This document shows positions 1-63,253 of a DNA stretch of 63,253 bases, piece by piece (within the stretch, counting starts at the first letter, position 1; each line of letters starts with the position of its first letter). The stretch lies in the IMG/VR virus record IMGVR_UViG_3300044981_000245, positions 1-63,253 of that record. The stretch is one strand, 5' to 3'. The notes under the pieces are model-generated. The model was not told the DNA's origin. It worked only from the letters and a program-made list of their open reading frames with translations, and ran no database searches. Source of the DNA: a virus. A program made the position numbers and the translations under genes.

Positions 1-127
1 CGCGGGTGTCACGGGAGCTGCAGGCAACTCAGCAGTCAATCAAAACGCGGGCGGCGGCGGCGCGGCCAGCATCTCGGCAGCGGTCGGCGGCGCGGGCGGT
101 AACTCAGTATTGGGTGGCGCGGGCGGC
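1..127. repeat. Left copy of 127-bp terminal overlap
   Basis: These bases are identical to 63127-63253. An exact 127-base match is what a de Bruijn assembler leaves when it closes a circle with k=127, so this is more likely an assembly overlap than a biological terminal repeat. The glycine-rich gene keeps its reading frame across the join, which supports circularity. Confidence 0.93.
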
Positions 128-442
128 GGCGGTGGCGGCAGCCTTACGGGCGCGGCGGTATTCAAAGCCGGCGGCGCGGGCGGCGGCCAGACGGGACTTG
201 CTGGGGGCGCAGGCGGCGCAACCGACGGCGCGGCCGGAGCTGCGGGCGTCGACACTGGACTTGATGGCGGCACGGGCGGAGGCGGCGGTGCCTCGAGCGC
301 GGCGGCTGCTGGTGGCGCAGGCGGCAAGGGCGGTCCTGCGGGCGGCGGCGGTGGCGGCGGCGGAAGCTGCATTAACACGCAGGCGTCGGGCGCCGGCGGT
401 GCTGGCGGCGCAGGCCAAGTTTGGGTTCTGACCAATTACTAA
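2..442 (+). CDS. Glycine-rich tail adhesin, C-terminal part (continues from 62549)
   Basis: This is the second part of a gene whose start is at 62549. Joined across the circle (62549-63126 then 1-442) it encodes 339 residues. This part is an almost unbroken run of Gly, Ala, Ser and Asn with many GGAGG-type blocks, and ends with a short aromatic tail (Val-Trp-Val-Leu-Thr-Asn-Tyr). Poly-glycine sandwich domains of this type occur in receptor-binding tips of phage fibres; assignment to that role is inference. Other frames here are also open because of the GC-rich repeats, but only this one joins the upstream start in phase. A good ribosome site for the next gene follows the stop directly. Confidence 0.85.
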   Translation, partial: AGVTGAAGNSAVNQNAGGGGAASISAAVGGAGGNSVLGGAGGGGGGSLTGAAVFKAGGAGGGQTGLAGGAGGATDGAAGAAGVDTGLDGGTGGGGGASSAAAAGGAGGKGGPAGGGGGGGGSCINTQASGAGGAGGAGQVWVLTNY

Positions 443-453
443 CGGAGGGCATC

Positions 454-618
454 ATGCTCGCATCATTGAAGGCTGATCTGGCTGCGCTCGAAGCGAAAGC
501 TGTCGCGGTGAAGACGTATCTCGAGACCCACTACAAGCAGCTGATCGCTGCCTTGGCCGTTGGGCATTACAGCTCGATCGTGGAAACGGTTGTGGCCTGG
601 GTGCACAAGGTCCTGTAA
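454..618 (+). CDS. Small helical protein, unknown function
   Basis: A 54-residue protein beginning at the ATG six bases after a clear GGAGG site; longer versions begin inside the preceding gene and lack this site. It is a mostly amphipathic helix with an N-terminal Ala/Leu/Lys-rich half and a hydrophobic C-terminal half ending in Val-Leu. It abuts the next gene (GTG immediately after its stop). It sits among tail adhesin genes, so a structural or assembly role is possible, but nothing identifies it. Confidence 0.6.
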   Translation: MLASLKADLAALEAKAVAVKTYLETHYKQLIAALAVGHYSSIVETVVAWVHKVL

Positions 619-840
619 GTGGCGTCGAACATTCCGACGAACCCGCCGGCGAAGCGCACGATCGACATGCGCTCTCTGGACTACGGCGCGGCAGGCCCTG
701 AGCTGCCGTACCCGGTCTATCAGTTCAGTGGGTATCGGAATCGGTGGGAGTGGCCGGGGCACAACCCGTTCGCTGGCCCACTGGGTCCGCAAGACAACCA
801 TCCGCCGTATCACGGAGGGTCCGGCGGCATAAAGCCCTAG
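619..840 (+). CDS. Pro/Gly-rich hypothetical protein
   Basis: A 73-residue protein starting with GTG directly after the preceding stop. It is rich in Pro, Gly, Tyr and Trp with no predicted helix, membrane segment or known motif, which suggests an extended or disordered peptide. It lies between adhesin-type genes and is probably co-expressed with them from the late promoter. Function unknown. Confidence 0.55.
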   Translation: MASNIPTNPPAKRTIDMRSLDYGAAGPELPYPVYQFSGYRNRWEWPGHNPFAGPLGPQDNHPPYHGGSGGIKP

Positions 841-855
841 CCCTCGGGAGGGGTG

Positions 856-1479
856 ATGAGCGGAAATCTAGGCACGGGGTTCGCGCAGAGTGGGTTCTCC
901 AACGAGCCCAACGTCAGCCCGTTCAATCAGTGGTTCTCGAACGCGGTTCTCGTGATTCTTACCCGCCTCGGGGTATACCCCCCAGGCAGCGGAGGCGGCG
1001 GCACAGGGAGCGTGACCGCCGTCACCCTTACGGACGCGAGCGCGACGCCGATCTACCTCGAGAGCGGTGGCGGCGGTCCGACCTCAGGCACCGTGGCTCT
1101 CGTCCAGACTCTCAACACCGAGTCCAAGAATCTCGTCTTCTCCGGCCCTACGAGCGGTGCCGCGGCGCAGCCGACATTCCGAGCGCTCGTGACTGCCGAC
1201 CTGCCGGCGGGCGTCAGCACCAGCACCGGATCAGTGACAAGTGTCAGCGGCACTGACGCATCCACGAGCCAGCTCTTCGGGATCTCCGGCGTGCCGATTA
1301 CGACAAGCGGCACATTCACGATGACATTGGTCACGCAGGCCAAAAATCTAGCGTTCCTTGGACCATCATCTGGGGCAAACGCACAACCGACATTCCGAGC
1401 CATAGCGGCGGGCGACGTCCCGCATTTCATCGACTTCGCATTTGACCAGGTCTTCTATTCGATGGCCGGAGGCTTCTGA
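856..1479 (+). CDS. Tail fibre protein with two tandem repeat modules
   Basis: A 207-residue protein. The ATG is five bases after a GGGAGGGG site, so it is preferred over the adjacent upstream GTG. After an N-terminal segment of about 55 residues there are two copies of a fibre module: each has a TDAS motif, a block leading to Lys-Asn-Leu, then a GP(T/S)SGA block and a QPTFRA motif followed by an acidic residue and Pro. This Gly-Pro-Ser-Gly / Pro-Thr-Phe-Arg pattern is widespread in phage tail-fibre shafts. The stop overlaps the next start by one base. Likely part of the distal fibre. Confidence 0.75.
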   Translation: MSGNLGTGFAQSGFSNEPNVSPFNQWFSNAVLVILTRLGVYPPGSGGGGTGSVTAVTLTDASATPIYLESGGGGPTSGTVALVQTLNTESKNLVFSGPTSGAAAQPTFRALVTADLPAGVSTSTGSVTSVSGTDASTSQLFGISGVPITTSGTFTMTLVTQAKNLAFLGPSSGANAQPTFRAIAAGDVPHFIDFAFDQVFYSMAGGF

Positions 1480-1946
1480 TGTCCGTTACCAATACTCCCA
1501 TATTTCCCCAATCACTCATCGGCACCGGGGTCTCGATCTACCATCCGACCGGCACGATGATTCTTGCCTACGGCACGAACACGCTGGGCACAGGGACCAT
1601 AACGACGATCTTCACCCCCGGCACGAACGGCGCGGTCATCACGGCCATAAGCGTCGCAAACATGGACACCGCGACGTGTACCATGGTCCTGCTGCTCACC
1701 ACTGGTACGGTCTTACAGGTTCTTGGACAGGCTGCGATCGCCGGTGGAGGCACCACCACGTCGTACGTCGTACCGGTCACAAATCTTCTGAATGGCACGC
1801 AGGGCGTGCAGAACTTGCCCTTCGATAGCTGCGGCAACAAGATATTGTATGTCGCAGCAGGCAACACGCTCGCTGTGGGCCTGCTTACCACTCTAATTAG
1901 CACCGGAGCTCCGCTCGCCTTCAACATATACGGAGGCAACTTCTAG
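1479..1946 (+). CDS. Putative tail/virion beta-protein
   Basis: A 155-residue Thr/Gly/Ala-rich protein predicted to be mostly beta strand, with two Cys. There is no signal peptide and no family was recognised. Start and stop overlap both neighbours by one base, so it is translationally coupled inside the fibre gene block. Its composition and size resemble the protein at 61955-62545, and both may be beta-sandwich virion components such as fibre accessory or decoration proteins. Confidence 0.6.
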   Translation: MSVTNTPIFPQSLIGTGVSIYHPTGTMILAYGTNTLGTGTITTIFTPGTNGAVITAISVANMDTATCTMVLLLTTGTVLQVLGQAAIAGGGTTTSYVVPVTNLLNGTQGVQNLPFDSCGNKILYVAAGNTLAVGLLTTLISTGAPLAFNIYGGNF

Positions 1947-3250
1947 TGTCTGGAGTCACGGGCGAAATCGGGTTCAAGATCGGTGCGGCAGCTAATCAGC
2001 TAGTCCGTGTAGACCAGATCATGACTGCGACCGCGGGCGGCACCGCGCTGCAAGCACAGGGACCGGTGTTCGTTACTGGAGTCATGACGATCAGTACCGG
2101 GCTTGAGATCCTCAACACTGCCGGCACCACTACACAATTCATGCTGACGTTGCTCGCCGGCACGAATGTCGGCAAAGCCTCGGGACTGCAGGTGCGCGCG
2201 GGCAACGCGGCGGTCGACGTGCCCATCCAAGTTATCGACGTGGCCGGCACCGGCACGCTACTCATGGTGGGTGGCGATGGGCATGGCAACTTAGGCTGGA
2301 ACTACACTAGCAACCTTCCGATTCTGAAAGCAATTGCTGTAGGAGAAGTAGACGCCTTAGGAGCACTCACCGTAACCAGCTTAAATTCGTTGACCGCATA
2401 TAGTGCTTTCAGTCAAGGGGGCGCCAGTCTTTCTTCCGGCCCCGGAGGGATACCATTAACGGTATTCGCATCCGGCACAAATGTCAGCGGGGGCGGCAAC
2501 AAAGTACTTGTAGTCGCCGCAAACAACATCGTCGTGCTGGGCACCACGACAGCATACACATGGGGCACCGGCACACTCTATCCTACCATGCAAATTTCCG
2601 GCGTCGGCGCGATATTCGGTAGCGCGACCGAGGCCGTCTCCCTTGTTGGAGGCGGTGCCTATTGGAACGGCACCAACTACATCAACGGACAAGCCGGCAC
2701 CGCAGTCATAGCGTCCTTAGGCACTGGCAGTTTCACAATATCCATCTCCGGCACACAAGCAACTGCCGCCGGCACCGCGCACCCCACTGTCGTCTTCAGC
2801 ATCGGCGGCACGGTCACCTCGAACAAGATCCAAGGCTACGGCCCAACTGCCGCGGCTCTCGTGGACATGACGCCCGATACCGGTACGTTCACGGGCACCT
2901 GGGGTGGGTTCGTCACTGCACCCGTCAATACTGCTGCCTATTGGTCACGGCAGGGTAACCAGGTCATGCTGCTTATCCCATATGGGACGGCGAGCAAATC
3001 TGGCGCCGCCGGAGCGATTACGTTCGCACCGCTCCCCGCGGCTATCCAACCGGTGAAGACGATGTTCGTTGGCATTCCTAACGTACTCACAGGCACTGCA
3101 GTGCCTGGTGGCGGCCAAGTAACGGTGCAAGCCAGCAGCACATTGTCGTTCTTCCAAGGCGCAGGCGGCTCGCCCTTCAACGGCACGGCTGCCGCCTCGA
3201 TCGGCCTGAGCGGCGGGTTCACTGTCATACAATACCCGATAGGACCGTAA
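1946..3250 (+). CDS. Tail fibre protein with shared C-terminal adhesin domain
   Basis: A 434-residue, Thr/Gly/Val-rich beta protein starting at GTG that overlaps the previous stop. The C-terminal ~150 residues begin with GYGP, followed by VDMTPD, GTFT, a WSR-GNQV motif and Ile-Gln-Pro. The same ordered motifs occur in the C-terminus of the fibre at 18345-20141, so the two share a terminal module, probably the receptor-contacting or trimerisation part. Base composition in the central section (about 2290-2440) is more AT-rich than around it, suggesting a patchwork gene. It is coupled to the terminase small subunit by a one-base overlap. Confidence 0.75.
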   Translation: MSGVTGEIGFKIGAAANQLVRVDQIMTATAGGTALQAQGPVFVTGVMTISTGLEILNTAGTTTQFMLTLLAGTNVGKASGLQVRAGNAAVDVPIQVIDVAGTGTLLMVGGDGHGNLGWNYTSNLPILKAIAVGEVDALGALTVTSLNSLTAYSAFSQGGASLSSGPGGIPLTVFASGTNVSGGGNKVLVVAANNIVVLGTTTAYTWGTGTLYPTMQISGVGAIFGSATEAVSLVGGGAYWNGTNYINGQAGTAVIASLGTGSFTISISGTQATAAGTAHPTVVFSIGGTVTSNKIQGYGPTAAALVDMTPDTGTFTGTWGGFVTAPVNTAAYWSRQGNQVMLLIPYGTASKSGAAGAITFAPLPAAIQPVKTMFVGIPNVLTGTAVPGGGQVTVQASSTLSFFQGAGGSPFNGTAAASIGLSGGFTVIQYPIGP

Positions 3251-4047
3251 TGAGCGCAGTAGCCCAAACACCAAAGAATCTCCCCGACCCCGGAAGGCCT
3301 CCGACCCCTATGAAGACTATTGAGCGATGGGATACCTTCTTAGGCGACCTTGCGTCCGGCATGACGCTCGTGGACGCCATGAAGAAGTGCTGGATCTCCC
3401 GTGCGGATATCGAGACCATGACGCGCCTTAACGATGGCGGTTTGCAGTTGCAGCGCTGGACGGACGCTCGCTTGGCCGGAAAACGGTCTGCCTGGTCGGC
3501 GATACAGCTGGAGGACTTCTTTGCTCTGATTGCTTCCGGCAAGACCGTGCAGGACGCCCATATGGAAGTCAAAGGTTTTGCAGCCAACAAAGACATCTTC
3601 CATCTCCTTAATCGGGAACCGGAAATGAAGGCGCGGTATCTTGAGGCCAAGGAGGCACACATGCTGTCCTTAGGCGAGGGTCTGTTGGATATCGCCGATG
3701 ACGACAGCAAGGACACGCTCGATACCGGCGGCAAGTCGGGCACCATCCCCAACAACGCGGCCGTGGCGCGCAGTAAGCTCAAGACTGACACACGCCTGCG
3801 CGTCATGGGTCTCTATAATTCCAAGCTCTTCGGCGAGAAGAAGGACAACGTGCAAGTGAACGTACAAATCAATCACGCCGAGCACCTCGAGGCCGCCCGT
3901 GAGCGCGCGAAGACCCGCGGCGCTATCGAACCACCCAAGAGGCAGGTCGAGGTCATCGACGCCCAATTTTCCGAAAAAGCGGCAGTACCTGCCGACGACA
4001 CATCTTGGCTCGACACGGCTGACTCAACATGGAGAGAAGAAAAATGA
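3250..4047 (+). CDS. terS: Terminase small subunit, Sf6 gp1-like
   Basis: A 265-residue protein. The N-terminal half is helical and helix-turn-helix-like. The middle contains the DIADDDS block followed by a conserved Asp-Thr-Arg-Leu-Arg-Val segment and a Lys-Leu-Phe-Gly-Glu-Lys end, a pattern typical of the Sf6-type terminase small subunit family. The C-terminal tail is charged. This subunit recognises the packaging site and recruits the large subunit. The large subunit follows two genes later. The stop overlaps the next ATG in an ATGA. Confidence 0.85.
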   Translation: MSAVAQTPKNLPDPGRPPTPMKTIERWDTFLGDLASGMTLVDAMKKCWISRADIETMTRLNDGGLQLQRWTDARLAGKRSAWSAIQLEDFFALIASGKTVQDAHMEVKGFAANKDIFHLLNREPEMKARYLEAKEAHMLSLGEGLLDIADDDSKDTLDTGGKSGTIPNNAAVARSKLKTDTRLRVMGLYNSKLFGEKKDNVQVNVQINHAEHLEAARERAKTRGAIEPPKRQVEVIDAQFSEKAAVPADDTSWLDTADSTWREEK

Positions 4048-4667
4048 AAAAATATCTGGCCTCGTTAGCGATCGCATTATTGTCCGCGGGCGGTCTCGTT
4101 GTGGGTGTTGCCGTGTGGATGGCTCCGACGCCTCCCCCGACCGTGAATCGCGTGCTCATCCTGAATGATGCGGACAGCGTGGTGGCGACAAACGCCAAGC
4201 TGGATAAGCTGCCCATGTACGACACGCTTGAAGAGGCCGGCGTCGCCGGTGCGCTGCGGGCGTACCAGTGTTCGCACTACTACGAGTGTGGCGCCCCAAT
4301 TGCACAGCGGCCTGACGGCAAGTTCGTCGTAGGCCCCATGCTCTCTAGTCGGGCCGGCGACCACACGGAGATGAGCCATGCGGTGCCCAAGGGCTGGAAA
4401 CTCGTCGCAGACATTCACGACCATCCGTGCCTCGCCGACACGCACTATACCGATTTCTTCTCGTCGCAGGATCTGACGGGCGGATACGAGAGCAAAATCG
4501 TGGTCTTCATGGGCGACCAATGCACCGGTAAGGTCCACGAGTTCGACTACACCAAGGACTCCCCAAACGACACCAAGGTCGAAGAAGATACTTACCTGAC
4601 GCACGGCCGCATCATCGGGTCCTTCCCCGTGGACGGCAAGAGCGCGGAGCCGAAAGTCGGACTATGA
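4044..4667 (+). CDS. Secreted/anchored DUF4329-like (JAMM-type) protein
   Basis: A 207-residue protein starting at the ATG seven bases after a GGAGAG site, in an ATGA overlap with the terminase small subunit. Residues 1-26 form a signal peptide or membrane anchor with a Lys-Lys-Tyr start. The remainder matches the DUF4329 pattern: a helix, Cys76 and Cys82 (the latter in an ECG motif), Glu109, an HDHPC motif (His125, His127, Cys129), then Ser140-x-x-Asp143 and Cys160 in a Cys-Thr-Gly-Lys motif. Glu, HxH and SxxD are the metal-binding and catalytic set of JAMM metalloproteases, though the HxH-to-Ser spacing (12) is longer than the usual 7. A paralogue is at 55530-56051. Its position between terminase genes has no obvious packaging logic, so it may be an accessory gene. 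Function unknown; periplasmic peptidase-like activity is inference. Confidence 0.75.
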   Translation: MKKYLASLAIALLSAGGLVVGVAVWMAPTPPPTVNRVLILNDADSVVATNAKLDKLPMYDTLEEAGVAGALRAYQCSHYYECGAPIAQRPDGKFVVGPMLSSRAGDHTEMSHAVPKGWKLVADIHDHPCLADTHYTDFFSSQDLTGGYESKIVVFMGDQCTGKVHEFDYTKDSPNDTKVEEDTYLTHGRIIGSFPVDGKSAEPKVGL

Positions 4668-4900
4668 ATGTTGTAGAATTAAAAACTCATCCGATGCGCG
4701 ACCAAGAAAACATGGGCGCACTCCTTAAGGATTTGAACGACGCCTATGACCGTGGTGAAGTCCGAACTCTGCTATGGGCGTATTGCGACAAAGACGGCCA
4801 AGTCTTCTCTGGCGTTAGCGACTGCACCCGGATGGGTCAGTTCGCGTACAAGGTCGCTGTTCTGCAGGAGCGGCTCATGCGCTGGATCGCGGAGTCATGA
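4664..4900 (+). CDS. Hypothetical protein between terminase genes
   Basis: A 78-residue protein that overlaps both neighbours in ATGA junctions. It is acidic, with a conserved-looking middle (Trp-Ala-Tyr-Cys-Asp-Lys-Asp-Gly) and a C-terminal helix containing two Arg and a Trp. The family was not recognised. Translational coupling implies co-expression with the terminase subunits. Confidence 0.7.
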   Translation: MNVVELKTHPMRDQENMGALLKDLNDAYDRGEVRTLLWAYCDKDGQVFSGVSDCTRMGQFAYKVAVLQERLMRWIAES

Positions 4901-6402
4901 GCGCAGCCGCCCTTAAATCAGGCGACACGGCGCGCGCTCGCGCGTCTCGGCAGCCCGTGATGACGGACGCCGAGTTTGAGAATGCACTACTCACCGACAT
5001 GGAGCGGTTTTACGATGATCCACTCGGATTCGTCTATTATGCGTTTAACTGGGGCCACGGGGAGCTCAGTGAAAGCGACGGCCCCGATAAGTGGCAGGCC
5101 GATTTTCTCAATGACATTGCAGCCAAGCTACGAGCAGATCCTGACGCCAACGTACGCGAGGCTACCGCTTCCGGACACGGTATTGGAAAGACTACCGTTA
5201 CTGCGTGGCTATGCATCTGGGCCATGTCCACCCGAGCTCACCTCTCTGGCGTTGTCACGGCCAATACAATGTCGCAGCTTAGCACTAAGACATGGCGCGA
5301 ACTTGCACTCTGGTACAAGCGAGCAATTAACCGTCATTGGTTCAAGTGGAGTGCCACTAAGTTTTGGCACGTCAAGGAACCCGAGACCTGGTTCATCTCA
5401 GCTGAACCAAACACTGAGCACAATAGCGAAGCATTCGCCGGTCGCCACGCTAAATATAAGCTCATCATTTTTGACGAGGCTTCGGCTATTCCTGACAAGA
5501 TCTGGGAAGTGACCGAAGGCGCCATGACCGACCCGCGCTCGATTTGGGCCGTCTTTGGCAACCCGACCAAGAACACGGGGCGATTCAAGGACTGCTTCGA
5601 GCACGACAAGGCCCGCTGGGGCACACGACACATCGACAGCCGCACGGCGAAGATGACCAACAAGGCGGAACTCAATGAGTGGATCACAGCTTACGGCATC
5701 GATTCGGACTTTGTTAGAGTCCGTATCCTTGGGCTATTCCCGCGATTCGGAGCCATGCAGTTCATCTCCACTGAGTCTGTCGACAAAGCCATGCTCCTTG
5801 ATATGCCTTATGAGGCTTGGTGTCTCCTACCCGTCGTCTTTGGAGTGGACGTTGCTCGGTATGGAGACGACAAGAGCTGTATCGCAATTCGGCAAGGGCG
5901 CAAGCTTCACGAGATCCGCAAATTCCGCGAGCTAAACACCATGCAGCTGGCCGCGGAGATTGTGGCTGCCATGAAGGACTGGGGCCAAGTGGCCGCGGTA
6001 TTCGTCGACGGCGTGGGAGTGGGCGCCGGCGTGGTCGATCGCCTCCAGATGCTCGGGCACCCCGTCATCGAGGTCAACGGCGGCGAGACCGCGTTTGAAG
6101 ATACCAAATATTTTAACAAAAATTCAGAGATGTGGGCTCGGATGCGGGATTGGCTAAAAGGAGCGAAATTGCCGGATAAAGATAGCGAATTGCGTCTCGC
6201 GTTAATCGGACGCGAATATTATTTCGATGAAAAAGAAAGAGTTAGGTTGGAGCGTAAAAAAGACATGAAAAAACGGGGACTCGCCTCCCCCGACGAAGCC
6301 GACGCGCTTGCGCATACGTTTGCCGAAGAACTTGGAGATCTCATTCGGAACAGTGTTGAACCCGAGAACGAGAACTCAGTCGAGCCGGAGATGCCGTCGT
6401 GA
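4897..6402 (+). CDS. terL: Terminase large subunit
   Basis: A 501-residue packaging ATPase-nuclease. The ATPase domain has Walker A at residues 92-99 (SGHGIGKT) and Walker B LIIFDEAS at 189-196 with its catalytic Glu. The RNase H-like nuclease domain begins near residue 312 with GVDVARYGDD (Asp318), followed by a second acidic strand (VDGVGVG, Asp371) and the late acidic motif SPDEADAL. It pumps DNA into the prohead and cuts the concatemer. It overlaps the preceding gene by ATGA. The downstream HNH gene starts at a GTG overlapping this stop, an arrangement often seen for packaging-associated HNH proteins. Confidence 0.97.
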   Translation: MSAAALKSGDTARARASRQPVMTDAEFENALLTDMERFYDDPLGFVYYAFNWGHGELSESDGPDKWQADFLNDIAAKLRADPDANVREATASGHGIGKTTVTAWLCIWAMSTRAHLSGVVTANTMSQLSTKTWRELALWYKRAINRHWFKWSATKFWHVKEPETWFISAEPNTEHNSEAFAGRHAKYKLIIFDEASAIPDKIWEVTEGAMTDPRSIWAVFGNPTKNTGRFKDCFEHDKARWGTRHIDSRTAKMTNKAELNEWITAYGIDSDFVRVRILGLFPRFGAMQFISTESVDKAMLLDMPYEAWCLLPVVFGVDVARYGDDKSCIAIRQGRKLHEIRKFRELNTMQLAAEIVAAMKDWGQVAAVFVDGVGVGAGVVDRLQMLGHPVIEVNGGETAFEDTKYFNKNSEMWARMRDWLKGAKLPDKDSELRLALIGREYYFDEKERVRLERKKDMKKRGLASPDEADALAHTFAEELGDLIRNSVEPENENSVEPEMPS

Positions 6403-6860
6403 ATGCAGCATACGCCGCACTGAGCTTGGAGCAAAAAGCCCTTAGGCTAGAGGCCACCAGGCAATGGCGCAAACGCAATCCACAGAAAATGCGCGCCGGC
6501 AAGAAGGATTGGTTGCGCAGAAATCCCGGCAAAAACGCCGAACACTGCCGCAACTTCCGAAAAGCACATCCAGAGAAAGCTGCCGCCAGCGTACTTCTTT
6601 GGAAGCACGCCAATCCGGAACAAGCAGCAGGAATCGCTTCTGCCGGCGTGCGCCGATATCAAGCCCGCAAAGCGTCGGCCCTTTGCGACTGTTGTGCTAC
6701 AATCAGCTTTAAATTCAGCTACCTTCAGGCTAAAGCCCTTGGCATGGAAGTAGACCACATACGACCGCTATCCAAAGGCGGCAAGCATTGTCTCCGTAAT
6801 CTGCAGCTCCTTGAGAGGCACGACAACAGAGTCAAGCATGCTAAATGGGAGGCAGCATGA
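6399..6860 (+). CDS. HNH endonuclease next to terminase
   Basis: A 153-residue basic protein. The N-terminal two thirds consist of Arg/Lys-rich repeats containing HPEK or NPEQ motifs. The C-terminal third is an HNH domain: a CDCC zinc pair, then VDHIRPLSKGG, His and an RNLQLL segment. HNH proteins beside TerL are known in some phages to assist terminase cleavage; others are free-standing homing endonucleases. The protein at 61349-61765 has the same C-terminal layout. GTG start overlaps the TerL stop. Confidence 0.88.
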   Translation: MNAAYAALSLEQKALRLEATRQWRKRNPQKMRAGKKDWLRRNPGKNAEHCRNFRKAHPEKAAASVLLWKHANPEQAAGIASAGVRRYQARKASALCDCCATISFKFSYLQAKALGMEVDHIRPLSKGGKHCLRNLQLLERHDNRVKHAKWEAA

Positions 6861-7081
6861 GCATGCACCAAGAAGTAGTTCCGATCATGCGGCCGTACGT
6901 GGCTGAGTTCCGGCAGGTGCACACGCAGACCATCGCCGGGTCAAGCCTTGACGCTGCTGCTGCGGTAGCACAAGCGATTGCCGATAGCACCAACTGTCTC
7001 GTCCATGCGGTCTACTCGCAGGACGAGTACGCAAAGCTTCAGATTGAACGAGCCAAAGGGAAGACGTATGGAAAAGTCTGA
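6857..7081 (+). CDS. Small hypothetical protein
   Basis: A 74-residue protein. The ATG at 6857 overlaps the HNH stop and is preceded by a GGGAGG site, so it is preferred over an in-frame ATG 12 bases upstream. It is Ala-rich in the middle with a probable alpha/beta fold; no motif was recognised. Its end overlaps the next start (7068). Confidence 0.65.
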   Translation: MSMHQEVVPIMRPYVAEFRQVHTQTIAGSSLDAAAAVAQAIADSTNCLVHAVYSQDEYAKLQIERAKGKTYGKV

Positions 7082-7493
7082 GAACAGCATTCAAGATTTC
7101 AACGTCGTCCAACCCGGACTCAGCCACGAACAGAAGGCCGAGGCGCTCGAATTCTGGATTGCCAAGCGCATCGGCGAAGACCTCGTCAAGACGTACCCCG
7201 GTCGGCAGTGGACGGTCAACGTCGACACGCGCAACGAGAGCATAGTCATCAACTCCCCGTCGCTTTCGAAGCGGATGGGATATCGGATCAACATGCGCCG
7301 CGACTCAATCGCCGCGCTCCTACCGCGCACGCGCAAGGCGGCAGGTGAAATTCTTGAGCGCTTCGGCCAGAGCCGAGGCCCCAGTGTGGATGTATACAGC
7401 GTCGAGGATATGCCGCGGGACGTGAGAGATGACGTCATCTCCAAGGATGCGAGCGAGAAAGACGCGGTCATGAGGTTCAATCGTGCCAAGTAA
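7068..7493 (+). CDS. Hypothetical protein upstream of portal
   Basis: A 141-residue protein beginning at the ATG downstream of an AAAGGGA site. It is mixed alpha/beta and charged, without Cys or membrane segments. It overlaps the preceding gene by 14 bases and the portal gene by 11 bases. No family was recognised; position suggests expression with head genes. Confidence 0.65.
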   Translation: MEKSENSIQDFNVVQPGLSHEQKAEALEFWIAKRIGEDLVKTYPGRQWTVNVDTRNESIVINSPSLSKRMGYRINMRRDSIAALLPRTRKAAGEILERFGQSRGPSVDVYSVEDMPRDVRDDVISKDASEKDAVMRFNRAK

Positions 7494-9861
7494 TGAAGAA
7501 ATGAGCCAAGCCGCGGGCGAGACACGCACTGCAGGCCGGGCCGCCATTGCCGTAGATCCGGCGTTTGAGTATTCGCGACAGCCGGCCGATCTGCCGCCAG
7601 GCATGAACGCCTCGGCCGATCCACGGCCGACGACCACCGGTTCGCACGAGCTGCAGAACCCTGGGCAGAGCATTGCGTCGCCGCAAGGCACGGACCCCGG
7701 CGAGAAGTCCAGCGGGCAATCCGATGGCTGGTGCATCCAGAAGGCGAAGGACATCTTCGTAAACTCGCGCGACTACATGGACTCCAACATCACCCTCGGG
7801 TGGGAGCGGAACCTCCATCACTTCCGCGGCGAGCACGGACCCGCCACGCCTTACGTACGCCGCGATTGGCGCCGGTCCCGAACATTCCGACCCAAGACCC
7901 GAGCCAACACCAAGGCGCAAGAAGCCGCACACGCAAGTGCGGCATTCGCTACGCAAGACTACTTGGACATCCGCGCGGTAGATCCGACCGACGAGCAACA
8001 GGTAATCTCTGCAGCCGTCAACAAGGCCCTGCTGCAGACGCGCCTTGAGCGCGTGCCGTGGAACTGGTTCATCACTTGTCAGGGGGCATGGCAGGACACC
8101 AAGGTCTACGGTGTCTGCATTAGCCATCAATACTGGCGCTACGAGACTGCTAAGCAGGTCGTGCCGGCCTTCGACGACCAAGGCAAAGCGATCATGGCCG
8201 AGGACGGCAAGACGCCCATGGGCCGCGAGGAGATGAAGACTCTGTACGACATGCCGGTGTGCGATGACATACCGCCGGAATGCTTCCTCTTCGACCCCAT
8301 GTGTGACTGGCGCAACCCGGCGTGGTCCAGTCCATACCTCTGCTATATGATGGGCATGTACGTCGGTGACGTCATGGCCCGCATGAACATGAGTTCTCCC
8401 AAGACAGGGCAGCCGATCTGGCGTAAGTACGGAATCGCCGAGATCCTCTCGGCGAGCAAAGAGAACATCGACAACCGCACCCGACGCGCTCGTGAGGGCT
8501 TCCGCCGCATCGACCCGACGACCGACAAGGCATCGGACGAGTTCGCCATGGTGTGGGCGCATCTCAACATCGTACGCGAGAGTGGCATTGACGTGGCGTT
8601 TTGGACGCTCGGCACGCAACTCGTGCTGACAGACCCGATACCGCTGACCGAGATGTACCCACATCTACAGCCCGGGGAGCGGCCCTTCGTGGTCGGCTTT
8701 TCGAGCGTGGAGGCGCATCGCAACTACCCCGACGGTGACGTGGCGCAGATCGCGCCGCTGCAGGAGGAGATCAACTCCGTCGCCAACCAGCGCCTCGACA
8801 ACGTGCGCTTAGTGCTCAACAAACGATACTTCATCCGCCGCGGCAGCCAGATGGATCTTGACGCACTGATGCGCAACGTCCCCGGTGGCGGCGTCATGAC
8901 CAATGATCCCGAGAAGGACGTCCAGGTTGTCAATACACCCGATGTCACATCGAGCGCATACCAAGAGCAGGACCGTCTCGCACAAGACCTCGACGACTTA
9001 GTAGGCGGTTTCGGGCAGGCATCGGTGGCTGCTGGCGGCAAGCAGATGGACCGCGCAGGCAGCATGGACGTCCTTCAAGGGGCTGCAGGCGCGGTGCAGG
9101 ACTACGGCATCAAGCTCTTCTTCGAGACATGGATGCAGCCGGTGCTGCGTCAGCTCGTGCGGCTCGAGCAGATGTACGAGACCGACCACACGGTGCTTGC
9201 GATCGCAGCCAAGAGCACTCCGCTGTGGCAGCGGGACGGGACCGACGTGGTCACCGATCAGTTGCTGCAGCAGAACCTGACGGTGCAGATCAACGTCGGC
9301 ATCGGCAATACGGATCCCGTGAAGCGGGTACAGAAGCTGACCTTCGGCATGCAGCAGGTCATCCAGTTGCCCGACATGGCCCGACGCGTTAAGAGTATGG
9401 AGATCGCGGACGAGATCTTCGGCGCGCTCGGTTACAAGGACGCGAGCCGCTTCTTCATGAACGACCAGGAGCTGACCGACCACATGAAGACCACCCCGCC
9501 GCCCCCGCCGCCGCCAGAGATCGCGGTCAAGATGCAGGAGCTGCAGCAGCGCAAGCAGGAAGCGGATCAGCGCGACGCGCGCGAGAAGTCCGAGGCCGGC
9601 ATGAACCATGAATGGCGCATGAAGCAGCTCGACAACAATATGGAGCTGGGCCACTCCAAGGGCGCGAGCCAAGAGGAAATCGCGAAGATGAAGAACCAGA
9701 CTGCCCGCGATTTGGGTGCAGCCAAGGAAGGCAACCGCCTCGCCGAGGTCAATCTCAAGCGCGCGGATGGTGCACACGACCGGGCGGCTGATGCCCGCAA
9801 GGCCGCCGTAGAGGCCGCCAAGCCCGCGCCCAAGCCCGGCAAGGGCTTCCCGCCGAAGTAG
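7483..9861 (+). CDS. Portal protein
   Basis: A 792-residue protein. After a disordered N-terminus of about 80 residues, the body shows the portal pattern: a Tyr/Trp-rich wing, a QEEINSVANQRLDNV helix near residue 425, a crown region, and a helical C-terminus rich in Gln, Lys and Glu (barrel-like). It forms the dodecameric channel through which terminase packs DNA. It is placed after TerL and before the scaffold, as expected. The start is GTG at 7483 with a GAGG seven bases upstream; an in-frame ATG at 7501 is the alternative. Confidence 0.88.
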   Translation: MPSNEEMSQAAGETRTAGRAAIAVDPAFEYSRQPADLPPGMNASADPRPTTTGSHELQNPGQSIASPQGTDPGEKSSGQSDGWCIQKAKDIFVNSRDYMDSNITLGWERNLHHFRGEHGPATPYVRRDWRRSRTFRPKTRANTKAQEAAHASAAFATQDYLDIRAVDPTDEQQVISAAVNKALLQTRLERVPWNWFITCQGAWQDTKVYGVCISHQYWRYETAKQVVPAFDDQGKAIMAEDGKTPMGREEMKTLYDMPVCDDIPPECFLFDPMCDWRNPAWSSPYLCYMMGMYVGDVMARMNMSSPKTGQPIWRKYGIAEILSASKENIDNRTRRAREGFRRIDPTTDKASDEFAMVWAHLNIVRESGIDVAFWTLGTQLVLTDPIPLTEMYPHLQPGERPFVVGFSSVEAHRNYPDGDVAQIAPLQEEINSVANQRLDNVRLVLNKRYFIRRGSQMDLDALMRNVPGGGVMTNDPEKDVQVVNTPDVTSSAYQEQDRLAQDLDDLVGGFGQASVAAGGKQMDRAGSMDVLQGAAGAVQDYGIKLFFETWMQPVLRQLVRLEQMYETDHTVLAIAAKSTPLWQRDGTDVVTDQLLQQNLTVQINVGIGNTDPVKRVQKLTFGMQQVIQLPDMARRVKSMEIADEIFGALGYKDASRFFMNDQELTDHMKTTPPPPPPPEIAVKMQELQQRKQEADQRDAREKSEAGMNHEWRMKQLDNNMELGHSKGASQEEIAKMKNQTARDLGAAKEGNRLAEVNLKRADGAHDRAADARKAAVEAAKPAPKPGKGFPPK

Positions 9862-9881
9862 AAATGAGGTAACATCGGAAT

Positions 9882-10091
9882 ATGGCAAATCCCAGCAAAG
9901 ACACGCGTAACCCGACGACTGGCGAGACCTCGCAGCAGACGGCCGATCGTATGGCGGGTGCCGGCGGCCAGCCGCACCCTTCTGCTCCTGGTGGCCCTGT
10001 GGGCAAGCCGGCGCCAGCCAACCTGCACCCGATCGCGCAGGGCGTCTACGGCTCACCGATCAGTCAGCCGATTCTCGGAAAGGCTCAGTAA
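9882..10091 (+). CDS. Tiny Pro/Gly-rich protein (head region 1)
   Basis: A 69-residue protein, disordered and rich in Pro, Gly, Ala and Thr, with a GAGGT site 11 bases upstream of its ATG. It is the first of five consecutive very small genes between portal and scaffold. No family was recognised. Confidence 0.6.
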   Translation: MANPSKDTRNPTTGETSQQTADRMAGAGGQPHPSAPGGPVGKPAPANLHPIAQGVYGSPISQPILGKAQ

Positions 10092-10095
10092 ATCA

Positions 10096-10281
10096 ATGGC
10101 TTACGGACGGCAGACTGCTCCCGGCGTACCTGGTTCCTTCCCACTCCCCAATCCAGGGAATGCGGGAACCACGTACACCGCGAACGCCGTCCATCCGTCG
10201 GCCGCTGCAGCCACTCGACTGGGGCCGCGAGCCAATCCTCTTAACGGCGGTCGGCCGCCGCTCGCAGGGGCAAAGCGATGA
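10096..10281 (+). CDS. Tiny Pro/Ala-rich protein (head region 2)
   Basis: A 61-residue disordered protein starting four bases after the previous stop. It is rich in Pro, Gly, Ala and Asn and ends in a basic Ala-Lys-Arg. Its stop overlaps the next ATG. Unknown function; size and composition resemble its neighbours. Confidence 0.5.
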   Translation: MAYGRQTAPGVPGSFPLPNPGNAGTTYTANAVHPSAAAATRLGPRANPLNGGRPPLAGAKR

Positions 10282-10442
10282 AATTCGGAGGCATGAAGCC
10301 GCCGACCCTGCCGAAGATCGGCAAGGCGCCCGGGCCGAAGACCAAGATTCACCCGTCTGCGCAGCCACGCATTCGGCTGCCGCAAGGCAACACCGGAGCG
10401 AGCGACCCTGAGCCGTTCTTGCCTGGCGTTGGCAAACTGTAA
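10278..10442 (+). CDS. Tiny basic Pro-rich protein (head region 3)
   Basis: A 54-residue protein whose ATG overlaps the previous stop (ATGA). It is Lys/Pro-rich at the N-terminus and ends in a Pro-Phe-Leu-Pro-Gly-Val-Gly segment. No known domain. The overlap with its predecessor and the AAGGAG site for the next gene directly after its stop support it being translated. Confidence 0.5.
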   Translation: MKFGGMKPPTLPKIGKAPGPKTKIHPSAQPRIRLPQGNTGASDPEPFLPGVGKL

Positions 10443-10452
10443 GGAGTTGTAA

Positions 10453-10677
10453 ATGCCTAGCGTAAGCCGAGCTCAGCAAGCAGCCATGCATGCCGCGGCG
10501 GCAGGAAACTCGACGATCGGCATCCCGAAGTCCGTCGGCGAGGATTTCTCGGCCGCAGATCATGCGCGCGGCCCCGCAAAGCTGCCGGAGCACGTCGGCA
10601 AGAAGCATCCCTCGCACCCGAAGAAAACCGCGGGCGTGGGCGCCCCGTTCAACCGCAATGGGTTTAACCGAAAATGA
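10453..10677 (+). CDS. Small phage protein with SRAQQAAMHAAA motif
   Basis: A 74-residue basic protein with an AAGGAG site at the right distance. The N-terminus (Ser-Arg-Ala-Gln-Gln, followed by Met-His-Ala-Ala-Ala, then Ile-Pro-x-Ser-Val-Gly-x-Asp-Phe) recalls a small family seen near portal genes in many phages. The function of that family is not known to me. The rest is Lys/His/Pro-rich. Confidence 0.65.
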   Translation: MPSVSRAQQAAMHAAAAGNSTIGIPKSVGEDFSAADHARGPAKLPEHVGKKHPSHPKKTAGVGAPFNRNGFNRK

Positions 10678-10853
10678 GCGCAAAGCATTGGATCGCAGGC
10701 GCGATCAAGCACCCAGGGGCGCTGCATAAGCAGTTGGGCGTGCCTCAGGGTCAGAAGATTCCGGAAGGGAAGCTGGAGAAGGCGGCAGGAGCAGGCGGCA
10801 CTCTCGGACGGCGTGCTCGGTTGGCAGAGACCCTCAAGGGCATGCACAAGTAA
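10674..10853 (+). CDS. Small basic phage protein (HWIxGAIKHPGAL type)
   Basis: A 59-residue protein in an ATGA overlap with the previous gene. It starts with Lys-His-Trp-Ile-Ala-Gly-Ala-Ile-Lys-His-Pro-Gly-Ala-Leu and continues with Lys-rich helices ending in Leu-Ala-Glu-Thr-Leu-Lys. Such small basic proteins recur in phage head operons; role unknown. Together with its predecessor it forms a coupled pair. Confidence 0.65.
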   Translation: MSAKHWIAGAIKHPGALHKQLGVPQGQKIPEGKLEKAAGAGGTLGRRARLAETLKGMHK

Positions 10854-10893
10854 CTCGACACGCAGAGGCAGGGCATGCCTCAAGGCTACCGGA

Positions 10894-11115
10894 ATGCCAA
10901 CGATCGTATTTAAAGACGGCAGTACGAAGACTGTCGGAAACATGCGCGGCGTCAGTATGCGCGGCGCGGTACTAGCAGGGCAGAACCTGCGCGGCGTGGA
11001 TCTGACCGGGTCGGATCTGCGAGATGCGGATCTCACGGGAACTGATCTGCGCGGCGCGAACATGACGAATGTGCTGGTTTACAGCAAAGATTTGAAGGTA
11101 GCGATTACAAGTTGA
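10894..11115 (+). CDS. Small pentapeptide-repeat protein
   Basis: A 73-residue protein with about nine A(D/N)LxG-type units between residues 15 and 60, so a short right-handed beta helix. The N-terminal Ile-Val-Phe-Lys-Asp-Gly-Ser resembles the start of the larger pentapeptide protein at 56335-57069 (Ile-Lys-Phe-Ile-Asp-Gly-Thr). It lies among head genes between tiny basic proteins and the scaffold. Role unknown. Confidence 0.75.
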   Translation: MPTIVFKDGSTKTVGNMRGVSMRGAVLAGQNLRGVDLTGSDLRDADLTGTDLRGANMTNVLVYSKDLKVAITS

Positions 11116-11132
11116 GTTAACAGGAGAACGCC

Positions 11133-11471
11133 ATGGCCGAACCTTCCAGCGGCCGGGACTTGCAGTTTGCTGATGAAACAGAACGCGAAATCTTTGCCGT
11201 AGCAAAACTCGGCGAGGATGTCCGCGCCTTTCTGACTCAGCATCCCGTGGGCCGGTATCTACACCACCGCGCCAAGATGGAGATCGAGCATTGTCGCACG
11301 GAGGCCCTGGAGGTCGACGTCGCTGCGTGGCCGTTCTTCCGTGGCCGCAACAAATTACAGGCAATTCGGCAGCGCGCAGCGGTCGCTCGCGCTTTCATCG
11401 ATTGGTGCGCCGACGCCATCGTTAACGGCGATCAGGCCGGAAGCGAACTCGAAGACTACAGAAAAGGATAA
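11133..11471 (+). CDS. Hypothetical helical protein
   Basis: A 112-residue all-helical protein with a clear CAGGAG site. It has a TQHPVGRYLHHRAK segment and two later helices containing Arg-Ala and Asp-Trp-Cys. Similar-looking small helical proteins occur before the scaffold gene in other phages, but no function is established to my knowledge. Confidence 0.7.
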   Translation: MAEPSSGRDLQFADETEREIFAVAKLGEDVRAFLTQHPVGRYLHHRAKMEIEHCRTEALEVDVAAWPFFRGRNKLQAIRQRAAVARAFIDWCADAIVNGDQAGSELEDYRKG

Positions 11472-11476
11472 CCCAA

Positions 11477-12649
11477 ATGGCTGAACCCACCCAGCAGACT
11501 GAGGGCGGACTTGACAAAACGTCCCAGAATATGTCTACTACCCCCAAGAAACCCGGCCGGGACCCCCAGCTGGTGTCTCGAGACGAGATGATGGCGCGCG
11601 CCGATGAGTACATCGAACGCGAGCGGGAAGCCGAGTACAAGCGCTTCTTAGAGTCATCTGACGTCGATCCGCGCGCTGCGGCCATGGCCGCTGCGATGAA
11701 CAAAGAAGCCAAGGGTGAAGCCTTGGACATCGACCGAGGGCACCGCGACCTGACCGAGATGGGTGGGGAAGCGGAGCCAGCGACGGAAGTTGATGGGGCT
11801 GCATCCGTGCAGCCGGTAGCTGCTCCTAGCAAGGAGCGCCCGGCCGAACGGATCAGCACCAAGGGCGAGGACCCGCTGGGCGAGTATGTCGTCCGGGTTG
11901 ACGGGAAGCCCATGTTTAAGACCGTCGTGGACGGGCAAGAGCGCTTGATCACGCTCGATGCCGCACGGCGGGAGCTTCAGTTGAGCTTAGCTGCCGGAGT
12001 ACGTTTCGAGCAGGCGAAGGGACTGAAGCAGCAACTCGAAGCGAAGCTTCGCGAAGTGTCGACACACCCGGCCGCGGCTAGACCAGCTGCACCGGCAATC
12101 GATGACCGCAAGCTGGCTGCCGAGTTGGTCCGCAGTCTCGTGAGCGAGCCTGAGGACAAAGCCGCTGCCAAGATGGCGGAGACGTTTGCGACGATTCGGC
12201 AGTCTGCCGGACCGACGATCGACGTCGCTAAACTGGCACGGGACGAAGTGCAGAAAACGATTGCTGACGAACGCAAAAAAGAGGCGTTTGGTACTGGTTT
12301 CGATCAGTTCACCAAAAACTACCCCGACATTGCAGCCGACTCCGATCTGTTCGCACTTGCTGATAAGAAAAGCGAAGTGATTGGCGCAGAGCATCCCGAG
12401 TGGAGCCCGGCGCAGGTCATGGACGAAGCGGGTAAGCAGACCCGCGCTTGGCTGACGTCTATCGGTGCACCGGCAAGAAAGGTGACCCAGACAGAGGCGG
12501 TCAAGGGGAATCAGCAACGTAAACAGAATCTGGTACCGATGCCACAGCCGCGCAGTGCGGCGCCGGCACAGGCGCCCGAAGGCCAAGACGATCTTTCCCC
12601 GCAGGCGGAGCTTGCGGCGATTCGTAAGAGCCGAGGGCAGCCGTACTAG
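11477..12649 (+). CDS. Capsid scaffolding protein
   Basis: A 390-residue, highly charged Glu/Lys/Ala-rich protein with long predicted helices and low-complexity ends. It lies directly before the major capsid gene, which is the standard place for a scaffold. The central part (residues 130-170) contains a short globular segment (Tyr-Val-Val-Arg-Val-Asp-Gly-Lys), and the C-terminus is basic. It should fill the prohead interior during assembly. No protease motif was seen. Confidence 0.75.
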   Translation: MAEPTQQTEGGLDKTSQNMSTTPKKPGRDPQLVSRDEMMARADEYIEREREAEYKRFLESSDVDPRAAAMAAAMNKEAKGEALDIDRGHRDLTEMGGEAEPATEVDGAASVQPVAAPSKERPAERISTKGEDPLGEYVVRVDGKPMFKTVVDGQERLITLDAARRELQLSLAAGVRFEQAKGLKQQLEAKLREVSTHPAAARPAAPAIDDRKLAAELVRSLVSEPEDKAAAKMAETFATIRQSAGPTIDVAKLARDEVQKTIADERKKEAFGTGFDQFTKNYPDIAADSDLFALADKKSEVIGAEHPEWSPAQVMDEAGKQTRAWLTSIGAPARKVTQTEAVKGNQQRKQNLVPMPQPRSAAPAQAPEGQDDLSPQAELAAIRKSRGQPY

Positions 12650-12667
12650 ACCACGGAGGACATAACA

Positions 12668-13597
12668 ATGTCAGGTCAAGTTTGGTCCACCAATGCGCTT
12701 GGTGGCTACATGTGGTCGCCGAACCTGTCGCGGAAACTGCGCACGGCTCTTCAGCCGATGGTGCGTTTCCGTCAGTTCTGCGACGCGAAAGAGGCGTTCG
12801 GCCTCGGAATCGGTCAGACGTTCAACTGGAACATCTACTCCGACGTCGCCCAGCCGGGCGCTGCATTGGCGGAAAACGCGCCGATGCCCGAGACGAATTT
12901 CACCATCACCCAGAACTCGCTGACCATCACTGAGTATGGCAACAGCGTGCCGTTCACCAAGAAGCTCGACGATCTTTCAGAGCAGCCGGTGACGGAAATC
13001 ATCCACAAGGTTCTCAAGAACGACGCGCGTAAAGTGCTGGACCTCGCCGCTCAGGCGCAGTTCAACGCTTCGCCGCTGCGTGTGTGGGCGTCCTCGCTCA
13101 CCTCGCTGACGGTGAACACCAACGGCACCGTGTCTGGCACCAATTCGGTTCTGACCAACACCCTCGTGAAGGCAGTTGCCGACTATATGGCCGAGCAGAA
13201 CATCCCGACTTTCGACGGGGTGAACTACCTGTCCATCTTCCGCCCGACCCCGCTGCGTCCCTTCAAGAACAACCTTGAAGGCATCAACCAGTACACGCCC
13301 GAGGGCTGGCACGTCATCATGAACGGCGAGAAGGGCCGTTACGAAGGCATCCGGTTCATCGAGCAGACCAACGTCCCGGTCACGGCTTTCCCGTCAGGTT
13401 CGACGGCAACCGACCGTGGGTATTTCTTCGGATCAGACACGGTGGTCGAGGCCTTCGCGATCCCCGAGGAAATCCGCGGTAAGATCCCGACGGACTACGG
13501 TCGTTCGCGCGGTGTGGCCTGGTACGCTGAACTCGGATTTGGAATCGCGCACACGGAAGTTCCGGGTTCGCGTATCCTCGTCTGGGACAGCCAGTAA
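12668..13597 (+). CDS. Major capsid protein
   Basis: A 309-residue protein with a strong GGAGG site. The N-terminal segment (NALGGYMWSPNLSRKLR, then Gln-Pro-Met-Val-Arg-Phe-Arg-Gln-Phe) and the overall layout resemble N4 gp56/HK97-fold major capsid proteins of podoviruses. It contains the expected beta-rich P-domain part (around IPTFDGVNYLSIFRP) and a final strand ending in Ile-Leu-Val-Trp-Asp. It follows the scaffold gene. The precise family should be checked by a profile search. Confidence 0.88.
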   Translation: MSGQVWSTNALGGYMWSPNLSRKLRTALQPMVRFRQFCDAKEAFGLGIGQTFNWNIYSDVAQPGAALAENAPMPETNFTITQNSLTITEYGNSVPFTKKLDDLSEQPVTEIIHKVLKNDARKVLDLAAQAQFNASPLRVWASSLTSLTVNTNGTVSGTNSVLTNTLVKAVADYMAEQNIPTFDGVNYLSIFRPTPLRPFKNNLEGINQYTPEGWHVIMNGEKGRYEGIRFIEQTNVPVTAFPSGSTATDRGYFFGSDTVVEAFAIPEEIRGKIPTDYGRSRGVAWYAELGFGIAHTEVPGSRILVWDSQ

Positions 13598-13612
13598 GGG
13601 GAGAAAGCACAC

Positions 13613-14116
13613 ATGGCGAAGAAGACACTGAACGACAAAGAGACCAGCCCGACGAAGCACCCGAACGGTGGCGTCCCGGCCGGCTACGGCAACCTTGCCG
13701 ACAAAGGCATCAAGCAGAGCCACACGGGTGGCAGCGAAGCCGGTACCAAGGGTCACTCAGGGAGTGCCTCGGGACTGGAGCGCATCTTGACTCCTGAGAA
13801 GAACGCAGACGAGTTCGCGAAGGGCACCGTTGCCTCTCCGTCCGAGCTGGACGCTATCCGCGAGGATGGCAACCAGAGCGGTATGGACGGTGACCGCACT
13901 CTGCTTTACGGCGGCGGACTTTTCGAGCGCGAGAAGGTTGGGTTGGAAGACGGCGTAAGTGTCCGCGAGACGATGGACGCGGATAGCGCTGAGCCGAATT
14001 ACAACTACGACATCGACCCCCTGACGGGCAATGCTCCTGAGCGCAAGGTTGGACGTACCAACAACTATGTGGTCAGCGGCAAGCGCGGCAACAAGTTCGA
14101 AGTCGGCGAGATGTAA
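13613..14116 (+). CDS. Hypothetical protein after capsid gene
   Basis: A 167-residue hydrophilic protein, Gly/Asp/Lys-rich and largely disordered, with a purine-rich ribosome site 12 bases after the capsid stop. It could be a minor head component or decoration protein. It is the last gene before a rho-independent terminator, so it shares the high-abundance capsid transcript. Confidence 0.65.
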   Translation: MAKKTLNDKETSPTKHPNGGVPAGYGNLADKGIKQSHTGGSEAGTKGHSGSASGLERILTPEKNADEFAKGTVASPSELDAIREDGNQSGMDGDRTLLYGGGLFEREKVGLEDGVSVRETMDADSAEPNYNYDIDPLTGNAPERKVGRTNNYVVSGKRGNKFEVGEM

Positions 14117-14143
14117 CAGGCCGCTGTGGCGGCAACAGAAACG

Positions 14144-14181
14144 CCCGGCGGTCTGGCAACAGGCCGCCGGGTTCTTTCTTT
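14144..14181 (+). terminator. Rho-independent terminator after the capsid operon
   Basis: A perfect 8-bp GC stem (CCCGGCGG at 14144-14151 with CCGCCGGG at 14164-14171) encloses a 12-base loop and is followed by a T-rich run (14172-14181). It lies between the capsid-side genes and the tail genes and probably lowers tail gene expression relative to capsid. Confidence 0.85.
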
Positions 14182-14194
14182 GAGGAGGATGACA

Positions 14195-14632
14195 ATGGCG
14201 ATGCGAATCCCGGTCACAGACTACGAGCAGCGCGAGAAGTCGCCCGGCGTAGTCGAGCGCGAATTCGACAAGCGTGCCAATCTGGTTGAGGGCATCAACG
14301 GCCTCGATCGCATGGATACGCACTTTGAGAATACCGAGCGCACTCAGGTGCTCGCGCCCCGTGGCGACATGGTCGGCCGGCCGATGCCGCGCGATGCCAA
14401 GTTCCGCGGAGCGAATAACCATGGCGAGTGGGGTCCCGACCAGTTCATCGAGGAACTCGAGAACGGCATGGACGGACCGATGGAAGGTCGACCGTACTAC
14501 GGTATGGGTCTGCCGAAGCGTACGGATCTGCGCCCTTGCGCTGACCCGCAGTGCGAAGACCCACGATGCGAGGGGCATGCCCTCGATCAGCTGCGCCCCA
14601 TGGGCCAGGGTGTTGGCAAGAAGGAAATGTAA
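14195..14632 (+). CDS. Hypothetical head-tail region protein
   Basis: A 145-residue acidic protein starting at the ATG after a GAGGAGG site and just downstream of the terminator. Near the C-terminus it has Cys-Ala-Asp-Pro-Gln-Cys-Glu-Asp-Pro-Arg-Cys, a short Cys-rich motif that could bind a metal. The family was not recognised. Confidence 0.65.
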   Translation: MAMRIPVTDYEQREKSPGVVEREFDKRANLVEGINGLDRMDTHFENTERTQVLAPRGDMVGRPMPRDAKFRGANNHGEWGPDQFIEELENGMDGPMEGRPYYGMGLPKRTDLRPCADPQCEDPRCEGHALDQLRPMGQGVGKKEM

Positions 14633-14644
14633 ACAGGAGGGCCT

Positions 14645-15025
14645 ATGCCTCGGTTTGAGAAAGGCAATCAGGCCGCGCGCAAGCACCCGGTAGAGGTGCC
14701 TGTGCAGGTCGAAGCACCGGCAGAAGTGCCTGTGTTCGACCCCGAGATGCTCGCGTGTGAGACGTACGGTGAGGGCGGCCGGGGCTTCATTCAGGGCAAG
14801 AACTACTTCACATCCGCGGGCAAGTTCGTCAAAGAGCTGCCCGAGGCGCAGTGGTACATCTGCACCCCGGAGATGGAGCGCAATAACAAGATCGCTCGGG
14901 CGAAGTGGCGGGCCAAGACGCGCCAAGCGGGACCTGTGAGCACCGGAGCTAATGTCCCAGACAAGCTGATCCAGATTGCGCGCGAGAACTCGCGGGTGCT
15001 GGCCGCTGAAGCGTTGGGGGAGTAA
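14645..15025 (+). CDS. Hypothetical head-tail region protein
   Basis: A 126-residue protein with an AGGAGGG site. The first 35 residues are Val/Pro/Glu-rich and extended; the remainder is a small alpha/beta region with FIQGKNYF and a helical C-terminus. It precedes the adaptor gene by three bases. Function unknown. Confidence 0.65.
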   Translation: MPRFEKGNQAARKHPVEVPVQVEAPAEVPVFDPEMLACETYGEGGRGFIQGKNYFTSAGKFVKELPEAQWYICTPEMERNNKIARAKWRAKTRQAGPVSTGANVPDKLIQIARENSRVLAAEALGE

Positions 15026-15028
15026 GCC

Positions 15029-15862
15029 ATGGCGCTGACCCCTGTCGTAGCCAAAACCTACCTGCAGCTGTGCCAGGATCTGTATCGCGAGGTCGGCGCC
15101 GCCGGCGGCACGCCCGCGCAGGCAATTCCGACGACGGTCGGGGTCACTGGTGAAATCCTGCGCCTCGTGAACTATATCCACGACGCAGAGCTTGACATCC
15201 AGAATATCTGGGTCGACTGGAAGTGGCTGCGCAAAACGCTGACCTTCTACACTGGCGTGCAGAACCAGACCGGCATCTTCACGACCTCCGGGGGCGCCAT
15301 CTCGGCGTTTCCAACGGACCTCGCCGAGTGGGACTGGAAGAGCTTCATGATCTATCCGGTGGGTGCGACCAGTTCGCAGCCTTTGAAGACCACGGAGTGG
15401 CAGGAAGTACGCAACCAGGTTTTTAACACCACCAGCTTCAATCAGCCGTGGCAGGTCATTGTGATGCCGGACAACACCTTCCGGTTCGATAACATCCCCG
15501 ATCAAGTCTACCAGTGCTTCTGCGAGTACCGCGCAGTGCCTTATGACCTCAAGAATGATGCGGACGTCTCGAACATCCCGGCTCGCTTCGGCAATCGCCT
15601 GATCGTCGAGTGGGCGCGCATGAAATACGGCATGTTTGAAAACGCCGCCGAGCAGACAGCGAACGCCAAGATGCAGATCTACGGCACGCTGGATGAGGCC
15701 GGACTGCATCAGAATAACGGTCTCCTCGCCGCGCTCGAGAACGATCAGCTGCCGAACCGCAAGAACAGCCGTCGCCAGCAAGGCAACAACATCGTCATCT
15801 CCACGGACGACTACGGCGGTGACTGGCAAGTTGGCGGTGGTAACTGGGACGGCGCATACTGA
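15029..15862 (+). CDS. Head-tail adaptor (P22 gp4-like)
   Basis: A 277-residue protein. The N-terminus (a YLQLCQDLYREVG helix, then GEILRLVNYIHDAELDIQ and Trp-Lys-Trp-Leu-Arg) is the pattern of podoviral head-tail adaptors that bind beneath the portal. The rest is beta-rich with an aromatic TEWQEVRNQVFN segment, ending in a Gly/Asp/Trp tail. It is coupled to the tail hub gene by a one-base overlap, consistent with sequential assembly at the portal vertex. Confidence 0.8.
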   Translation: MALTPVVAKTYLQLCQDLYREVGAAGGTPAQAIPTTVGVTGEILRLVNYIHDAELDIQNIWVDWKWLRKTLTFYTGVQNQTGIFTTSGGAISAFPTDLAEWDWKSFMIYPVGATSSQPLKTTEWQEVRNQVFNTTSFNQPWQVIVMPDNTFRFDNIPDQVYQCFCEYRAVPYDLKNDADVSNIPARFGNRLIVEWARMKYGMFENAAEQTANAKMQIYGTLDEAGLHQNNGLLAALENDQLPNRKNSRRQQGNNIVISTDDYGGDWQVGGGNWDGAY

Positions 15863-18345
15863 TGCCGGCTGCAGCCCTCAAGTCGACGACGCAGACGAAG
15901 TATTACCCCTTCAACGGGGGGTTGGACGTCGTTACGCCTGCGCTTTCCGTCGATCCGGGCTTCGCGCTTGCCATGGTCAACTATGAGCCCTGGTTTAACG
16001 GCGGCTATCGCCGCATAGACGGCTATGAGCGGACCGACGGGCATGCCAAGCCGAGCTTAGGCACGGCGTACGGAGTCGTCATGAGTTCACTCTCGGGCAT
16101 TACCGGAGTGGGCACCTTCACTTCGAGCGGCACGCGTGTCTACCAGCCAGGCACAGGCGTGACGTCGGGCGCTACTGCGATCGTAGTGGCGGCAATCGCC
16201 ACACCGAACAATGCTACCAGCACGCAATATTGGATAGCGCTTACCAACATCGCCGGCACATTTGTGGTCGGTGAGAACATTTACATCGGCACCACGACTT
16301 CGACCGGCGTGATTAGCACGGCGCCTTCGGTGAACTATGCGCCCTCCGGCACCGGCACTGACGGCTATCTCTTTGCGAGCGAGTTCCTCTTCGGCGCGCA
16401 GAATTATTATCGCCAGCAGATCAACCCGGTGCCCGGCACGGGCAACATCTTGGGCGCGTGGCAGCAGGGCACCAACATCTACGCTGTGCGCGGCACGGGC
16501 ACGCCCGGCACGCCGCAGAACCTGTGGCTGCAGTCAGGTACAGGCTGGACGCAAAGCGGCATCACTTACGCCTCCACGCTGTATTATAAGGGTCTGCTTT
16601 CGACCGTGCAGAGCGCGCAGTTCACCGCAACGCTGGATGTGACGGGCATTCTTAACGTCACGGCGGTGAGCGTTGGAACGCTTTATACGGGCGCCACGCT
16701 CGCCGACAACACAGGGCTGGTGCCCATCGGGGCGGTCATCGTCCAGCAGCTTGGAACGGCCACCGGTCAGACGGGGCAATACCAGGTCAGCGTGCTGCCC
16801 TCGGTGCCGGTGGCTTCCGAGACCATGTTCACCGTAAACCCGCCGGCGCAGGTGCCCACCGCGGGACAGGTCGTTGTCGGTGCTAGCAGCCTTACTACCG
16901 CCACGGTGGCCTACGGCATTCCGCAGGACACCACGGTTGGCTACGTGGCGTTCACCAATTACCAAGGCACGGGCTTCACGAGCGGCGAGCAGCTTCAAAC
17001 GCTGCATGGCGGTGTGGGCACGGCGTGGGGCACTGCGGCGGCCAACGGTACGGCCTTCACGCTGCCGAGTTCTGGCACGGCCTTCTACCGTTTCCAGAAC
17101 GCTAATTTCTACGCGACGACCGTGACCTACAACGTCTACGGCGTCAACAACGCAGGACCCGCATTCCAGATCGACCAGACCAATCTCGTAGTGCCGATCC
17201 TGATGCCGTTGAATGTGCTCCCCGGGCAGCCGCCGGCCAATAGCTGGCCTTTCGCGCTCACTGCGTATCAGGGCTTTCTGTTCCTCGCCTTCCCGGGCGG
17301 CATATACCAGCAATCGGTGCAGGGCTCGCCGCTGCAGTTCGATGGCTTCTTGGGCGCCGCCGAGTTCAGCGTCGGAGACGAGATCACTGGCCTCTTCAGC
17401 ATGGTCGGCCCCAACCTCATCATTCCGACCAAACATTCGAGCTTCGCGCTCTCGGGGAATTCAGATGCAAACTTTGTACAGTCCCTCATCGCAGAGAAAG
17501 CCGGCGCGATTAAATTCTCAGGACAGCTACTCGATACCGTGTACGCTATCAACAATCTTGGAATCACATCGCTATCGCGAACGCAGTCCTATGGAAACTT
17601 TGTTGGAGCCACGGTTTCTCAGCTGGTTCAGCCTCTCATTAATGCGCTCCGGCAGAATTTCAACGACTCAACCATAGTCCGGTCGAGCAACGAGGCACGC
17701 TTCTATTTCAATGACGGCAGCGCACTCATCATGTACGTGCCGGGGCTGGGTCAGCAGAACAAAGCTTGGTCGGCTATCGAGAGCGGCACGACTGCGCAGT
17801 TCGGCTATGCCAGCTATCCGGCGCCGATCTTCTGCATCTACAACAGCGAAGATCAGAATAACCTTGAGGTCGGCTATTTCGGCCTTTCCAATGGAGATGG
17901 GTATGTCTACCAAGACCGGTCCGGCACTTCCTTCGACGGTGCTGCCATTACTTCCTACGTACGACTCGCCTTCAATAACGTGGGATCCCCTTCCGCACGG
18001 AAGTACTTCCGCCGGGCGGACTTGGAGCTCAACAGCGCCGCGGCAATCGCCCTTAAGTTTGCCGCTGACCTCAGTTACTCTGCGGACGGCGCCTCCAGCG
18101 GCGTCCAGAATCTTACCGCAAGCAACATTCCAGTCGTCAACGTCTTCGGCGGTGGCGGCTACTGGGATACGGTCAACTGGAATCAATTTGATTGGGACGG
18201 CCAGACTATCAGCACGGCGCGCGCACAGCTGAACGGCACCGGTCTCAACATCAGCTTCCTGATCTTCCATCAGGCTGTGGTCGACCAACCGTTCATTTTG
18301 CAGGGTCTGACGCTCTACTACGACCCGCGAAGGTTGCAACGCTAA
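15862..18345 (+). CDS. Tail hub/nozzle protein (P22 gp10-like)
   Basis: An 827-residue beta-rich protein. The N-terminal FNGGLDVVTPALSV and NGGYRRIDGYER motifs are characteristic of a podoviral tail tube/nozzle family. The middle has a Thr/Gly-rich insertion (residues ~80-330). The second half has alternating beta segments resembling a propeller, with ITSLSR and YFGLSNGDGYVYQD blocks. It follows the adaptor and precedes the fibre gene. It probably closes the portal channel until ejection. Confidence 0.8.
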   Translation: MPAAALKSTTQTKYYPFNGGLDVVTPALSVDPGFALAMVNYEPWFNGGYRRIDGYERTDGHAKPSLGTAYGVVMSSLSGITGVGTFTSSGTRVYQPGTGVTSGATAIVVAAIATPNNATSTQYWIALTNIAGTFVVGENIYIGTTTSTGVISTAPSVNYAPSGTGTDGYLFASEFLFGAQNYYRQQINPVPGTGNILGAWQQGTNIYAVRGTGTPGTPQNLWLQSGTGWTQSGITYASTLYYKGLLSTVQSAQFTATLDVTGILNVTAVSVGTLYTGATLADNTGLVPIGAVIVQQLGTATGQTGQYQVSVLPSVPVASETMFTVNPPAQVPTAGQVVVGASSLTTATVAYGIPQDTTVGYVAFTNYQGTGFTSGEQLQTLHGGVGTAWGTAAANGTAFTLPSSGTAFYRFQNANFYATTVTYNVYGVNNAGPAFQIDQTNLVVPILMPLNVLPGQPPANSWPFALTAYQGFLFLAFPGGIYQQSVQGSPLQFDGFLGAAEFSVGDEITGLFSMVGPNLIIPTKHSSFALSGNSDANFVQSLIAEKAGAIKFSGQLLDTVYAINNLGITSLSRTQSYGNFVGATVSQLVQPLINALRQNFNDSTIVRSSNEARFYFNDGSALIMYVPGLGQQNKAWSAIESGTTAQFGYASYPAPIFCIYNSEDQNNLEVGYFGLSNGDGYVYQDRSGTSFDGAAITSYVRLAFNNVGSPSARKYFRRADLELNSAAAIALKFAADLSYSADGASSGVQNLTASNIPVVNVFGGGGYWDTVNWNQFDWDGQTISTARAQLNGTGLNISFLIFHQAVVDQPFILQGLTLYYDPRRLQR

Positions 18346-20141
18346 TGGCACAACCGCAGTTCTACACATACTCAGGCGCCTTTTTACCCGGCACGCTCGC
18401 TCGAGCAGAGGCCGAGGGCACCGAGTTCACCTCTGTGCAGGTTGGCTTCGCTCGGCTGGCTATTCAAGGTGTCGATAGTGGCGCCGCCAATGCCTACGTC
18501 GTAACGACTTCAGGTGGACAGGACGGCACGTACACTGACGGTATGATCGTCGAATTCAAGGCGGCTAATGCCAGCACATCAAGCTGCACTATTGCCGTCG
18601 ATAGCGGCGCCACCGTGGGCCTTACGAACCCAGCAGGGCAAGCACTGGCGTCGGGCGCCATAGCAGCTGGCACCTGGTATCGGGCCATGTACAACAGCAC
18701 GTACTCTGCATTCACTGTCGTAGCGCCTACTGCGCAGACCGTGACCATTGGCACCATCTCTAGCGCCGCACCGACGCATCTCGTTGGCCTTGTGGCCGCG
18801 GGCGGCGTGGCAACCGCTGCTGCGCCCATTGACGTCACATTCGCAATCGATCAGAGCATCGCCCCGACGTGGACCGGCGCGCATACCTTTGCGAACACAG
18901 TCGCGTTCAATTCGACTGTGACTTTCGCAGGCGGCTTGGCGCTCACGGGTGCCTCTGGACAGTACGCTGCCACGCTGACTGGTAACTCTGCGACGGGGCA
19001 TTCGCTCGGTCTTGAAGTCAATGCGGGTACGAATGCATCAGACATCGCACTTCTTGTAAACAACCAGTCCGGCGCCACGCAATTCTTCCAGATCAACGGC
19101 CAAGGCAGTGTCACCGTCGGCACACCCACGGGGGGTGCGCAAGGCGTCGGTACGATCAACGCCACCGGACTCTTCGTGAATGGGGCTGCGGTCAAAACGA
19201 CCAGTGTTTCCAGCGCCAACCCTTCGGCCAGCGTCGGACTGGCCGCAGTCAATGGCACCGCTGCAACATTCATGACGTCCGACAGCGCGCCTCCTCTGAG
19301 TCAAGCGATTACGCCGACGTGGACAGGCGCGCATACCTTTACGCCAGGCAGCGGTGTAGCGATTACGGTAAACGCGCCAGTCAACACGATCGGCTTGGCG
19401 CTCGTCGGCGGCGCGAACACCGCCAATCACTATCTGATGACGCTGATTACTGGACAAGGCTCGGGCTTCTCCAGCGGACTTTTGATTGAAGCCGGCACCA
19501 CCAGTGCCGACAATGCGATCCTGGTAAATAACGCTGCCAACAATGCCACCCTATTCCAAGTAGAAGGTAATGGCGCCGGACAAGTAGGCCAAAACGGCAG
19601 CGGCCAACCGAACATCCAATGGTTCGTCACCGGGACGGTAGAGGTCCAAGGTGAGTTTGAGGTCAATAACGCCGCCAACAATACTCTGCTGTTTGAGGTG
19701 ACCGGTAACACGACTTCGCCGACGGTCGAAGGATACGGACCGGTGGCCGCCGGTATGGTGGACATGACGCCCGATAAAGGCACGTTCACCATCACGTACA
19801 CTGGTATGAGCACGACCGTTACTGCGACCGCCAAGTGGTCGCGCAACGGCAACCAAGTCCTGCTTATACTGCCGGCAGCTTCCGGCACGAGCAATGCACT
19901 CACTTTTACGGCTACTGGGCTACCCGCGTCCATACAGCCAGCAACCACGCATCAAGCGATTTGTAATGCGCTAAACGCTGGATGCTTTGAAGATAACACC
20001 ACCGGCACGACGGCGTCTATAACGATGACCGCTTCCAGCGGTACGATCACGTTCGGCAAGGGTGGCGTGGGCGGCAACTGGACCAACTCCGGCACCAAGG
20101 GCGTTCTGAACGCTCTTGCAATCGGCTACATATTGAACTGA
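18345..20141 (+). CDS. Tail fibre protein
   Basis: A 598-residue Thr/Ala/Gly-rich fibre. The N-terminal ~170 residues include a Tyr/Gly-rich anchor and a hydrophobic beta domain. Two copies of a PTWTGAHTF motif (near residues 178 and 328) each start a shaft module, and two NNAANN(A/T)LF segments lie further on. The C-terminal ~140 residues carry the GYGP, VDMTPD, GTFT, WSR-GNQV and IQP motifs that also end the fibre at 1946-3250. The start overlaps the hub stop. It is probably the fibre that attaches to the tail hub. Confidence 0.8.
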   Translation: MAQPQFYTYSGAFLPGTLARAEAEGTEFTSVQVGFARLAIQGVDSGAANAYVVTTSGGQDGTYTDGMIVEFKAANASTSSCTIAVDSGATVGLTNPAGQALASGAIAAGTWYRAMYNSTYSAFTVVAPTAQTVTIGTISSAAPTHLVGLVAAGGVATAAAPIDVTFAIDQSIAPTWTGAHTFANTVAFNSTVTFAGGLALTGASGQYAATLTGNSATGHSLGLEVNAGTNASDIALLVNNQSGATQFFQINGQGSVTVGTPTGGAQGVGTINATGLFVNGAAVKTTSVSSANPSASVGLAAVNGTAATFMTSDSAPPLSQAITPTWTGAHTFTPGSGVAITVNAPVNTIGLALVGGANTANHYLMTLITGQGSGFSSGLLIEAGTTSADNAILVNNAANNATLFQVEGNGAGQVGQNGSGQPNIQWFVTGTVEVQGEFEVNNAANNTLLFEVTGNTTSPTVEGYGPVAAGMVDMTPDKGTFTITYTGMSTTVTATAKWSRNGNQVLLILPAASGTSNALTFTATGLPASIQPATTHQAICNALNAGCFEDNTTGTTASITMTASSGTITFGKGGVGGNWTNSGTKGVLNALAIGYILN

Positions 20142-20152
20142 GGATGTAACAA

Positions 20153-21184
20153 ATGGGCGCACTCGCAACGGGAGCTTCACTCACCACCAACAGTCCGACG
20201 TCGACTCCGGCGCCGCGGCCGACTGCGCCCACCACAACGCCGACGTCGCCGTCGACCACGCCAACGGGATCTATGGGCACGGGCGCGACTCCGGCGTTAT
20301 CCAGCTACAATCCGCCAAGCACCACGGCAGGCACTTTCGCCGCGTCCAATACTGGCACCGCCTCAAGCATTGGCACGACCCCGCAGGCGAGCGCCAGCAC
20401 CGTCGCCCCGCTCGCCGGGATCAACTCCGCCGGCACGATAAACCCGAATGACGCTACGAACTCAGCGTCTCAGCTGGACGCGATTACCGCGGCCAACAGT
20501 CCTTATATCCAGCAGGCCACGCAACAGGGATACCTCTCCGCGGCTGCCCGCGGACTGGGAAACTCGAGCGCCGCATCCGGCGCCTCAGAAGCGGCCGCCG
20601 TACAGGCGGCAGCCCCTCTTGCCGAGCAGAACGCCGGCGAAGCCACGGCCGGCCAAGAGCAGAATAGCCAGCTGCAGACACAGGCGAATGAGTTCAACGC
20701 GAGCCAGCAGAATGCCAACCAGCAGCTGCAGGCACAGCTAGGTACGCAGCAGACTCAGTTCAACGCGAGCCAGACGCAGGCCGCGGCGGCCGCCAATACG
20801 CAGGCGCAGAACGCCATGACGGCCCAGACGCAGTCTCTGATTGCACAGATTAACCAAACCGGGCTGCAGGGTGTAAACTCTGAAGCCTTGGCCGGCATCC
20901 AGGGCAAGTGGAATGCGCTGATCAGCTCAAATAGCGCAGCTTCGTCGTTGGTGAACAGCATGCTCAATGGCGTGTCGACCATCATGAATAACCAGAACAT
21001 CGCTCCGGGCAAAGCCGGCGACATGATCAACGCAGAGGTTAACTTGGTCGACCAGTCCCTGACCGTCATGAACGCGATCCAAGGCGGTAATGCGGCGCCG
21101 CCGATCGCGGCGACCGGCGCCGGGCTTGCGACGGGCAGCGTAACGCCGACTTTGAATCCGCCTAAGACCGGAGCGCCGTCTTGA
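20153..21184 (+). CDS. Ejection/internal virion protein, Gln/Ala-rich
   Basis: A 343-residue protein. The first ~100 residues are Thr/Pro/Ser-rich and disordered. Residues ~110-230 form a long Gln/Ala/Asn-rich helical (coiled-coil-like) region including an IQQATQQGYLSAAARGLGNS segment. The remainder is amphipathic. Such composition is typical of internal virion proteins ejected with DNA by podoviruses. Its position after the fibre and before other helical proteins supports this. Confidence 0.65.
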   Translation: MGALATGASLTTNSPTSTPAPRPTAPTTTPTSPSTTPTGSMGTGATPALSSYNPPSTTAGTFAASNTGTASSIGTTPQASASTVAPLAGINSAGTINPNDATNSASQLDAITAANSPYIQQATQQGYLSAAARGLGNSSAASGASEAAAVQAAAPLAEQNAGEATAGQEQNSQLQTQANEFNASQQNANQQLQAQLGTQQTQFNASQTQAAAAANTQAQNAMTAQTQSLIAQINQTGLQGVNSEALAGIQGKWNALISSNSAASSLVNSMLNGVSTIMNNQNIAPGKAGDMINAEVNLVDQSLTVMNAIQGGNAAPPIAATGAGLATGSVTPTLNPPKTGAPS

Positions 21185-21645
21185 TCATAAGAGTACCCGA
21201 CGTTGCAGATGCGGGACTCCTGAGTGCGAAGGCTCAGACATACGCTGCAACGATGTACCCGGAGCTGATTCCGGACATCGAGAAGATTCACTGGCTAGTG
21301 CGTGACTGCACGCATCAGCCGAACGTCCATTACTCTAGGGTGGTGGGCAAACCGGGGGAGCCGACTGCGGCAATCCTGACGCGCACAGAGAACAACCTGT
21401 GGGCAATGAAGAAGCACGCCTCTGTGGTGCTATGGTATTCGGAAATACCCGGAGCCGGCGCGGCGCTGCTGCGCGGCTTTCGGAACTGGGTGAAGACGCA
21501 GAAGCACGTCGTAATGGCAGGCTTCAATGCGGATTGGGTGATGGCGGATGCGCGACCGTTGCTGCTGGCGCATCGCATCGGATTTACGAAACGAGGGGAA
21601 GGCATGTACGTCTTCCACCGCGGGGGAAGCAAATGGCAGGCTTAG
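21181..21645 (+). CDS. GNAT-like acetyltransferase-fold protein
   Basis: A 154-residue protein with a TTG start overlapping the previous stop. The order of elements (helix, helix, then beta strands with AAILTRTENNLWAMKK, a central helix with GAGAALLRGFRNWVK, and a final GFTKRGEGMYVFHR strand) fits a GNAT N-acetyltransferase fold. The usual acetyl-CoA loop (Q/RxxGxG/A) is only partly visible. GNAT-like proteins are found in several phage ejection operons with no proven substrate. Overlaps the next gene by 13 bases. Confidence 0.6.
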   Translation: MIIRVPDVADAGLLSAKAQTYAATMYPELIPDIEKIHWLVRDCTHQPNVHYSRVVGKPGEPTAAILTRTENNLWAMKKHASVVLWYSEIPGAGAALLRGFRNWVKTQKHVVMAGFNADWVMADARPLLLAHRIGFTKRGEGMYVFHRGGSKWQA

Positions 21646-22826
21646 GTGGTTTACTCAGCATCGCGATCGGCGTCGTCGGCATCGCCACGGGAGGCCTTGG
21701 CCTTCTCGCTGGCGGCCTTCTGATCGCAGGAGGTCTCGCAGCGAGCGGCCTCATCGGCGGCTCGGTCGGCAAGTTCATGAACTCCGGATGGGGGCAAGGA
21801 CTCATGGCGGCCGCATCTCTCGGGAGCGCAGGCATTGCTATGTATGGCTCGAGTGCTCTCGCCGCGGAATCTACCGAAGGCGTGTCGGCGCTGGATGCGT
21901 CGAACGCAGCCACCGCGGCCGGCAACACGGCCGCCATCGGCGCGTCCAATGACGCTTCTCTTGCCGCCAGCAATGCCATTCAGAGCAGCCTCGGCGACGA
22001 CGCAGCTATAGCCACATCCAGCGACTTCAGCGGCGCGGCCGGCACGGGCTCAAGCGCCGCGTCCATCGCGCAAGCCAACCCGGCCTTATCCGAGGCGATC
22101 TCCGGTACCAACGGCCAGACGCTGGTGACGGCCAACGCCAATACCCCGCTGGCTCAGAACGCCGGCGCGGCACAGGCTTCGGCCCAGCAGACTCAGGCAA
22201 CAGAGGCAGCGGCAGGCGGTGCTACTCCTACCGGTACGGGGCCTACCGCGGGCAAAGCAGCCCCCTTCGACAGCGCCAATGCACCCACAGGTGCGGCGGC
22301 TCCGACAGCAAGCGAGCAGGGACCTCCGGCGCCAGACACCGCAACGTCGACCACTTCAGCGTATGACCAAGATCAGGCGATCAATGGTTCGGGAGACAGC
22401 AGCAGCGGGGGATATCTGAAAACCGCGCTGCAGGATCCAAAGGTTCAGGCCGCGGCGGTGCAGGGCGGCTTGGGTCTCATCGGCGGATTGGGTTCAGGCA
22501 TGATGCAGCAGTCGGCGATGCAGAAGCAGATCGCGGCCCAGCAGTGGGGTAACGCGCAGTGGCAGCAGCCGAATCAAGTAGCAGGCTTTGAGGCCGCGGC
22601 AGCACAGCCCATTACCGTGCCGTCGGGCTACCTGCAGCGCGCGCAGCAGATCCGCGGTATGATGGCTGGTGGCGTACCGACGCCGGGTGGTGCCGGACCG
22701 GTACCGACAAGCAGCGCCATGGCGCCTCCAGGTGTCGGTGGCCCAGTTCCAATGTCAGCAATGGGCGCCCCGGGCGGCGCAATGGCGGCGCCTACGCCGC
22801 AAAATCCTCGCGGCGGAGTTATTTAA
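21633..22826 (+). CDS. Ejection/internal virion protein with N-terminal hydrophobic region
   Basis: A 397-residue Ala/Gly/Gln-rich protein starting at the ATG at 21633. Residues 1-50 are strongly hydrophobic and Gly-rich (membrane-active or packing helix). The centre is Ala/Ser/Thr-rich and low-complexity. The C-terminus is Met/Gln/Pro-rich with helical Met-Gln-Gln repeats. A protein that crosses the cell envelope during DNA ejection fits, but this is inference from composition and place. Confidence 0.6.
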   Translation: MAGLGGLLSIAIGVVGIATGGLGLLAGGLLIAGGLAASGLIGGSVGKFMNSGWGQGLMAAASLGSAGIAMYGSSALAAESTEGVSALDASNAATAAGNTAAIGASNDASLAASNAIQSSLGDDAAIATSSDFSGAAGTGSSAASIAQANPALSEAISGTNGQTLVTANANTPLAQNAGAAQASAQQTQATEAAAGGATPTGTGPTAGKAAPFDSANAPTGAAAPTASEQGPPAPDTATSTTSAYDQDQAINGSGDSSSGGYLKTALQDPKVQAAAVQGGLGLIGGLGSGMMQQSAMQKQIAAQQWGNAQWQQPNQVAGFEAAAAQPITVPSGYLQRAQQIRGMMAGGVPTPGGAGPVPTSSAMAPPGVGGPVPMSAMGAPGGAMAAPTPQNPRGGVI

Positions 22827-23927
22827 ATGGCAATGCTCGCAAAAGGCAAAGAAGCGTCCGAGAAAAAGGACGAGAAGAAAAAGCACAAGCATCCGGCTGC
22901 AAAGCAGGAGGCTCCGCCGTCACAGGCTCCCGAAGAAGGCGGCGATGCCGATGCCGATGACCAAGAGGATGGCGCTCAAGAACAGTCCGGTGGCGATGCT
23001 GGCAATAGCACGAGCGAATCTGAGGACGCCCAAGGTCAGCCCGACGGGGATGACGATAACGAACAGCAGGGTGGAAGCGATCAGCAGCAGGATGGCGGCG
23101 GTAGTCAAGGTGGTCAAGGTGCAACTCCTGTTCCAAACCCGCAAGCTCCGGGTGCGGGAGACGATACCTCAGGTGGCGCTGATACGCCAACTGGCGAGGG
23201 CGACACTGGCGGCGGGGAAGCCCCGGCCGGCGAAGCGGGAAACACGCCGGAAGAGTCCACCAACATGGCGCAGCAGGTGCCCATGTCACCGGGGCTCAAG
23301 GATGAATACGACCGAGCCAATACCATGCTCATGCAGGAACTCTACGGGTCTCCGGATGACGCTGCGGCGAAGGGCATAGTGGGCGGCCTTCAGCCAGATG
23401 GCCCGATGAAAATCCGTAGCGCTGTCCATCTGTCGCTCGTTGTAACGACGGAGATCATCAAGAAGCTTGGTGCTAAAGACTTCCCGGCGCAGCTTGTCCT
23501 GCCGTTCTCGAAGGATGTCGTCAGTCATGTGATGGACCTCGGCCAGCAGGTGAAGCAGATACAGTACTCCGAGCAGGAGTCTGTGGCAATCTTAGGTGCG
23601 CTGTACGAAGGCATCATGCGTATCTTCGGCGTGAACCACGGACAGGCCAAGAAGGCAGGCTCGCTCTTCGGTAAGAAGGCGCTGATGGGCCACGCCGCCA
23701 AGCACAAAGCGGCACTCGCGTTTGCGAAGCCCGGTATTGACGCGCTGAACAATGCAGGCGGCCCAACGCAGGGCGCGCCGCAGGAAGCAGGTCCGCAGAC
23801 CGGGGTGGCGCCAGGGTCACAGGCAGCGCCGACGTCTGGCGCGCCGCCGCAGCCACCGCCGCCTCAAGGTGGGCCGTTGGCGCAGGCCGCGGCGGCATCG
23901 CCAGCGGCACAAGGGGAGGGTAGTTAA
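22827..23927 (+). CDS. Structural protein with acidic low-complexity N-terminus
   Basis: A 366-residue protein starting directly after the previous stop. The first ~20 residues are Lys-rich; residues ~35-150 are a low-complexity Asp/Glu/Gly/Gln region. The middle third (about residues 150-290) is a folded helical domain containing KIRSAVHLSLVVTTEIIKKLG. The C-terminus is Pro/Gln/Gly-rich. It is probably another internal virion protein; no family was recognised. Confidence 0.6.
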   Translation: MAMLAKGKEASEKKDEKKKHKHPAAKQEAPPSQAPEEGGDADADDQEDGAQEQSGGDAGNSTSESEDAQGQPDGDDDNEQQGGSDQQQDGGGSQGGQGATPVPNPQAPGAGDDTSGGADTPTGEGDTGGGEAPAGEAGNTPEESTNMAQQVPMSPGLKDEYDRANTMLMQELYGSPDDAAAKGIVGGLQPDGPMKIRSAVHLSLVVTTEIIKKLGAKDFPAQLVLPFSKDVVSHVMDLGQQVKQIQYSEQESVAILGALYEGIMRIFGVNHGQAKKAGSLFGKKALMGHAAKHKAALAFAKPGIDALNNAGGPTQGAPQEAGPQTGVAPGSQAAPTSGAPPQPPPPQGGPLAQAAAASPAAQGEGS

Positions 23928-24830
23928 ATGGGCATGATTCTAGGAGCCGCCCTCGCAGGCGGCGCAGGCGGCGCAGAAAAAGCGGTTGAGCAGAGTATCG
24001 CACAGCAGCGGCAGGAAACCATAATGCGCTTGCGCGAGGACTATGAATCTCAGCGGCAAGGCACGCAGATTGCAGCAGGCAAAGAGCAACAGGAACGCGG
24101 TTTCGCCCAGCAGAAAGAAATGCACGGCGTCGAGCACGAGGAAGCGGTTGCCGCAGCCGGTGCTCGCATGGGCTTCGAAGAGAAACAGGCGAAAGCAAAA
24201 GAAGCCGCCGCACAAACGCGCACCGAGACCACCGCCAAGGGCCGTATCGCGGTTGCGAATATCAACAAAGAAGGCCGCCTCGGCGCAGCCGCTGCAACGC
24301 ACGGACCGCAGCCTCTCCTGAAGCACGCCGGAGATTATACTGTGGGTGGCGGCATCGACCCTGTGACGAAGCAGCCGACGCCGCAGACCAAGATTCCGAT
24401 CTATCAACATCAGGATGGCCGCGTATTCGTTTCGGTGGGTAATAGGTTCATGCCTTTTGACTCAAGCAAAGGAATCCCAGATCCCAAAAGCGTGGGTCGT
24501 GGCAATGCGAAAGCCGAGAGCGACCTTATGAACGATCCAATGGGCATGACTCCGGACGGCAAGTCGACCAAGTTCGATGCGTTCTTGGGCGCATATGGCT
24601 ACGTTCCGAATGGGTATTTCGCGGCGCAGCAGCGGGCGCAGCAACAGCCGACTAAACCGGGTGGCGGTCCGTTGGGTGCGCACGCCCCGGCAGGCGCCGC
24701 TTGGCAGCCGGCTCCGAGCGCCAACGAAGCGTACACCGACAATGAGGTTGAGGACGCGCGCATGGACACGGAAGATGCGGAAGCCCAAGGCGGCGAAGCA
24801 GAACAAGATACGGCACCGGCAAAGGACTAA
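23928..24830 (+). CDS. Internal virion protein, helical
   Basis: A 300-residue protein starting directly after the previous stop. A short Gly/Ala hydrophobic start (residues 3-17) leads into a long charged coiled-coil helix rich in Gln, Glu and Arg (to ~110), a small beta region with IPIYQHQDGRVFVSVGN, and an acidic C-terminal tail. Position before the giant ejection protein suggests a partner role. Confidence 0.6.
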   Translation: MGMILGAALAGGAGGAEKAVEQSIAQQRQETIMRLREDYESQRQGTQIAAGKEQQERGFAQQKEMHGVEHEEAVAAAGARMGFEEKQAKAKEAAAQTRTETTAKGRIAVANINKEGRLGAAAATHGPQPLLKHAGDYTVGGGIDPVTKQPTPQTKIPIYQHQDGRVFVSVGNRFMPFDSSKGIPDPKSVGRGNAKAESDLMNDPMGMTPDGKSTKFDAFLGAYGYVPNGYFAAQQRAQQQPTKPGGGPLGAHAPAGAAWQPAPSANEAYTDNEVEDARMDTEDAEAQGGEAEQDTAPAKD

Positions 24831-24870
24831 CTGACGCGGGGGTTCCTTACGGTCCTCCCTGGAGAGACGA

Positions 24871-27800
24871 ATGGCAGGTAGCGGGAACTATTTTTTGGAC
24901 ACGTACGGGCCGAGCGATACCGCTGCACCCGCTGCTGCCCCACAAACCGCTCCCGCGCAAAGTGCGCCCGCACCGGCTGCCGCTCGGGCCGCCGCGCCAC
25001 CGCCGAAGCCGACTGGGAACTACTTCACGGATACCTATGGCCCCAACGATGTCGATCAGCCGACGCTAGCCAAGCCGAAGGCTTCCGCGATTCACGACAC
25101 CATAACCAATCCGGCGCTAAACGGCTTTGAGAAGGGACGGCAAATAGGCTTCATCCTGCAGAGTCCGATGTATAAAGACGAGCAGGTTGCTAGTGCTATT
25201 GCGGAAGCCCAGCAGAAAATAGAACCGCGCCCGGAATATCTCCGACAAGCCGACGAGGTTTTTTCCAATGCGCACGGATGGCTGGGAGTGCTGGACGCAT
25301 ACGTCCACAACCCAAGAGCAGTTCTTGCAAACACCATCCAAGGACTGACTCAGGGCGGCATGGTAATGGGCGCGGCTGTCGCCGGGGGCGCCGCGGGTGG
25401 CCCCGAGGCTGCCGCAGTCAGCGCAGGCGGCGCAGCCTATTTGAATACATATGGCGAAACCATTCTGAACACCTTCGAAGCGCATGGTGTTGACCTGAGC
25501 GATAAAGATGCCGTGCTCGCCGCGATGCATGATCCGGCGCTTATGGCGGCCGCAGCGGCTGCGGGGCACAAAGCCGGTGTGCCTGCGGCGATTATCAACG
25601 CGCTTAGTTTCGGTATCGCCGGCCGGGTAGCGGGACCTGTGACTCGTATAGCTGGAGGCAAAGTTGCGGGCCGTGCAGCGGGCGCGGTTGGCGAAGTCGC
25701 GGCACAGGGCACCATTGGCGCGGGCGGCGAGGCTGCCACGGAAGCATCTCGAGGCGAAGAACTCAACCCGAATGCGATCACTCAGGCGGGGCTGGGGCAG
25801 GCCGCCGCTACAGCGCCGTTCATGGCGCATGGAGTGGTTTCCGATCCCTTGGCGCACGTTGATACGCGCGTAGTTGAAGCACACGCAGACATCATGTCGC
25901 AGGCCCAAGAGACGGCCGCTGCGGCCGTCAAGGCTCAGGGTGGCGACGCGCTGGATCAGACGGTGGCCGCCACGCAGGTCAATGCCGAGGTCGGTGCGCA
26001 CCATGACGCCGCGGCGGTGCAGGGTGCCCGAGACCAAGAAGCGCAGGCCCATGCGGATGCCTTGCAGGCTCACCAGGAGCAGGAAGCCCGAGACGCGGCC
26101 TTCGCCCAAGCCGAAGCGGAGAAGGGCGCCACGCCGGCGCAAGAAGCGCTCGCCAAAGAGAACGCATTTCAGCAGGCGGATGTCGACAACCAGAAAGAAA
26201 AGGACCAAGACTTTTCTGCAGCAAAGAATCAGGTGGGCGAGCAGGCCGTCGAAGCTGCCAAGACCGGTGAGGCCGGTGCCGAGAAGGGCGGGGCGAACGA
26301 GCCCAAGCCGACTTTGGCCGAGGCGCTGCCTCCAGAGCAGCTGGCGGCCCTGCAGGGCCTCAAGGCCCGCCGGGCGGCGGAAGCCGCCCAGCCGCCCGAG
26401 GAGACGGTACAGGAGCGCATGAGGGCACAGGCCAGAGGCACTCCTGACGACTTCCAAGAGCTGCCCGCTAAAGCTCCGGAGACGGCCGTGGCGCCGCCCG
26501 AGGAGGCCGAGCCTGAAACCATAGCCCCTCCCCCGGTTAAGCCCGCAGACCTTGCCGCTCGCAGGCAGGCAGAGCTTGACGCGAAGATGGCAGCAAAGGT
26601 TCGGGGGCCGGCCCCAGAAACCCCAATCGCCTCACCCAATGAGGTGAAAGCACCCCCTAATCGCCTCGGCGCCATCCGGGCAGCTGCGGAGAAACGGGCG
26701 GCATTGTCCTCAGAGCGTGCGGAGAATCCGGTCCGCGAGCCTGAGGGCTACGTGGCCCGCAATGCGGAGACGGGGGACGAAATCAAGCGCTTCCCCACGT
26801 TCGAGGAGGCTCTAGCGCACAAGCAGGCCAACCCGGACCACGACATTACGAAGTTCAAAGCCCCTGAGAATGACTGGTTCAGCGACCTTCGTTCGCGGCT
26901 GGCTATGCCGCATGACGAGGCGAAAGAGCATCTGTCAGGCGTATCAGATGCTCAAGGTGAGCGCGCATTCCAGGTCCATGAGTCGGCCACTGCCGACACC
27001 GTACCGCCGCTTCTAGCCCAGCAGATCAAGGAGCACATGGCTAAGGGCGGCCTGCCGCCCAAAGGCGCCTACAGCGAGGGCGTGGCGCATGTCTTTGCGG
27101 GCAGCCACGAGACCGGGGACAAAGAGGACCTTTTGTCCACAACTGTGCATGAGCTTGCCCACAAAGGCCTCGAGAGCTTCTTGGGTCCCGAACTCGGCCA
27201 CACCATGGACGGCATCTACCGCGATGTAAGGGATACGGCTTGGGCCAAGCGTCTCGTAGAGCGCAGAGGCATGGACACGAGCCGGGTGGATACCCAGCGC
27301 CTGGTGGCGAACGAGTACGCCGCACACATGGCGGAGAACGTCGCCGCGGGACGCGAAGTACACGAGGAGCTACCGGTCAAGGACCGCGTGGCCGGGCATT
27401 GGCAGCGCGTGGTCGACACTGTGCGCGCCGGGCTGCGCAAGATCGGCCTCGTCAAGCACTGGAACGACAATGACATCGCAGCTCTTATCCGGCAGGCGCA
27501 GGCGCACTCAGGCGGCGACCGCGTTGGCCGCGAAGGGACAGACTATAAACAGTCTGGGCCTCTCTTCTCGCTGCAGAATGACGACGACAATATCGCGCAG
27601 AATTTTGCTCCTGACCATCCGATCGCGCAGGCACACAAGCTGGCACGCACGATGGAAGAGCAGGCCAAGTACAACCCGGGCTTCATCCACGACCCTGCCG
27701 GATACATGAAGGAGAAGTGGGACGATACGCTGGGCTCCCGCCTCGCCTTTATCGGTCTACGCAATCTACCCGACTTCCTCAACGAGCGCACCCATGGCGC

Positions 27801-30342
27801 CATGAGCGCAGTACGCGCGTTTATCCGCACTCACGATGCCATGGAAGGCCGCCGCGGGCGGCTCGCAGAGACTGGCGGCAAGCTTGCGCTCGACTGGTCC
27901 AAGTGGGCCACGGCTAACAAGCGCGAGGCCGGAAACCTCGGCGAGCTGATGCACGCCGCGACCATCGGCGGAGTTGACCCCTCACGCGAGTTCCAGCCGA
28001 AGTACTCGGACGAAGTAAAGGCGGTAGACGCGGCCAAGCAGGCGCACGAAGACAGCCGCGAGAATCTGCATCAGAAGCTGAAGCAATACTACCGCAATAA
28101 CCTCGACGATAAAGGCCGTGAGCTCTTCAACAAGGTTCGCGACTTTTACGAGGACCGGCGCAAAGACGTGCTGCAGGGCCTAGAAGCCCGCATCAATGAG
28201 TCCGGTGCCGACGGCAAGACCAAGCAGCAGCTGATGTCGACGCTGCGCCAGAAGTTCGAACAAGGCCGCGTGCAGGGACCGTACTTCCCACTCACCCGCT
28301 TTGGCGACCACTGGGCGCGGGCGATTGACTCGGAAGGCAAGACCGCCTCCTTCTCGCGCTTTGAGAGCGTCAAGCAGAAGCAGGCGTGGATGGACGAAGC
28401 CAAGAAGATGGGCTTCGATGTACAGAGCGGCAAGAAGGCCGACGCCGGCAAGAGCATGATGGAGCGGATCGATCCAGACTTCGTCAAGAAGGTCACGGAA
28501 CTCGCCAAGGACGTCGACCCCAAGCTGGCAGACGAGATCTGGCAGGAATACCTTAAGGCCATGCCTGAGATGTCGATGCGCAAACATCTCATCCACCGGC
28601 AGGGCCGGCTAGGCTATTCCGCCGACGCGCTGCGCGGCTTTGCCTACAACGCCTTCCACGGCTCGCACCAGATCGCCCGTCTCGAGTACGGCAACCGGCT
28701 CGCCGGGCACTTAGATGACATGAATCGTCAGCAGGAGGCCGCGCACAACAACCCTGACCTTACGGACACGGACAAGAATTACGCGACCGAGCTCACCAAA
28801 GAGTTCACCCGCCGCCTCGACTGGATCAACAACCCCAAGGCCGGCGCGTTTGCTTCCGCCATGACCAAGTTCGGCTTCGGCTGGTACCTGGGTTTTGCCC
28901 CCGCAACGGCGTTCCGCATCCTCTCTCAGAACCCCATGCTGGCCCAGCCCATCTTGGCTAAGTACCACGGCCAGCTTGGCGCGACGCGCGAGCTTACGCG
29001 GGCGTCTGCCCAGTTCATCCGCTCCAAAGGACAGGACGGGCTCATTGACTCCCTGCGCGGCAATGAGCGCGATGCCATGGAGCAGGCCAAGGATCAAGGC
29101 CTTTTCTCGAGCACCTGGGCGCAGACGCTTGCCTCGGGCGGTGAGGGCGCGCCGATGACCGGCAAAATGATGGCGTACAACCGCGCCGCGGCGTACCTCT
29201 TCAACGCGGCCGAGCATCACAATCGAGCCACGACATACCTTGCCGCTTACCGGTTAGCGGTAAAAAATGACATGACGCATGCGCAGGCCATGGAGCACGC
29301 GACGGATGCGACGTGGGACAGCCACTTCGATTATACCAATGCCAACCGCCCCCGCTTCATGCAGAACGACTTCGTGAAGGTCGCCGGGCTCTTCAAGCAG
29401 TACTCCCTCGGCGTCACTTATCGTCTGGCGCGTGAGTTCCGCAACATGACCCGTATGGATGGCGGTATTACCCGCGAAGGCAGGAAGCAAGCGACGGTTG
29501 CGATGGCATCACTCTTGGGCCGATCGGCGATGTTCTCGGGTGTGACGGGCTTACCGTTATACTGGGTGGCGTCCAACATGCTCAACTACGCGCTCGGCGA
29601 CAAGGATAACCCGGTCGACTCAACTGCGTTGATCCACAAGCAGCTGAACGACACGATGGGTCAGACGGCAGGTGATGCCATCATGACTGGGCCTATGGGC
29701 GCCCTAACCGGGGCATCCTTGTCGACCGGCGCCTCTTACAACGACCTCTGGTACAAGCCGCCCGGGCAGGATATGTCGGCGGTCGACCAAACCAAGGATG
29801 CGCTCGACCAGCTCGGCGGCGCCATCCCCGCCATCGGGCTCAACGCCATGCAGGGCGTAGGCCAGATCGCGCACGGCAACATTGAGCGCGGGCTTGAGCA
29901 CTTCCTGCCGCCGGCGCTTGCGGGTCCGGTCAAGGCGGCGCGCTACGCCACGCAGGGTGTGCAGAACACCAAGGGCGAGCCGATCATGAAGCCCGAGGAC
30001 ATGGCGGACCGGGACAAATACCTGCAGGCCTTTGGCTTCACGCCGCAGGACGTCGCCGATCAGTACGCAGTGAACAACGCCCGCTCGAACAACGTCAAGG
30101 AGCTCGACGCTCGGCGCGCGTGGCTCAAGAACGCATATGCGGCGGCGTTATCGAGCGGACACGATGACGACGTGACAGAGGCTGCGAATGACATCGCAGC
30201 CTTCAACGAGAAGAATCCGGAGTACGCCATTGGCGGAGACGAAGCAAGCTACATCATGAACCAGGCGAAGCAGGCTGCGACTTCCATCAATGGCATAAAC
30301 CTACCGCCGCGACTGCGCGGCAAACTTGAGGAGAAATACTAA
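24871..30342 (+). CDS. Giant internal virion/ejection protein with zincin motif
   Basis: An 1823-residue protein, the largest in the genome. The N-terminus carries two copies of a GNYFxDTYGPxD motif (residues 5-16 and 49-60). A Gly/Ala hydrophobic region (~170-280) and a long Ala/Glu/Gln coiled region (~300-620) follow. An HELAH motif at residues 760-764, followed by a helix with Asn-Glu-Tyr-Ala-Ala-His, looks like a zinc metalloprotease site. The C-terminal ~900 residues are helical and resemble the large polyvalent-protein-associated (LPD38-like) region found in phage ejection proteins. It probably travels with the DNA and acts in the host envelope or cytoplasm. A GGAGAG site precedes the ATG. 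Confidence 0.8.
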   Translation: MAGSGNYFLDTYGPSDTAAPAAAPQTAPAQSAPAPAAARAAAPPPKPTGNYFTDTYGPNDVDQPTLAKPKASAIHDTITNPALNGFEKGRQIGFILQSPMYKDEQVASAIAEAQQKIEPRPEYLRQADEVFSNAHGWLGVLDAYVHNPRAVLANTIQGLTQGGMVMGAAVAGGAAGGPEAAAVSAGGAAYLNTYGETILNTFEAHGVDLSDKDAVLAAMHDPALMAAAAAAGHKAGVPAAIINALSFGIAGRVAGPVTRIAGGKVAGRAAGAVGEVAAQGTIGAGGEAATEASRGEELNPNAITQAGLGQAAATAPFMAHGVVSDPLAHVDTRVVEAHADIMSQAQETAAAAVKAQGGDALDQTVAATQVNAEVGAHHDAAAVQGARDQEAQAHADALQAHQEQEARDAAFAQAEAEKGATPAQEALAKENAFQQADVDNQKEKDQDFSAAKNQVGEQAVEAAKTGEAGAEKGGANEPKPTLAEALPPEQLAALQGLKARRAAEAAQPPEETVQERMRAQARGTPDDFQELPAKAPETAVAPPEEAEPETIAPPPVKPADLAARRQAELDAKMAAKVRGPAPETPIASPNEVKAPPNRLGAIRAAAEKRAALSSERAENPVREPEGYVARNAETGDEIKRFPTFEEALAHKQANPDHDITKFKAPENDWFSDLRSRLAMPHDEAKEHLSGVSDAQGERAFQVHESATADTVPPLLAQQIKEHMAKGGLPPKGAYSEGVAHVFAGSHETGDKEDLLSTTVHELAHKGLESFLGPELGHTMDGIYRDVRDTAWAKRLVERRGMDTSRVDTQRLVANEYAAHMAENVAAGREVHEELPVKDRVAGHWQRVVDTVRAGLRKIGLVKHWNDNDIAALIRQAQAHSGGDRVGREGTDYKQSGPLFSLQNDDDNIAQNFAPDHPIAQAHKLARTMEEQAKYNPGFIHDPAGYMKEKWDDTLGSRLAFIGLRNLPDFLNERTHGAMSAVRAFIRTHDAMEGRRGRLAETGGKLALDWSKWATANKREAGNLGELMHAATIGGVDPSREFQPKYSDEVKAVDAAKQAHEDSRENLHQKLKQYYRNNLDDKGRELFNKVRDFYEDRRKDVLQGLEARINESGADGKTKQQLMSTLRQKFEQGRVQGPYFPLTRFGDHWARAIDSEGKTASFSRFESVKQKQAWMDEAKKMGFDVQSGKKADAGKSMMERIDPDFVKKVTELAKDVDPKLADEIWQEYLKAMPEMSMRKHLIHRQGRLGYSADALRGFAYNAFHGSHQIARLEYGNRLAGHLDDMNRQQEAAHNNPDLTDTDKNYATELTKEFTRRLDWINNPKAGAFASAMTKFGFGWYLGFAPATAFRILSQNPMLAQPILAKYHGQLGATRELTRASAQFIRSKGQDGLIDSLRGNERDAMEQAKDQGLFSSTWAQTLASGGEGAPMTGKMMAYNRAAAYLFNAAEHHNRATTYLAAYRLAVKNDMTHAQAMEHATDATWDSHFDYTNANRPRFMQNDFVKVAGLFKQYSLGVTYRLAREFRNMTRMDGGITREGRKQATVAMASLLGRSAMFSGVTGLPLYWVASNMLNYALGDKDNPVDSTALIHKQLNDTMGQTAGDAIMTGPMGALTGASLSTGASYNDLWYKPPGQDMSAVDQTKDALDQLGGAIPAIGLNAMQGVGQIAHGNIERGLEHFLPPALAGPVKAARYATQGVQNTKGEPIMKPEDMADRDKYLQAFGFTPQDVADQYAVNNARSNNVKELDARRAWLKNAYAAALSSGHDDDVTEAANDIAAFNEKNPEYAIGGDEASYIMNQAKQAATSINGINLPPRLRGKLEEKY

Positions 30343-30674
30343 TGTCAACTCCAGTCTTAAATCCAAAGGTCGGATTCACCATTCAGCAGGGCACGTCGAC
30401 GTTCTCCGCAGAGCAGGTGACGTCGGCAGTGCTGCTGTATGGCGCCGTCAGCGGCGGTCCGTACACCGGCACCTACACAGTGCCGCCGGCAACGGTCAGT
30501 GCGGATGCGGCGTCTGGCGCCATCTTAGTGCCGATAGGCAGCTTCGTGCTGCCCGAGGGCATTACCTACGTGGTAGCGGAAGTCGGCAACGCTGCCGGCG
30601 AGAGCTTGGCGTCCCCGGAAGCGGCCGTGCAGATCCTTGCCGTCCCTACTGCGCCAACTTTGTCTGTCGCGTAA
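30342..30674 (+). CDS. Small Ig/FnIII-like virion protein
   Basis: A 110-residue beta-rich protein starting in a one-base overlap with the giant protein. Alternating hydrophobic strands with Gly/Pro turns (YTVPPATVSAD, YVVAEVGNAAGES) suggest an Ig or fibronectin-like sandwich. No Cys, no signal peptide. Such small domains often decorate capsids or join tail parts; function unknown. Confidence 0.6.
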   Translation: MSTPVLNPKVGFTIQQGTSTFSAEQVTSAVLLYGAVSGGPYTGTYTVPPATVSADAASGAILVPIGSFVLPEGITYVVAEVGNAAGESLASPEAAVQILAVPTAPTLSVA

Positions 30675-30684
30675 TCAGGGCGGT

Positions 30685-31302
30685 ATGGAGTTGGCTATGG
30701 CACCTGCTATCTACCTTCTGAGACACGGCCGCACAGCGATGGACGCGTTGAAGCGCTCCGACGGCTGGGTGGATCTGCCGCTCTCGGATAAAGGGCGCAT
30801 GGGCCTTATTGAACCGCAGCAATATCTGAAGCTGGAGCCGGTGGCGAAGATATATTCGCCGCCGCTCCGGCGGACGGAGGAGACTGCCCACATTATTGCA
30901 TCCGGCATGATGCACAAGCCGGACGTGCTGACGACGCCCAAGGCCATGACCTGGAACCTAGGCGTGCTCGCCGGGGCGCACAAGGAGCAGAACCGTCCTA
31001 AAGTGAAGCGCCTGCTCGCAAACCCAGACGAAGTGCCGCTAGGCGGAGAGTCCTACAACGAGTTCAAGAAGCGGTACATGGGCTGGTTCCAGACGCGCGC
31101 GGAGCAGTCCCGCCGGGCGGGCAAACCGATCCTGCTTATCTGCTCGGGTTCCAACCTGCGCTTGGTGAGTGAGATCCTGCTCGACGACAGGGATAAGCTG
31201 AACTTGGACGAAGGCGGTTTAGCTGTGCTTCACTACGCCAAGGGTAGCTGGCACGCCGAGGTGCTCTTTGGGGATAAGGCAGAGGAGGACGAAATCTCAT
31301 GA
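30685..31302 (+). CDS. Histidine phosphatase-superfamily protein, second His replaced
   Basis: A 205-residue protein with the phosphoglycerate-mutase-like fold. The phosphohistidine motif LLRHGRT lies at residues ~11-17. A conserved Arg-Arg-Thr-Glu-Glu-Thr helix and a GGES block follow. The second catalytic His, normally in a V(T/S)HGG context, is replaced: the sequence reads ICSGSNLR. The enzyme may therefore be inactive or altered. An in-frame ATG at 30697 with a GGAG six bases upstream is an alternative start. It lies between the giant ejection protein and the endolysin, an unusual place for metabolic phosphatase activity. The substrate is unknown. Confidence 0.75.
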   Translation: MELAMAPAIYLLRHGRTAMDALKRSDGWVDLPLSDKGRMGLIEPQQYLKLEPVAKIYSPPLRRTEETAHIIASGMMHKPDVLTTPKAMTWNLGVLAGAHKEQNRPKVKRLLANPDEVPLGGESYNEFKKRYMGWFQTRAEQSRRAGKPILLICSGSNLRLVSEILLDDRDKLNLDEGGLAVLHYAKGSWHAEVLFGDKAEEDEIS

Positions 31303-31772
31303 TGCTCAACGCCAATCTGCTGCGCGGCAACATTCAGAATACGCTAACGCCACTCGGACTCTATAGCCTCGACGCCGAAGAGCTGCTCATGGCCACGGCA
31401 GCGCAGGAAAGTCTGCTTGGGCAGTACCGCACGCAGATGGGCGGCCCTGCGCTTGGGATATTTCAGATGGAGCCCTTCGATTTCAACGACATTTGGGCGA
31501 ACTACCTGCACTACAAACCGATCGCAGTGCCGATTCAAGCTTTGTTCACGGCGAACATTATCAACGTGCAGGACATCGTGAATAACGACGCCGCGGCAAT
31601 CGCCATGGCGCGCGTGCACTACCTGCGCGCTCCGGGGATGCTGCCTGCCGCGACGGACCTTGCAGGCCTGTGGGCGTACTACAAGCGCGTGTGGAATACG
31701 CCGCTGGGCGCCGCGACACAGCAGCAGTTCTATTCGAACTATCACAACCTGGTGCAGGGGCCTGCACGATGA
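31299..31772 (+). CDS. Endolysin, lysozyme/transglycosylase-like
   Basis: A 157-residue protein with an AGAGGAGG site upstream. It has a TAAQESLLG motif in which the Glu is the likely general acid, followed by GPALGIFQMEPF, as in lysozyme and soluble-transglycosylase folds. No signal peptide or SAR helix is visible, so export would need a holin. It overlaps the upstream stop and the downstream membrane protein, forming a compact lysis unit. Confidence 0.82.
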   Translation: MMLNANLLRGNIQNTLTPLGLYSLDAEELLMATAAQESLLGQYRTQMGGPALGIFQMEPFDFNDIWANYLHYKPIAVPIQALFTANIINVQDIVNNDAAAIAMARVHYLRAPGMLPAATDLAGLWAYYKRVWNTPLGAATQQQFYSNYHNLVQGPAR

Positions 31773-31960
31773 ACCACAAGGACTGGCGCGATTACATGAC
31801 CTACGTCTTCACCGGCACGATCCTGACGATCGCCAGTGTTTACGTGTGGCATCATCCGAGCGATATTAATTTTGCCACTTGGGCGACCGTGTGCGGGACT
31901 CTTTCCTGCATACTGAAGTGGTTGGACATCACCGACGACAAGCAAAGGGACGCCCAGTGA
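31769..31960 (+). CDS. Holin candidate, two membrane helices
   Basis: A 63-residue protein whose ATG overlaps the endolysin stop. Two hydrophobic helices (about residues 10-27 and 36-52) are joined by a short polar turn, and the C-terminus is charged (Asp-Asp-Lys-Gln-Arg-Asp). Size and topology fit a class II holin that releases the endolysin. No sequence family was recognised. Confidence 0.7.
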   Translation: MNHKDWRDYMTYVFTGTILTIASVYVWHHPSDINFATWATVCGTLSCILKWLDITDDKQRDAQ

Positions 31961-32175
31961 ATCTCACCGACTACATTCCGCACGGCATGATCGTGGCCTT
32001 CGGCACGGTTGTATCTTGGATCTACCGCGAACATGTCAAGCAGGATGACCACCGCTTCGACAAGATCTCCGAAGCCATGAAGCTGCTATTGGAGGGCCAG
32101 ACTAAGCTGGCTTCAAAGATAGCCGACAACCACGCCGATGTGCTGAAGCTGTTCATCACGGAGAAGAAGGGTTAG
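31957..32175 (+). CDS. Small membrane protein with coiled C-terminus
   Basis: A 72-residue protein starting at a GTG that overlaps the previous stop. One membrane helix (about residues 8-23) is followed by a charged helix of about 45 residues. It may be a holin, an antiholin or a holin partner. Its coupling to the endolysin-holin pair is the main evidence for a lysis role. Confidence 0.6.
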   Translation: MNLTDYIPHGMIVAFGTVVSWIYREHVKQDDHRFDKISEAMKLLLEGQTKLASKIADNHADVLKLFITEKKG

Positions 32176-32219
32176 AAACAGCCTTCTAGCATCCAACGGG
32201 CCGCACGCAGGAGACGCGC

Positions 32220-32771
32220 ATGTTCGACAGGATCTTCGAGATCATTCAGTGGCTCTTCGAGTCGCTGGTTCCTTTTGTGGTTCTCCAGCCATTTGAGGCA
32301 GGCGTCCTTTGTCGTCTCGGCAAGTACAAGCGGGATGTCGGCCCAGGCCTGCATTGGGTTTTTCCCTTCCACATAGATCAGATCTGGCATGACCACATCA
32401 CCCCACGCACAGATCACCTGATTGGCCTCGCAACGACGACGACAGACGGCCGAGCCATTGGGTTTGACGCTGTTGTCACTTGGAAGATAGACAAAATACG
32501 CAAAGCTCTCTTGGAGGTCACTGATCTCAAGGACGCGATTTCGGATACCTGCTCCGGCGAGATAGGAACAACACTCGCTCAGAGTGATTGGGCGTCCATT
32601 CGGGACGGTAAGACGGTCGAAGAGCTCACGAAGGCATGCCGTGCGCGCGGCTGGAAGTGGGGAGTTGAGATCCTCAACGTGCAGCTCAGCGGCGTAGCCG
32701 TAGTCCGAAATTTCCGGGTAACAGGAAATAGTCAGCCGCACACCGTCCATCTTACCCCCTCAGGTCTTTAA
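32220..32771 (+). CDS. SPFH/band-7 (stomatin-like) domain protein
   Basis: A 183-residue protein with an AGGAG site. A hydrophobic N-terminus (residues ~5-22) leads into an SPFH core: VVLQPFEAGVLCRLGKY followed by Gly-Pro-Gly-Leu-His-Trp-Val-Phe-Pro-Phe, then TTDGRAIGFDAVVTWKI and a helical end. SPFH proteins form large membrane-associated ring assemblies. This is the last plus-strand gene and converges on the SNF2 helicase gene with a 20-bp overlap. A minus-strand frame across the same bases is a shadow. Its role in the phage is unknown; influence on membrane or lysis is inference. Confidence 0.8.
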   Translation: MFDRIFEIIQWLFESLVPFVVLQPFEAGVLCRLGKYKRDVGPGLHWVFPFHIDQIWHDHITPRTDHLIGLATTTTDGRAIGFDAVVTWKIDKIRKALLEVTDLKDAISDTCSGEIGTTLAQSDWASIRDGKTVEELTKACRARGWKWGVEILNVQLSGVAVVRNFRVTGNSQPHTVHLTPSGL

Positions 32772-34188
32772 CGAGCCGCTGCGCTACGCGCAGTTGGGCG
32801 GCGGACTGTTGCTCGCCTTTGAAGTTGAGCATGGATTCAGCATCCTCGTCGACTGTTCCCTCAGTAACGATATGATGGATGCAAACTTTTCTTCCAGTTC
32901 GTCGATGGCCGCCGGCCAAACGACCGTTGAGCTGGTCGTAAAACTCTCTATTGCTTGTGAATCCGAACCACACCAGGTTCTCTGCTCCCGATACGTACAG
33001 GTCATTAAGCCCGTGTCCGGCAGAGGCCGGATGCATGACCCCAATGTCGTACTCACCACGTCTCCAAGCATCCAGACTCTTTCCGGTGCGCAGGATACCG
33101 AGACGTCCAAGGTTTTTAGGCGCGCTTCCAAAGATTCTTTCGACGTCATGTACGAATCCATATCCTACGATGACTGGACGAGGGAGACTTTCCAGCAGCT
33201 CCCACAATGCGTCCAGCTTGCGGCGGTGTATCTCGTGCCACTTGTGGTCTTCGTCGTAGACAGCGCCGTTTGCCATTTGCAGGAGCTTCCCCCACAGGAC
33301 GCCAGCGTTAACAGCGGTGATTTGCTTACCCGCAATATCAAGTACGGAGCTTCGGACCATCTTCGAATAATTTTTACGCTCTTCCGGTCCCAGCGCGACC
33401 CTAATGAAATTGTTGGGTGCCGGGGGCTGTGCATCCTTAACGGCGTGATATAGGTGCGCGATTTTGGCGTCGATCTTTTCTGCGGCGCCTTCTTTGAGCG
33501 AGTACGAGGGGACGCCATCGTTTACTTCCTTGTTGAAATAAAGCCGGAGAAAATGCTCTTCATATTCGCCCAGAGCCGCGCCGCCATCGAGGAGCCACGC
33601 TTGTTGGAAGACATCTCTATATCCGTTGGGCATGAGAGACCCCGTCGACTCGTATACTCGGGAAACGAGGCGACGGAGACGCCGTATCGATTTGGTCCGA
33701 TCGGAACTCTGCGATTTGAAGCTCTGCGACTCGTCAAGTATGAGACAGTCCCATGGGAAGGGTGCGTATTGTTTGCGGACGAGTCCTTCCCATCGGATGT
33801 AGAGAGACTCGAGCCACGGAACATTGTCTCGTGAAATTGTGTAGATGTCTGCGTCAGCTTGTATCGCTGCAAGTCGCTGCGCAGGAGTGCCGATAATTCT
33901 TGACACCCGAAGTCCTCGCAGATGCTCCCACTCGGTAACTTCACTCGACCAAACGCGTTCACAAACGAGGCGTGGTCCAACGACAAGGACCCTTCGGCAA
34001 TCGAATCGATCGAGAAGCCGCTTGATGTGGGTGAGGAGGACAACTGTTTTCCCACAACCGACCGAATACCATAGTCCGCCAGTGAGACGACCTTCGAGCC
34101 ACGCGAGTCCATCAAGTTGGTCCTTCGTGAGTTGAGAGAACCGCTTTAGCGTCTTCGATGTCGTCAACCCAGTAGACGAAGGCTCCAT
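32752..34188 (-). CDS. SNF2-family DNA helicase/translocase
   Basis: A 478-residue superfamily 2 ATPase. Walker A is SVGCGKT (about residues 42-48), motif II is LILDESQSFK, motif III is STGSLMPNGYRDVFQQ, and the second RecA domain has HPASAGHGLND and a QLNGRLAGGHRRTG arginine-finger region. This is the layout of phage SNF2-like helicases in replication or recombination modules. It is the last gene of the minus-strand transcript. The ATG at 34188 lies inside the VRR-NUC gene (77-base overlap); the start is not certain. Confidence 0.9.
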   Translation of the reverse strand: MEPSSTGLTTSKTLKRFSQLTKDQLDGLAWLEGRLTGGLWYSVGCGKTVVLLTHIKRLLDRFDCRRVLVVGPRLVCERVWSSEVTEWEHLRGLRVSRIIGTPAQRLAAIQADADIYTISRDNVPWLESLYIRWEGLVRKQYAPFPWDCLILDESQSFKSQSSDRTKSIRRLRRLVSRVYESTGSLMPNGYRDVFQQAWLLDGGAALGEYEEHFLRLYFNKEVNDGVPSYSLKEGAAEKIDAKIAHLYHAVKDAQPPAPNNFIRVALGPEERKNYSKMVRSSVLDIAGKQITAVNAGVLWGKLLQMANGAVYDEDHKWHEIHRRKLDALWELLESLPRPVIVGYGFVHDVERIFGSAPKNLGRLGILRTGKSLDAWRRGEYDIGVMHPASAGHGLNDLYVSGAENLVWFGFTSNREFYDQLNGRLAGGHRRTGRKVCIHHIVTEGTVDEDAESMLNFKGEQQSAAQLRVAQRLVKDLRG

Positions 34189-34408
34189 GGGCTAGCATTT
34201 TCCGATGCTCGAGGTGCTGGAGCTCGGTTGGCTCACCCCCTGGGCGCTTAAACTCGATGAAGACGACAACCGACCCTCGTATAAACAAGTAGTCCGGAAA
34301 CGATCGGCGTCCTTGGCCGGACATCTTGCGCGCGTACCAGCCACGAGCGACAGCCCAGCGGACCACAGGCGTTTGAATATCTTTTTCATTTGCGGTACCG
34401 AAACCCAC
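34112..34408 (-). CDS. VRR-NUC domain nuclease
   Basis: A 98-residue stand-alone VRR-NUC domain. Key features are the N-terminal Glu (ANEKDIQ), SFPDYLF with the catalytic Asp, VVFIEFKRPG (Glu-x-Lys) and the Gln-His-Leu-Glu-His helix. This family is a structure-selective endonuclease of the PD-(D/E)xK type, often beside SNF2 helicases in phages. GTG at 34408 has a GAAGG site; a TTG at 34420 is possible. The start overlaps the polymerase stop. Confidence 0.9.
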   Translation of the reverse strand: MGFGTANEKDIQTPVVRWAVARGWYARKMSGQGRRSFPDYLFIRGSVVVFIEFKRPGGEPTELQHLEHRKMLAHGAFVYWVDDIEDAKAVLSTHEGPT

Positions 34409-36479
34409 GGTGGCCTTCAATTGCGAGCGGGAAGCCTGTCGCCCACGAGGGGACTTTGCACATAATGCGCTTCACCGTCTCGTCTGACAAGGTGCCGATC
34501 GGGACCTCCATGACAGGTTCATCGTGCACATGCATTGCCACTGGAGCACCCAGATCCTCAAAGCCGAACAGCGCGCCCACCAGCAGGTCGCGACAGCCGC
34601 CTTGGTCCTCGTTCTCGCAGAGCTTGCCGCCGTAGGTGTGAGTCGTGCCCCACTTGCGCGAGGCCGTATCCACGCCTTGGTAAATTAGCACGTCGTCCTT
34701 GGTCAGCCGCGGCTGGAAGTAGCGAATCTTGCGGCCCGACGGCAGGCGCATGACAAGCCAGCGGTCCTCTACCTTGAATTTGATCTTGCCGCCCGCTACG
34801 TCGGTGACAGTGCCCGGGTTGGAGACGGCGCGCTTGGCCGCCCACTCCAGATCCTTCCAGCCCTTCACGATCTTGGGGTGCGCCTCGCGCCACAGCAATT
34901 TGAGCGATTCGCAGACGATCCAGATGTCTCGGTCCATGCCGGCATCGCGGCCCTGCTCTACCGCGTACTCGTAATTGTGCTCCGCTGCTGCGCGAATGCC
35001 TTCAGGAATCGGCGCGCCGAGGAGGCTGTTAAGGTCGAGCCGGTTGGTCGCCGCCATTTTGACGAAGGCACCGACTCCACCGCCATAGCCCATCGCGAGT
35101 TCAAGAACCTTCCCGACCTGACGCTGAACCTTTGTGACACTGTCAGGCGCCACGTTAAAGGCCCGAGCATAAGCGACAACATAGAGATCGGGACCTTCCC
35201 GTCGATCGTAGGCTCGGTATGCTTCAAGCTTCCACTCCTCGTTGAAGAGCCAAGCGTTCCACCGCGCCTCTATGCCGGCGAAGTCAGGGAACACGAATTC
35301 TTTGCCTTCATCCGCGATCAGCATGCCGCGGACGCAGGAAGCGAAGACCTTCATGGGGTCGACGCCAGGATACAGGTCTCGGATCCAGTCCAAGTCCCGC
35401 GACCGCGCCGCCTCGATCGCGTTCTCCGGATCGTCAATGACGGGCCGGAACAGGTTGTGGATCTGCACGATGAAGGAGCTGAACCGTCCTGTGGCCGCGC
35501 CATAATACTGCAGCATGCCGCGGATGCGGCCGTCCTTGCACACGGCCTCGCGCATCGCCGGGTACTTCGCCACGGCCTTCATCTGATAGGTGCCGAAGAT
35601 CTTCAGGACAGTTTTAATTTTCTCCGGTACGTCTGCTCGATCAACGAGCTGGCGCACAGTGTCTGCTTGAAGATTTTCCAATCCAGGGAATCCGTGGATA
35701 CGTATCCAAGCAGAGAGTGCTGCCAGACATGACGGTGCCACTCCTGTAATCTCCACGCATTTAGCTTTGAGCTGCTCTTTATACTCATCGATCAGGTACT
35801 CCATGTCGGCAACGGCCGCGAGGTCGACGCGCACGCCGCGGTCATTGATCTTTTGATCGAGGTGATAAACCCGAATCTCTTCTGCAGACATTTCGGGCAG
35901 CTCCGAGTCCACGCATCGTTCAGCACGGACGTCGTCGGCGCAGTAAGGAACCAGTTGCAGAAATCGATCTCGCTCTTCGGCAATGGTTGGGCGCGAGCCA
36001 TCCGCGCGAGGCTTACACAGGTAGCGCATGGCGTTAATTCCAGCGATACGCTTTTTGATCTTGGTATTGAGAGCATTTGCGGCGTCCTCCAGAGCGCCAG
36101 GCATGGACGCGTGTCGTGAGCGTGCCATGCTACAGCGGGTCTGCTCAATTGAGATGGTGGGAAACCCGTAGCGCTTGCCCGCGGGACCGTTCAGGACTTT
36201 ACGTTCGAAGGCGGCATTCCATGCGTGGATCTCGCCGCCAGACTTGATATGCTCGAAGAGGGGTTCCAAGATCGCGGCACGGCGGAGGACGCTGTCGTCC
36301 TCGGGAAATCCATCCTCGGAAAGTCCACCGTTGGGCAGCCAGCAATACACGGGTTCGTTGTCGCCGAATGCCCAGCACACGCAAAGCAGATCCGTGCTCT
36401 CGTCCTCGGCATATCGATATAGGCCGGCCTTCTTCAGGTTGACCCTACTGAACGTCTCGATGTCGAGGGTGAGCTTCAC
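34386..36479 (-). CDS. DNA polymerase, family A
   Basis: A 697-residue replicative polymerase. An N-terminal 3'-5' exonuclease domain begins with LDIETF (Asp6, Glu8). The polymerase domain has motif A around residue 399 (FPDFAGIEAR), motif B around 453-466 (RQVGKVLELAMGYG) and motif C His-Asp-Glu at 652-654. Motif A has DFAGIE instead of the usual DYSQIE; similar variants occur in phage polymerases. The GTG start overlaps the upstream stop. It would copy the genome with the D5-type primase-helicase encoded at 42870. Confidence 0.95.
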   Translation of the reverse strand: MKLTLDIETFSRVNLKKAGLYRYAEDESTDLLCVCWAFGDNEPVYCWLPNGGLSEDGFPEDDSVLRRAAILEPLFEHIKSGGEIHAWNAAFERKVLNGPAGKRYGFPTISIEQTRCSMARSRHASMPGALEDAANALNTKIKKRIAGINAMRYLCKPRADGSRPTIAEERDRFLQLVPYCADDVRAERCVDSELPEMSAEEIRVYHLDQKINDRGVRVDLAAVADMEYLIDEYKEQLKAKCVEITGVAPSCLAALSAWIRIHGFPGLENLQADTVRQLVDRADVPEKIKTVLKIFGTYQMKAVAKYPAMREAVCKDGRIRGMLQYYGAATGRFSSFIVQIHNLFRPVIDDPENAIEAARSRDLDWIRDLYPGVDPMKVFASCVRGMLIADEGKEFVFPDFAGIEARWNAWLFNEEWKLEAYRAYDRREGPDLYVVAYARAFNVAPDSVTKVQRQVGKVLELAMGYGGGVGAFVKMAATNRLDLNSLLGAPIPEGIRAAAEHNYEYAVEQGRDAGMDRDIWIVCESLKLLWREAHPKIVKGWKDLEWAAKRAVSNPGTVTDVAGGKIKFKVEDRWLVMRLPSGRKIRYFQPRLTKDDVLIYQGVDTASRKWGTTHTYGGKLCENEDQGGCRDLLVGALFGFEDLGAPVAMHVHDEPVMEVPIGTLSDETVKRIMCKVPSWATGFPLAIEGHRGFRYRK

Positions 36480-37111
36480 GGAATCAATTTTTCCAGTTTA
36501 TCGAGCTGGCGCCTGATGTCTTTTATCTGCGAGCGAATTTCTTTGCCGTGAGCGGCGGTCAATTTAATCAGGTGTCGTGTCTCGAGCAGGTCATTAAGCC
36601 GGTATCCGACTTCGCGTAGCTTTCTAAACCACGTTGTATCTGGATACGTTCCGGCCAGTGAGGGGTGCGCCGCGCGATTCATGTGTTTGGCAGTCGGCAA
36701 AACAGTGTCGTCTTTAATCACCCGAGCACGTATTATTGCGGGAGCCTCGGCAAAGCGGCGGCTGTGCTGTCTATCGCTTTCCGATATGCCTGCCGCGGCC
36801 GCGGCCGATTTACCAAAATCACTTCCGGTTGCCAGGAGCATGGCTCCCATGCGCGCGATCACTTCTTTACACATCAGATTAGCTTGACGAACCAACTCCG
36901 GCATCACGTGCTTCATCGTGCGCACGGCGGCCGCCAGTCCTTCGGCTTGATCTCGGTACTGCTCCAGTTCTGGCAGATTCTCACACTTACGAATGGCAAC
37001 GCGAAGAGTCTCTATCTTGTGTGGCAGAGGAACGCTGGCGATGCGCTCGGCGGTTACGTACGTAGGCAGTGGTTGAAGTTTTGGAGGCGTGAAAACAACT
37101 AAATTGCGCAC
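36476..37111 (-). CDS. Phage replication-region protein, helical
   Basis: A 211-residue protein starting at a GTG two bases after the upstream stop with an AGAGG site before it. It is helical and basic. The middle contains an ARMGAMLLATGSDFGKSAAAAAGISESDRQHSRRFA segment-type region (about residues 90-125) resembling a helix-turn-helix found in several phage proteins of the DNA-replication region. The C-terminus is a coiled helix with Arg/Lys/Asp. A DNA-binding role is inferred only. Confidence 0.65.
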   Translation of the reverse strand: MRNLVVFTPPKLQPLPTYVTAERIASVPLPHKIETLRVAIRKCENLPELEQYRDQAEGLAAAVRTMKHVMPELVRQANLMCKEVIARMGAMLLATGSDFGKSAAAAAGISESDRQHSRRFAEAPAIIRARVIKDDTVLPTAKHMNRAAHPSLAGTYPDTTWFRKLREVGYRLNDLLETRHLIKLTAAHGKEIRSQIKDIRRQLDKLEKLIP

Positions 37112-37113
37112 GG

Positions 37114-37398
37114 CTATCGTACCTCTGTAACACAGCCAGCTGCGGGCGTGCATACGGCGTACGCACCCGTGCGCGCGTCTCCGCGCACAACGCCAATCCA
37201 GTTAAAAAGTCTGCGCCAGAGGTAGCTGCGCACCACCGACACGGCGACGAACCAAAAGGTGATCTTGAGATTACTAACCCAGTTGGGGTGCAAGCCATAC
37301 GCCGGATAGATTGCGAGCTGCCCGACAAGGACGCCGATGACGAAGCTGGCAATGTTGCCGGTGATCGTCTCGACCGCGCTCTGGCGTTTGGTTTGCAT
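37114..37398 (-). CDS. Small membrane protein (DUF7220-like)
   Basis: A 94-residue protein with a basic N-terminus (QTKRQSAVET) and two membrane helices: FVIGVLVGQLAIYPAYGL and a second beginning ITFWFVAVSVVRSYLWRR. This pattern is common in phage genomes and resembles the DUF7220 family; function unknown. It lies upstream of a 74-bp stretch bounded by an 11-bp inverted repeat. Confidence 0.7.
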   Translation of the reverse strand: MQTKRQSAVETITGNIASFVIGVLVGQLAIYPAYGLHPNWVSNLKITFWFVAVSVVRSYLWRRLFNWIGVVRGDARTGAYAVCTPAAGCVTEVR

Positions 37399-37405
37399 GG
37401 AAAGA

Positions 37406-37479
37406 AGGACCTGCGGCGGGATCTTAGAGAGCCGATTGCGTGACCTTAGTCCGATCGTGCCCTACCTTCCGCAGGTCCT
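37406..37479. repeat. 11-bp inverted repeat bounding the gap before DUF2815
   Basis: AGGACCTGCGG at 37406-37416 is the exact reverse complement of 37469-37479, with 52 bases between. It fills the only notable gap (37399-37486) in this section of the minus-strand gene chain. It could form a long-range RNA hairpin in the transcript between the single-strand-binding gene and the membrane protein gene, or be a protein site. No T-run follows, so it is not a standard terminator. Confidence 0.7.
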
Positions 37480-37486
37480 AACCAGT

Positions 37487-38161
37487 TCAATCCCAACCGT
37501 CATTGCTCGTCGCAGGAGCCGATTTATCCTCCGCCAAAGGCGTGAATTCGTCTTCTGCGTCGATTTCGGACTGCGTGAACGGCGGTCCGTCCTTGACGAA
37601 CTGCACACCGCGCAGGTTGACGCCGATACGCTTGGCGTAGCTGCCGTGCGTGGCGTGGCCCCAGATGGTGCTGCTAAGGAGACCGAAGCAGCCATCGTAC
37701 GGATATCCCTTCTCGCCGGGAATGGCCTTGGTGCCGTTGACTTTGGCAACCCCTGGCTTCTTCTTCTTGTTGTGCGAGGTCACGATGAACATGCCGGCGT
37801 AGCCTGAGTACTTCTCGTACTTGGGGGCGTCGCCGTCGGTGAAAGGGACTTGGATGCCGTCCTCGGCATTCTTGGGATCGTTGAGGTCAAGCGCCGGCGT
37901 ACCGGCGATGAACTTGACCCGCAGCTTGCGCAGTGCAAGCGCGACGACGCCATATGTCTGCTTCGAGATGCTGGCGGCGGTGTCAAGATAGATCTTGATG
38001 TCGGCGGCACCGCGGGCGTCGGACGGGTCGAGGATCTGGGTCGCTTCCCAGCGCGGGTCCTGGCCCTGCTGGAAAGCCTTCGGCTCCTCGAGCCGGAGGA
38101 AGCGCATCCTGCCGTAGCACTGGATGATATCGCTTGTGGGGTTTAGGATTTTGTCGGCCAT
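37487..38161 (-). CDS. Single-stranded DNA-binding protein (DUF2815)
   Basis: A 224-residue protein of the DUF2815 family, which is structurally related to T7 gp2.5-type OB-fold single-strand binders. Visible features are the N-terminal FLRLEEPKAF, a central GVVALALRKLRVKF region and a conserved Trp-Gly-His-Ala block near residue 170. The C-terminal tail is acidic and ends in Gly-Trp-Asp, as in SSB proteins that recruit partners. It overlaps the YqaJ exonuclease gene, forming a recombination/replication pair. Confidence 0.85.
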   Translation of the reverse strand: MADKILNPTSDIIQCYGRMRFLRLEEPKAFQQGQDPRWEATQILDPSDARGAADIKIYLDTAASISKQTYGVVALALRKLRVKFIAGTPALDLNDPKNAEDGIQVPFTDGDAPKYEKYSGYAGMFIVTSHNKKKKPGVAKVNGTKAIPGEKGYPYDGCFGLLSSTIWGHATHGSYAKRIGVNLRGVQFVKDGPPFTQSEIDAEDEFTPLAEDKSAPATSNDGWD

Positions 38162-38823
38162 GCTGAGAACTCCGTAGTAGGATCGATTTCGGAAGGTTTA
38201 CGTGGAAGCACTATCGTAGGCGCTTTAGGCAGATCGTTCTTGATCGCGATCATTTCCGCAAGAAAGGTCTGCACTCCTGCGTCCAGCTTATCAAAGTACT
38301 CGGGGTCTGGATAGACCCGAATCTTAAAATCTGCAAGCCCGGGCCAATATGAGACGAAGTCCAGCCACTTGCGTTGCGACACCCAGAGCGCACCCTGACA
38401 CTGGGCGACATGCTCGGGCGGTAGGCGGTTCTTGATGAGGACTTCGATCTGCAGGTGCGGGAGCTTTGTCTTGATCTCAAGCATCCCGTCCTCGCCGATC
38501 AGCGAGTCGGGGCTGCAGCCGACATAGCCCATCGGTAGCTGGCGACGGATGAAGCCAACTTGGCGCAGCGGCTCGGCGTAGTCGAAGCTGAGACGCTCAC
38601 GCATCTCGCCCTCCATCTCGTGGCCGCGCTCCGTGTGGGCGTTGGAGAAGGAGTCCGCGGGCAGACCCGTGAGCTGCTCGCCGATGAGCTCCAGCATGTA
38701 TTTGCGGCGGGTTTTGCCCTCGCCGCCTGCGAGCATAGAGTGGAACGCGGAGGCGGTGGGGATACCCCGGCGGCACTCGCGCCACTCGGGCGTCCCTTGA
38801 GCACAGGTGAAGATTTCAATCAT
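38143..38823 (-). CDS. YqaJ/lambda-exonuclease-like recombination nuclease
   Basis: A 226-residue protein whose ATG overlaps the upstream stop. It has a GTPEWRECRRG N-terminus, a helix with an ERGHEMEGEMR segment, and the catalytic GCSPDSLI...LEIKTK block (Asp then Glu-x-Lys), typical of the YqaJ family. These 5'-3' exonucleases act with a single-strand binder or annealing protein in phage recombination. It is coupled to the DUF2815 SSB. Confidence 0.9.
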   Translation of the reverse strand: MIEIFTCAQGTPEWRECRRGIPTASAFHSMLAGGEGKTRRKYMLELIGEQLTGLPADSFSNAHTERGHEMEGEMRERLSFDYAEPLRQVGFIRRQLPMGYVGCSPDSLIGEDGMLEIKTKLPHLQIEVLIKNRLPPEHVAQCQGALWVSQRKWLDFVSYWPGLADFKIRVYPDPEYFDKLDAGVQTFLAEMIAIKNDLPKAPTIVLPRKPSEIDPTTEFSAWPTKS

Positions 38824-39307
38824 AGGACCGCCAATCAACAAAAGTGCCTGCGGGCTTGTCAAAAGGGTAGAAGCCCCACCCCGACCGTTTAGTGCCGGTC
38901 ATTACGACAGTCCAGAATCGATCTCTGTCGTAACCACCTAGGACGTAGTGCTCGAAATCACCCGAGCGAAAATGAAACCGGTGCTTGGTCACCCGGCGGA
39001 TGTACTTTAGCTCGCCGTGCTCGAACACCTTCTCCATATAATGTGCCAGCGGGAATGTCACAAACCACTGCCATGGATGGGTGTGTGATGCACGGTCGTC
39101 GTCCCCGCGCCAGAAGCGGTGCAGTCGTAGCGTGTATCCGTTGACGTACACAATCCAGCGGTCCAAATACCGCTCCTTCCCCACGTACACCGTCGAGATA
39201 TCCACGCCCCATCGGCGGTCCAAGAGGTCGAACCCCTTGAACCAGCCGACGGCACCGCCGCGCCCTCGCGGCGTGTACGTGAAGCTACTTACGCTAAAGC
39301 CGCGCAT
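38816..39307 (-). CDS. Cupin-like protein
   Basis: A 163-residue protein with strands carrying LRLHRF, a His-Thr-His-Pro-Trp-Gln-Trp motif, TFPLAHYMEKV and a later HRFHFRSGDFEHYV segment, so the two cupin-type metal-binding motifs are visible. Proteins of this shape are common in phages and annotated only as cupin-like. Overlaps both neighbours. Substrate unknown; a sugar or nucleotide role is possible because an RmlB-like gene lies two genes upstream. Confidence 0.7.
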   Translation of the reverse strand: MRGFSVSSFTYTPRGRGGAVGWFKGFDLLDRRWGVDISTVYVGKERYLDRWIVYVNGYTLRLHRFWRGDDDRASHTHPWQWFVTFPLAHYMEKVFEHGELKYIRRVTKHRFHFRSGDFEHYVLGGYDRDRFWTVVMTGTKRSGWGFYPFDKPAGTFVDWRSYD

Positions 39308-39825
39308 TCCGCGATGACTTTGCCGTAGTCGGCAACAGCAATGCTGGCAACGATCGGCGGCTTGTCTGCGCCCGCGTACTTCTGCAGTATCGCAACAGGC
39401 TTTTCCTTGCTGCCGAGGCGCGTCGACGCTTGAGTCAACGCGGTGCGCAGGTCGGAGTCGGTGTAGACCTTCTCGTCAGCTGAAGAAGATAGCGATGCCG
39501 AGGGTGTCTCCACCACCGCAGAGGCTGGAGCTTGCGGTTCCGGCGCTGGCGCGGCTTTCGCTGGGCGGCCGCGGCGCTTTGCTGGCGCTTCCGCAGTCAC
39601 AACCGGCGCAGTCGACGGCGCATCCGTGGCCGTGGCAGGGGCAGCCGCGTTCATGGGGGTCGTTACTGGTTCTGCGCATTCTGCACCATTGAGTAGGAAA
39701 TTCAGATAAATCGCCGCATCGCTGGCGATCTGCGCCGCGGTCTGCGACGTCGAGGGGCCAAAGCCGCACGCGTTCACCGCCAAACGAAGCGCCTCCAGAC
39801 GCAATTGAGAGAGTTCTGCAGCCAT
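39289..39825 (-). CDS. Hypothetical protein with AT-hook-like linker
   Basis: A 178-residue protein. Helical N-terminus (about 50 residues), an Ala/Pro/Thr-rich linker with KRRGRPAKAAPA (AT-hook-like), and a C-terminal folded domain of about 65 residues with DLRTALTQASTRLGSK and an IVASIAVADYGKV end. The C-terminal domain resembles small helical domains in phage single-strand-binding or recombination regions. A DNA-binding role is inferred from the hook and the neighbours. The ATG overlaps the upstream stop. Confidence 0.65.
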   Translation of the reverse strand: MAAELSQLRLEALRLAVNACGFGPSTSQTAAQIASDAAIYLNFLLNGAECAEPVTTPMNAAAPATATDAPSTAPVVTAEAPAKRRGRPAKAAPAPEPQAPASAVVETPSASLSSSADEKVYTDSDLRTALTQASTRLGSKEKPVAILQKYAGADKPPIVASIAVADYGKVIAECAALA

Positions 39826-40835
39826 TACTTTGACTCCTGAGTCATTAACCAATGAGGGTTCTCTAACGACCAGCGCGTAATCTCTTCCACCGCGGTCTTG
39901 ATCTTAATGCGGGGCTCCCACCCCATAGCAGCCATTTTGCTACCGTCGAGCGCGTAACGCAAGTCATGGCCGGGGCGATTGCCCGGCCGGGCGCCATCAA
40001 CTAGCAGATATTTTAGCTCCTGCGCGACAGGCCAAGACATGGCGTCGGTGATCCATTTAGCCAGAGTGAGATTGTCGACCTCTTCTTTGCCGACAATGTT
40101 GTACTTCTCACCGGGGACGCCTTTGCTTAGCAGGAACATGACCGCGTCCGCCACGTCCTCGGCGTCGATATAGAACCGAGTACCTGGTGTCCCGCGATCC
40201 TTGTTGGCATGAATGACGACCGTCTTGCCGTCACGGATCTTGGCGATCGTGCCGGGGATCATCTTCTCGGGGTGCTGGCGTATACCACAGACGTTCATGG
40301 TATGGGTGATAATGACGGGCACGCCGTAGGTGCGGAAATAGGAGAACGCGAGCTGCTCGCCTCCGGCCTTGGTGGCCGAGTACGGGTTGCTGCAGCTGTA
40401 ACGGTCGTCCTCTTTATACTTCACGCCCTCGGGAGCGGGGCCGAAGACCTCGTCCGTGGAAAAGTAGATGAACATCTGCGGCTTTGTCTTGCGGGCGAAC
40501 TCAAGCAGATTGCAGGTGGCAACGACATTGTCCTGCACGAACTCCATAGGCAGTGCTATGCTGCGGTCTACGTGGGTCGCCGCGGCAAGGTGCACGATGC
40601 AGTTGTGATATCCGAGCTGCTCAATCAGAAGATCGTTCATCGGCGCGCGCAGGTCATGGTAGAAGAACTTGACGCGCGGATTCTTTACAGCACCGACCTC
40701 GGCCAAGCGATTCAGATTGCCTGAACCGTCGAGGCGGTCGATCAGCGTCATCTGCGCGTACGGATAGAGCTCCAGGATATAGTCGACGAGGTGGTGGCCG
40801 ATGAAGCCGGCGCCGCCCGTGATGAGGATTCTCAC
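39825..40835 (-). CDS. dTDP-glucose 4,6-dehydratase-like SDR epimerase
   Basis: A 336-residue extended short-chain dehydrogenase. The NAD-binding motif GGAGFIG is at residues 7-13; FSTDEVFG near residue 125 and YSATK near 152 carry the Thr/Asp-Glu and Tyr-x-x-x-Lys catalytic residues. The Thr-Asp-Glu triad is typical of RmlB-type 4,6-dehydratases, which make 4-keto-6-deoxy sugars from nucleotide sugars. It may feed the glycan cassette further upstream (46363-52977). GTG start overlaps the preceding gene. Confidence 0.88.
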   Translation of the reverse strand: MRILITGGAGFIGHHLVDYILELYPYAQMTLIDRLDGSGNLNRLAEVGAVKNPRVKFFYHDLRAPMNDLLIEQLGYHNCIVHLAAATHVDRSIALPMEFVQDNVVATCNLLEFARKTKPQMFIYFSTDEVFGPAPEGVKYKEDDRYSCSNPYSATKAGGEQLAFSYFRTYGVPVIITHTMNVCGIRQHPEKMIPGTIAKIRDGKTVVIHANKDRGTPGTRFYIDAEDVADAVMFLLSKGVPGEKYNIVGKEEVDNLTLAKWITDAMSWPVAQELKYLLVDGARPGNRPGHDLRYALDGSKMAAMGWEPRIKIKTAVEEITRWSLENPHWLMTQESK

Positions 40836-41134
40836 TTCGAACGCTCCGCTTCGATCTCAAGTTGCAGAATCGCCAGGGCGCGCCACGCGACTTTGGCGCT
40901 GTGGCGGCCGCCATCGGTATCGAGCGTACCGCGCTCTACCAGATGACGAAGCAGACAATCGGCGTGGTCCATGGACTTACCGCGGGACCAATGCAAAGGC
41001 TGCCCTGGATTGTGGGTTTCGTTACCGATCCGCGATACTTCCGCTACCGCGGTGAGTGCGTCGGGAAAATAATCGAGGACGCCGGTGCAAACAGGAAGAG
41101 TCTTGCGAACTTTGGCATCGGTCGGCAGGCTCAT
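40832..41134 (-). CDS. dATP/dGTP diphosphohydrolase-like (DUF5664)
   Basis: A 100-residue protein. LPVCTGVLDYFPDALTAVAEVS, then Gly-Asn-Glu-Thr-His-Asn-Pro-Gly and LHWSRGKSMDHADCLLRHL, match the family annotated as dATP/dGTP diphosphohydrolase N-terminal/DUF5664, a MazG-like helical fold with acidic metal-binding residues. It would adjust nucleotide pools. Overlaps both neighbours. Specificity cannot be read from sequence. Confidence 0.8.
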   Translation of the reverse strand: MSLPTDAKVRKTLPVCTGVLDYFPDALTAVAEVSRIGNETHNPGQPLHWSRGKSMDHADCLLRHLVERGTLDTDGGRHSAKVAWRALAILQLEIEAERSK

Positions 41135-41415
41135 TGCTTGCCTCCCACCGTGACGCTGTCGCCGAGCTTGTACTCGCAGCGGGTAGTCGACTCGCGCGTG
41201 AGTGCGTCCGCTAGCGATATCGCCATCATGTTGGCAACTTCGATGTTGGTGTACAGCTTGTTCTTAATGAGCGCAGCCCCCAGCGAGCTTGTGATCTCAA
41301 GATAAGACGCGAAGCAATAGCGCCCGTCGTAGAAAGCCACGACCTTATCACGGTCCGCGACGATGGCGGCGAAGCACTCGTCCAGTTGATCTTTGACTTC
41401 TTTAGATAGGGACAA
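41131..41415 (-). CDS. Hypothetical small protein
   Basis: A 94-residue protein starting with TTG five bases after a GGAGAAAG site inside the end of the upstream gene. Two helices surround a Tyr/Phe-rich centre (AFYDGRYCFASYLEI). No family was recognised. Overlaps both neighbours. Confidence 0.6.
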   Translation of the reverse strand: MSLSKEVKDQLDECFAAIVADRDKVVAFYDGRYCFASYLEITSSLGAALIKNKLYTNIEVANMMAISLADALTRESTTRCEYKLGDSVTVGGKQ

Positions 41416-42196
41416 GCTGCTTTCTCCTTAAGGCGAGCGGGACGAGCATTTCCTTGCCGCGGGACCACCCGCCGCAATTCTGGCATTGGAAGCGCGGGTA
41501 CTTGCCCTGCTGCAGGACTCGGTATCCTTGGTGCTGCAGCTTGTCGCTGCCGCACTTAGGACACACCGACTGCTCCGAGGGCTCGTATGCGCCGATGTTT
41601 GGGTGATTTTCAATCCACGGTCGCAGTTTCAGGTAGACCTCCTCGGTCGCCTGTACGTCGCGCCGATTGTATTTCTTCATTTCCTTCCACGCGCCGGGGT
41701 CATCCGCGAGGCAGGCTTTCCACAGATCAAACCCTGGGTACTTCTTGTGCTCGTCCTTGGGTACGTTAGTCAGGTGCGCCGAGGTCCACGCGAGCTTCTG
41801 AGAGGTAAATGCGAAGTATTTCTTGGCAACAATGAGCGTGTCTACGACACGGAAAGGACGCGGCGGCGGGTAGCCGTGCTCGATAAGGCGCGCATTAATC
41901 TTCCGTACATCAAATTTTTTGCCATTCTGCGCCACGACAATGTCTGCATCGTCGAGTAGCTCGCGGATCTCGCCGGCGAGCGCCTTGTCATCGCGCACCT
42001 TCGTGGCGCCTCGGCCGCCGGTGTCGCCGTAGTATATTTTCTTTTCCCCAAGCCATTTTGCAGCATAAGAAAGTATGGACCACTCGGTTTTGATGAAGTC
42101 AACGCCGACGTTCTGATCCCACAAACCCCAAACATACGCCTCGATGGGCGCGGTCTCGATGTCGATCGTAAGGATGCCGACGCTGGATTTACTCAT
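41402..42196 (-). CDS. DEDD 3'-5' exonuclease with zinc ribbon
   Basis: A 264-residue protein. RNase H-like exonuclease domain: LTIDIETAP (Asp and Glu of motif 1), VVAQNGKKFDVRKIN (motif 2 Asp) and YNRRDVQATEEV (motif 3 Asp). A C-terminal zinc ribbon follows (Cys-Pro-Lys-Cys ... Cys-Gln-Asn-Cys). This phage family is annotated as ribonuclease-H-like exonuclease; it may degrade host DNA or proofread. Overlaps both neighbours. Confidence 0.85.
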   Translation of the reverse strand: MSKSSVGILTIDIETAPIEAYVWGLWDQNVGVDFIKTEWSILSYAAKWLGEKKIYYGDTGGRGATKVRDDKALAGEIRELLDDADIVVAQNGKKFDVRKINARLIEHGYPPPRPFRVVDTLIVAKKYFAFTSQKLAWTSAHLTNVPKDEHKKYPGFDLWKACLADDPGAWKEMKKYNRRDVQATEEVYLKLRPWIENHPNIGAYEPSEQSVCPKCGSDKLQHQGYRVLQQGKYPRFQCQNCGGWSRGKEMLVPLALRRKQLVPI

Positions 42197-42383
42197 CGTC
42201 CTTCCCGAACACGCCCGTGTCCTCGGGGACTTCCTGCGGTGTGATTGCCATCACGAGAAGCTTCGCGGGGTTGTGGCCGCCGAGCACGATATCCACAGCC
42301 TTGAGGGCCGCCTCGCGATTCGGAGCGTACGCGTAATAGGGTATTTCATGCCCCACACTGCTGATTCGCCAATATCTGGACAT
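42189..42383 (-). CDS. Small hypothetical protein
   Basis: A 64-residue protein with an AAGGAG site five bases before its ATG. It has a short beta-hairpin-like start (YWRISSVG), an EAALKAVDIVLG helix and an acidic end. It overlaps the exonuclease start and is the first gene after the small divergent region at 42384-42443. Confidence 0.65.
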   Translation of the reverse strand: MSRYWRISSVGHEIPYYAYAPNREAALKAVDIVLGGHNPAKLLVMAITPQEVPEDTGVFGKDDE

Positions 42384-42443
42384 CGTGACTCCTTGAGCCT
42401 ATATTTGCACGTCAATCTGCCCCCGTCAATACAGGAGCTCAAC
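42384..42443. promoter_or_regulatory. Divergent intergenic region with CGTCAAT repeats
   Basis: This gap separates a minus-strand gene from a plus-strand gene. Two direct CGTCAAT copies lie 14 bp apart (42410-42416 and 42424-42430). On the minus strand each reads ATTGACG, a -35-like sequence, followed by an AT-rich AAATATAGG. A minus-strand promoter is possible, but the spacing is not ideal. AGGAG sites for both flanking genes are present. Confidence 0.45.
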
Positions 42444-42734
42444 ATGTTGGTAGGACAATTCTTCGCCTTCTTCCGCCCCGACGCCAACGGCGTCATGCAG
42501 ATCCGCACCGGCAAGGTCGTGCAGCAGATCGGCGATCGGCATCGCCTCGAGTTCGACGGCAAGATCAATTTCTCGAACGTGTTCAGCCCGCAGCAGCTGG
42601 AGAGTTTTGCCTTCTTCAAAAAGCACGCGGACATGCAGGCGTTCCTCGATGATCTCACGGCGCCTAAGGAGGCGAATATCCCCACGGCATCGCCGCCAAT
42701 GGTTGAGTCTGCGAAAGACACTCTGAACTCGTAA
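42444..42734 (+). CDS. Lone plus-strand small protein in early region
   Basis: A 96-residue protein with a CAGGAG site. It has a compact beta-rich domain (FFAFFRPDANGVMQI, RTGKVVQQIGDRHRLEF), an LESFAFFKKHADMQAFLDDL helix and a Pro/Ser tail. It opposes all surrounding genes and its last 71 bases overlap the end of the minus-strand gene at 42664-42873. Good codon and residue usage favour it being real. Function unknown. Confidence 0.55.
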   Translation: MLVGQFFAFFRPDANGVMQIRTGKVVQQIGDRHRLEFDGKINFSNVFSPQQLESFAFFKKHADMQAFLDDLTAPKEANIPTASPPMVESAKDTLNS

Positions 42735-42873
42735 GCTTGTCGAGCAGGCATTCGAGATGGTAGCCCGTGCTGTTCCACTCTATCAGGTGCTCCTTGGAGT
42801 GGAATAGCCGCTTCTGGCAGTGACCGCATTTGGCGTCTCGGGGGATCTCAAGAATCCACTTCCAGGCGCTCAA
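42664..42873 (-). CDS. Small zinc-finger-like protein
   Basis: A 69-residue protein starting with TTG overlapping the primase-helicase stop. It has Cys-Gly-His-Cys, then His-Ser-Lys-Glu-His and His-Leu-Glu-Cys, a treble-clef-like metal site. The last ~25 residues are low complexity and overlap the opposing gene, so the C-terminal part is less certain. Confidence 0.55.
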   Translation of the reverse strand: MSAWKWILEIPRDAKCGHCQKRLFHSKEHLIEWNSTGYHLECLLDKLTSSECLSQTQPLAAMPWGYSPP

Positions 42874-45350
42874 AGGTCGTCCTTTTTCAGCTCGATCCCT
42901 TTATACTGCCGCAACTCGGTCCGATAGACCGCCCACGGGGCCGCCCGCTTCATGTCGTCCATGAACCGGTTGCGCCCCAAGGGGCGATATCCCATGTCTT
43001 TCATCCACCCCGCATAGGCCACGTAGAGGCTCCCAGTGCTGTTTGAGGCCGCCACCGTGGCGTCGGCACGCCGGGCTGTCCTCTCGGCTATAAACTGCCC
43101 TGTGTGGTCTTGCTTGGCCCTGAAGGCCTCGGTGTCCTCTAGGACGCTATCGGGGGGCATGAGGCCGCAGGCGTACCATGTCCGGGCCCCTGCAACGAGC
43201 CAGGAGAGGATGCCCTCGGACTCGGCCGCAAGCTTGGCCGAGAGCTCGTCGTCCTGTATCTCCTGGGCGAGGCCCTTGGCGATCTCGTAGTCGCGCCCGT
43301 ACTTGACCCGGAAGCGCAGCATGAAGATGCGGCGCCAAAGACCCCGATCGACTCCGGTGATCCGCGGCTCGTTATTGGTGAAGATCTGCAGCTTGTGCGT
43401 GGGGTCGAACTGGAAGTAGTCCTTGAAGAGATTGCGGGCGGTCAGCCGGTCTCCCCCGGTGAGGTTTTTGAGCACTCCCTCGTTGAACTCCTCGTCTCGG
43501 TTGGTTTCATTGAGAGTGACCATCCGCTTGCCGAGGAGACTAGCAGTCTCAGGAGAAGCTCCCGTTCCTCCAGGAGCAAGTAAAGTTCGCGGGCCGTTGA
43601 ATGCGTAGTCGGGACCCAATACGTGCTGCAGGACTTCAATCAGCTTCCCTTTGCCATTGCCGCCCTCGCCGATGTGAAAGACGATCGCATGCTCACGCGT
43701 CTCGCCCGTGATGCAGTACCCGAACCAGCGCTGCGCGAAGGCAATGACCTTCTCGTCGCCCTTGAATATCTCGCGCAGAAACCGCTCGAACCTGGGCGCC
43801 TGTGCGCCATTGACGTAGTCGACCGGCGCGCACGCCGTGATGAAGTCGGCCTGCGAATGCGGTCGCATCTCCCCGGTGCGTAGGTCAACGGTGCCGTTTC
43901 GGCAGTTGAGCAGTGCGCGATCGCGGTTGAGCGCGTCAGCCTCAAAGCGCAAGAGCTTCTGCAGAAGCTTCTCGCAGGCCGCCATCGTGCCGGCCGAACC
44001 GCACTGCCCTGCCCACTTGAAGAGCCGCGCCGCCTCGGCGCTGTCGTTATCGGCCGCATACAACCGCGCCGCCTCTTGATGCACTGTCGCCGACAGGGTG
44101 GCGATGTGCCGTGCTACGACCGAGTCGTTTTGCGCCCAGTGCGTGCCCGTCCAGACGTAGAACGCTTTGGCGATCGAGATGATTTCTTTGCCGTATTGCT
44201 GTTGGATGCGTCTTGCGTTTTCCTGGTCGCTGTCGCGAGTGCTGCTTTGCGGGATCGTAGCAGGGAGCGCAGGATTGGGCTTGTCGGGGGCACCAACCGA
44301 TTCTGCATTTGATTCAGGCTTTCCCATGCTTTCGTACTTATCGGTGAGGTCTCTGAAAGCCAAGGAAGAGAAATCGGCGGCGGCGATTTCGGGCTGCTCT
44401 GCCGCGAATTTTGCCATTCTTCGAGAAGAATCTCGATCAGCGATTGGTATATCCGGTCCGTCGAACTCGTCGAACTTCCCGAAAAGGTGCAGTCGAACGA
44501 GGTCGTAGGCGTTGTGCTGGCCTCGGGCCGGATCTGTATCGTGATAACTGTGGAGCTTAGTGTCGTCGTCGTAACTAACCGCTCCGTCTGCTCGTGAGCC
44601 TGCGGTGTAGGTCCAGCGCCCCTCGCTAGATCCGCTAGTGTATGGAAGGCCAAACCGGTCGATTGCTGCGCTAATGGAGAATGCCCGATTGAATTCTCCG
44701 ATGATGCCTGGTTTATCCAGCGCAGACCCGGAGTCGCCGGGTTCATGGCAGGAGTCGCCGTCTTTTCGGTGGGGCCAGGTGCTACGATCTTTCCAATCTT
44801 GGTACTCATTAAGAACTCCATCAACGTCGAGATAGGGGGCTGTGGCGTCTTGCCACGACTCGAACGCAATCTGCGCTCGACTCGCCGGTCTATACATGAA
44901 TTGCGCAGGCGTGTGGCTTTCACGAGCGGCGAGTTCGATGTCCGCTCGAGCAGCCACTGCCCGAGAGACCGCTTGGAACTCTTCAAAACTTGCTGGGCGA
45001 GAAAGCGGAATCCACAGCCGGAGACGCGGGTGATCTGGAGTGTGCGACCACGTAGTGTAAGCAAGGTAGGCGGAACCTCGCGCCAACTTGAGAACACGTT
45101 CCACGTCTTCGGGCTTGATGTGATCATAGTCGAGGCTCAGTAAGTTGCGCTCTTTGAAATTCGAGCTGTGGCGATATTCAGGTTCAAATGCAGCGCCGCA
45201 GACCCAGCCGGGGGTGGCTTTGTCGTCCGCGTCCTTGACGTTCTTGAGCAGGCGCTCGACCAGCTGCGCGAACGTGCCACGCCAAGTGCGATCGATGACG
45301 GCGAAGTCTTCTTTCTTGCCGAGGCTGACTGCTAGTTCGCGTTGTGTCAT
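42870..45350 (-). CDS. Primase-helicase (AEP-like plus D5 superfamily 3)
   Basis: An 826-residue protein. The N-terminal ~190 residues look like an archaeo-eukaryotic-type primase: LLSLDYDHI with the acidic pair, then PRLRLWIPLSRP. A D5_N-like helical region follows (~370-520). The superfamily 3 helicase core has Walker A GEGGNGKGK (about residues 555-563), then LGKRMVTLNETN (Walker B region) and the sensor FTNNEPR. It opens the origin and primes synthesis for the family A polymerase. The ATG overlaps the stop of a tiny membrane protein gene. Confidence 0.9.
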   Translation of the reverse strand: MTQRELAVSLGKKEDFAVIDRTWRGTFAQLVERLLKNVKDADDKATPGWVCGAAFEPEYRHSSNFKERNLLSLDYDHIKPEDVERVLKLARGSAYLAYTTWSHTPDHPRLRLWIPLSRPASFEEFQAVSRAVAARADIELAARESHTPAQFMYRPASRAQIAFESWQDATAPYLDVDGVLNEYQDWKDRSTWPHRKDGDSCHEPGDSGSALDKPGIIGEFNRAFSISAAIDRFGLPYTSGSSEGRWTYTAGSRADGAVSYDDDTKLHSYHDTDPARGQHNAYDLVRLHLFGKFDEFDGPDIPIADRDSSRRMAKFAAEQPEIAAADFSSLAFRDLTDKYESMGKPESNAESVGAPDKPNPALPATIPQSSTRDSDQENARRIQQQYGKEIISIAKAFYVWTGTHWAQNDSVVARHIATLSATVHQEAARLYAADNDSAEAARLFKWAGQCGSAGTMAACEKLLQKLLRFEADALNRDRALLNCRNGTVDLRTGEMRPHSQADFITACAPVDYVNGAQAPRFERFLREIFKGDEKVIAFAQRWFGYCITGETREHAIVFHIGEGGNGKGKLIEVLQHVLGPDYAFNGPRTLLAPGGTGASPETASLLGKRMVTLNETNRDEEFNEGVLKNLTGGDRLTARNLFKDYFQFDPTHKLQIFTNNEPRITGVDRGLWRRIFMLRFRVKYGRDYEIAKGLAQEIQDDELSAKLAAESEGILSWLVAGARTWYACGLMPPDSVLEDTEAFRAKQDHTGQFIAERTARRADATVAASNSTGSLYVAYAGWMKDMGYRPLGRNRFMDDMKRAAPWAVYRTELRQYKGIELKKDDL

Positions 45351-45490
45351 TTTGAGTAACAGATCAGAAAAAGGTCAACCAATGCGATTCCGACTGCCGT
45401 GACTTTAATAGCCATCAGCAGCATGCGGCCAGCCTCTTCCAGCGGATGCTCTTCGTCATCCGGTGGCAGGGGAGGAAGCGCGTAGCTCAT
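45347..45490 (-). CDS. Tiny membrane protein upstream of primase-helicase
   Basis: A 47-residue protein. An acidic Pro-rich N-terminus (LPPLPPDDEEHP) is followed by one membrane helix (about residues 24-44). Both ends form ATGA overlaps with neighbours, which is the best evidence that it is translated. Unknown function. Confidence 0.6.
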   Translation of the reverse strand: MSYALPPLPPDDEEHPLEEAGRMLLMAIKVTAVGIALVDLFLICYSK

Positions 45491-45624
45491 TTCTTGTGAA
45501 CCTTCGCGCCGCCGCGCCACTCCTGTTTGGTATCGGTTTGCGCCTTAAAAGGCACTTTAGCCGGCTTAACGCTCGATTTAAGGCGCGTCGGGTGATATTG
45601 CGGATGGTCAATCTTGGCTAGCAT
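45487..45624 (-). CDS. Tiny basic protein
   Basis: A 45-residue Lys/Pro/Gln-rich protein, pI basic, no motif. It starts inside the end of the upstream gene (17-base overlap) and its stop overlaps the next ATG. Coupling to both neighbours supports translation; function unknown. Confidence 0.5.
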   Translation of the reverse strand: MLAKIDHPQYHPTRLKSSVKPAKVPFKAQTDTKQEWRGGAKVHKK

Positions 45625-45919
45625 ATTGCCTCATCGAATCGACGACCTGCGCTTGATATGCCTTCTCTTTGACTTCCTCGGGCATCAGCATGCTGATCGG
45701 CTTATTCAGGTAGATCTTCTTGGCCTCGCGATACGCGCGCCGCTCACACGACGTCAGGATCGCAGGCCGGGGCATCGGTGCGCCCTCTTGCCACACACCG
45801 GCCTCGTCCCGGTAACCGGCGCGACGCCGTAGGGGGCCGCCGGGTGTATAGCGCGTCTCGGGGTCAAGCCCTAGGCTTCGGGCGATCCGCCGGAGCTTCT
45901 TTGCGGCCCTGCCGTTCAC
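45608..45919 (-). CDS. Basic small phage protein
   Basis: A 103-residue Arg-rich protein with GTG start overlapping the upstream stop. The N-terminal KKLRRIARSLGLDPETRY segment and the PAILTSCERRAYREAKKIY helix recall small phage proteins of unknown role. Nucleic-acid binding is plausible from charge only. Confidence 0.65.
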   Translation of the reverse strand: MNGRAAKKLRRIARSLGLDPETRYTPGGPLRRRAGYRDEAGVWQEGAPMPRPAILTSCERRAYREAKKIYLNKPISMLMPEEVKEKAYQAQVVDSMRQYASQD

Positions 45920-46128
45920 TCTTTTCCTGCCTGAGCTTGTCGCGAACCATTTTGCGTTCTTCCTTGAACCGACGCTCTTCGTCGTCGTCCACCCAATCTC
46001 TTGTGTTCTTGTCGCGCTTGTCTTTCATCCAGCACCTTCAAGTCAATTGCAGCATCCCACACCGCATGCCAGTCCTGACGATCGGTCATCATGCGCAGAT
46101 ACGCAAGCATGATCTTCCGCTCATCCAC
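45916..46128 (-). CDS. Small basic protein
   Basis: A 70-residue protein with GTG start inside the end of the previous gene. The N-terminal half is helical (MLAYLRMMTDRQDWHAVWDAA); the C-terminal half is Arg/Gln-rich. Unknown function. Confidence 0.55.
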   Translation of the reverse strand: MDERKIMLAYLRMMTDRQDWHAVWDAAIDLKVLDERQARQEHKRLGGRRRRASVQGRTQNGSRQAQAGKE

Positions 46129-46366
46129 CTAAAACCCCCAGCGCCGCCTTGCAGCGCGTTATGTCGGCAGCAATGGCCGACTCGCAATGCCCTGTCTGTA
46201 GCCAGTTGAGCGCTCCGCCGAGAATCTTCGCCCAGCGCGCGGGCGCGGGCTTGCGCAGCTCAAGGCCGCACATGCTGCTGATGGTGATATCGTAGTCGCG
46301 CCAGATCCACGAGCACGCGAGGATATCGACGCTACGCGCCAGCACCAAGAAATACGTGTTGTTCAC
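46121..46366 (-). CDS. Small hypothetical protein
   Basis: An 81-residue protein with GTG overlapping the cupin stop (GTGA). It has a hydrophobic start with Trp-Ile-Trp, a central LRKPAPARWAKILGGALNWL helix and three Cys. It is not clearly membrane-bound. Unknown function. Confidence 0.6.
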   Translation of the reverse strand: MNNTYFLVLARSVDILACSWIWRDYDITISSMCGLELRKPAPARWAKILGGALNWLQTGHCESAIAADITRCKAALGVLGG

Positions 46367-46749
46367 GTCGACTGGCCGAAGGGATTTACGCTGGGCTCGA
46401 TGCGCACGCAGTCATTGGGGTCATCGTGCGAGCTGGCCTCGATAATGATGCCACCCTCCGGCGACAGGCACTTGACGCGGTGCACGGTGCGCGGGTCGAG
46501 CGATATGACGCCACCAGGACCCATGCTGTTGTTGCCCTGCGCCTTCTCATCATCAAGCGAGTACCAGTCGATCTCGAACCGGCCCTTGAGGATCACGAAG
46601 GTCTCGTGTTTCTTCTCGTGGTAGTGCCGGGAGCTGATGCGCACGCCGTCGTATTGGAGCAGCTTGCAGCAATAGCGCTCGTCGTTGTGGAGGATGATTT
46701 CCCTGCCCCACATCTTGGGCACCTTGTCAATCACTAAACCGTTGCTCAT
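46363..46749 (-). CDS. Cupin, sugar-phosphate isomerase-like
   Basis: A 128-residue single cupin domain. MWGREIILHND, then SSRHYHEKKHETFVILKGRFEIDW (first cupin motif with three His and Glu) and GGVISLDPRTVHRV (second motif) resemble the C-terminal domain of type II mannose-6-phosphate isomerase/GDP-mannose pyrophosphorylase. The ATG has AGGAG six bases upstream. The frame is open upstream to 46872 and contains His-Cys-Asp-His ... Cys-Tyr-Asp-Cys, so a longer form with a zinc-binding N-terminus is possible. It closes the glycan cassette. Confidence 0.75.
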   Translation of the reverse strand: MSNGLVIDKVPKMWGREIILHNDERYCCKLLQYDGVRISSRHYHEKKHETFVILKGRFEIDWYSLDDEKAQGNNSMGPGGVISLDPRTVHRVKCLSPEGGIIIEASSHDDPNDCVRIEPSVNPFGQST

Positions 46750-46861
46750 CTCAGTCTCCTGCTGCGGTACATGCGGCTTCACGGGCCGCGAGTGGCAATC
46801 GTAGCACAGCCCGTCGGGGGCCGAGTTCCTATGATCGCAGTGTAAAGGATGTCGGGGGTTC

Positions 46862-47035
46862 TTAGCTAGCACGTCCGGTGCCTAAGCACTTGGGGCAGCC
46901 ACTGCCCTGCTGCGCAGTGCGCCACGCCTTCTTGCCGTTGTCAAGCTCCACGCGCTCAAGCTCGGGCTCGGTCTCGCGCGTGACGCCGCGGCCTTTGCAA
47001 AGCGGACATTCTTTTACTCGCTCGGCGGTTCCCAT
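46862..47035 (-). CDS. Small zinc-finger protein (DnaJ-type CxxCxGxG)
   Basis: A 57-residue protein starting inside the end of the GT9 gene. It has Cys-Pro-Leu-Cys-Lys-Gly-Arg-Gly and Cys-Pro-Lys-Cys-Leu-Gly-Thr-Gly, two CxxCxGxG units as in the DnaJ zinc-binding region, which together hold one zinc. Its stop lies within the possible N-terminal extension of the cupin gene. Function unknown. Confidence 0.65.
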   Translation of the reverse strand: MGTAERVKECPLCKGRGVTRETEPELERVELDNGKKAWRTAQQGSGCPKCLGTGRAS

Positions 47036-48114
47036 TTGGGCGCGGTTCCTCTCATACAATTTTGCAATGTGTCCCAAGTCCACTCGGGAAGAATCTCGGC
47101 CACGCACTGAGCGGTGCCGTATGTGTCGTGCCGGCGGCAGCCCTCGAACGTTGGCAACATTTTGTGGCAAGCCAAAACCTCGTTCTTCCCGCGGCCGGGG
47201 CACTCGGTCTTGGGTGCCCACATGGGCGTACAATTGACCCAATCGCGCGGCAGGTTCTCAATGGTGCTGTGCGATAAGAATACGATCTTGGGCATCGGAT
47301 AGAAAGCCGCCGCAGACATGACGCCGGTCTCGGGACCCACCACCACATCAGCGATCTCCATCATGGTGAGTGTCTGGCGGATGGAGTGCTTACCTGATGC
47401 GCACCAGATGCGAGGTTTGGCCTCGTAGCCGCGCTCGAACTCAGCACAGCTGGCATCCCCGGCAGTTACCACGCCCCACGTCGGGTAGTGCTGCAGCAGG
47501 TGATCCCAGATGACCGCCGTGTGCGGATAGACCTTGTGCGTGCGGCTTGAGCCGCCAAGCACCCACATGATCAGCTTGTCAATGCCGGCCTTCCGCATAC
47601 GGGCGCGCTCTTGGTCGCGCCACTTGATCTCGGCTTCCGTGGGGTAGAACTTGAAGCTGGGTACGTACTTCACGCCGGCGATCTGGTGCTGAAACTCCAC
47701 GTAGTTGTGATTCATGAAGATATGGCGCCCCTTTGGGCTCCAGCCGAACTTCACATTGCCAGGGCCAACCAGCAAGTTAGATTCCGCGGATTCCGTGAGG
47801 TTGATCCAAAAATCGAAGCGCTTGTTACCCGGAGCGCCGTAGAGCTCGAACCACACCCAAAGCCGGCCCAGTTCGCCGATGGCGACTTGGTTCGGAGTCT
47901 GCACCACGAGCCGATCGATATTCGGGTCGTTCATCACGACTTCACTGCCCGGAAATTGGCACATGAAAGTGACGTGGTAGTTCTCTCTCTTTAGCTGATT
48001 GACGATGCTGACGGCTTGCACAACATCACCAAAAGCTCCGTACCTGACCACGCAGGCTGTCTTTTTGTTCTCAGGATTAAGAATATTCCTGTGTGAAAAT
48101 TTATGTATTGACAT
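47014..48114 (-). CDS. Glycosyltransferase family 9-like (heptosyltransferase fold)
   Basis: A 366-residue GT-B protein. The N-terminal CVVRYGAFGDVVQAVSIVNQLK resembles the acceptor-side motif of GT9 enzymes; WVLGGSSRTHKVYP and VVGPETGVMSAAAFYPMPKIVFLS form the donor-binding domain. GT9 members add heptose or similar sugars to lipopolysaccharide. The start overlaps the stop of the HNH gene by 14 bases. Acceptor and sugar are unknown. Confidence 0.85.
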   Translation of the reverse strand: MSIHKFSHRNILNPENKKTACVVRYGAFGDVVQAVSIVNQLKRENYHVTFMCQFPGSEVVMNDPNIDRLVVQTPNQVAIGELGRLWVWFELYGAPGNKRFDFWINLTESAESNLLVGPGNVKFGWSPKGRHIFMNHNYVEFQHQIAGVKYVPSFKFYPTEAEIKWRDQERARMRKAGIDKLIMWVLGGSSRTHKVYPHTAVIWDHLLQHYPTWGVVTAGDASCAEFERGYEAKPRIWCASGKHSIRQTLTMMEIADVVVGPETGVMSAAAFYPMPKIVFLSHSTIENLPRDWVNCTPMWAPKTECPGRGKNEVLACHKMLPTFEGCRRHDTYGTAQCVAEILPEWTWDTLQNCMRGTAPKWEPPSE

Positions 48115-48562
48115 GCGCGCTGATCTTCTTTTCTTTTATTAAGGAAACAAGTGCTCGCGAAACACCGAATCTTTTTGATATCGCCTCGTGTGTGCCTGCC
48201 GCTAAAAATATTTCTCGCCGTTGCACGTTTGTAAGCTTGGAACGCCAGTGCTGTTCGCCGCGCGGCGTGCGCTCTCTAGCTACGCGATCGTCGATGTTGT
48301 CTTGAACGCTGCCCAGCAAAAGATGCGCCGGATTGCAGCACTTAGGCGTATCACAGCTATGACGCACGACAGCCCCGGTGGGCTCTCCTCGGAATAGCGC
48401 GTAGCATACCCTGTGCGCCTTAAGAACCTTGCCGCTCGCCCGATCAAGCATGGCGCCGTATCCGTCCTTATCGAGCCATCCATTCCACAGCCAGCAGTGG
48501 CCGAGTCGGACGTCCACATGCCGCCAAAAACGCACTAATAGGCTTTGCCGAGGACGCCCCAT
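48101..48562 (-). CDS. HNH homing-type endonuclease with helix-turn-helix
   Basis: A 153-residue protein. The HNH core includes GHCWLWNGWLDKDGYG, AHRVCYALFRGEP, then His-Ser-Cys-Asp and CCNPAHLLLGSVQDN. The C-terminal helix-turn-helix (AISKRFGVSRALVSLIKEKK) should give DNA specificity. It is a free-standing homing-type gene inserted between the C-methyltransferase and GT9 genes with minimal overlaps, so it interrupts the glycan cassette without breaking it. Confidence 0.88.
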   Translation of the reverse strand: MGRPRQSLLVRFWRHVDVRLGHCWLWNGWLDKDGYGAMLDRASGKVLKAHRVCYALFRGEPTGAVVRHSCDTPKCCNPAHLLLGSVQDNIDDRVARERTPRGEQHWRSKLTNVQRREIFLAAGTHEAISKRFGVSRALVSLIKEKKISAHVNT

Positions 48563-49725
48563 TAGCTGAAAACCTCCAATCTGGGAATCGCAGTCACGAA
48601 CGAGCCTTTGTACCCGCGGTTGCGCAGGCGCTTCACGGCCTCGTCCTTCCAGGTCCAGCAGAGCAGCAGGATGTAGTCCGGCTCCGCGGCAATAAGATCC
48701 TCTTCGCTCACAATGGGCAGCGCGGTGCCTGGCGCCAGCTTACCGATCTTCTCAGGGTTGACGTCGCCGATCATGTGAAGCGCATGGTGCTGCGCCCAAT
48801 ACGGCTTGCAGTAGTTGAGGAAGGTGTTGCCCCGCGCGGCTGCGCCATATGCGCAGACCTTGAGTCCTGCGAACTCGGCGGTCGTCATGAAATTGTTGAA
48901 GTTGAGACGTACCGCGTAGACACGTTCGCGAAAGGCTACCAGATCCAGCGCTTCTTCGGCTTCTATCTGCGCGTTGACACTATCGTGGACGGAGCAGCTC
49001 GTGCCGATGAAAACCCGCAGGCTGCCGCCGTGCGTCGGCAAATGCTCGACGTCATAGACACACAGCCCAAACGCCGGAAGCGCGTTCTGCAAGGCCTGAA
49101 CGGTGAGGTAGGAGTAGTGCTCGTGATAGATCGTGTCGAACTGTGTCTGGTTTATCGTAGTCACGAGATTCGGGAATTCAAGGATGGCCGTACCGTTGAG
49201 CTTGAGTACGCGCGATACGGCACGGAAGAAGTCCCGCAAGTCGGGGATCTGAGCCACGGTGTTCAGCGCGATGATGATATCCGCCGGAAAGAGATCGTAA
49301 GACAGTTCACTGTTGAAATAGGCTTTGATCGTGGGGACGGTTGAGGGGATGCCGGTTGGATCCACGCCGAGGACACGGCCTTTTTGGAAGTTGCGCAGCA
49401 GGTACCCATCGTTGCTGCCTGCTTCAATGATTCGACTGTCCTCGGTCAGATTGAAACGATTCTCTATTTGCCGGGCTAAACTCTCAACGTGATCAAGCCA
49501 TTGCTTGGAGCCCTTACTAGAATGTAAAGCATATTTAACATTGAAGATTGAGTCCGGCGGCACGTCCACCGTGAGCTGGAGCAGGCTGCACTTGGTGCAC
49601 TGCGCGATTGCCAGCGGGTACCGCGCGGCGATGTGCGTGCCGCTGAAGAAGTCATTCGACGGTGGCTGTTCGCCCAAGTCGAGGATGGGGTAGTTGAGCG
49701 GCGCGGCGCAGAGGCGGCATTTCAT
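48562..49725 (-). CDS. C-methyltransferase for deoxysugars (TylCIII/NovU-like)
   Basis: A 387-residue SAM-dependent methyltransferase. The N-terminal zinc domain has MKCRLC and Cys-Thr-Lys-Cys; the SAM motif is IIEAGSNDGYLL; the YHEHYSYLT motif holds the catalytic His/Tyr region; the C-terminal domain has AYGAAARGNTF and a D-x-NPEKIGKLAPGT block. This three-part layout is that of sugar C-3 methyltransferases acting on 4-keto-deoxy nucleotide sugars. It fits an RmlB-type dehydratase product. The ATG overlaps the TylF-like gene stop. Confidence 0.88.
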   Translation of the reverse strand: MKCRLCAAPLNYPILDLGEQPPSNDFFSGTHIAARYPLAIAQCTKCSLLQLTVDVPPDSIFNVKYALHSSKGSKQWLDHVESLARQIENRFNLTEDSRIIEAGSNDGYLLRNFQKGRVLGVDPTGIPSTVPTIKAYFNSELSYDLFPADIIIALNTVAQIPDLRDFFRAVSRVLKLNGTAILEFPNLVTTINQTQFDTIYHEHYSYLTVQALQNALPAFGLCVYDVEHLPTHGGSLRVFIGTSCSVHDSVNAQIEAEEALDLVAFRERVYAVRLNFNNFMTTAEFAGLKVCAYGAAARGNTFLNYCKPYWAQHHALHMIGDVNPEKIGKLAPGTALPIVSEEDLIAAEPDYILLLCWTWKDEAVKRLRNRGYKGSFVTAIPRLEVFS

Positions 49726-50393
49726 TCGAACACCGTAAACCAGCGATTGGTGATGGGGTCGACGGAACACTCGTACCTGAGCTCGCGGATAGCTTGGCGC
49801 GCGCCGTCGAGGCCGCCGAAGGGGCCGCCAGCCGTGTCGTCGAACCACATGATTCCGCCCTTCGCCATCAAGCCCTCTAGCGCGATGCATGTCTCAAGCG
49901 TCGAGCGGTAGGCGTCGACGTCGACGTGCGCGAAAGCAATGGGCGCAGGCGGCATTGGCTCGCACGGAAAGATGCCCTTGACAATCGTCGGATACTTGCC
50001 CAAGAAACCGCGCACGCGCGCCATGCCCGTCTTGAGCTCGCCCACAGGCACTCCATGATTGGCGTCCTCGGCGTCCTTGTACGGCATGCCCTCGAAAGTG
50101 TCGTAGAGGTAGACCGGACGTCCCTGCGTCTTGGCAAGCGCGCTCAGGTGATGCGCGGTGCCGCCCCAATACACGCCGACCTCGACGAAGCAGCCCTCGG
50201 GCGCGGTCGCAGCCATCTCGATCATGGGCACGATCTCCCACGGCTCGAGGCAGCACGGCATGCAGTGGCCGCCGCCACCGTGGATCTTGTGGAGGCGCAT
50301 TGAAGCATCAGTGTTGCGCTTGAGCTGCGCCAGCGAGGTTGACCCGTTGTGCAGCGCGGTGAAGCCCTCGACGCCGATGTTGATGGGAATCAT
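49722..50393 (-). CDS. TylF-like O-methyltransferase
   Basis: A 223-residue protein. FVEVGVYWGGTAHHL (SAM-binding), VYLYDTFEGMP and a HVDVDAYRSTLE motif (the Asp-x-Asp metal site) are typical of the macrocin/TylF sugar O-methyltransferase family. The start at 50393 follows the upstream stop by five bases; longer forms lie in another gene. It should add methyl groups to sugar hydroxyls. Confidence 0.85.
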   Translation of the reverse strand: MIPINIGVEGFTALHNGSTSLAQLKRNTDASMRLHKIHGGGGHCMPCCLEPWEIVPMIEMAATAPEGCFVEVGVYWGGTAHHLSALAKTQGRPVYLYDTFEGMPYKDAEDANHGVPVGELKTGMARVRGFLGKYPTIVKGIFPCEPMPPAPIAFAHVDVDAYRSTLETCIALEGLMAKGGIMWFDDTAGGPFGGLDGARQAIRELRYECSVDPITNRWFTVFE

Positions 50394-50398
50394 GCCGC

Positions 50399-50962
50399 TC
50401 ACTTTAGCCGCCTGAACACAAAGAACAGCGCGTACTCTTCTTCGCGCGTGCACTTCTCGAAGCAGCACAGGTCCCAGTTGAATGCGAGCTTCTCCATGGC
50501 CTGCACGACGCGCGCGTAATTCACGTTCCACTTCTGGTCGGGGTCCGCGCCAGGCTCCGGCGCGATGTCGCGCTCAGGCTCAATGACCTTTGGCACTTGA
50601 TCCTCATCCGGCAAGTATAGAATCAAGCAGCCGCCCACTTTGACACAGTTCATCCAGTGCCGCAGCACGTCCGGCACTTCTTTGTACGGAAAGGTCTGCA
50701 GGAGGAAAGACGAGTAGACGTAGTCCCACACGCCGGCAGAGAAAGGTAGCTGGCGCGCGTCACCGCGGATGTTCGCCATCACCTTCATGCCCCAGCGCTC
50801 GGCGCCGTAGCCGTTGTCTATGCCGAGCACGAACTCGGTGTCGAACAGGCGCTCCTGACCGCAGCCAAGATCAAGGCCCTTGCCGGCGGTGTACGGGATT
50901 GCGCGCCAACGCGTTTTGGGCGTCTCATTGAAGGTATTGGGGCGCAGCGGGGACCATGTCAT
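50399..50962 (-). CDS. SAM-dependent methyltransferase
   Basis: A 187-residue class I methyltransferase. GLDLGCGQERLFD is the SAM motif, FVLGIDNG the acidic loop, GDARQLPFSAGVWDYVYSSFLLQ motif II/III, and VKVGGCLILYLPDED the post motif. It belongs with Methyltransf_11-type enzymes. Target unknown; neighbours suggest a sugar. The ATG overlaps the stop of a tiny membrane ORF. Confidence 0.8.
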   Translation of the reverse strand: MTWSPLRPNTFNETPKTRWRAIPYTAGKGLDLGCGQERLFDTEFVLGIDNGYGAERWGMKVMANIRGDARQLPFSAGVWDYVYSSFLLQTFPYKEVPDVLRHWMNCVKVGGCLILYLPDEDQVPKVIEPERDIAPEPGADPDQKWNVNYARVVQAMEKLAFNWDLCCFEKCTREEEYALFFVFRRLK

Positions 50963-51045
50963 CGGCGGTCACCCTCGTCGGGGCCGCCTAGCGAGAACAG
51001 CGCCCAGATTGCTAGGCCGCCGACTAGGAACAGAAAGAGCGTCAT
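50959..51045 (-). CDS. Tiny single-helix membrane peptide
   Basis: A 28-residue peptide: nearly all of residues 2-20 is a hydrophobic helix, followed by an acidic/Arg end. AGGA lies about nine bases before the ATG, and its stop overlaps the following methyltransferase ATG. Translation is plausible but unproven. Confidence 0.4.
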   Translation of the reverse strand: MTLFLFLVGGLAIWALFSLGGPDEGDRR

Positions 51046-51081
51046 GCCGTCATCCTGGTTGGGGCAGAATTCGCAGCTTAC

Positions 51082-51113
51082 ATAAAGAGAAAGCCGGGCG
51101 CAAGGCCCGGCTT
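51082..51113 (-). terminator. Rho-independent terminator of the beta-protein gene
   Basis: On the minus strand, AAGCCGGGC pairs with GCCCGGCTT (9 bp, 5-base loop; plus-strand arms 51091-51099 and 51105-51113), followed by TCTCTTT. It lies 27 bases after the stop of the 51140-51862 gene, and should end most transcripts of that gene while some read through into the methyltransferases. Confidence 0.88.
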
Positions 51114-51139
51114 CCGTGATCGACTTAAGTCGATTCTTC

Positions 51140-51862
51140 TTACCGCGTGACGAGGCCACCGGGGCTGAAGGTCAGTTCCAGTTCTCCGACATAGAGCTGT
51201 CCGGTATCGGTGCCCTTGGTCACGATCAGAACGTCGCCCGGCTGGATGGTGAGGCCACCATTTGGGCCGATCGGGAACACGTAGCCGCCTTGGGTGTTGG
51301 TGCCGACGCCGTTGGACACAACCACCGTGAACGTGCCGCCCGAGAGCTGCACGCACTGCGGGGTCAAGCCCGAGGTGCCCTGCGCCAGCGCCGTGCCGCT
51401 CACGCCGCCCGACTGGCCGGTCATGAAGGTCATGACGTTGAAGATCTGCACCACGTTAACGTTGGTCGCCGTCTGCGTGCTCGAGCCGTAGAACGTCCCC
51501 GTGCTGACGCCAGAGACGAAGTACGAAGGACCAGTCGCGGTGCCGAACACCTGAGCGTACTGGCTGATAAGGTAGAGCTGGAAGTAGTCACCACCGGCGG
51601 CCGTGACTTCAGTCGTGGTGGAGATGCCCTTGACCACGTACGGAATCGCGGTCAGTGACTTCAGCTGCTTATTGAAGCTCGTGACGAACGCGGCAGCCGC
51701 GGCGCCCTGAGAAACGGTGGCAGTACCGTTTGAGAAAAGCTCAAACTGTACTGGGTCGGTCTGGATGTACTGCGACTCGTCGTAGGCATACGAGCGAGAC
51801 TGGGCGGCGGTACCTACGGTAGCGCTTAACCCGAACTGAAAATTGGCATTGACGCCTGACAT
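51140..51862 (-). CDS. Virion-like beta protein, independently transcribed
   Basis: A 240-residue Thr/Ser/Gly/Val-rich beta protein without signal peptide, starting after an AGAGGA site. It begins with an SGVNANFQFGLSATVG segment and ends in a GDVLIVTKGTDTGQLYVGELELTFSPGG strand region, which resembles head decoration or tail subunit composition. It is the only gene of the minus-strand region with both its own -35-like promoter and a strong terminator, so high expression is expected. It sits inside the glycan cassette; being a glycosylated surface protein is a hypothesis only. Confidence 0.65.
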   Translation of the reverse strand: MSGVNANFQFGLSATVGTAAQSRSYAYDESQYIQTDPVQFELFSNGTATVSQGAAAAAFVTSFNKQLKSLTAIPYVVKGISTTTEVTAAGGDYFQLYLISQYAQVFGTATGPSYFVSGVSTGTFYGSSTQTATNVNVVQIFNVMTFMTGQSGGVSGTALAQGTSGLTPQCVQLSGGTFTVVVSNGVGTNTQGGYVFPIGPNGGLTIQPGDVLIVTKGTDTGQLYVGELELTFSPGGLVTR

Positions 51863-51899
51863 TGTGGATTCCTCTTATGAAAGTCGCCTCCCGACATCA

Positions 51900-51915
51900 C
51901 GGACGCTAGAGTCCG
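51900..51915 (-). promoter_or_regulatory. Leader hairpin of the beta-protein transcript
   Basis: CGGAC/GTCCG 5-bp inverted repeat around a six-base loop, lying about 40 bases upstream of the gene start and downstream of the proposed promoter. It could stabilise an abundant mRNA. Suggestive only. Confidence 0.4.
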
Positions 51916-51948
51916 CAGGGAAGGCTGCAAGAGGACTGCCGTTGGGGT

Positions 51949-51979
51949 TATGTAAACACCAAACGGCACTTATTGTCAA
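51949..51979 (-). promoter_or_regulatory. Sigma70-like promoter for the beta-protein gene
   Basis: A perfect TTGACA (-35) lies at 51979-51974 on the minus strand. Candidate -10 elements are TTTACA at 17-bp spacing or TACATA at 19-bp spacing. The -35 overlaps the end of the glycosyltransferase gene, giving a leader of about 80 bases before the ATG at 51862. Confidence 0.6.
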
Positions 51980-52977
51980 GTTCGGGGCTTGGACCCCTGA
52001 ATCAGGCTGTTCAGCATCCGGTACGTGTGGTGTGCGCCCTTCATCATGTCGATCGTCAAAGGATTGGCCGTAAACGCCTGATAAGCCCCGGGAACGTGGA
52101 GCAAATTATACCCGCGCAGCACGCAATAAGCGTCCACGATACTGGCCGTGAGCATCATCTTGTAGCTGGCCTTGGCCTCCGGCGGCAGTGTGTCGGTGGC
52201 AAGGTCCACGGCGTGCGCGAGCCACTCAAGCTGGTCGATATAGCTTTGCGGGCCGGCCGCCAATACCTCATCCGAGAGATGGCGCAGGCCGTACTTGCTT
52301 GTGTCGTCGTCGGGCTTTGGCGCCCGCATAATGAACTTGGCGCCGCCCTCGTAGAGGATCGCGCCGCGGAGCGCCGCCTCCATCACAATGAGATGGTCAA
52401 AACCGCTGCATAGATGGCGGATGGGAAGCTTGCGGCGGATCGTCTCGTTCCACAGGCCAAAGAACTGCGGACTGTCTATGGTGGTAATCACGGCTTGGGG
52501 AATGAACGCGCGCGGCACCTGCCGGAACTGCATGATGTTCTGAAAGCGTCCGATGATCTCAGTCGCTTCATTCACCTGCCAAGTGTCGCAGTAGAGTAGA
52601 GAGGCGCCCTCGGGTCCGAATGCTTTGAGCTCTGCATCCATGCGATTGACGAGCACTTCAAGATGGGTGTCTTCCGCCCAGAAGTCATGGCCGCCGAGCG
52701 TGATCGTATAGTCGTGACCTTTGTCATTCAGGAAACGCCAAGCGTAATCCATTGTGGGTATGCCGCGCCGCTTGAGCGACTCCGGCAGTTCCACAAGCAC
52801 AATGCGGTTGTCAGCAGCGAAAGCGTCGGCCCATATCTGCGTTGCCGCCGGATCCGTAGAATTGTCCACGGCATATAGCGTAAAGTCTCGGTAGTTCTGC
52901 TTAAGTACCGAGGATATGGCGCCTGCCAAATGCTGCGCGTTATTGTGGTTATTAATCCAGACGCCTACTCTACTCAT
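51976..52977 (-). CDS. Glycosyltransferase family 2-like (GT-A)
   Basis: A 333-residue protein. GVWINNHNNAQHLAGAISSVLKQNY and TLYAVDNSTD form the GT-A nucleotide-sugar binding start; TITLGGHDFWAEDTHLEVLV holds a GHDFW in place of a simple DxD, resembling GT2 proteins with a DDD/GxD variant. The C-terminal half is helical. It would transfer a sugar from a nucleotide donor; acceptor unknown. First enzyme of the glycan cassette. Confidence 0.78.
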   Translation of the reverse strand: MSRVGVWINNHNNAQHLAGAISSVLKQNYRDFTLYAVDNSTDPAATQIWADAFAADNRIVLVELPESLKRRGIPTMDYAWRFLNDKGHDYTITLGGHDFWAEDTHLEVLVNRMDAELKAFGPEGASLLYCDTWQVNEATEIIGRFQNIMQFRQVPRAFIPQAVITTIDSPQFFGLWNETIRRKLPIRHLCSGFDHLIVMEAALRGAILYEGGAKFIMRAPKPDDDTSKYGLRHLSDEVLAAGPQSYIDQLEWLAHAVDLATDTLPPEAKASYKMMLTASIVDAYCVLRGYNLLHVPGAYQAFTANPLTIDMMKGAHHTYRMLNSLIQGSKPRT

Positions 52978-53162
52978 TTGAGATTTTCTTTTATGGAAAC
53001 CGCTGTGCGTCTGTCTCTCCTACCAGCGCGATAGCCAGCTAGCCAGCAAATACGGCTTCTGAGATTACGTTGGTCTGGGTTCTCTGGAAAGCAGCGATGC
53101 TCGGGAATCGCGAAGCTATCCGCGTAGGCCCTAGCGCGCTCTCTCAGTGTTTTACGGCGCAT
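52974..53162 (-). CDS. Small Arg-rich protein
   Basis: A 62-residue basic protein with the ATG inside the end of the upstream gene and a stop overlapping the glycosyltransferase ATG. It has two Cys and helices rich in Arg/Ala (RERARAYADSFA, WLAGYRAGRRDRR). Such short proteins are common in phage early regions. Function unknown. Confidence 0.55.
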   Translation of the reverse strand: MRRKTLRERARAYADSFAIPEHRCFPENPDQRNLRSRICWLAGYRAGRRDRRTAVSIKENLK

Positions 53163-53337
53163 CGGACTTGCCCAACTCATCTCTAACGATGTTACGCACA
53201 TCTTCCTCCGTCAGTCCTGAGAGCCAGCCAGAGGGTTTCTGATCTCGTTTTGTGCAACGGCAGTTGCAGTGGGCCCCGCATTCGCACTGGCCTCGCTCGT
53301 TGTATCTCGTACAACCCATACACGCGCAAATATTCAT
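53152..53337 (-). CDS. Metallothionein-like Cys-rich peptide
   Basis: A 61-residue protein in an ATGA overlap with the upstream gene. Residues 4-28 contain eight Cys in CxCxxC ... CxCxxxCxCxC spacing plus a His, which resembles short metallothioneins. The C-terminal ~30 residues form a charged helix (LTEEDVRNIVRDELG). It may bind zinc or another thiophilic metal; this is inferred from Cys spacing only. Confidence 0.65.
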   Translation of the reverse strand: MNICACMGCTRYNERGQCECGAHCNCRCTKRDQKPSGWLSGLTEEDVRNIVRDELGKSDAP

Positions 53338-53804
53338 GGGAGAGGAGTCTCGCTCTCCGCAGCTAATGCGGCTCGCGCCTGTTCCAAAGGCGCCCACCCC
53401 GGAGTTTTTTCCGTAGTCCAATCGACTAGGCTTTTCAATGCCCTGCGTAGCCTAATGTTCTCTCTGACTACGCCCAAGTGCACCTTGAGATGCGTGTCTA
53501 ACTCCTCGCGCAGCCGGTCAATATCTGAGAATCGCTCATTTAACCAGCCCACAAATTCCTCGGCATCCTCTCTGTCTTCCCCTACTTCTAGACCGTCGAA
53601 GCCATTGCCTTTGATAGTTGGGCGTTCCTCTGATGTGTAGTGCTTAACGACAAACTGCTGTACGACCATCTCCGGTTTTAGTGTCTCTAGCATTTCGGTC
53701 TCCCGCCCTGATTGGCGACACGGCGCTATGGTGAACTGGGTGGTAAAGAACAGTTTCCCGCAGTGCTTGCACTGGCATTGATGCTGGTCGCCTACTTGGA
53801 GCAT
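53334..53804 (-). CDS. Hypothetical protein with N-terminal zinc ribbon
   Basis: A 156-residue protein. The start at 53804 overlaps the upstream stop and includes a Cys-Gln-Cys-Lys-His-Cys zinc ribbon; a shorter form starting at 53693 has its own GGGAG site and lacks it. The remainder is acidic and helical, with a coiled helix around LREELDTHLKVHLGVVRENIRLRR. Unknown function. Confidence 0.6.
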   Translation of the reverse strand: MLQVGDQHQCQCKHCGKLFFTTQFTIAPCRQSGRETEMLETLKPEMVVQQFVVKHYTSEERPTIKGNGFDGLEVGEDREDAEEFVGWLNERFSDIDRLREELDTHLKVHLGVVRENIRLRRALKSLVDWTTEKTPGWAPLEQARAALAAESETPLP

Positions 53805-54112
53805 GTGCCACCGTCTGTTTTACCCGATGCTCTATTTGGGCAATTGCTGTGGTGTTCGTACGGGTCGATTGAATTGCACCCCGTACATCGATAGTCGTCC
53901 GTCTCGTCAGCGGGGCGCAGGGCTTCGCGGTAGCCGTCGCACGTTGGGCAGTGCCCACGCCGCATCTTTGGAGAGTGGAAGCTGATGTTACGGTGGGCGT
54001 CGTACATTCTCTGTGCTATCCCGCGCAGCCGCTCGATTTCTCGAACGAGCTCGTCAGCCTCGCATACGCAAAATTCGGGCGCCGTGTGCGACGGATGCGT
54101 GCAGTATCTCAT
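53792..54112 (-). CDS. Hypothetical protein with two Cys/His clusters
   Basis: A 106-residue protein in ATGA overlap with the Rz gene. N-terminal Cys-Thr-His-Pro-Ser-His and Cys-Val-Cys, a helix (ELVREIERLRGIAQRMYDAH), then Cys-Pro-Thr-Cys and Cys-Thr-Gly-Cys with His-His and a final Cys. Probably two zinc sites. Function unknown. Confidence 0.65.
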   Translation of the reverse strand: MRYCTHPSHTAPEFCVCEADELVREIERLRGIAQRMYDAHRNISFHSPKMRRGHCPTCDGYREALRPADETDDYRCTGCNSIDPYEHHSNCPNRASGKTDGGTCSK

Positions 54113-54576
54113 TTGCCAGTCAGTGCGTCGCGCTCGGCACGCTCTTCGGTGCAGACGGCGTTGTCGTGGATTGCGGCGGAGATAAGGCCGTTGACAGCGC
54201 TATCAACGCTTGAGGGACCTGCAGCTGCACCCGCGGGGGCGGCGGTGGCACTTGGTAGCACGGCGTTGGGACAACGATTGGCTTCGTACTCGCGCAACCT
54301 AGCAGACAGAGCGTTAGACTGAGCGATGCCAGCAGTAATTTGTACATTGAGGGCGTCCTGTGAAGCTTTGAGTTTAGCGGTGTAATCCGCGTTCTGGTCT
54401 ATGATCTGATTGGAGGCTTCTTTGAGCGCTTCGGCACTCTCCGCTTTCACGTCGGCCGCGAAGGTGAGCGCTGCCTCGTATTTGTGGTAAGTCCAGCCGC
54501 CCCACGCGAGCGCCGCCGCGATCAGCACGCCGTAGATGCAGTCCTTGAGTCCGAAGGTTGCGAGGAGGGCGCCCAT
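54109..54576 (-). CDS. Rz: Inner-membrane spanin (Rz-like)
   Basis: A 155-residue protein. One N-terminal membrane helix (about residues 11-27) is followed by a periplasmic coiled helix rich in Ala, Glu and Lys. The Rz1-like lipoprotein gene lies entirely inside it in another frame, the classical spanin arrangement. It spans the periplasm to fuse inner and outer membranes in the last step of lysis. It is about 22 kb from the endolysin and on the opposite strand. Confidence 0.85.
   Translation of the reverse strand: MGALLATFGLKDCIYGVLIAAALAWGGWTYHKYEAALTFAADVKAESAEALKEASNQIIDQNADYTAKLKASQDALNVQITAGIAQSNALSARLREYEANRCPNAVLPSATAAPAGAAAGPSSVDSAVNGLISAAIHDNAVCTEERAERDALTGK
54120..54347 (-). CDS. 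Rz1: Outer-membrane spanin lipoprotein (Rz1-like), embedded
   Basis: A 75-residue protein fully nested in the Rz gene in a different frame. Signal peptide with lipobox Leu-Leu-Gly-Cys (Cys18) and a Pro-rich mature part (VPPPPPRVQ). This is the known pattern of the outer-membrane partner of Rz. Confidence 0.85.
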   Translation of the reverse strand: MYKLLLASLSLTLCLLGCASTKPIVVPTPCYQVPPPPPRVQLQVPQALIALSTALSPPQSTTTPSAPKSVPSATH

Positions 54577-54746
54577 TACTGCACCATAGCCGAGCGGCAC
54601 CAGAGCTTATGCTTGCCTTCGTCATTGTCCGGCAGGCGGTCGATAAACGTGCGACATTCGGCGTACGTGGGATAAACACCGATGAACTCGTCCATCCCGA
54701 TGCCGGTCACCACGTAGTGAAGCAAAAGCACGTAGACGGTCGTCAT
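54576..54746 (-). CDS. Small protein upstream of spanins
   Basis: A 56-residue protein with hydrophobic N-terminus (TTVYVLLLHYVVTG) and a mixed end with three Cys/Trp. The stop overlaps the Rz ATG and the start overlaps the upstream stop (ATGA). Probably real because of double coupling; function unknown. Confidence 0.6.
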   Translation of the reverse strand: MTTVYVLLLHYVVTGIGMDEFIGVYPTYAECRTFIDRLPDNDEGKHKLWCRSAMVQ

Positions 54747-54976
54747 GGACACAGCTCCAAAAATCCGTAGCGGTTGTTGACGTAGATCGCAGTGGGGCAG
54801 CCGGAGTCAAACTGTTTTAAGTTATCTTGGCTCCATGACTCGCTTGAGATATGCGATGCCTCGTTCAAGCCCTGGTAACAGTTGTGACAGTGCGAGCAGC
54901 TGTTGGCGAGCATCAAAATGATGACGCCGACTGCCATGAGTGCAAGACCTATGAACCAGCGAAAGGGTGGATTCAC
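54743..54976 (-). CDS. Membrane-anchored Cys-rich small protein
   Basis: A 77-residue protein starting at GTG eight bases after a GGAGG site. One membrane helix (about residues 7-24) ends in Ser-Cys-Ser-His-Cys-His-Asn-Cys, followed by an exported-looking segment with two more Cys. The Cys pattern after the helix suggests metal or disulfide bonding in the periplasm. Unknown role. Confidence 0.65.
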   Translation of the reverse strand: MNPPFRWFIGLALMAVGVIILMLANSCSHCHNCYQGLNEASHISSESWSQDNLKQFDSGCPTAIYVNNRYGFLELCP

Positions 54977-55060
54977 AATACGCCCTCCTGAGGCGAATTA
55001 AGATGGGACCGGGAGACGCCGCACATTGCCGGTGAGAGCACGCTGTAGGGTTACCATCCC

Positions 55061-55273
55061 TCAAGCCAACCGGTCCGCATCCTCGTTATACGCCACGATT
55101 GCGGCCTTTGCAAACTCTTGCAAAAGGCGCTGAATCTCGGTCTCAAGCCTGGGCTTGGCGCTCGGGCGGTTCCACCCCTTGGGCACGTACCGCTTCTGCG
55201 TGCGCGGCTTGGGTGGGCCGACAAACGCGCGGTATTGCTGCCGTACCGCAACGGTGCCTGCGCGCCTCACCAC
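55061..55273 (-). CDS. Small basic protein
   Basis: A 70-residue Arg/Lys-rich protein, GTG start overlapping the upstream stop. The C-terminal half is a helix (EIQRLLQEFAKAAIVAYNEDADRLA). No membrane segment. Unknown function. Other frames over the same bases lack ribosome sites. Confidence 0.55.
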   Translation of the reverse strand: MVRRAGTVAVRQQYRAFVGPPKPRTQKRYVPKGWNRPSAKPRLETEIQRLLQEFAKAAIVAYNEDADRLA

Positions 55274-55533
55274 CTGCCCTTCCGTGCACAGATAAAGCCT
55301 ATGACCGCTAGCACACCGACCACGCCGTACGCCACATGGTTCTGGTGGTCAACGATGGTGTTGCACTGCGCCTCGGTGTGCGTCTGCAGGCACGTCTCGC
55401 TGAACGTAGGCAGCGTGTCGGCGTGCGTCGGCGGCGTGTCATCCTCAGGATACGGCACGGGGCTGCCCGGGTGCCCTTGTTTAAATCCCGCCGGATTGAG
55501 AATGCTCATAGGACTGGATATGCCTGTGCTCAT
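55267..55533 (-). CDS. Small tail-anchored membrane protein
   Basis: An 88-residue protein. A Pro/Thr-rich soluble part (residues 1-60) with two Cys is followed by one C-terminal membrane helix (YGVVGVLAVIGFICA) and a basic end. ATGA overlap with the DUF4329-like gene upstream, so the two are co-translated. Function unknown. Confidence 0.65.
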   Translation of the reverse strand: MSTGISSPMSILNPAGFKQGHPGSPVPYPEDDTPPTHADTLPTFSETCLQTHTEAQCNTIVDHQNHVAYGVVGVLAVIGFICARKGRW

Positions 55534-56051
55534 TTGATGAACCCCGTGATGTGTCCAAGTGGTAGCTCAAGCTCGCGTCCGTTTGTGAAGTGCACAACCT
55601 CAACCTCGCGTGGACGCTCGAGTGGGTCAAAGCGGTGGATGCGCCCCGTACACTCGTCAGCCATGTAGCCGATGATGTGAAAGCCCTCGTTGACCAATGC
55701 GTCCGCCGGCGAGAAATACTCAGCCAACCGGTGGTTGCGTGGGTCACAGATATGGACGTGCCGATCGGCCACCACCTTAAGCCCAAAGGGCGGCTTGATG
55801 GTCCATAGCTCCAGCACGGTTACACCGAAGGGCTTGTTGTCCGTGGCTGGGGGCGTATAGGTGTAGAGCTGTGATATGTCATCCTGATAGATGACACCGC
55901 CGCACTCGCGCACGCCGTTGCTGCAACGCGCGTCGGCGATCAGCGCTGCACGTGCCGCTGAGTCCATATCACTGAAGAGTTCGGTACTGCGAGCTTTGTG
56001 GGCCACGCTGCACGCGAACACGATCAGTGCGATTGCCATTACTACAGGCAT
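55530..56051 (-). CDS. Secreted DUF4329-like (JAMM-type) protein, paralogue of 4044-4667
   Basis: A 173-residue protein starting at the ATG ten bases inside the end of the upstream gene. Residues 1-22 are a signal peptide. The DUF4329 core includes an AARAALIADARC helix, Cys43, ECGGVIY (Cys50), Glu81, His98-x-His100, Cys102, Ser114-x-x-Asp117 and Cys134 in an ECTGRIHRFD segment. These positions match the plus-strand paralogue one for one, including four Cys. Glu, HxH and SxxD suggest a JAMM-type metal site. It is coupled by ATGA to a tail-anchored membrane protein. Periplasmic action is inferred. Confidence 0.78.
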   Translation of the reverse strand: MPVVMAIALIVFACSVAHKARSTELFSDMDSAARAALIADARCSNGVRECGGVIYQDDISQLYTYTPPATDNKPFGVTVLELWTIKPPFGLKVVADRHVHICDPRNHRLAEYFSPADALVNEGFHIIGYMADECTGRIHRFDPLERPREVEVVHFTNGRELELPLGHITGFIK

Positions 56052-56332
56052 GGCTCGTCTCCTTCTGGCGGTGAGGCCTTGCGCTCTGCCGCGATAGTGC
56101 GTGCGATGTATGCTGCTGACTTGCGCTGTGCTGCCGAGCGGTAGGCAGGACCACCGGCGGCCATGATGGCGTTGCGCACCCATTCGCTCGGATTTACTTC
56201 CTGCCTCTCGAGCCAATCAAGCTGCTCCCGCGATACGCAGAACGTTTGAGGCACCAAGCGGTGCTCGGGTCTCATTTTAGTGCGGCCACGAGCACGCCGT
56301 GCCTGAGCTGCGGAACTGTGATCCCATGTCAT
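56042..56332 (-). CDS. Putative ribbon-helix-helix protein
   Basis: A 96-residue basic protein starting just after the upstream stop. The segment PQTFCVSREQLDWLERQEVNPSEWVRNAI resembles a ribbon-helix-helix DNA-binding fold (strand, helix, turn with Asn-Pro-Ser-Glu, helix). N-terminal Arg/Lys-rich stretch. It could regulate the early operon. Moderate confidence in fold, low in role. Confidence 0.55.
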   Translation of the reverse strand: MTWDHSSAAQARRARGRTKMRPEHRLVPQTFCVSREQLDWLERQEVNPSEWVRNAIMAAGGPAYRSAAQRKSAAYIARTIAAERKASPPEGDEPCL

Positions 56333-56334
56333 TT

Positions 56335-57069
56335 TTAGTAGTCCTTTGCTTCCTGCTCGGTGATGAAGAAGTGAATGCCGTGTGAGCACTCGACGCGCGG
56401 ATCTGGGTCGTACTTGTCGGGATAGATCCAACCGGGGGCGTACGCAAAACATTTGTGCCTTGCGTCGCCCGTGCCGGAGACCACCAAGGCGTACTCTGCA
56501 CGGCACTTGCGCGAACCGTGGGCGTTGACACGCTTAGCACTCGCGGGAATGCGCAGCACCGCAATGCTGCCATCCGCCAGTTTCTTATACCCCACTATGT
56601 CCCCCTCAGGCAGGATACATTGCTGTTCCAGCCCTTTTGTGTCTGTAAGGTTGGCCTCGCACAGGTTGGCCCCGCACAGGTCGGCCCCGCGCAGGTGGGC
56701 CTCGCTCAGGTTGGCCTCGCTCAGGTGGGCCCCGCGCAGGTTGGCCCCGCGCAGGTCGGCCTCGCGCAGGTTGGCCCTGTGCAGGTTGGCCTCGCACAGG
56801 TCGGCCCCGCGCAGGTTGGCCCCGCTCAGGTTGGCCTCGCTCAGGTTGGCCTCGCTCAGGTTGGCCCTGCTCAGGTTGGCCCCGCACAGGTCGGCCCTGC
56901 TCAGGTTGGCCCCGCACAGGTCGGCCCCGCGCAGGTGGGCCTCGCACAGGTCGGCCCCGCGCAGGTCGGCCCCGCGCAGGTCGGCCCCGCTCAGGTCGGC
57001 CTCGCTCAGGTTGGCGAACGGTTTTAATTCAATCTCTCGCTGCGTGCCGTCGATGAATTTAATCAGCAT
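56335..57069 (-). CDS. Large pentapeptide-repeat protein with DUF5758-like tail
   Basis: A 244-residue protein with an AGGAG site nine bases upstream. After a short beta start (residues 1-18) there are 25 uninterrupted A(D/N/H)Lxx units (residues 19-143), predicting a right-handed square beta helix of about six turns. The C-terminal ~100 residues match the DUF5758 pattern: GYKK, LRIPASAKR, RKCRAEYALV and a final GIHFFIT with His/Phe. Some pentapeptide proteins mimic DNA and block gyrase; that role is not shown here. Long plus-strand frames over the repeat are shadows of its 15-bp periodicity. Confidence 0.88.
   Translation of the reverse strand: MLIKFIDGTQREIELKPFANLSEADLSGADLRGADLRGADLCEAHLRGADLCGANLSRADLCGANLSRANLSEANLSEANLSGANLRGADLCEANLHRANLREADLRGANLRGAHLSEANLSEAHLRGADLCGANLCEANLTDTKGLEQQCILPEGDIVGYKKLADGSIAVLRIPASAKRVNAHGSRKCRAEYALVVSGTGDARHKCFAYAPGWIYPDKYDPDPRVECSHGIHFFITEQEAKDY
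56641..57015 (-). repeat. 25 tandem 15-bp repeats encoding pentapeptides
   Basis: About 375 bp made of 15-bp units that encode the pentapeptides. On the plus strand the units read close to CTCAGGTTGGCCTCG or CGCAGGTCGGCCCCG. High DNA identity between units suggests recent expansion, and the unit number may vary between isolates. Confidence 0.85.
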
Positions 57070-57188
57070 TTGGAAATTCTCCTGAAAATAGAAATTAAAT
57101 CGTTAAGCCTCTGAAACAGGGGGTACCAGCGCTTTTGAAGAAGAATGTGCATACCCTCTAACTTTATAGAGGTCATCTTCTAAGTTAA
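57070..57188 (-). promoter_or_regulatory. AT-rich leader upstream of the pentapeptide gene
   Basis: Contains a CCTCTA-ACTTTA-TAGAGG hairpin (57155-57172) overlapped by the left copy of an 18-bp inverted repeat (57162-57179), which recurs inverted at 57610-57627. It is AT-rich relative to surrounding genes. It may hold a promoter or operator for the genes from 57069 downwards. Confidence 0.5.
57162..57179 (-). repeat. Left copy of 18-bp inverted repeat
   Basis: The minus strand reads AAGATGACCTCTATAAAG. The second copy at 57610-57627 is on the plus strand with one difference (T for A at position 13). The two copies face each other around the gene at 57189-57524. Confidence 0.75.
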
Positions 57189-57524
57189 CTAATCCCAATG
57201 GGCCCGTTTGTTGTGTCGCGCGGTTTTAGCCTCTTTGCGCGCCACCTGCCGCTGCCACGCCTCAACGCGCTTCTGGTATTGCGCCTCGTAACCCGCCGTG
57301 GCTGCCTTCAATACCGCAGGGTCAACCAGATCGAACAGGCGTTGAATGCCCACAGACAGACTCCGGGTGACCACAGGCGGCGCCTCCTTGCCGTCGTTGT
57401 CGAGTTTCAAGTTGCGCGCGTCCCAACGCTTGGGGGACGTCGTGCCTAAATCAAACAGCGCCATCAACACGTCATAACGAATGCGAACAGTCGCCATCTC
57501 GCCTATTCTCGGTCTACCAGCCAT
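57189..57524 (-). CDS. Putative DNA-binding early regulator
   Basis: A 111-residue basic protein with an AAGGAG site nine bases upstream. It begins Met-Ala-Gly-Arg-Pro-Arg (AT-hook-like) then ATVRIRYDVLMALFDLG, resembling the start of small phage DNA-binding proteins. The second half is a charged helix (Gln/Arg/Lys/Glu). It lies between two inverted copies of an 18-bp element in an AT-rich region, so an autoregulating role is likely but not shown. Confidence 0.6.
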   Translation of the reverse strand: MAGRPRIGEMATVRIRYDVLMALFDLGTTSPKRWDARNLKLDNDGKEAPPVVTRSLSVGIQRLFDLVDPAVLKAATAGYEAQYQKRVEAWQRQVARKEAKTARHNKRAHWD

Positions 57525-57661
57525 GCGGTCGAGTCTCCTTGCGTTTAAGTGGGCTAGAATCCACAGAAGGCATAGTCTCTATACTTATTATAGATCATAT
57601 TATAATTATAAGATGACCTCTTTAAAGATATAGGAAGTGCCTCTTTTGGATTGAAGCCATC
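57525..57661. promoter_or_regulatory. AT-rich palindromic control region or origin candidate
   Basis: About 137 bp without genes, strongly AT-rich in a GC-rich genome. It contains TCTATA-CTTAT-TATAGA (57578-57594), the perfect palindrome TTATAATTATAA (57600-57611) and the right copy of the 18-bp inverted repeat (57610-57627). Several TATAAT sequences are present on the minus strand, but no good -35 was matched. Early promoter, operator or replication origin are all possible. Confidence 0.55.
57610..57627 (+). repeat. Right copy of 18-bp inverted repeat
   Basis: AAGATGACCTCTTTAAAG, 17 of 18 bases identical to the reverse complement of 57162-57179. It overlaps the edge of a 12-bp palindrome. 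Confidence 0.75.
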
Positions 57662-57892
57662 TTAAACACAAACAGGGTCTGGATTCAAGGGGCCGGCGCC
57701 CAAACAAATAAGACGGTCATCCTGGCCATTAATCAACAATGGCCCGGCGCCCAAACAAATAAGACGGTCATCCTGGCGCAGACGCCACGGTTGGTACCTG
57801 AGGGTAAAGATGCGCCGGCGGATTATCGGCAGGCACATGCCCAGCGCTCTACGCGGCTCAAGGCGGGGCGATCGGAGCACCAGCGGCGTCAC
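57662..57892 (-). CDS. Tiny protein with in-frame 17-residue duplication
   Basis: A 76-residue protein with GTG start overlapping the upstream stop (GTGA). Its C-terminal half holds two copies of QDDRLICLGAGPL, created by a 33-bp direct repeat with a 51-bp period. The N-terminus is Arg/Pro/Leu-rich. Real translation is supported by coupling, but the repeat could instead be a DNA element. Confidence 0.45.
   Translation of the reverse strand: MTPLVLRSPRLEPRRALGMCLPIIRRRIFTLRYQPWRLRQDDRLICLGAGPLLINGQDDRLICLGAGPLNPDPVCV
57693..57776. repeat. 33-bp direct repeat pair
   Basis: Bases 57693-57725 and 57744-57776 are identical 33-mers, 51 bp apart start to start. The repeat begins CCGGCGCCCAAACAAATAAG. 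Period divisible by three keeps the frame of the tiny gene here. It lies next to the AT-rich region and could also be a protein-binding iteron. Confidence 0.85.
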
Positions 57893-58005
57893 GGCCCCGC
57901 CCCCATCAATGCCAGCGCCAAGGCCATTAGAATGGCAGAGCCGTAGAGCAAGGCGGCAAGTTTGACGCGCTCAAATGTCCGGACAGTGGGCGGGGCGAAT
58001 ATCAT
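57889..58005 (-). CDS. Tiny membrane protein
   Basis: A 38-residue protein with one membrane helix (about residues 17-36) after a basic start (Arg-Thr-Phe-Glu-Arg-Val-Lys). Overlaps both neighbours (ATGA and GTGA). Supported by coupling only. Confidence 0.5.
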   Translation of the reverse strand: MIFAPPTVRTFERVKLAALLYGSAILMALALALMGAGP

Positions 58006-58100
58006 CGACGCCCCGGCTCGCGAAAATAAGTCGGGTGCTGCTCTTTAGGCCAGTAATCGCGCCCAAGCAATTGATTAATTAAACGAGTGAAGGCTTTCAT
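58002..58100 (-). CDS. Tiny basic protein after the kelch gene
   Basis: A 32-residue protein (MKAFTRLINQLLGRD start) in ATGA overlap with the kelch gene stop and with the next tiny ORF. Contains Trp, His and Tyr; no motif. Function unknown. Confidence 0.45.
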   Translation of the reverse strand: MKAFTRLINQLLGRDYWPKEQHPTYFREPGRR

Positions 58101-59179
58101 GGTGTCTCCGTTAATTGCCAAATGTCGTTTACTTCAATACCTGCGTCCGTCGTGCCGTCAGTGAACCAGAGGGCATTATTGAGCGCAAAGGCGCTGGCGG
58201 CATGGCGTGCCAGCCACGGCGTGCTAGGGAGCTGCTGCCATGTCTCGCCGTCGGCGCTGTGCCAGACTTCATTTGAATAGCCGCCACCGTCGGCGCCCAT
58301 GCCAGCGAGAACCCACAATTGGTTACGATACACCAGCACATTGTGGTACCGCTTGCCAGACCACGCAGGGACAGCGTGCTGCGTCCACGTGATACCGTCG
58401 GCGGTAGACCAAACGTTGTTTGTGGCGACTCCTGCGGTGCCCAGGGAGTCATCTCCATACTGCCCGCCACCCACCACCCACAATTCGCCATTAAAGACCA
58501 CGCTGCCGCAGATCATGCCGAGGGCGGAGGGCATGTTGCCTATTTTGCTCCAATGCGTGCCGTCCGCGGACCGCCACACGTCCGAGTAATAGGTCGGCGT
58601 TGTGGGGTAGGGCACGGGTGCAGGTGTAATCGACTCGGGGAGCTGCTGGCCGCCCATGACGTACACAGCGCCATTGAAAGCAACAGCGTAATGCAACACG
58701 CGGTCACCCCACGGTAGGTCGCTGGCCTCTTGCGTCCAATTGATGCCGTCGGGCGAGCTCCAGGCATCGTGCATGTAATGCCCGTGATTAGAGTCACCAC
58801 CGAACACCCAAAGCTTGCCGTTGAAGGCGACCCATCCCGCCATATGGCGGCCCGTCCAAGGCGCAACCGTTAGCAGCGTCCAATTAACGCCGTCAGTGCT
58901 GCGCCACACCTCACTAGTAGTGCAGCACCCCCAATCGCCAGTCTCAGGAAAGTTCGGTGTGCTCTCAGCCTCATTGACGGTACGCCATCCGCCTAGCATA
59001 TAGGCAGCGCCATTGAGCACGACAATGCCCGCGCCATCACGGCCCGCGTATGCAGCGTGATCCGTTGCAAGTGTCCAAGTGTAGGATGGTGGCGTCGGCG
59101 GTGCTGACGGCGCGCTACTGCTACCGCCACCGCACGCACACAACGCAAGCGCTACTGCTGTCGGGATTAGTTGGCGCAC
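58097..59179 (-). CDS. Kelch-type beta-propeller lipoprotein
   Basis: A 360-residue protein starting at GTG nine bases after GAGGAG. The signal peptide ends in lipobox Leu-Cys-Ala-Cys (Cys16) followed by GGGSSS, with no Asp at +2, so outer-membrane sorting is expected. The mature part has kelch/galactose-oxidase-type blades: five (S/T)xDGxxW motifs, each after a VW(R/S) strand, and LWVFGG or YVMGG turns, probably a six-bladed propeller. A phage-made surface lipoprotein could block receptors or change the cell surface; this is inference. It ends an operon of tiny membrane proteins. Confidence 0.82.
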   Translation of the reverse strand: MRQLIPTAVALALCACGGGSSSAPSAPPTPPSYTWTLATDHAAYAGRDGAGIVVLNGAAYMLGGWRTVNEAESTPNFPETGDWGCCTTSEVWRSTDGVNWTLLTVAPWTGRHMAGWVAFNGKLWVFGGDSNHGHYMHDAWSSPDGINWTQEASDLPWGDRVLHYAVAFNGAVYVMGGQQLPESITPAPVPYPTTPTYYSDVWRSADGTHWSKIGNMPSALGMICGSVVFNGELWVVGGGQYGDDSLGTAGVATNNVWSTADGITWTQHAVPAWSGKRYHNVLVYRNQLWVLAGMGADGGGYSNEVWHSADGETWQQLPSTPWLARHAASAFALNNALWFTDGTTDAGIEVNDIWQLTETP

Positions 59180-59262
59180 TAGCAACGCTCCTCGCGATAC
59201 CAAAGCACCAACGTCAGCGCGGCAACGCCGACCCATATCAGCAAGTCAATTAGGAAAATCAC
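59179..59262 (-). CDS. Tiny membrane peptide upstream of kelch lipoprotein
   Basis: A 27-residue single membrane helix ending in Tyr-Arg-Glu-Glu-Arg-Cys. AGGAG lies seven bases before the GTG, which overlaps the upstream stop; its TAG shares a base with the kelch GTG. Translational coupling to the kelch gene is likely. Confidence 0.5.
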   Translation of the reverse strand: MIFLIDLLIWVGVAALTLVLWYREERC

Positions 59263-59411
59263 TCCATATCTCCTGGCCGCGTCGGCGGTTCATCGTATGA
59301 GGCACCTAGGCGCCAAAGCGCGAGCGGTATGCATATGGTTACCAACACGCTAATCGCCAGCCACCAAAGTGCGAAGTGAAACAGAAACACGAGAATGCTT
59401 GCCATTTTCAT
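59259..59411 (-). CDS. Small membrane protein
   Basis: A 50-residue protein with a long hydrophobic segment (about residues 5-34, two Trp) and an acidic Pro-rich tail. The ATG overlaps the upstream stop and the stop overlaps the next GTG. Part of a cluster of tiny membrane genes before the kelch lipoprotein. Confidence 0.55.
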   Translation of the reverse strand: MKMASILVFLFHFALWWLAISVLVTICIPLALWRLGASYDEPPTRPGDME

Positions 59412-59695
59412 ATGCTCCCGTGGCGCACGGTGCGCCGCTTTGCGATGACGATTCGGCAGTCGATATAGACGCTGCGCAGTTCCGATAACAAGTCCGCGTA
59501 CTCTGAAGGCTTCGCGGGCCGTGTGCGATAGAACCAGGCATTGCGGTAGTCGCTATGCTGTCCAACGTGCGCGTAGCACACGCCGTCGCAGTTTCTAGCG
59601 GGCGCAATGTCGACATCATCAAACACCGCGGTCACGTTCGCGGGGTCTGACGGCCCCCCAATGCGAAACAGAACACGGACGATCGGTTTGGCCAT
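59408..59695 (-). CDS. Hypothetical early protein
   Basis: A 95-residue protein with a GGAG site. Mixed alpha/beta, with DGVCYAHVGQHSDYRNAWFY in the centre and a C-terminal Arg-rich end. Shares a leader (GAGCACACATG) with the gene upstream. No family recognised. Confidence 0.65.
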   Translation of the reverse strand: MAKPIVRVLFRIGGPSDPANVTAVFDDVDIAPARNCDGVCYAHVGQHSDYRNAWFYRTRPAKPSEYADLLSELRSVYIDCRIVIAKRRTVRHGSI

Positions 59696-59702
59696 GTGTG
59701 CT

Positions 59703-59993
59703 CTACTCCTCGTTTTCGCGGATATCGCCGCACGCTAACCAAAGGATACGAGACAAGTTAGCGTCGTGGTCCGCGCGCTCAGTCTCGTCCCACGCGCCCC
59801 ATTCTTTTAACTCCGCGCTCAATAGCGCCGGATCTAGCGCTGCTAGTTGTTCAGCGATATAGGGCACGGTGCGCAGATCCGCTATATCAGCATCGCACGG
59901 TCCTGAATGCGAACCGTCGAGTGCATCATCCAATGAAAGCCGGATTTCAATGCGACCGCTACCGGTAGAAAACCAACGCTCAAAAGGAATCAT
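59703..59993 (-). CDS. Hypothetical acidic early protein
   Basis: A 96-residue acidic protein beginning with an ERWFSTGSGRIEIRLSL segment and containing helices rich in Ala/Leu/Glu. Small acidic proteins starting with a beta strand are frequent in phage early regions; function unknown. Confidence 0.65.
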   Translation of the reverse strand: MIPFERWFSTGSGRIEIRLSLDDALDGSHSGPCDADIADLRTVPYIAEQLAALDPALLSAELKEWGAWDETERADHDANLSRILWLACGDIRENEE

Positions 59994-59999
59994 GTGTGC

Positions 60000-60176
60000 T
60001 TACCCCACGTTGCGAGCGCGTTTGGTGCGCTCAGGACCCCAAACATCCGCGGCGTGTTGCTGCGCGGACTGCTTAGGCTCAGTGAACCACGTCTCCTCTA
60101 TACGCTCGAACGGGATTAGGTCCTTTTCGAGGCGTTGCCGGAGTTTCTCGGCATCATCGTAATACCACGGTTTCAC
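60000..60176 (-). CDS. Small early protein
   Basis: A 58-residue charged protein starting at GTG two bases after the upstream stop. A helix with EKLRQRLEKDLIPFERIEETW leads to a basic C-terminus. Unknown function. Confidence 0.55.
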   Translation of the reverse strand: MKPWYYDDAEKLRQRLEKDLIPFERIEETWFTEPKQSAQQHAADVWGPERTKRARNVG

Positions 60177-60178
60177 GG

Positions 60179-60598
60179 TTAGTAAACTCCTATGCCGATT
60201 GATGAGTAACACGACGATATAGAGACGGTGCGCTCTTGAACGCGTGCCGCAAACCGGTCTAAGTCCTCGTGCAGGTATATGTAGAGCGCACAGCCGCGCG
60301 GGTCGCCTTGCTCGTACGCGCCGAGCTTGGGATAGCGCGCCATGATCGCGGCCAATCTCTTCTGCGCGCCGCGCTCTTTGTCTGCGGTAGGGAAACGATT
60401 GATCGGCCCCGGCCCATCTATGTTATAGACCGCATATACCTTGCCGGTATCTTCGTCGCGCTCTACTTCACCGTTGCACTCGCGCTCGTTCCAACGCCGC
60501 AGCGCCAGCGATATGCGCCGCAGTGCGGTCGCATCCTCGTAGCTAATGCCCGCGCGCTCAAGCGAGCGCAAAACGTTGTACGTGTCTCGGTTGCTCAT
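60179..60598 (-). CDS. Hypothetical early protein
   Basis: A 139-residue protein with ATGA overlap at its start. An N-terminal helical region (LRSLERAGISYEDATALRRISLALRRWNERECNG) is followed by a small beta-rich part with Tyr-Asn-Ile-Asp-Gly and a C-terminal LHEDLDRFAARV helix. Similar proteins appear in many phage early regions; function unknown. Confidence 0.7.
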   Translation of the reverse strand: MSNRDTYNVLRSLERAGISYEDATALRRISLALRRWNERECNGEVERDEDTGKVYAVYNIDGPGPINRFPTADKERGAQKRLAAIMARYPKLGAYEQGDPRGCALYIYLHEDLDRFAARVQERTVSISSCYSSIGIGVY

Positions 60599-60795
60599 TT
60601 TTGCACCTCGTCCCACTGTGAATTAGCGTGCTCGAGCGCAGCACGCGCGTGTGTTGCCTGCCACCCCCGGCGAGCGGCGTCACAGAATTCAATCCAACGC
60701 AAGCCGTCGTGCTTACAGCCGCAATTGATGTTGCCATCTTCCCTGGCAGCCCCGTCGTGCGGCCCGCTGCCAGCGTCGTTATATCGTGCGCTCAT
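60595..60795 (-). CDS. First gene of minus-strand transcript, small Cys-containing protein
   Basis: A 66-residue protein starting at the ATG after AGGAG; an ATG 21 bases upstream is possible. Contains Cys-Gly-Cys-Lys-His and later Cys-Asp, with Trp-rich helices (GLRWIEFCDAARRGW). The family resembles small phage proteins with a CGCKH motif. It is the most upstream gene of the long minus-strand operon. Confidence 0.65.
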   Translation of the reverse strand: MSARYNDAGSGPHDGAAREDGNINCGCKHDGLRWIEFCDAARRGWQATHARAALEHANSQWDEVQK

Positions 60796-60928
60796 TGATG
60801 CAACTCCTGATTGCATTAACTAACTAAGGGCACGTTATACTCCCGTTACTGCGAAGCAAGCTAGAGGCAGATCACACTTTTATCATTAAGTTTTCGTAAT
60901 ATTCAGGGTGGCGGGAGCCGCGCAAGGC

Positions 60929-60941
60929 ATTGTCCGACAAT
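60929..60941. repeat. 13-bp palindrome, possible operator
   Basis: ATTGTCCGACAAT is a perfect 6-bp inverted repeat around one base, about 130 bp upstream of the first early gene. Confidence 0.6.
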
Positions 60942-60965
60942 AGATTGTCTCATTAGTGAGTTAAT

Positions 60966-60978
60966 CGACAGTGTGTCG
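60966..60978. repeat. 13-bp palindrome, possible operator
   Basis: CGACAGTGTGTCG, 5-bp arms around three bases, 37 bp from the first palindrome and sharing the GACA/TGTC core. Confidence 0.55.
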
Positions 60979-61348
60979 GCGATTGTTTCACCTGTGCGCC
61001 GTTCTTTGGACCACCCGACGACGCCGCCCCTCTTCTAATTACGCGTAGCACGTGCGCGAGCTGTCCAGTATGACCATCCAACCGTCCTACCGACCCACGC
61101 CAGGGCCGCCGGTATTACGGTGTAACGCGTCATACAGGCATGCACTAGGGAGGTATGGAAGCATGCTTTCAGTAACCCCCATGAGCCTTCCGGTTTGCTT
61201 GGTCGCTGCCTCGTTTGGAGGGTTTAGGCCGCGCGCCCCGCGCCCTACTCACAACTGACGGACATGCAAATGGCTCGCGCGTAACGAGTTGAAAATTTTA
61301 TAATTTTGGGCTTGCGCGCGCGTCAGGAAGCCGGGTAATATTCGCGTC

Positions 61349-61765
61349 ATGCGACGAAATCCAGAAGACGACAGGCGATATCAAAAACGGTGGCGCACCG
61401 CTCATCCCGAGTCGGTACGCGGTTGGTTAAAACGCTGGCGTCGGCGCCGCGGTGTCATGACTCAACTGCGCTTGCCACTGACAATTTTGCCGTACCGACC
61501 AAGAAGGCCCAAGGACCGGCGTAAACGGACGCCCGACGAGGTAAGGCCGAAACGAGCACGATACCGGGCCCGCAAGCTCAGTGCCGTGTGCTCCTGCTGC
61601 TCCCAGGCGGACTTCAAACTCGTTTACCAGAAGGCCCGCGCCCTCGGCCACGAGGTAGACCACGTCATCCCGCTATGCAAAGGGGGCTTGCACTGCTGCA
61701 AGAATCTTCAGATCTTGTCACCCGCAGAGCACCGCAAGAAGACACGAAGCGATTTAACTCGCTAA
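61349..61765 (+). CDS. HNH endonuclease, paralogue of the TerL-linked one
   Basis: A 138-residue very basic protein. The N-terminal half has Arg/Lys repeats with an HPES motif; the C-terminal HNH has Cys-Ser-Cys-Cys, VDHVIPLCKGG, His-Cys-Cys-Lys-Asn-Leu-Gln. Motif order and spacing match the protein at 6399-6860, so the two are related copies. Free-standing, at the boundary of early and late transcription, with no overlap to other genes. Confidence 0.82.
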   Translation: MRRNPEDDRRYQKRWRTAHPESVRGWLKRWRRRRGVMTQLRLPLTILPYRPRRPKDRRKRTPDEVRPKRARYRARKLSAVCSCCSQADFKLVYQKARALGHEVDHVIPLCKGGLHCCKNLQILSPAEHRKKTRSDLTR

Positions 61766-61803
61766 AATTTTCCCCGCGCACGCGTCACGGGGCCTCGGCC
61801 AAC

Positions 61804-61832
61804 TTTACAATAATCCCGCGTTCTGCTATACA
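61804..61832 (+). promoter_or_regulatory. Sigma70-like promoter for the late tail/head genes
   Basis: TTTACA (61804-61809) and TATACA (61827-61832) are separated by exactly 17 bases. Five of six and four of six bases match the consensus. It lies 123 bases before the first tail gene (61955) with no gene between. Hairpin-like GC repeats follow in the leader. Confidence 0.6.
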
Positions 61833-61954
61833 GACGGGCGGCCCACGTTCCCACGTTGTTGGGACTCCTGGCGTGGTTTAGCCGTAGGCGGCGCCGGCGG
61901 CGTGGTGCAACGCCAGCAGCTGTCGGCGCTGCCGACTAAGGACGGAGGGCATGC

Positions 61955-62545
61955 ATGCTGATCTGGAATTTTAATAACCAAGGCCCGTACACGCCCCCCG
62001 GGAACGTTTACGAGGTGGCTCTCGGCACCGCGGTAACCTTCAGCGCTGGCCCCGCGGTAAGCTACTCTGGTCTCGCCCTCAATAACCCCGCAACACCCGC
62101 CGGCAAGACGCCGGTCAAGCTCGTGCCCCTTAGGGTGGCGCTTGAGCCTACCGGGGTGGCGGGCGTCGCCGCGGCATCGCCGTGGGGACTGCTTAAATTC
62201 ACAGCCTGCGGAACGGCATCGGTCGCCAACCTATCGGGCTTTCCGGGGGTCATCCTGTCGCCCGGCGCGATCGGGACCCAGACCGGAGTGGCCGTCGTAT
62301 GCGGCACCTTCTCCGTTATAAACGGGACGGCAGCCGGCACCGGCAGCAATACGCTTTACTGGCAGGAGCTCTGTGGCGTCCTCATCGGGACCAGCACGCA
62401 GCTCACCGTGGGCAGTCCCGCGGTCGACCTGCAGGGCTTCACCAGCGTCATGCCGGGCGAGACTCTCGCTATCGGCTGCAACAGCGCCGTAACGGGGCTT
62501 GCCGCCATCACTTGGGTCGAGATACCCCTAAATTCAGGAGCCTAA
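61955..62545 (+). CDS. Putative virion beta-protein, first gene of late operon
   Basis: A 196-residue Gly/Thr/Val/Ala-rich beta protein with a GGAGG site six bases upstream. Starts with Met-Leu-Ile-Trp-Asn-Phe-Asn-Asn. It contains regularly spaced strands with four Cys and ends in an ITWVEIPLNSGA strand. It resembles the protein at 1479-1946 in size class and composition but was not matched to a family. Likely a tail adhesin accessory or trimer protein. Confidence 0.65.
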   Translation: MLIWNFNNQGPYTPPGNVYEVALGTAVTFSAGPAVSYSGLALNNPATPAGKTPVKLVPLRVALEPTGVAGVAAASPWGLLKFTACGTASVANLSGFPGVILSPGAIGTQTGVAVVCGTFSVINGTAAGTGSNTLYWQELCGVLIGTSTQLTVGSPAVDLQGFTSVMPGETLAIGCNSAVTGLAAITWVEIPLNSGA

Positions 62546-62548
62546 GGC

Positions 62549-63253
62549 ATGTCACTCGACAACATAACCGACGCAGCCGGCACTCAATGGGGCTGTAGCT
62601 CGGACCTGCTGATCGCCGGCAGTGTGGTGCAGATGGATCCGGCCGGCAGTCGCATGGTCCTTTTCCCCAACGCAATCGCGACCCAGACCTTCACGGCCAA
62701 TGGCACGTACACGGTGGCGGCGGTCAACGGGCGTCTGCCAAACTCCATCACGGTCATCATGGTCGGCGGCGGCGGCGGCGGTGGCGGCGGCATGTCCGTC
62801 GCGGCAGCCACCACGGCCATGGGCGGCGCGGCCGGCGCCGGCGGCGAGTACCTGCAGTTTCAGCTTACGGCGGCCCAGATAGGGGCCGGGACATTCATTT
62901 CGGTCACCTTGGGTACCGGCGGCACAGGAGGCGGCAGCGTCACCAACGGCACGGGAACAAACGGGGGACAGGGCGGCATCACGGCCTTCGGGACGTGGGG
63001 CACGGCTTACGGCGGCGGTGGCGGCCAAGGCGGATGCAGCGGCGCGGGGACAACCACCAGCGGCGCGGGCGCAGGACTCTACGCCAGCGGTGCCACGGCG
63101 AGCACGGTCGCCCCAACCGGGGGCGTCGCGGGTGTCACGGGAGCTGCAGGCAACTCAGCAGTCAATCAAAACGCGGGCGGCGGCGGCGCGGCCAGCATCT
63201 CGGCAGCGGTCGGCGGCGCGGGCGGTAACTCAGTATTGGGTGGCGCGGGCGGC
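62549..63253 (+). CDS. Glycine-rich tail adhesin, N-terminal part (continues at 2)
   Basis: First part of a 339-residue protein; after 63126 the gene continues at base 1 in phase (codon 63125-63127) and stops at 442. The start follows the previous stop by three bases and has AAGG near it. Residues ~47-75 hold TFTANGTYTVAAVNGRLPNSITVIMVGGGG, the signature of the glycine-rich domain of phage fibre tips (TFTxxGTYTV followed by poly-Gly). The rest is Gly/Ala/Thr-rich. Likely receptor-binding protein at the fibre end. Confidence 0.85.
   Translation, partial: MSLDNITDAAGTQWGCSSDLLIAGSVVQMDPAGSRMVLFPNAIATQTFTANGTYTVAAVNGRLPNSITVIMVGGGGGGGGGMSVAAATTAMGGAAGAGGEYLQFQLTAAQIGAGTFISVTLGTGGTGGGSVTNGTGTNGGQGGITAFGTWGTAYGGGGGQGGCSGAGTTTSGAGAGLYASGATASTVAPTGGVAGVTGAAGNSAVNQNAGGGGAASISAAVGGAGGNSVLGGAGG
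63127..63253. repeat. Right copy of 127-bp terminal overlap
   Basis: Identical to 1-127; see the left copy. If the overlap is counted once, the genome is 63,126 bp. Confidence 0.93.

Follow-up and report, generated by a model that had tools for sequence, protein, structure and literature searches.

The locus described here raises the question of what a phage-encoded glycan cassette decorates: the lipopolysaccharide (LPS) of the host, the phage DNA or the virus particle itself. It lies in the uncultured virus record IMGVR_UViG_3300044981_000245, the whole of which (63,253 bases, G+C 0.598) was analyzed and is called the window below. The plus strand encodes, at the left, the terminase, portal, major capsid protein (MCP) and a DarB-like giant protein, and the minus strand encodes DNA polymerase, helicase, primase and exonuclease. 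The MCP (12668..13597, plus strand; phrog_1357 major head protein, 8.9e-22), which served as the anchor of the head-gene comparison, is 51% identical to the MCPs of Vibrio phages, one of which is annotated with podovirus tags, and about 47% identical to that of Escherichia phage PTXU04; for the related genomes G001, G002 and G003, MCP identity is 86, 78 and 82%, respectively.

The sequence-only reading had placed two glycosyltransferases, three methyltransferases and a cupin in a single minus-strand run, and each of these was recovered at its place, with family scores above the cut-offs for all but the cupin. Along the minus strand, the run starts with a GT2-like glycosyltransferase of 333 aa (51976..52977; PF00535, 29.0 bits against a cut-off of 23.3, 1.2e-6), homologues of which occupy the equivalent position in the related loci L166 and L259 (43% each) and L164 (truncated by the contig end). 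It is followed by X240 (51140..51862), a head decoration-like protein that is the candidate acceptor and is kin to the gene located 3' of the MCP gene in relatives; MT11, a class I SAM methyltransferase of 187 aa (50399..50962; PF08241, 27.9 bits against 21.2); a TylF-type O-methyltransferase (49722 to ~50402; PF05711, 39.3 bits against 23, 5.7e-10); a TcaB9/TylCIII-type sugar C-methyltransferase (CMT; 48562..49725; PF08421, PF13489 and PF08484); an HNH endonuclease inserted in the run (48101..48562; PF13392; phrog_1872, 1.5e-26); a GT9-like, heptosyltransferase-like glycosyltransferase of 366 aa (hereafter GT9; 47014..48114; PF01075, 26.9 bits against 22); a small CxxCxGxG protein resembling a DnaJ-type zinc finger (an ORF at ~46862..47035 with its ATG at 47035 and a homologue in L164); and a sugar-cupin-like, cupin-fold metalloprotein (46363..46749; phrog_7851, 2.4e-18; PF07883, 1.3e-5, slightly below the cut-off). 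X240, the HNH endonuclease and the small CxxCxGxG protein had been left out of the earlier list, although they lie in the run, and the open frames listed for the TylF-type enzyme, CMT and cupin were too long at the 5' end, the likely starts being 50402 or 50393, 49725 and 46749, respectively. With these revised starts, MT11 and TylF as well as TylF and CMT overlap by 4 bp, and the genes from CMT through HNH and GT9 to the zinc finger-like ORF overlap by 1 to 22 bp each; such overlaps from MT11 to this ORF suggest that the run is transcribed as a unit.

The cassette also appears to be functional, as had been proposed, given that its active-site motifs show no damage and are kept in related viruses. 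The CMT, which is also present in L164 and G002, matches solved sugar 3-C-methyltransferases (5t64) at 1.1e-43, and its four Cys and YHEH stretch are invariant in 9 aligned sequences; the metal ligands of the cupin (HxH, E and a second His) are kept in 7 sequences. Apart from the run, again in agreement with the sequence-only reading, the window encodes an RmlB-type NDP-hexose 4,6-dehydratase (39825..40835, minus strand, GTG start; TIGR01181, 2.9e-74; 1e-50 to solved dTDP-glucose dehydratases), the TGGAGFIG, STDEVFG and YSATK segments of which align with 1g1a, with TDE and YxxxK retained relative to both 1g1a and 2hun. Its 250 bits fall below the TIGR01181 equivalog cut-off (365.1), so that its sugar and nucleotide are not fixed by the score. 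Given the family scores and the conserved order in relatives, chance occurrence of this gene set is excluded.

Viral relatives of GT9 were collected by a scan with the GT9 alignment, which found 179, the best 80 of which (40-68% identical to the window GT9) were kept; scans of viral_contigs with single proteins (GT9, TylF, GT2 and X240) gave no matches because exact 8-residue words were required. MT11 homologues are present at 70 of these best 80 loci and lie upstream of GT9, directly or fused, at 61 of the 64 loci with at least 1.3 kb of upstream sequence; a TylF homologue adjoins MT11-GT9 in 14 of the 80. MT11 and GT9 form one open frame in 56 of 70 uncultured viral loci. The window MT11 and GT9 align along the whole length of the 549 aa fusion found in L166, a close relative, and appear to be two halves of a fused protein that was split by the TylF, CMT and HNH genes; in L164, the halves are parted by CMT alone. 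Because L166 and the majority of the loci are fused, we infer that fusion is the ancestral state. Disabling active-site changes in relatives were sought in GT9 and none was seen: 39 columns are invariant across 54 sequences, and the family motifs RYGAFGD, GSSxxHK and GPETG are intact in the window.

The closest folds to the predicted GT9 model (pLDDT 91.5) are heptosyltransferases, with Z scores of 24.7 for 3tov, 23.3 for WaaF (1psw), 20.4 for WaaC (2h1h) and 19.4 for TibC; plant NDH-complex chains have the same fold (Z 18.9-19.6), and the remaining GT-B folds score 13.8 or less. When the GT9 family profile was searched against the PDB, 3tov was the only match (E 0.01), and the fold search settled the assignment. 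WaaF and WaaC act on LPS, and GT9 shares with them the fold (Z 20-23), the Asp of the GD motif (D30) and the donor-site Lys (K194), both of which, together with the E262-T263-G264 loop, are invariant in the viral GT9 family. That these enzymes are among the nearest solved relatives of GT9 favors an explanation in which the cassette alters host LPS in infection (for example, so that superinfection or the trapping of progeny by receptors is stopped); GT9 would add heptose or a deoxysugar to the core and the other enzymes would finish the glycan. Unlike WaaC and WaaF, GT9 scores far under the equivalog cut-offs (19.8 bits against 185.3 for LPS heptosyltransferase I, TIGR02193), which counts against LPS, and the His carried by the DTGxxH donor loop of LPS heptosyltransferases is Ser in the window GT9 and Asn in 77 of 85 aligned sequences; the phage GT9s of large viruses have His or Trp at the same position. 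Because Ser or Asn replaces His or Trp, ADP-heptose is an unsure donor for GT9, and, with a donor loop different from that of the large-virus enzymes, the transferred sugar could differ as well. Large viruses carry a similar set of dehydratase, C-methyltransferase, GT9, HldE and cupin genes, and the interpretation of such viral gene sets, and of phage heptose and glycosyltransferase genes, as LPS modification (PMC7029224, PMC11671562) speaks for LPS and against the virion as the target. An integrase or lipid-carrier step that would fit LPS modification was not recognized in the families scanned.

The C-terminal lobe of GT9 contains four Cys (C305, C316, C326 and C337; three invariant, one present in 80 of 81 sequences), but many WaaF-type GT9s also have a Cys cluster, so that this TibC-like trait is not taken as proof. 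TibC heptosylates protein and thus provides a precedent for a GT9-like fold acting on protein; its four-Cys metal finger is located at positions 339, 342, 358 and 370 (PMC4358343). GT9 resembles TibC/AAH in the fold and possibly in a four-Cys cluster of this lobe, and differs in the spacing of the Cys, in sequence (~9% identity), in having no autotransporter and in the absence of the N-terminal beta-barrel from the model, in which the catalytic domain comes first (the alignment with TibC begins at residue 94).

Homologues of HldE kinase and HldE nucleotidyltransferase flank the cupin gene in L164 and L166 (TIGR02198, 3.7e-62; TIGR02199, 5.7e-23), and a PfkB-type (ADP-heptose-type) kinase is encoded in 12 of 22 GT9 records, two of which contain a run of kinase, GmhA-like SIS, nucleotidyltransferase and GmhB-like HAD genes; L250 encodes HldE kinase, GmhA, HldE nucleotidyltransferase and GmhB. 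The ADP-heptose genes of these many relatives are a further point in favor of LPS; the kinase in 12 of 22 records and the heptosyltransferase fold of GT9 count equally for glycosylation of the virion by a heptosyltransferase-like enzyme. No HldE kinase was seen in 10 of the 22 records, some of which are fragments, and it is absent from the window, which weighs against the latter. The apparently complete G002, the contig ends of which overlap, is without the kinase and has a dehydratase homologue (66%), G002 and the window being the only dehydratase carriers among the 22 records. The zero overlap between kinase (12 records) and dehydratase (2 records) has a probability of ~0.19 by chance according to a hand count, so that mutual exclusion of HldE and the dehydratase is suggestive only; the gene content suggests that the supply may have been switched from heptose to deoxyhexose in the window virus. 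The earlier proposal that the cassette makes a methylated deoxysugar thus stands in part: the dehydratase and CMT fit it, whereas the remaining pathway genes (sugar nucleotidylyltransferase, ketoreductase and second epimerase) were not found among the other frames of the window, GT9 is heptosyltransferase-like and relatives carry ADP-heptose genes.

The acceptor is addressed by gene neighborhoods. The MCP gene lies upstream of GT9 on the same strand in all 37 loci with at least 5 kb of upstream sequence and, likewise, in all 50 GT9 loci that contain an MCP gene. The usual order is a scaffold-like gene, MCP, an X240 homologue, small genes, sometimes TylF, MT11-GT9 and a conserved gene for a protein of ~317 aa (phrog_12985) with no function assigned. 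Within loci containing an MCP gene, 42 of the 52 matches to the X240 family are directly downstream of it, and the first, non-iterated X240 search already matched this position besides the cassette copies. X240 (41 and 38% identical to its homologues in L164 and L166, respectively) is 23% Ser+Thr; its model is beta-rich but of low confidence (pLDDT 55), with weak fold matches, and too poor for a fold claim. The placement of X240 in the virion is putative, and the proximity to capsid genes may reflect late co-expression only, both of which, like the poor model, weigh against the virion as the target.

In the window, G001, G002 and G003, X240 copies are found only in the minus-strand cassette and none adjoins MCP; accordingly, to judge from gene positions, the acceptor candidate X240 and the enzymes MT11 and GT9 moved out of the head block jointly in these four viruses. 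The case for a functional link between X240 and MT11-GT9 is built chiefly on this joint move. The search for the host among 754 proteobacterial genomes gave two strong matches. One is on a phage-like contig binned as gammaproteobacterial; the other, in an alphaproteobacterial bin, adjoins HK97 head genes, a fused MT-GT9 being encoded downstream of portal, protease and capsid genes of the HK97 type (PF04860, PF04586, PF05065). By gene content, the head linkage of MT-GT9 therefore spans two unrelated head types. The position of MT11-GT9 inside the head block of relatives, with two head types, and the parallel movement of X240 argue against LPS, which we regard as a possible but rather unlikely target. 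Glycosylation of the virion on a tail fibre, spike or MCP, with X240 a mere neighbor, would be compatible with L003, a different podovirus type in which dehydratase, glycosyltransferase and methyltransferase genes lie between fibre-like and head genes, and with L258, in which a tail-like protein (phrog_5939) is encoded between the capsid and MT-GT9; given that X240 is the virion-type gene that accompanied the enzymes out of the head block, we consider this unlikely.

DNA had been listed as a target along with LPS and a virion protein. Some phage glycosyltransferases modify DNA (as cited in PMC12619734), but genes for hydroxymethylase, thymidylate-synthase-like and TET-like proteins were not found among 62 further frames (Pfam, E 1e-3) or among the other frames scanned. 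Because no enzyme making a modifiable base was found, a DNA target is unsupported, and with the misfit of the GT9 fold and head linkage, hypermodification of phage DNA by the cassette seems highly improbable. Of the three proposed targets, the virion is favored because of the head-gene linkage, and LPS is possible.

Capture of a whole O-antigen cluster from bacteria was searched for via C-methyltransferase loci in genomes. A dehydratase homologue is also present in 54 of 80 bacterial C-methyltransferase loci, and GT9, MT11 or TylF homologues in none of the 80, which leaves wholesale capture unsupported. The CMT and TylF-type enzyme of the window share the domain set and catalytic stretch with TylCIII/NovU/TcaB9 and TylF of antibiotic clusters, and differ from them in being viral and without other deoxysugar genes, the CMT being at most ~41% identical to any bacterial C-methyltransferase found.

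We see about an even chance that the cassette is a virion-glycosylation module with an exchangeable sugar supply and the head protein X240 as the likeliest acceptor. The genes and their families, the intact motifs, the fusion, the head-gene linkage and the joint move of X240 with the enzymes are observed; which protein accepts the sugar, which donor is used, how the steps are ordered, how the sugar is linked and what the phage gains are inferred, as follows. An activated sugar would come from the phage or the host, with ADP-heptose as the donor in relatives with HldE genes; in the window virus, the dehydratase would make a 4-keto-6-deoxy hexose to be C-methylated by CMT. GT9 would transfer the first sugar to X240, the GT2-like enzyme may extend the glycan, and MT11 and the TylF-type enzyme would methylate sugars. 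A possible benefit is that the particle surface is shielded or altered. A narrower proposal, which is tentative and on balance doubtful, is heptosylation of virus capsids: a head-operon MT-GT9 with its own ADP-heptose pathway would O-heptosylate and methylate a decoration protein, and in the window virus the dehydratase and CMT would replace the heptose supply while acceptor and transferase stay.

Phage virion glycosylation as such is already known, the capsid and tail tube of mycobacteriophages being glycosylated (Freeman et al. 2023, as cited in PMC12619734). The two systems are alike in that phage glycosyltransferases are thought to modify their own particle, and differ in that here a GT9-fold enzyme is fused or paired with a methyltransferase and accompanied by ADP-heptose or dehydratase genes in podovirus-like metagenomic genomes, the glycan being a predicted one. 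Neither the 50,697 phage records nor the open-licence papers searched contained a fusion of GT9 and methyltransferase in a head operon linked to ADP-heptose genes. The cassette region had no match at the DNA level among phage records; in tblastn searches of the 50,697 records, the window GT9 had no match and the MT-GT9 fusion of L208 only weak methyltransferase matches. Because many uncultured viruses keep GT9 and these records contain no match to it, annotation based on isolates would miss the GT9 half.

By default, the target of a phage glycosyltransferase is usually taken to be DNA or host LPS. In this case, three features suggest the particle itself: the fusion, the head-operon position in two head types and the fact that a head protein moved with the enzymes. 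With one enzyme and one candidate acceptor named, the question becomes testable, and the findings suggest that these viruses decorate their own shell protein with a sugar that is methylated and is probably either a heptose or a deoxysugar.

The window encodes a second cupin-like protein near the 4,6-dehydratase gene (38816-39307, minus strand), which matches phrog_4786, a family annotated as cysteine dioxygenase, and has a homologue with 64% identity in L164, one of the loci related to the glycan cassette. Just upstream of the cassette lies a spanin-like nested gene pair (54109-54600 with 54120-54347, both minus strand), which looks like an inner spanin with a lipoprotein outer spanin. Other proteins of the window include a DarB-like antirestriction family protein of 1823 amino acids (24871-30342, plus strand), a pentapeptide-repeat protein (56335-57069, minus strand) and a Kelch-repeat protein (58097-59236, minus strand) that carries a lipobox-like motif, LCACGG, close to the N-terminus and is unusual for a phage.

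Among the relatives of the window, the gene for the head decoration-like protein X240 is duplicated in tandem in the cassette-related locus L166 (1296-2564). The close relative G002 (loci L165 and L259) is probably a complete genome, despite its record class of linear, because its contig ends overlap by more than 100 bases.

Sugar genes are also clustered in other viruses. In L003 (718-13495), as in L002, a dehydratase gene (62% identity) is located between those for a glycosyltransferase and a methyltransferase, within the structural genes of a podovirus whose head type differs from that of the window (phrog_156 portal and phrog_283 major capsid protein). The large-virus loci L014, L049 and L072 each combine a dehydratase, a C-methyltransferase and a GT9 in a single run, which in most of these loci also includes HldE kinase and cupin genes. 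Finally, L248 and L250 contain a consecutive run (1414-3821) of genes for HldE kinase, a GmhA-like protein, HldE nucleotidyltransferase and a GmhB-like protein, apparently the full ADP-heptose pathway.

What the first reader, a model, noticed from the sequence alone, without database searches (positions are those of the whole stretch)
55530..56051. Second DUF4329/JAMM-like paralogue in the early operon
It matches the 4044-4667 protein position by position (Cys43/50/102/134, Glu81, His98/100, Ser114, Asp117). One genome thus carries two exported paralogues expressed from opposite strands, probably at different times. The early copy is coupled to a tail-anchored membrane protein (55267-55533), which could be a partner or inhibitor. 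This two-timepoint pair may be an undescribed envelope-directed system.
Basis: partly seen in the sequence, partly recalled or inferred. Interest (0 to 1): 0.78.

Follow-up and report, generated by a model that had tools for sequence, protein, structure and literature searches.

The report
Second exported JAMM-type phage enzyme
This phage carries two distantly related genes for a probably exported zinc-hydrolase-like protein; the pairing is rare and not a conserved two-part system, but the protein family is repeatedly linked in phages to a small, apparently undescribed exported protein module, which suggests that it acts on the bacterial envelope.

Summary
The ORF at 55530-56051(-), "B", is homologous to the ORF at 4044-4667(+), "A". 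A profile built without either finds A at 1e-58 and B at 5e-30; the next window ORF scores 0.46. Both model as JAMM folds, and B's Foldseek hits are JAMM proteins. One residue is wrong: B's JAMM glutamate is Glu49; Glu81 is the number in A. E/HxH/S/D are intact in all complete members (29-30) of the phage family. Pfam places the family with DUF4329 (Tox-JAB-2), although B alone hits no model.

A is an optional insert between TerS and TerL in related phages. B was found in no relative, and A plus B is not a conserved pair: of about 45 contigs, one other carries two copies, both on one strand. B is not a recent duplicate. Its operon contains the Rz/Rz1 spanins, so "early" is unproven. The neighbouring tail-anchored protein has no detectable homologue. 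A better-supported partner is a small exported protein at 54743-54976, whose ~30-residue "GCP" module is fused to DUF4329 in two phages, adjacent in a third and fused to the Rz1 spanin in a fourth.

Best reading: an exported JAMM hydrolase, an accessory gene acting on the host envelope; substrate unknown.

The parts
55530..56051 (-). B: DUF4329/Tox-JAB-2-like JAMM protein, 173 aa; Glu49 (55905-55907), His98 (55758-55760), His100 (55752-55754), Ser114 (55710-55712), Asp117 (55701-55703); Cys43/Cys50 and Cys102/Cys134
4044..4667 (+). A: homologous DUF4329 protein, 207 aa, N-terminal signal/anchor, between TerS and TerL
55267..55533 (-). C: 88-aa ORF with one C-terminal hydrophobic segment, ATGA overlap with B; no homologue found
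54743..54976 (-). membrane-anchored GCP mini-domain protein (SWSQDNLKQFDSGCPTAIYV...LELC at 54749-54847)
56335..57069 (-). pentapeptide-repeat protein with DUF5758 C-terminus, upstream of B; same order penta-DUF4329-GCP in L115
54109..54600 (-). Rz-like inner-membrane spanin
   Evidence: phrog_1152, E 2.4e-4; 41% to G005
54120..54347 (-). Rz1-like outer-membrane spanin lipoprotein, out of frame inside Rz; in G005 its homologue carries a C-terminal GCP domain
3250..4047 (+). terminase small subunit (Sf6-type)
4897..6402 (+). terminase large subunit, used to fetch relatives

Best explanation
B is an exported, metal-dependent JAMM-fold hydrolase of the Tox-JAB-2/DUF4329 type, carried as an accessory (moron-like) gene in a run of small envelope-protein genes that ends in the Rz/Rz1 spanins. 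After Sec export (inferred) its disulfide-stapled domain would sit in the periplasm, perhaps held at a membrane, and use Glu49 as base and His98/His100/Asp117 as metal ligands to cleave an amide or isopeptide bond in a host envelope component, loosening or altering the envelope during infection or lysis. A is a divergent homologue at another optional insertion site with the same catalytic centre; the two need not work together. Shown here: homology, fold, intact catalytic motif, paired cysteines, gene context. Inferred: export of B, metal binding, substrate, timing.
For: Fold: Foldseek hits of the B model are JAMM proteins, led by P. furiosus JAMM1 (probability 1.00, E 3e-3, TM about 0.5), and viral JAB proteins including tail JAB/NlpC-P60 proteins (best E 1.8e-5); the A model's best hits also include JAMM/MPN proteins, with weak E-values. 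Family: 18 of 21 members hit PF14220, two over its cut-off. Motif: E 29/29, HxH, S and D 30/30 in a family with about 25% mean column identity. Cysteines come and go as pairs: 11 both / 18 neither for Cys43/Cys50, 28 both / 2 neither for Cys102/Cys134. Most members with a complete N-terminus have a hydrophobic signal/anchor, some with lipobox-like sites (G040 LVAGC; L071 LLFGC). Link to envelope proteins: GCP mini-domain fused to DUF4329 (L071, L084), next to it (L115), fused to Rz1 (G005) and near B in the window.
Against: No substrate evidence. B's signal sequence is atypical. Stand-alone GCP genes in other phages are not in lysis cassettes. One member, L115, lacks both an N-terminal signal and the cysteine pairs, so at least some relatives may act in the cytoplasm. 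Zhang et al. 2012 (PMC3482391) argued that toxin JABs may be nucleases. B alone reaches no Pfam, PHROG or NCBIfam model.
Confidence: 0.4

Rival explanations
1. Phage-borne Tox-JAB-2 toxin or effector with nuclease activity, as proposed for the toxin JAB clades, used against competitors or incoming DNA.
For: Zhang et al. 2012 (PMC3482391) equate Tox-JAB-2 with DUF4329, note secreted phage versions and propose nuclease function; a Salmonella survey lists Rhs-DUF4329 as RNase by prediction only (PMC10469887).
Against: No experimental nuclease data found in the held papers; no immunity gene of the named Imm-NTF2-2 type recognised beside B; phage members carry their own signals and no delivery module.
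Confidence: 0.2
2. Superinfection exclusion: B and neighbouring envelope proteins alter the surface or periplasm of the infected cell so that further phages cannot inject.
For: B lies in a run of small membrane or exported proteins, with a kelch lipoprotein gene upstream at 58097-59236; accessory, mosaic distribution is typical of such genes.
Against: No homologue of a known exclusion protein found; the catalytic motif is strictly conserved, whereas many known exclusion proteins are binding proteins (general knowledge).
Confidence: 0.2
3. One reading: A and B form a conserved two-timepoint envelope system, with the tail-anchored protein C as partner or inhibitor.
For: Two homologues on opposite strands in a complete genome (127-bp terminal repeat).
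Against: Relatives have A without B; only one other record of about 45 has two copies, on one strand; C has no homologue.
Confidence: 0.06
4. Counter-defence deconjugase that removes ubiquitin-like modifiers placed by host defence (Bil, CBASS) in the cytoplasm.
For: JAMM enzymes classically cleave ubiquitin-like conjugates (general knowledge); the L115 member lacks a signal.
Against: Export signals and cysteine pairs point to the periplasm; no PADLOC match.
Confidence: 0.07

Closest known systems
Tox-JAB-2 / DUF4329 (Pfam PF14220)
   Same: E, HxH, S, D motif; JAMM fold; phage and secreted versions already noted by Zhang et al. 2012 (PMC3482391)
   Different: stand-alone exported phage protein, not the C-terminus of an Rhs or T6SS effector; paired cysteines; B itself is below detection by PF14220
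Prok-JAB (PF14464) and archaeal JAMM1 (PDB 5ld9)
   Same: fold and catalytic residues
   Different: those are cytoplasmic and act on ubiquitin-like proteins; B is probably exported; about 15% identity in the structural alignment
Phage tail JAB + NlpC/P60 proteins (lambda K type)
   Same: JAMM fold in a phage protein linked to the envelope; structural hits
   Different: those are tail components without signal peptides, fused to an NlpC/P60 domain; B has neither (general knowledge of lambda K)

Membership tests
JAMM/MPN+ metallohydrolase fold | Glu, HxH, S-x-x-D motif | tested here: met
   Glu49, His98, His100, Ser114, Asp117 of B; conserved in every complete member
JAMM/MPN+ metallohydrolase fold | JAMM fold | tested here: met
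   Foldseek of the B model (pLDDT 75): JAMM proteins fill the top PDB ranks, best E 3e-3; viral JAB proteins
JAMM/MPN+ metallohydrolase fold | metal binding and hydrolysis | not testable with these tools
   needs purified protein
DUF4329 / Tox-JAB-2 (PF14220) | profile match over the curated cut-off | tested here: inconclusive
   B: no match; A: 25.4 bits vs 28.6 cut-off; two homologues over the cut-off; B joins them at E 5e-30 with a family profile
DUF4329 / Tox-JAB-2 as polymorphic toxin | C-terminal toxin domain of an Rhs, T6SS or T7SS polymorphic toxin with an immunity gene | tested here: not met
   stand-alone 173-aa ORF; no delivery module; no immunity family matched beside it
Exported (periplasmic) phage protein | signal peptide or anchor | tested here: inconclusive
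   hydrophobic N-terminus, 19-residue mean 1.92, but no positive N-region; family members have clear signals
Conserved A+B two-copy system | both copies kept together in related phages | tested here: not met

The most novel reading that the evidence does not exclude
The GCP mini-domain is a previously undescribed outer-membrane or periplasmic targeting module that phages attach interchangeably to an exported JAMM hydrolase and to the Rz1 spanin, so that B and the GCP protein form an envelope-opening enzyme system placed beside the spanins.
Probability: 0.2. Interest if true: 0.65.

Novelty: new variant of a known kind. Interest (0 to 1): 0.42.

Why it matters
DUF4329 is a domain of unknown function found in T6SS/Rhs effectors and in phages, with no activity shown in the papers I could search. 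A small, strictly conserved phage family with probable disulfides offers a tractable way to find what it cleaves. The repeated link to one mini-domain, which is also fused to a spanin, would tie an enzyme class usually seen in ubiquitin biology to the bacterial envelope.

Tried and rejected
Phage GenBank (INPHARED) tblastn with A, B, C, the GCP protein and two central family members: no match. Single-protein scans of IMG/VR with A, B or C found nothing; relatives were reached through TerL and family alignments. Genome contigs gave one MAG contig (L090). Tree: B sits on a long branch and its origin is unresolved; sister to A not rejected (p-AU 0.13), nor membership of the Cys43/Cys50 clade (p 0.38). 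Solved-structure sequence search: nothing. PADLOC: nothing. Promoter scan uninformative: 1 found, 3.8 expected by chance. A general lysis role of GCP was considered and not supported by the context of stand-alone copies. A first motif script matched a wrong glutamate and cysteines and was replaced. Xanthomonas phage OP1, named by Zhang et al., was not in the collection under the accession tried.

Full report
What is there. The window is a complete circular phage record (127-bp terminal repeat). Its TerL resembles those of epsilon15-like and other podophages at about 40-48% identity. The + strand carries packaging and structural genes. The - strand carries DNA polymerase, primase-helicase and recombination genes, many small ORFs and the Rz/Rz1 spanins. 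B (55530-56051, -) has a good ribosome-binding site.

Homology. A and B align with score 117 against shuffles of 29.4 +/- 4.3. A profile from the other 28 family members finds A at 1.2e-58 and B at 5.4e-30 among 932 window ORFs; the third ORF has E 0.46.

Identity. A hits DUF4329 just under the cut-off; 18 of 21 family members hit it, two over the cut-off in the genome search. B alone hits no model but its predicted structure (pLDDT 75) matches JAMM proteins in the PDB, PfJAMM1 first, and viral JAB proteins. The A model (pLDDT 78) also finds JAMM/MPN proteins among its best hits, with weak E-values. Zhang et al. 2012 (PMC3482391) named this clade Tox-JAB-2, remarked that phage versions are secreted and suggested that toxin JABs may be nucleases. 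So a secreted phage DUF4329 protein is not new in itself.

Family features. Thirty distinct members were collected, nearly all from IMG/VR. Glu is intact in 29/29, both His, Ser and Asp in 30/30. Cys43/Cys50 occur together (11) or are both absent (18); Cys102/Cys134 occur together (28) or are both absent (2). Most members with a complete N-terminus have a signal or anchor, several with lipobox-like sites. Together this supports, but does not prove, an oxidised, exported enzyme. B's own signal is atypical.

Distribution. A lies between TerS and TerL in 10 of the TerL relatives fetched plus L059, whereas 9 records with both TerS and TerL lack it and have a shorter spacing. It is therefore an optional insert. 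No relative has B. Among about 45 records examined only G041 has two copies, 4 kb apart on one strand. B's closest family identity is about 33%, no higher to A than to A's homologues; it sits on a long branch and its origin, old duplication or transfer from another phage, is unresolved. It shares the Cys43/Cys50 pair otherwise confined to the A-type group.

Neighbourhood. B lies in a compact run: pentapeptide/DUF5758 protein, a 120-codon ORF, B, C, a 70-aa ORF, GCP protein, a 58-aa ORF, Rz/Rz1. C has a C-terminal hydrophobic segment and no detectable homologue. A has the same ATGA overlap with a different, cytoplasmic-type ORF at 4664-4900, so that overlap is not specific evidence of partnership.

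The GCP mini-domain. The ORF 54743-54976 ends in SWSQDNLKQFDSGCPTAIYV...LELC. This ~30-residue motif is found, clearly separated from background, in other phages. It is fused N-terminally to DUF4329 in L071 and L084, encoded next to DUF4329 in L115, and fused to the C-terminus of Rz1 in G005/L116/L117. In L115 the order pentapeptide-DUF4329-GCP on one strand repeats the window's order. Stand-alone GCP proteins elsewhere are small exported proteins in varied places, not lysis cassettes. I found no Pfam, PHROG or NCBIfam match for it; I did not search the literature for it specifically.

Mechanism. Most likely B is an exported JAMM hydrolase acting on an amide or isopeptide bond of the host envelope, as an accessory to infection or lysis. 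Fold, motif, cysteine pairing and context are shown here; export of B, metal, substrate and timing are inferred. Rivals are a nuclease-type toxin, superinfection exclusion and counter-defence. The proposed conserved two-timepoint system is not supported.

Noticed in passing
54743-54976 (-); L040:4110-4559; L071:3429-4145; L084:7698-8441; L115:5905-6099: A ~30-residue 'GCP' mini-domain (SWDQxNLKxxDxGCPTAIYVAPxGxLxQC) in exported phage proteins, fused in different phages to DUF4329 and to the Rz1 spanin; no family model matched it.
   Followed up: partly
58097-59236 (-); L040:4924-6219 (-): Kelch-repeat lipoprotein in the window and a lipoprotein with repeated, beta-helix-like sequence (by eye) in relative G005 have similar N-terminal lipoprotein signals (LIPxAVxLALxACGGG) but different bodies, as if the ectodomain had been swapped.
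   Followed up: no
L069:7731-8489; L064:4783-5595: Another small motif (GLYSxLxCxTQPGxxPWYVxxxxHRFFMGCRN) is fused to DUF4329, N-terminal in one phage and C-terminal in another.
   Followed up: no
31299-31772 (+) and 54109-54600 (-): A protein of phrog_3108 (unknown function), possibly a lysozyme-like enzyme by eye, lies at the end of the late strand while the spanins lie on the opposite strand; in relative G011 a lysozyme-like ORF, a small membrane ORF, Rz and Rz1 are together on one strand.
   Followed up: partly
56335-57069 (-): Pentapeptide-repeat protein with DUF5758 C-terminus, shared by several phages of the set, with a long repetitive antisense ORF that is an artefact of the repeat.
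   Followed up: partly
24871-30342 (+): 1823-aa protein matching DarB-like antirestriction profiles (phrog_10089, E 9e-133).
   Followed up: no
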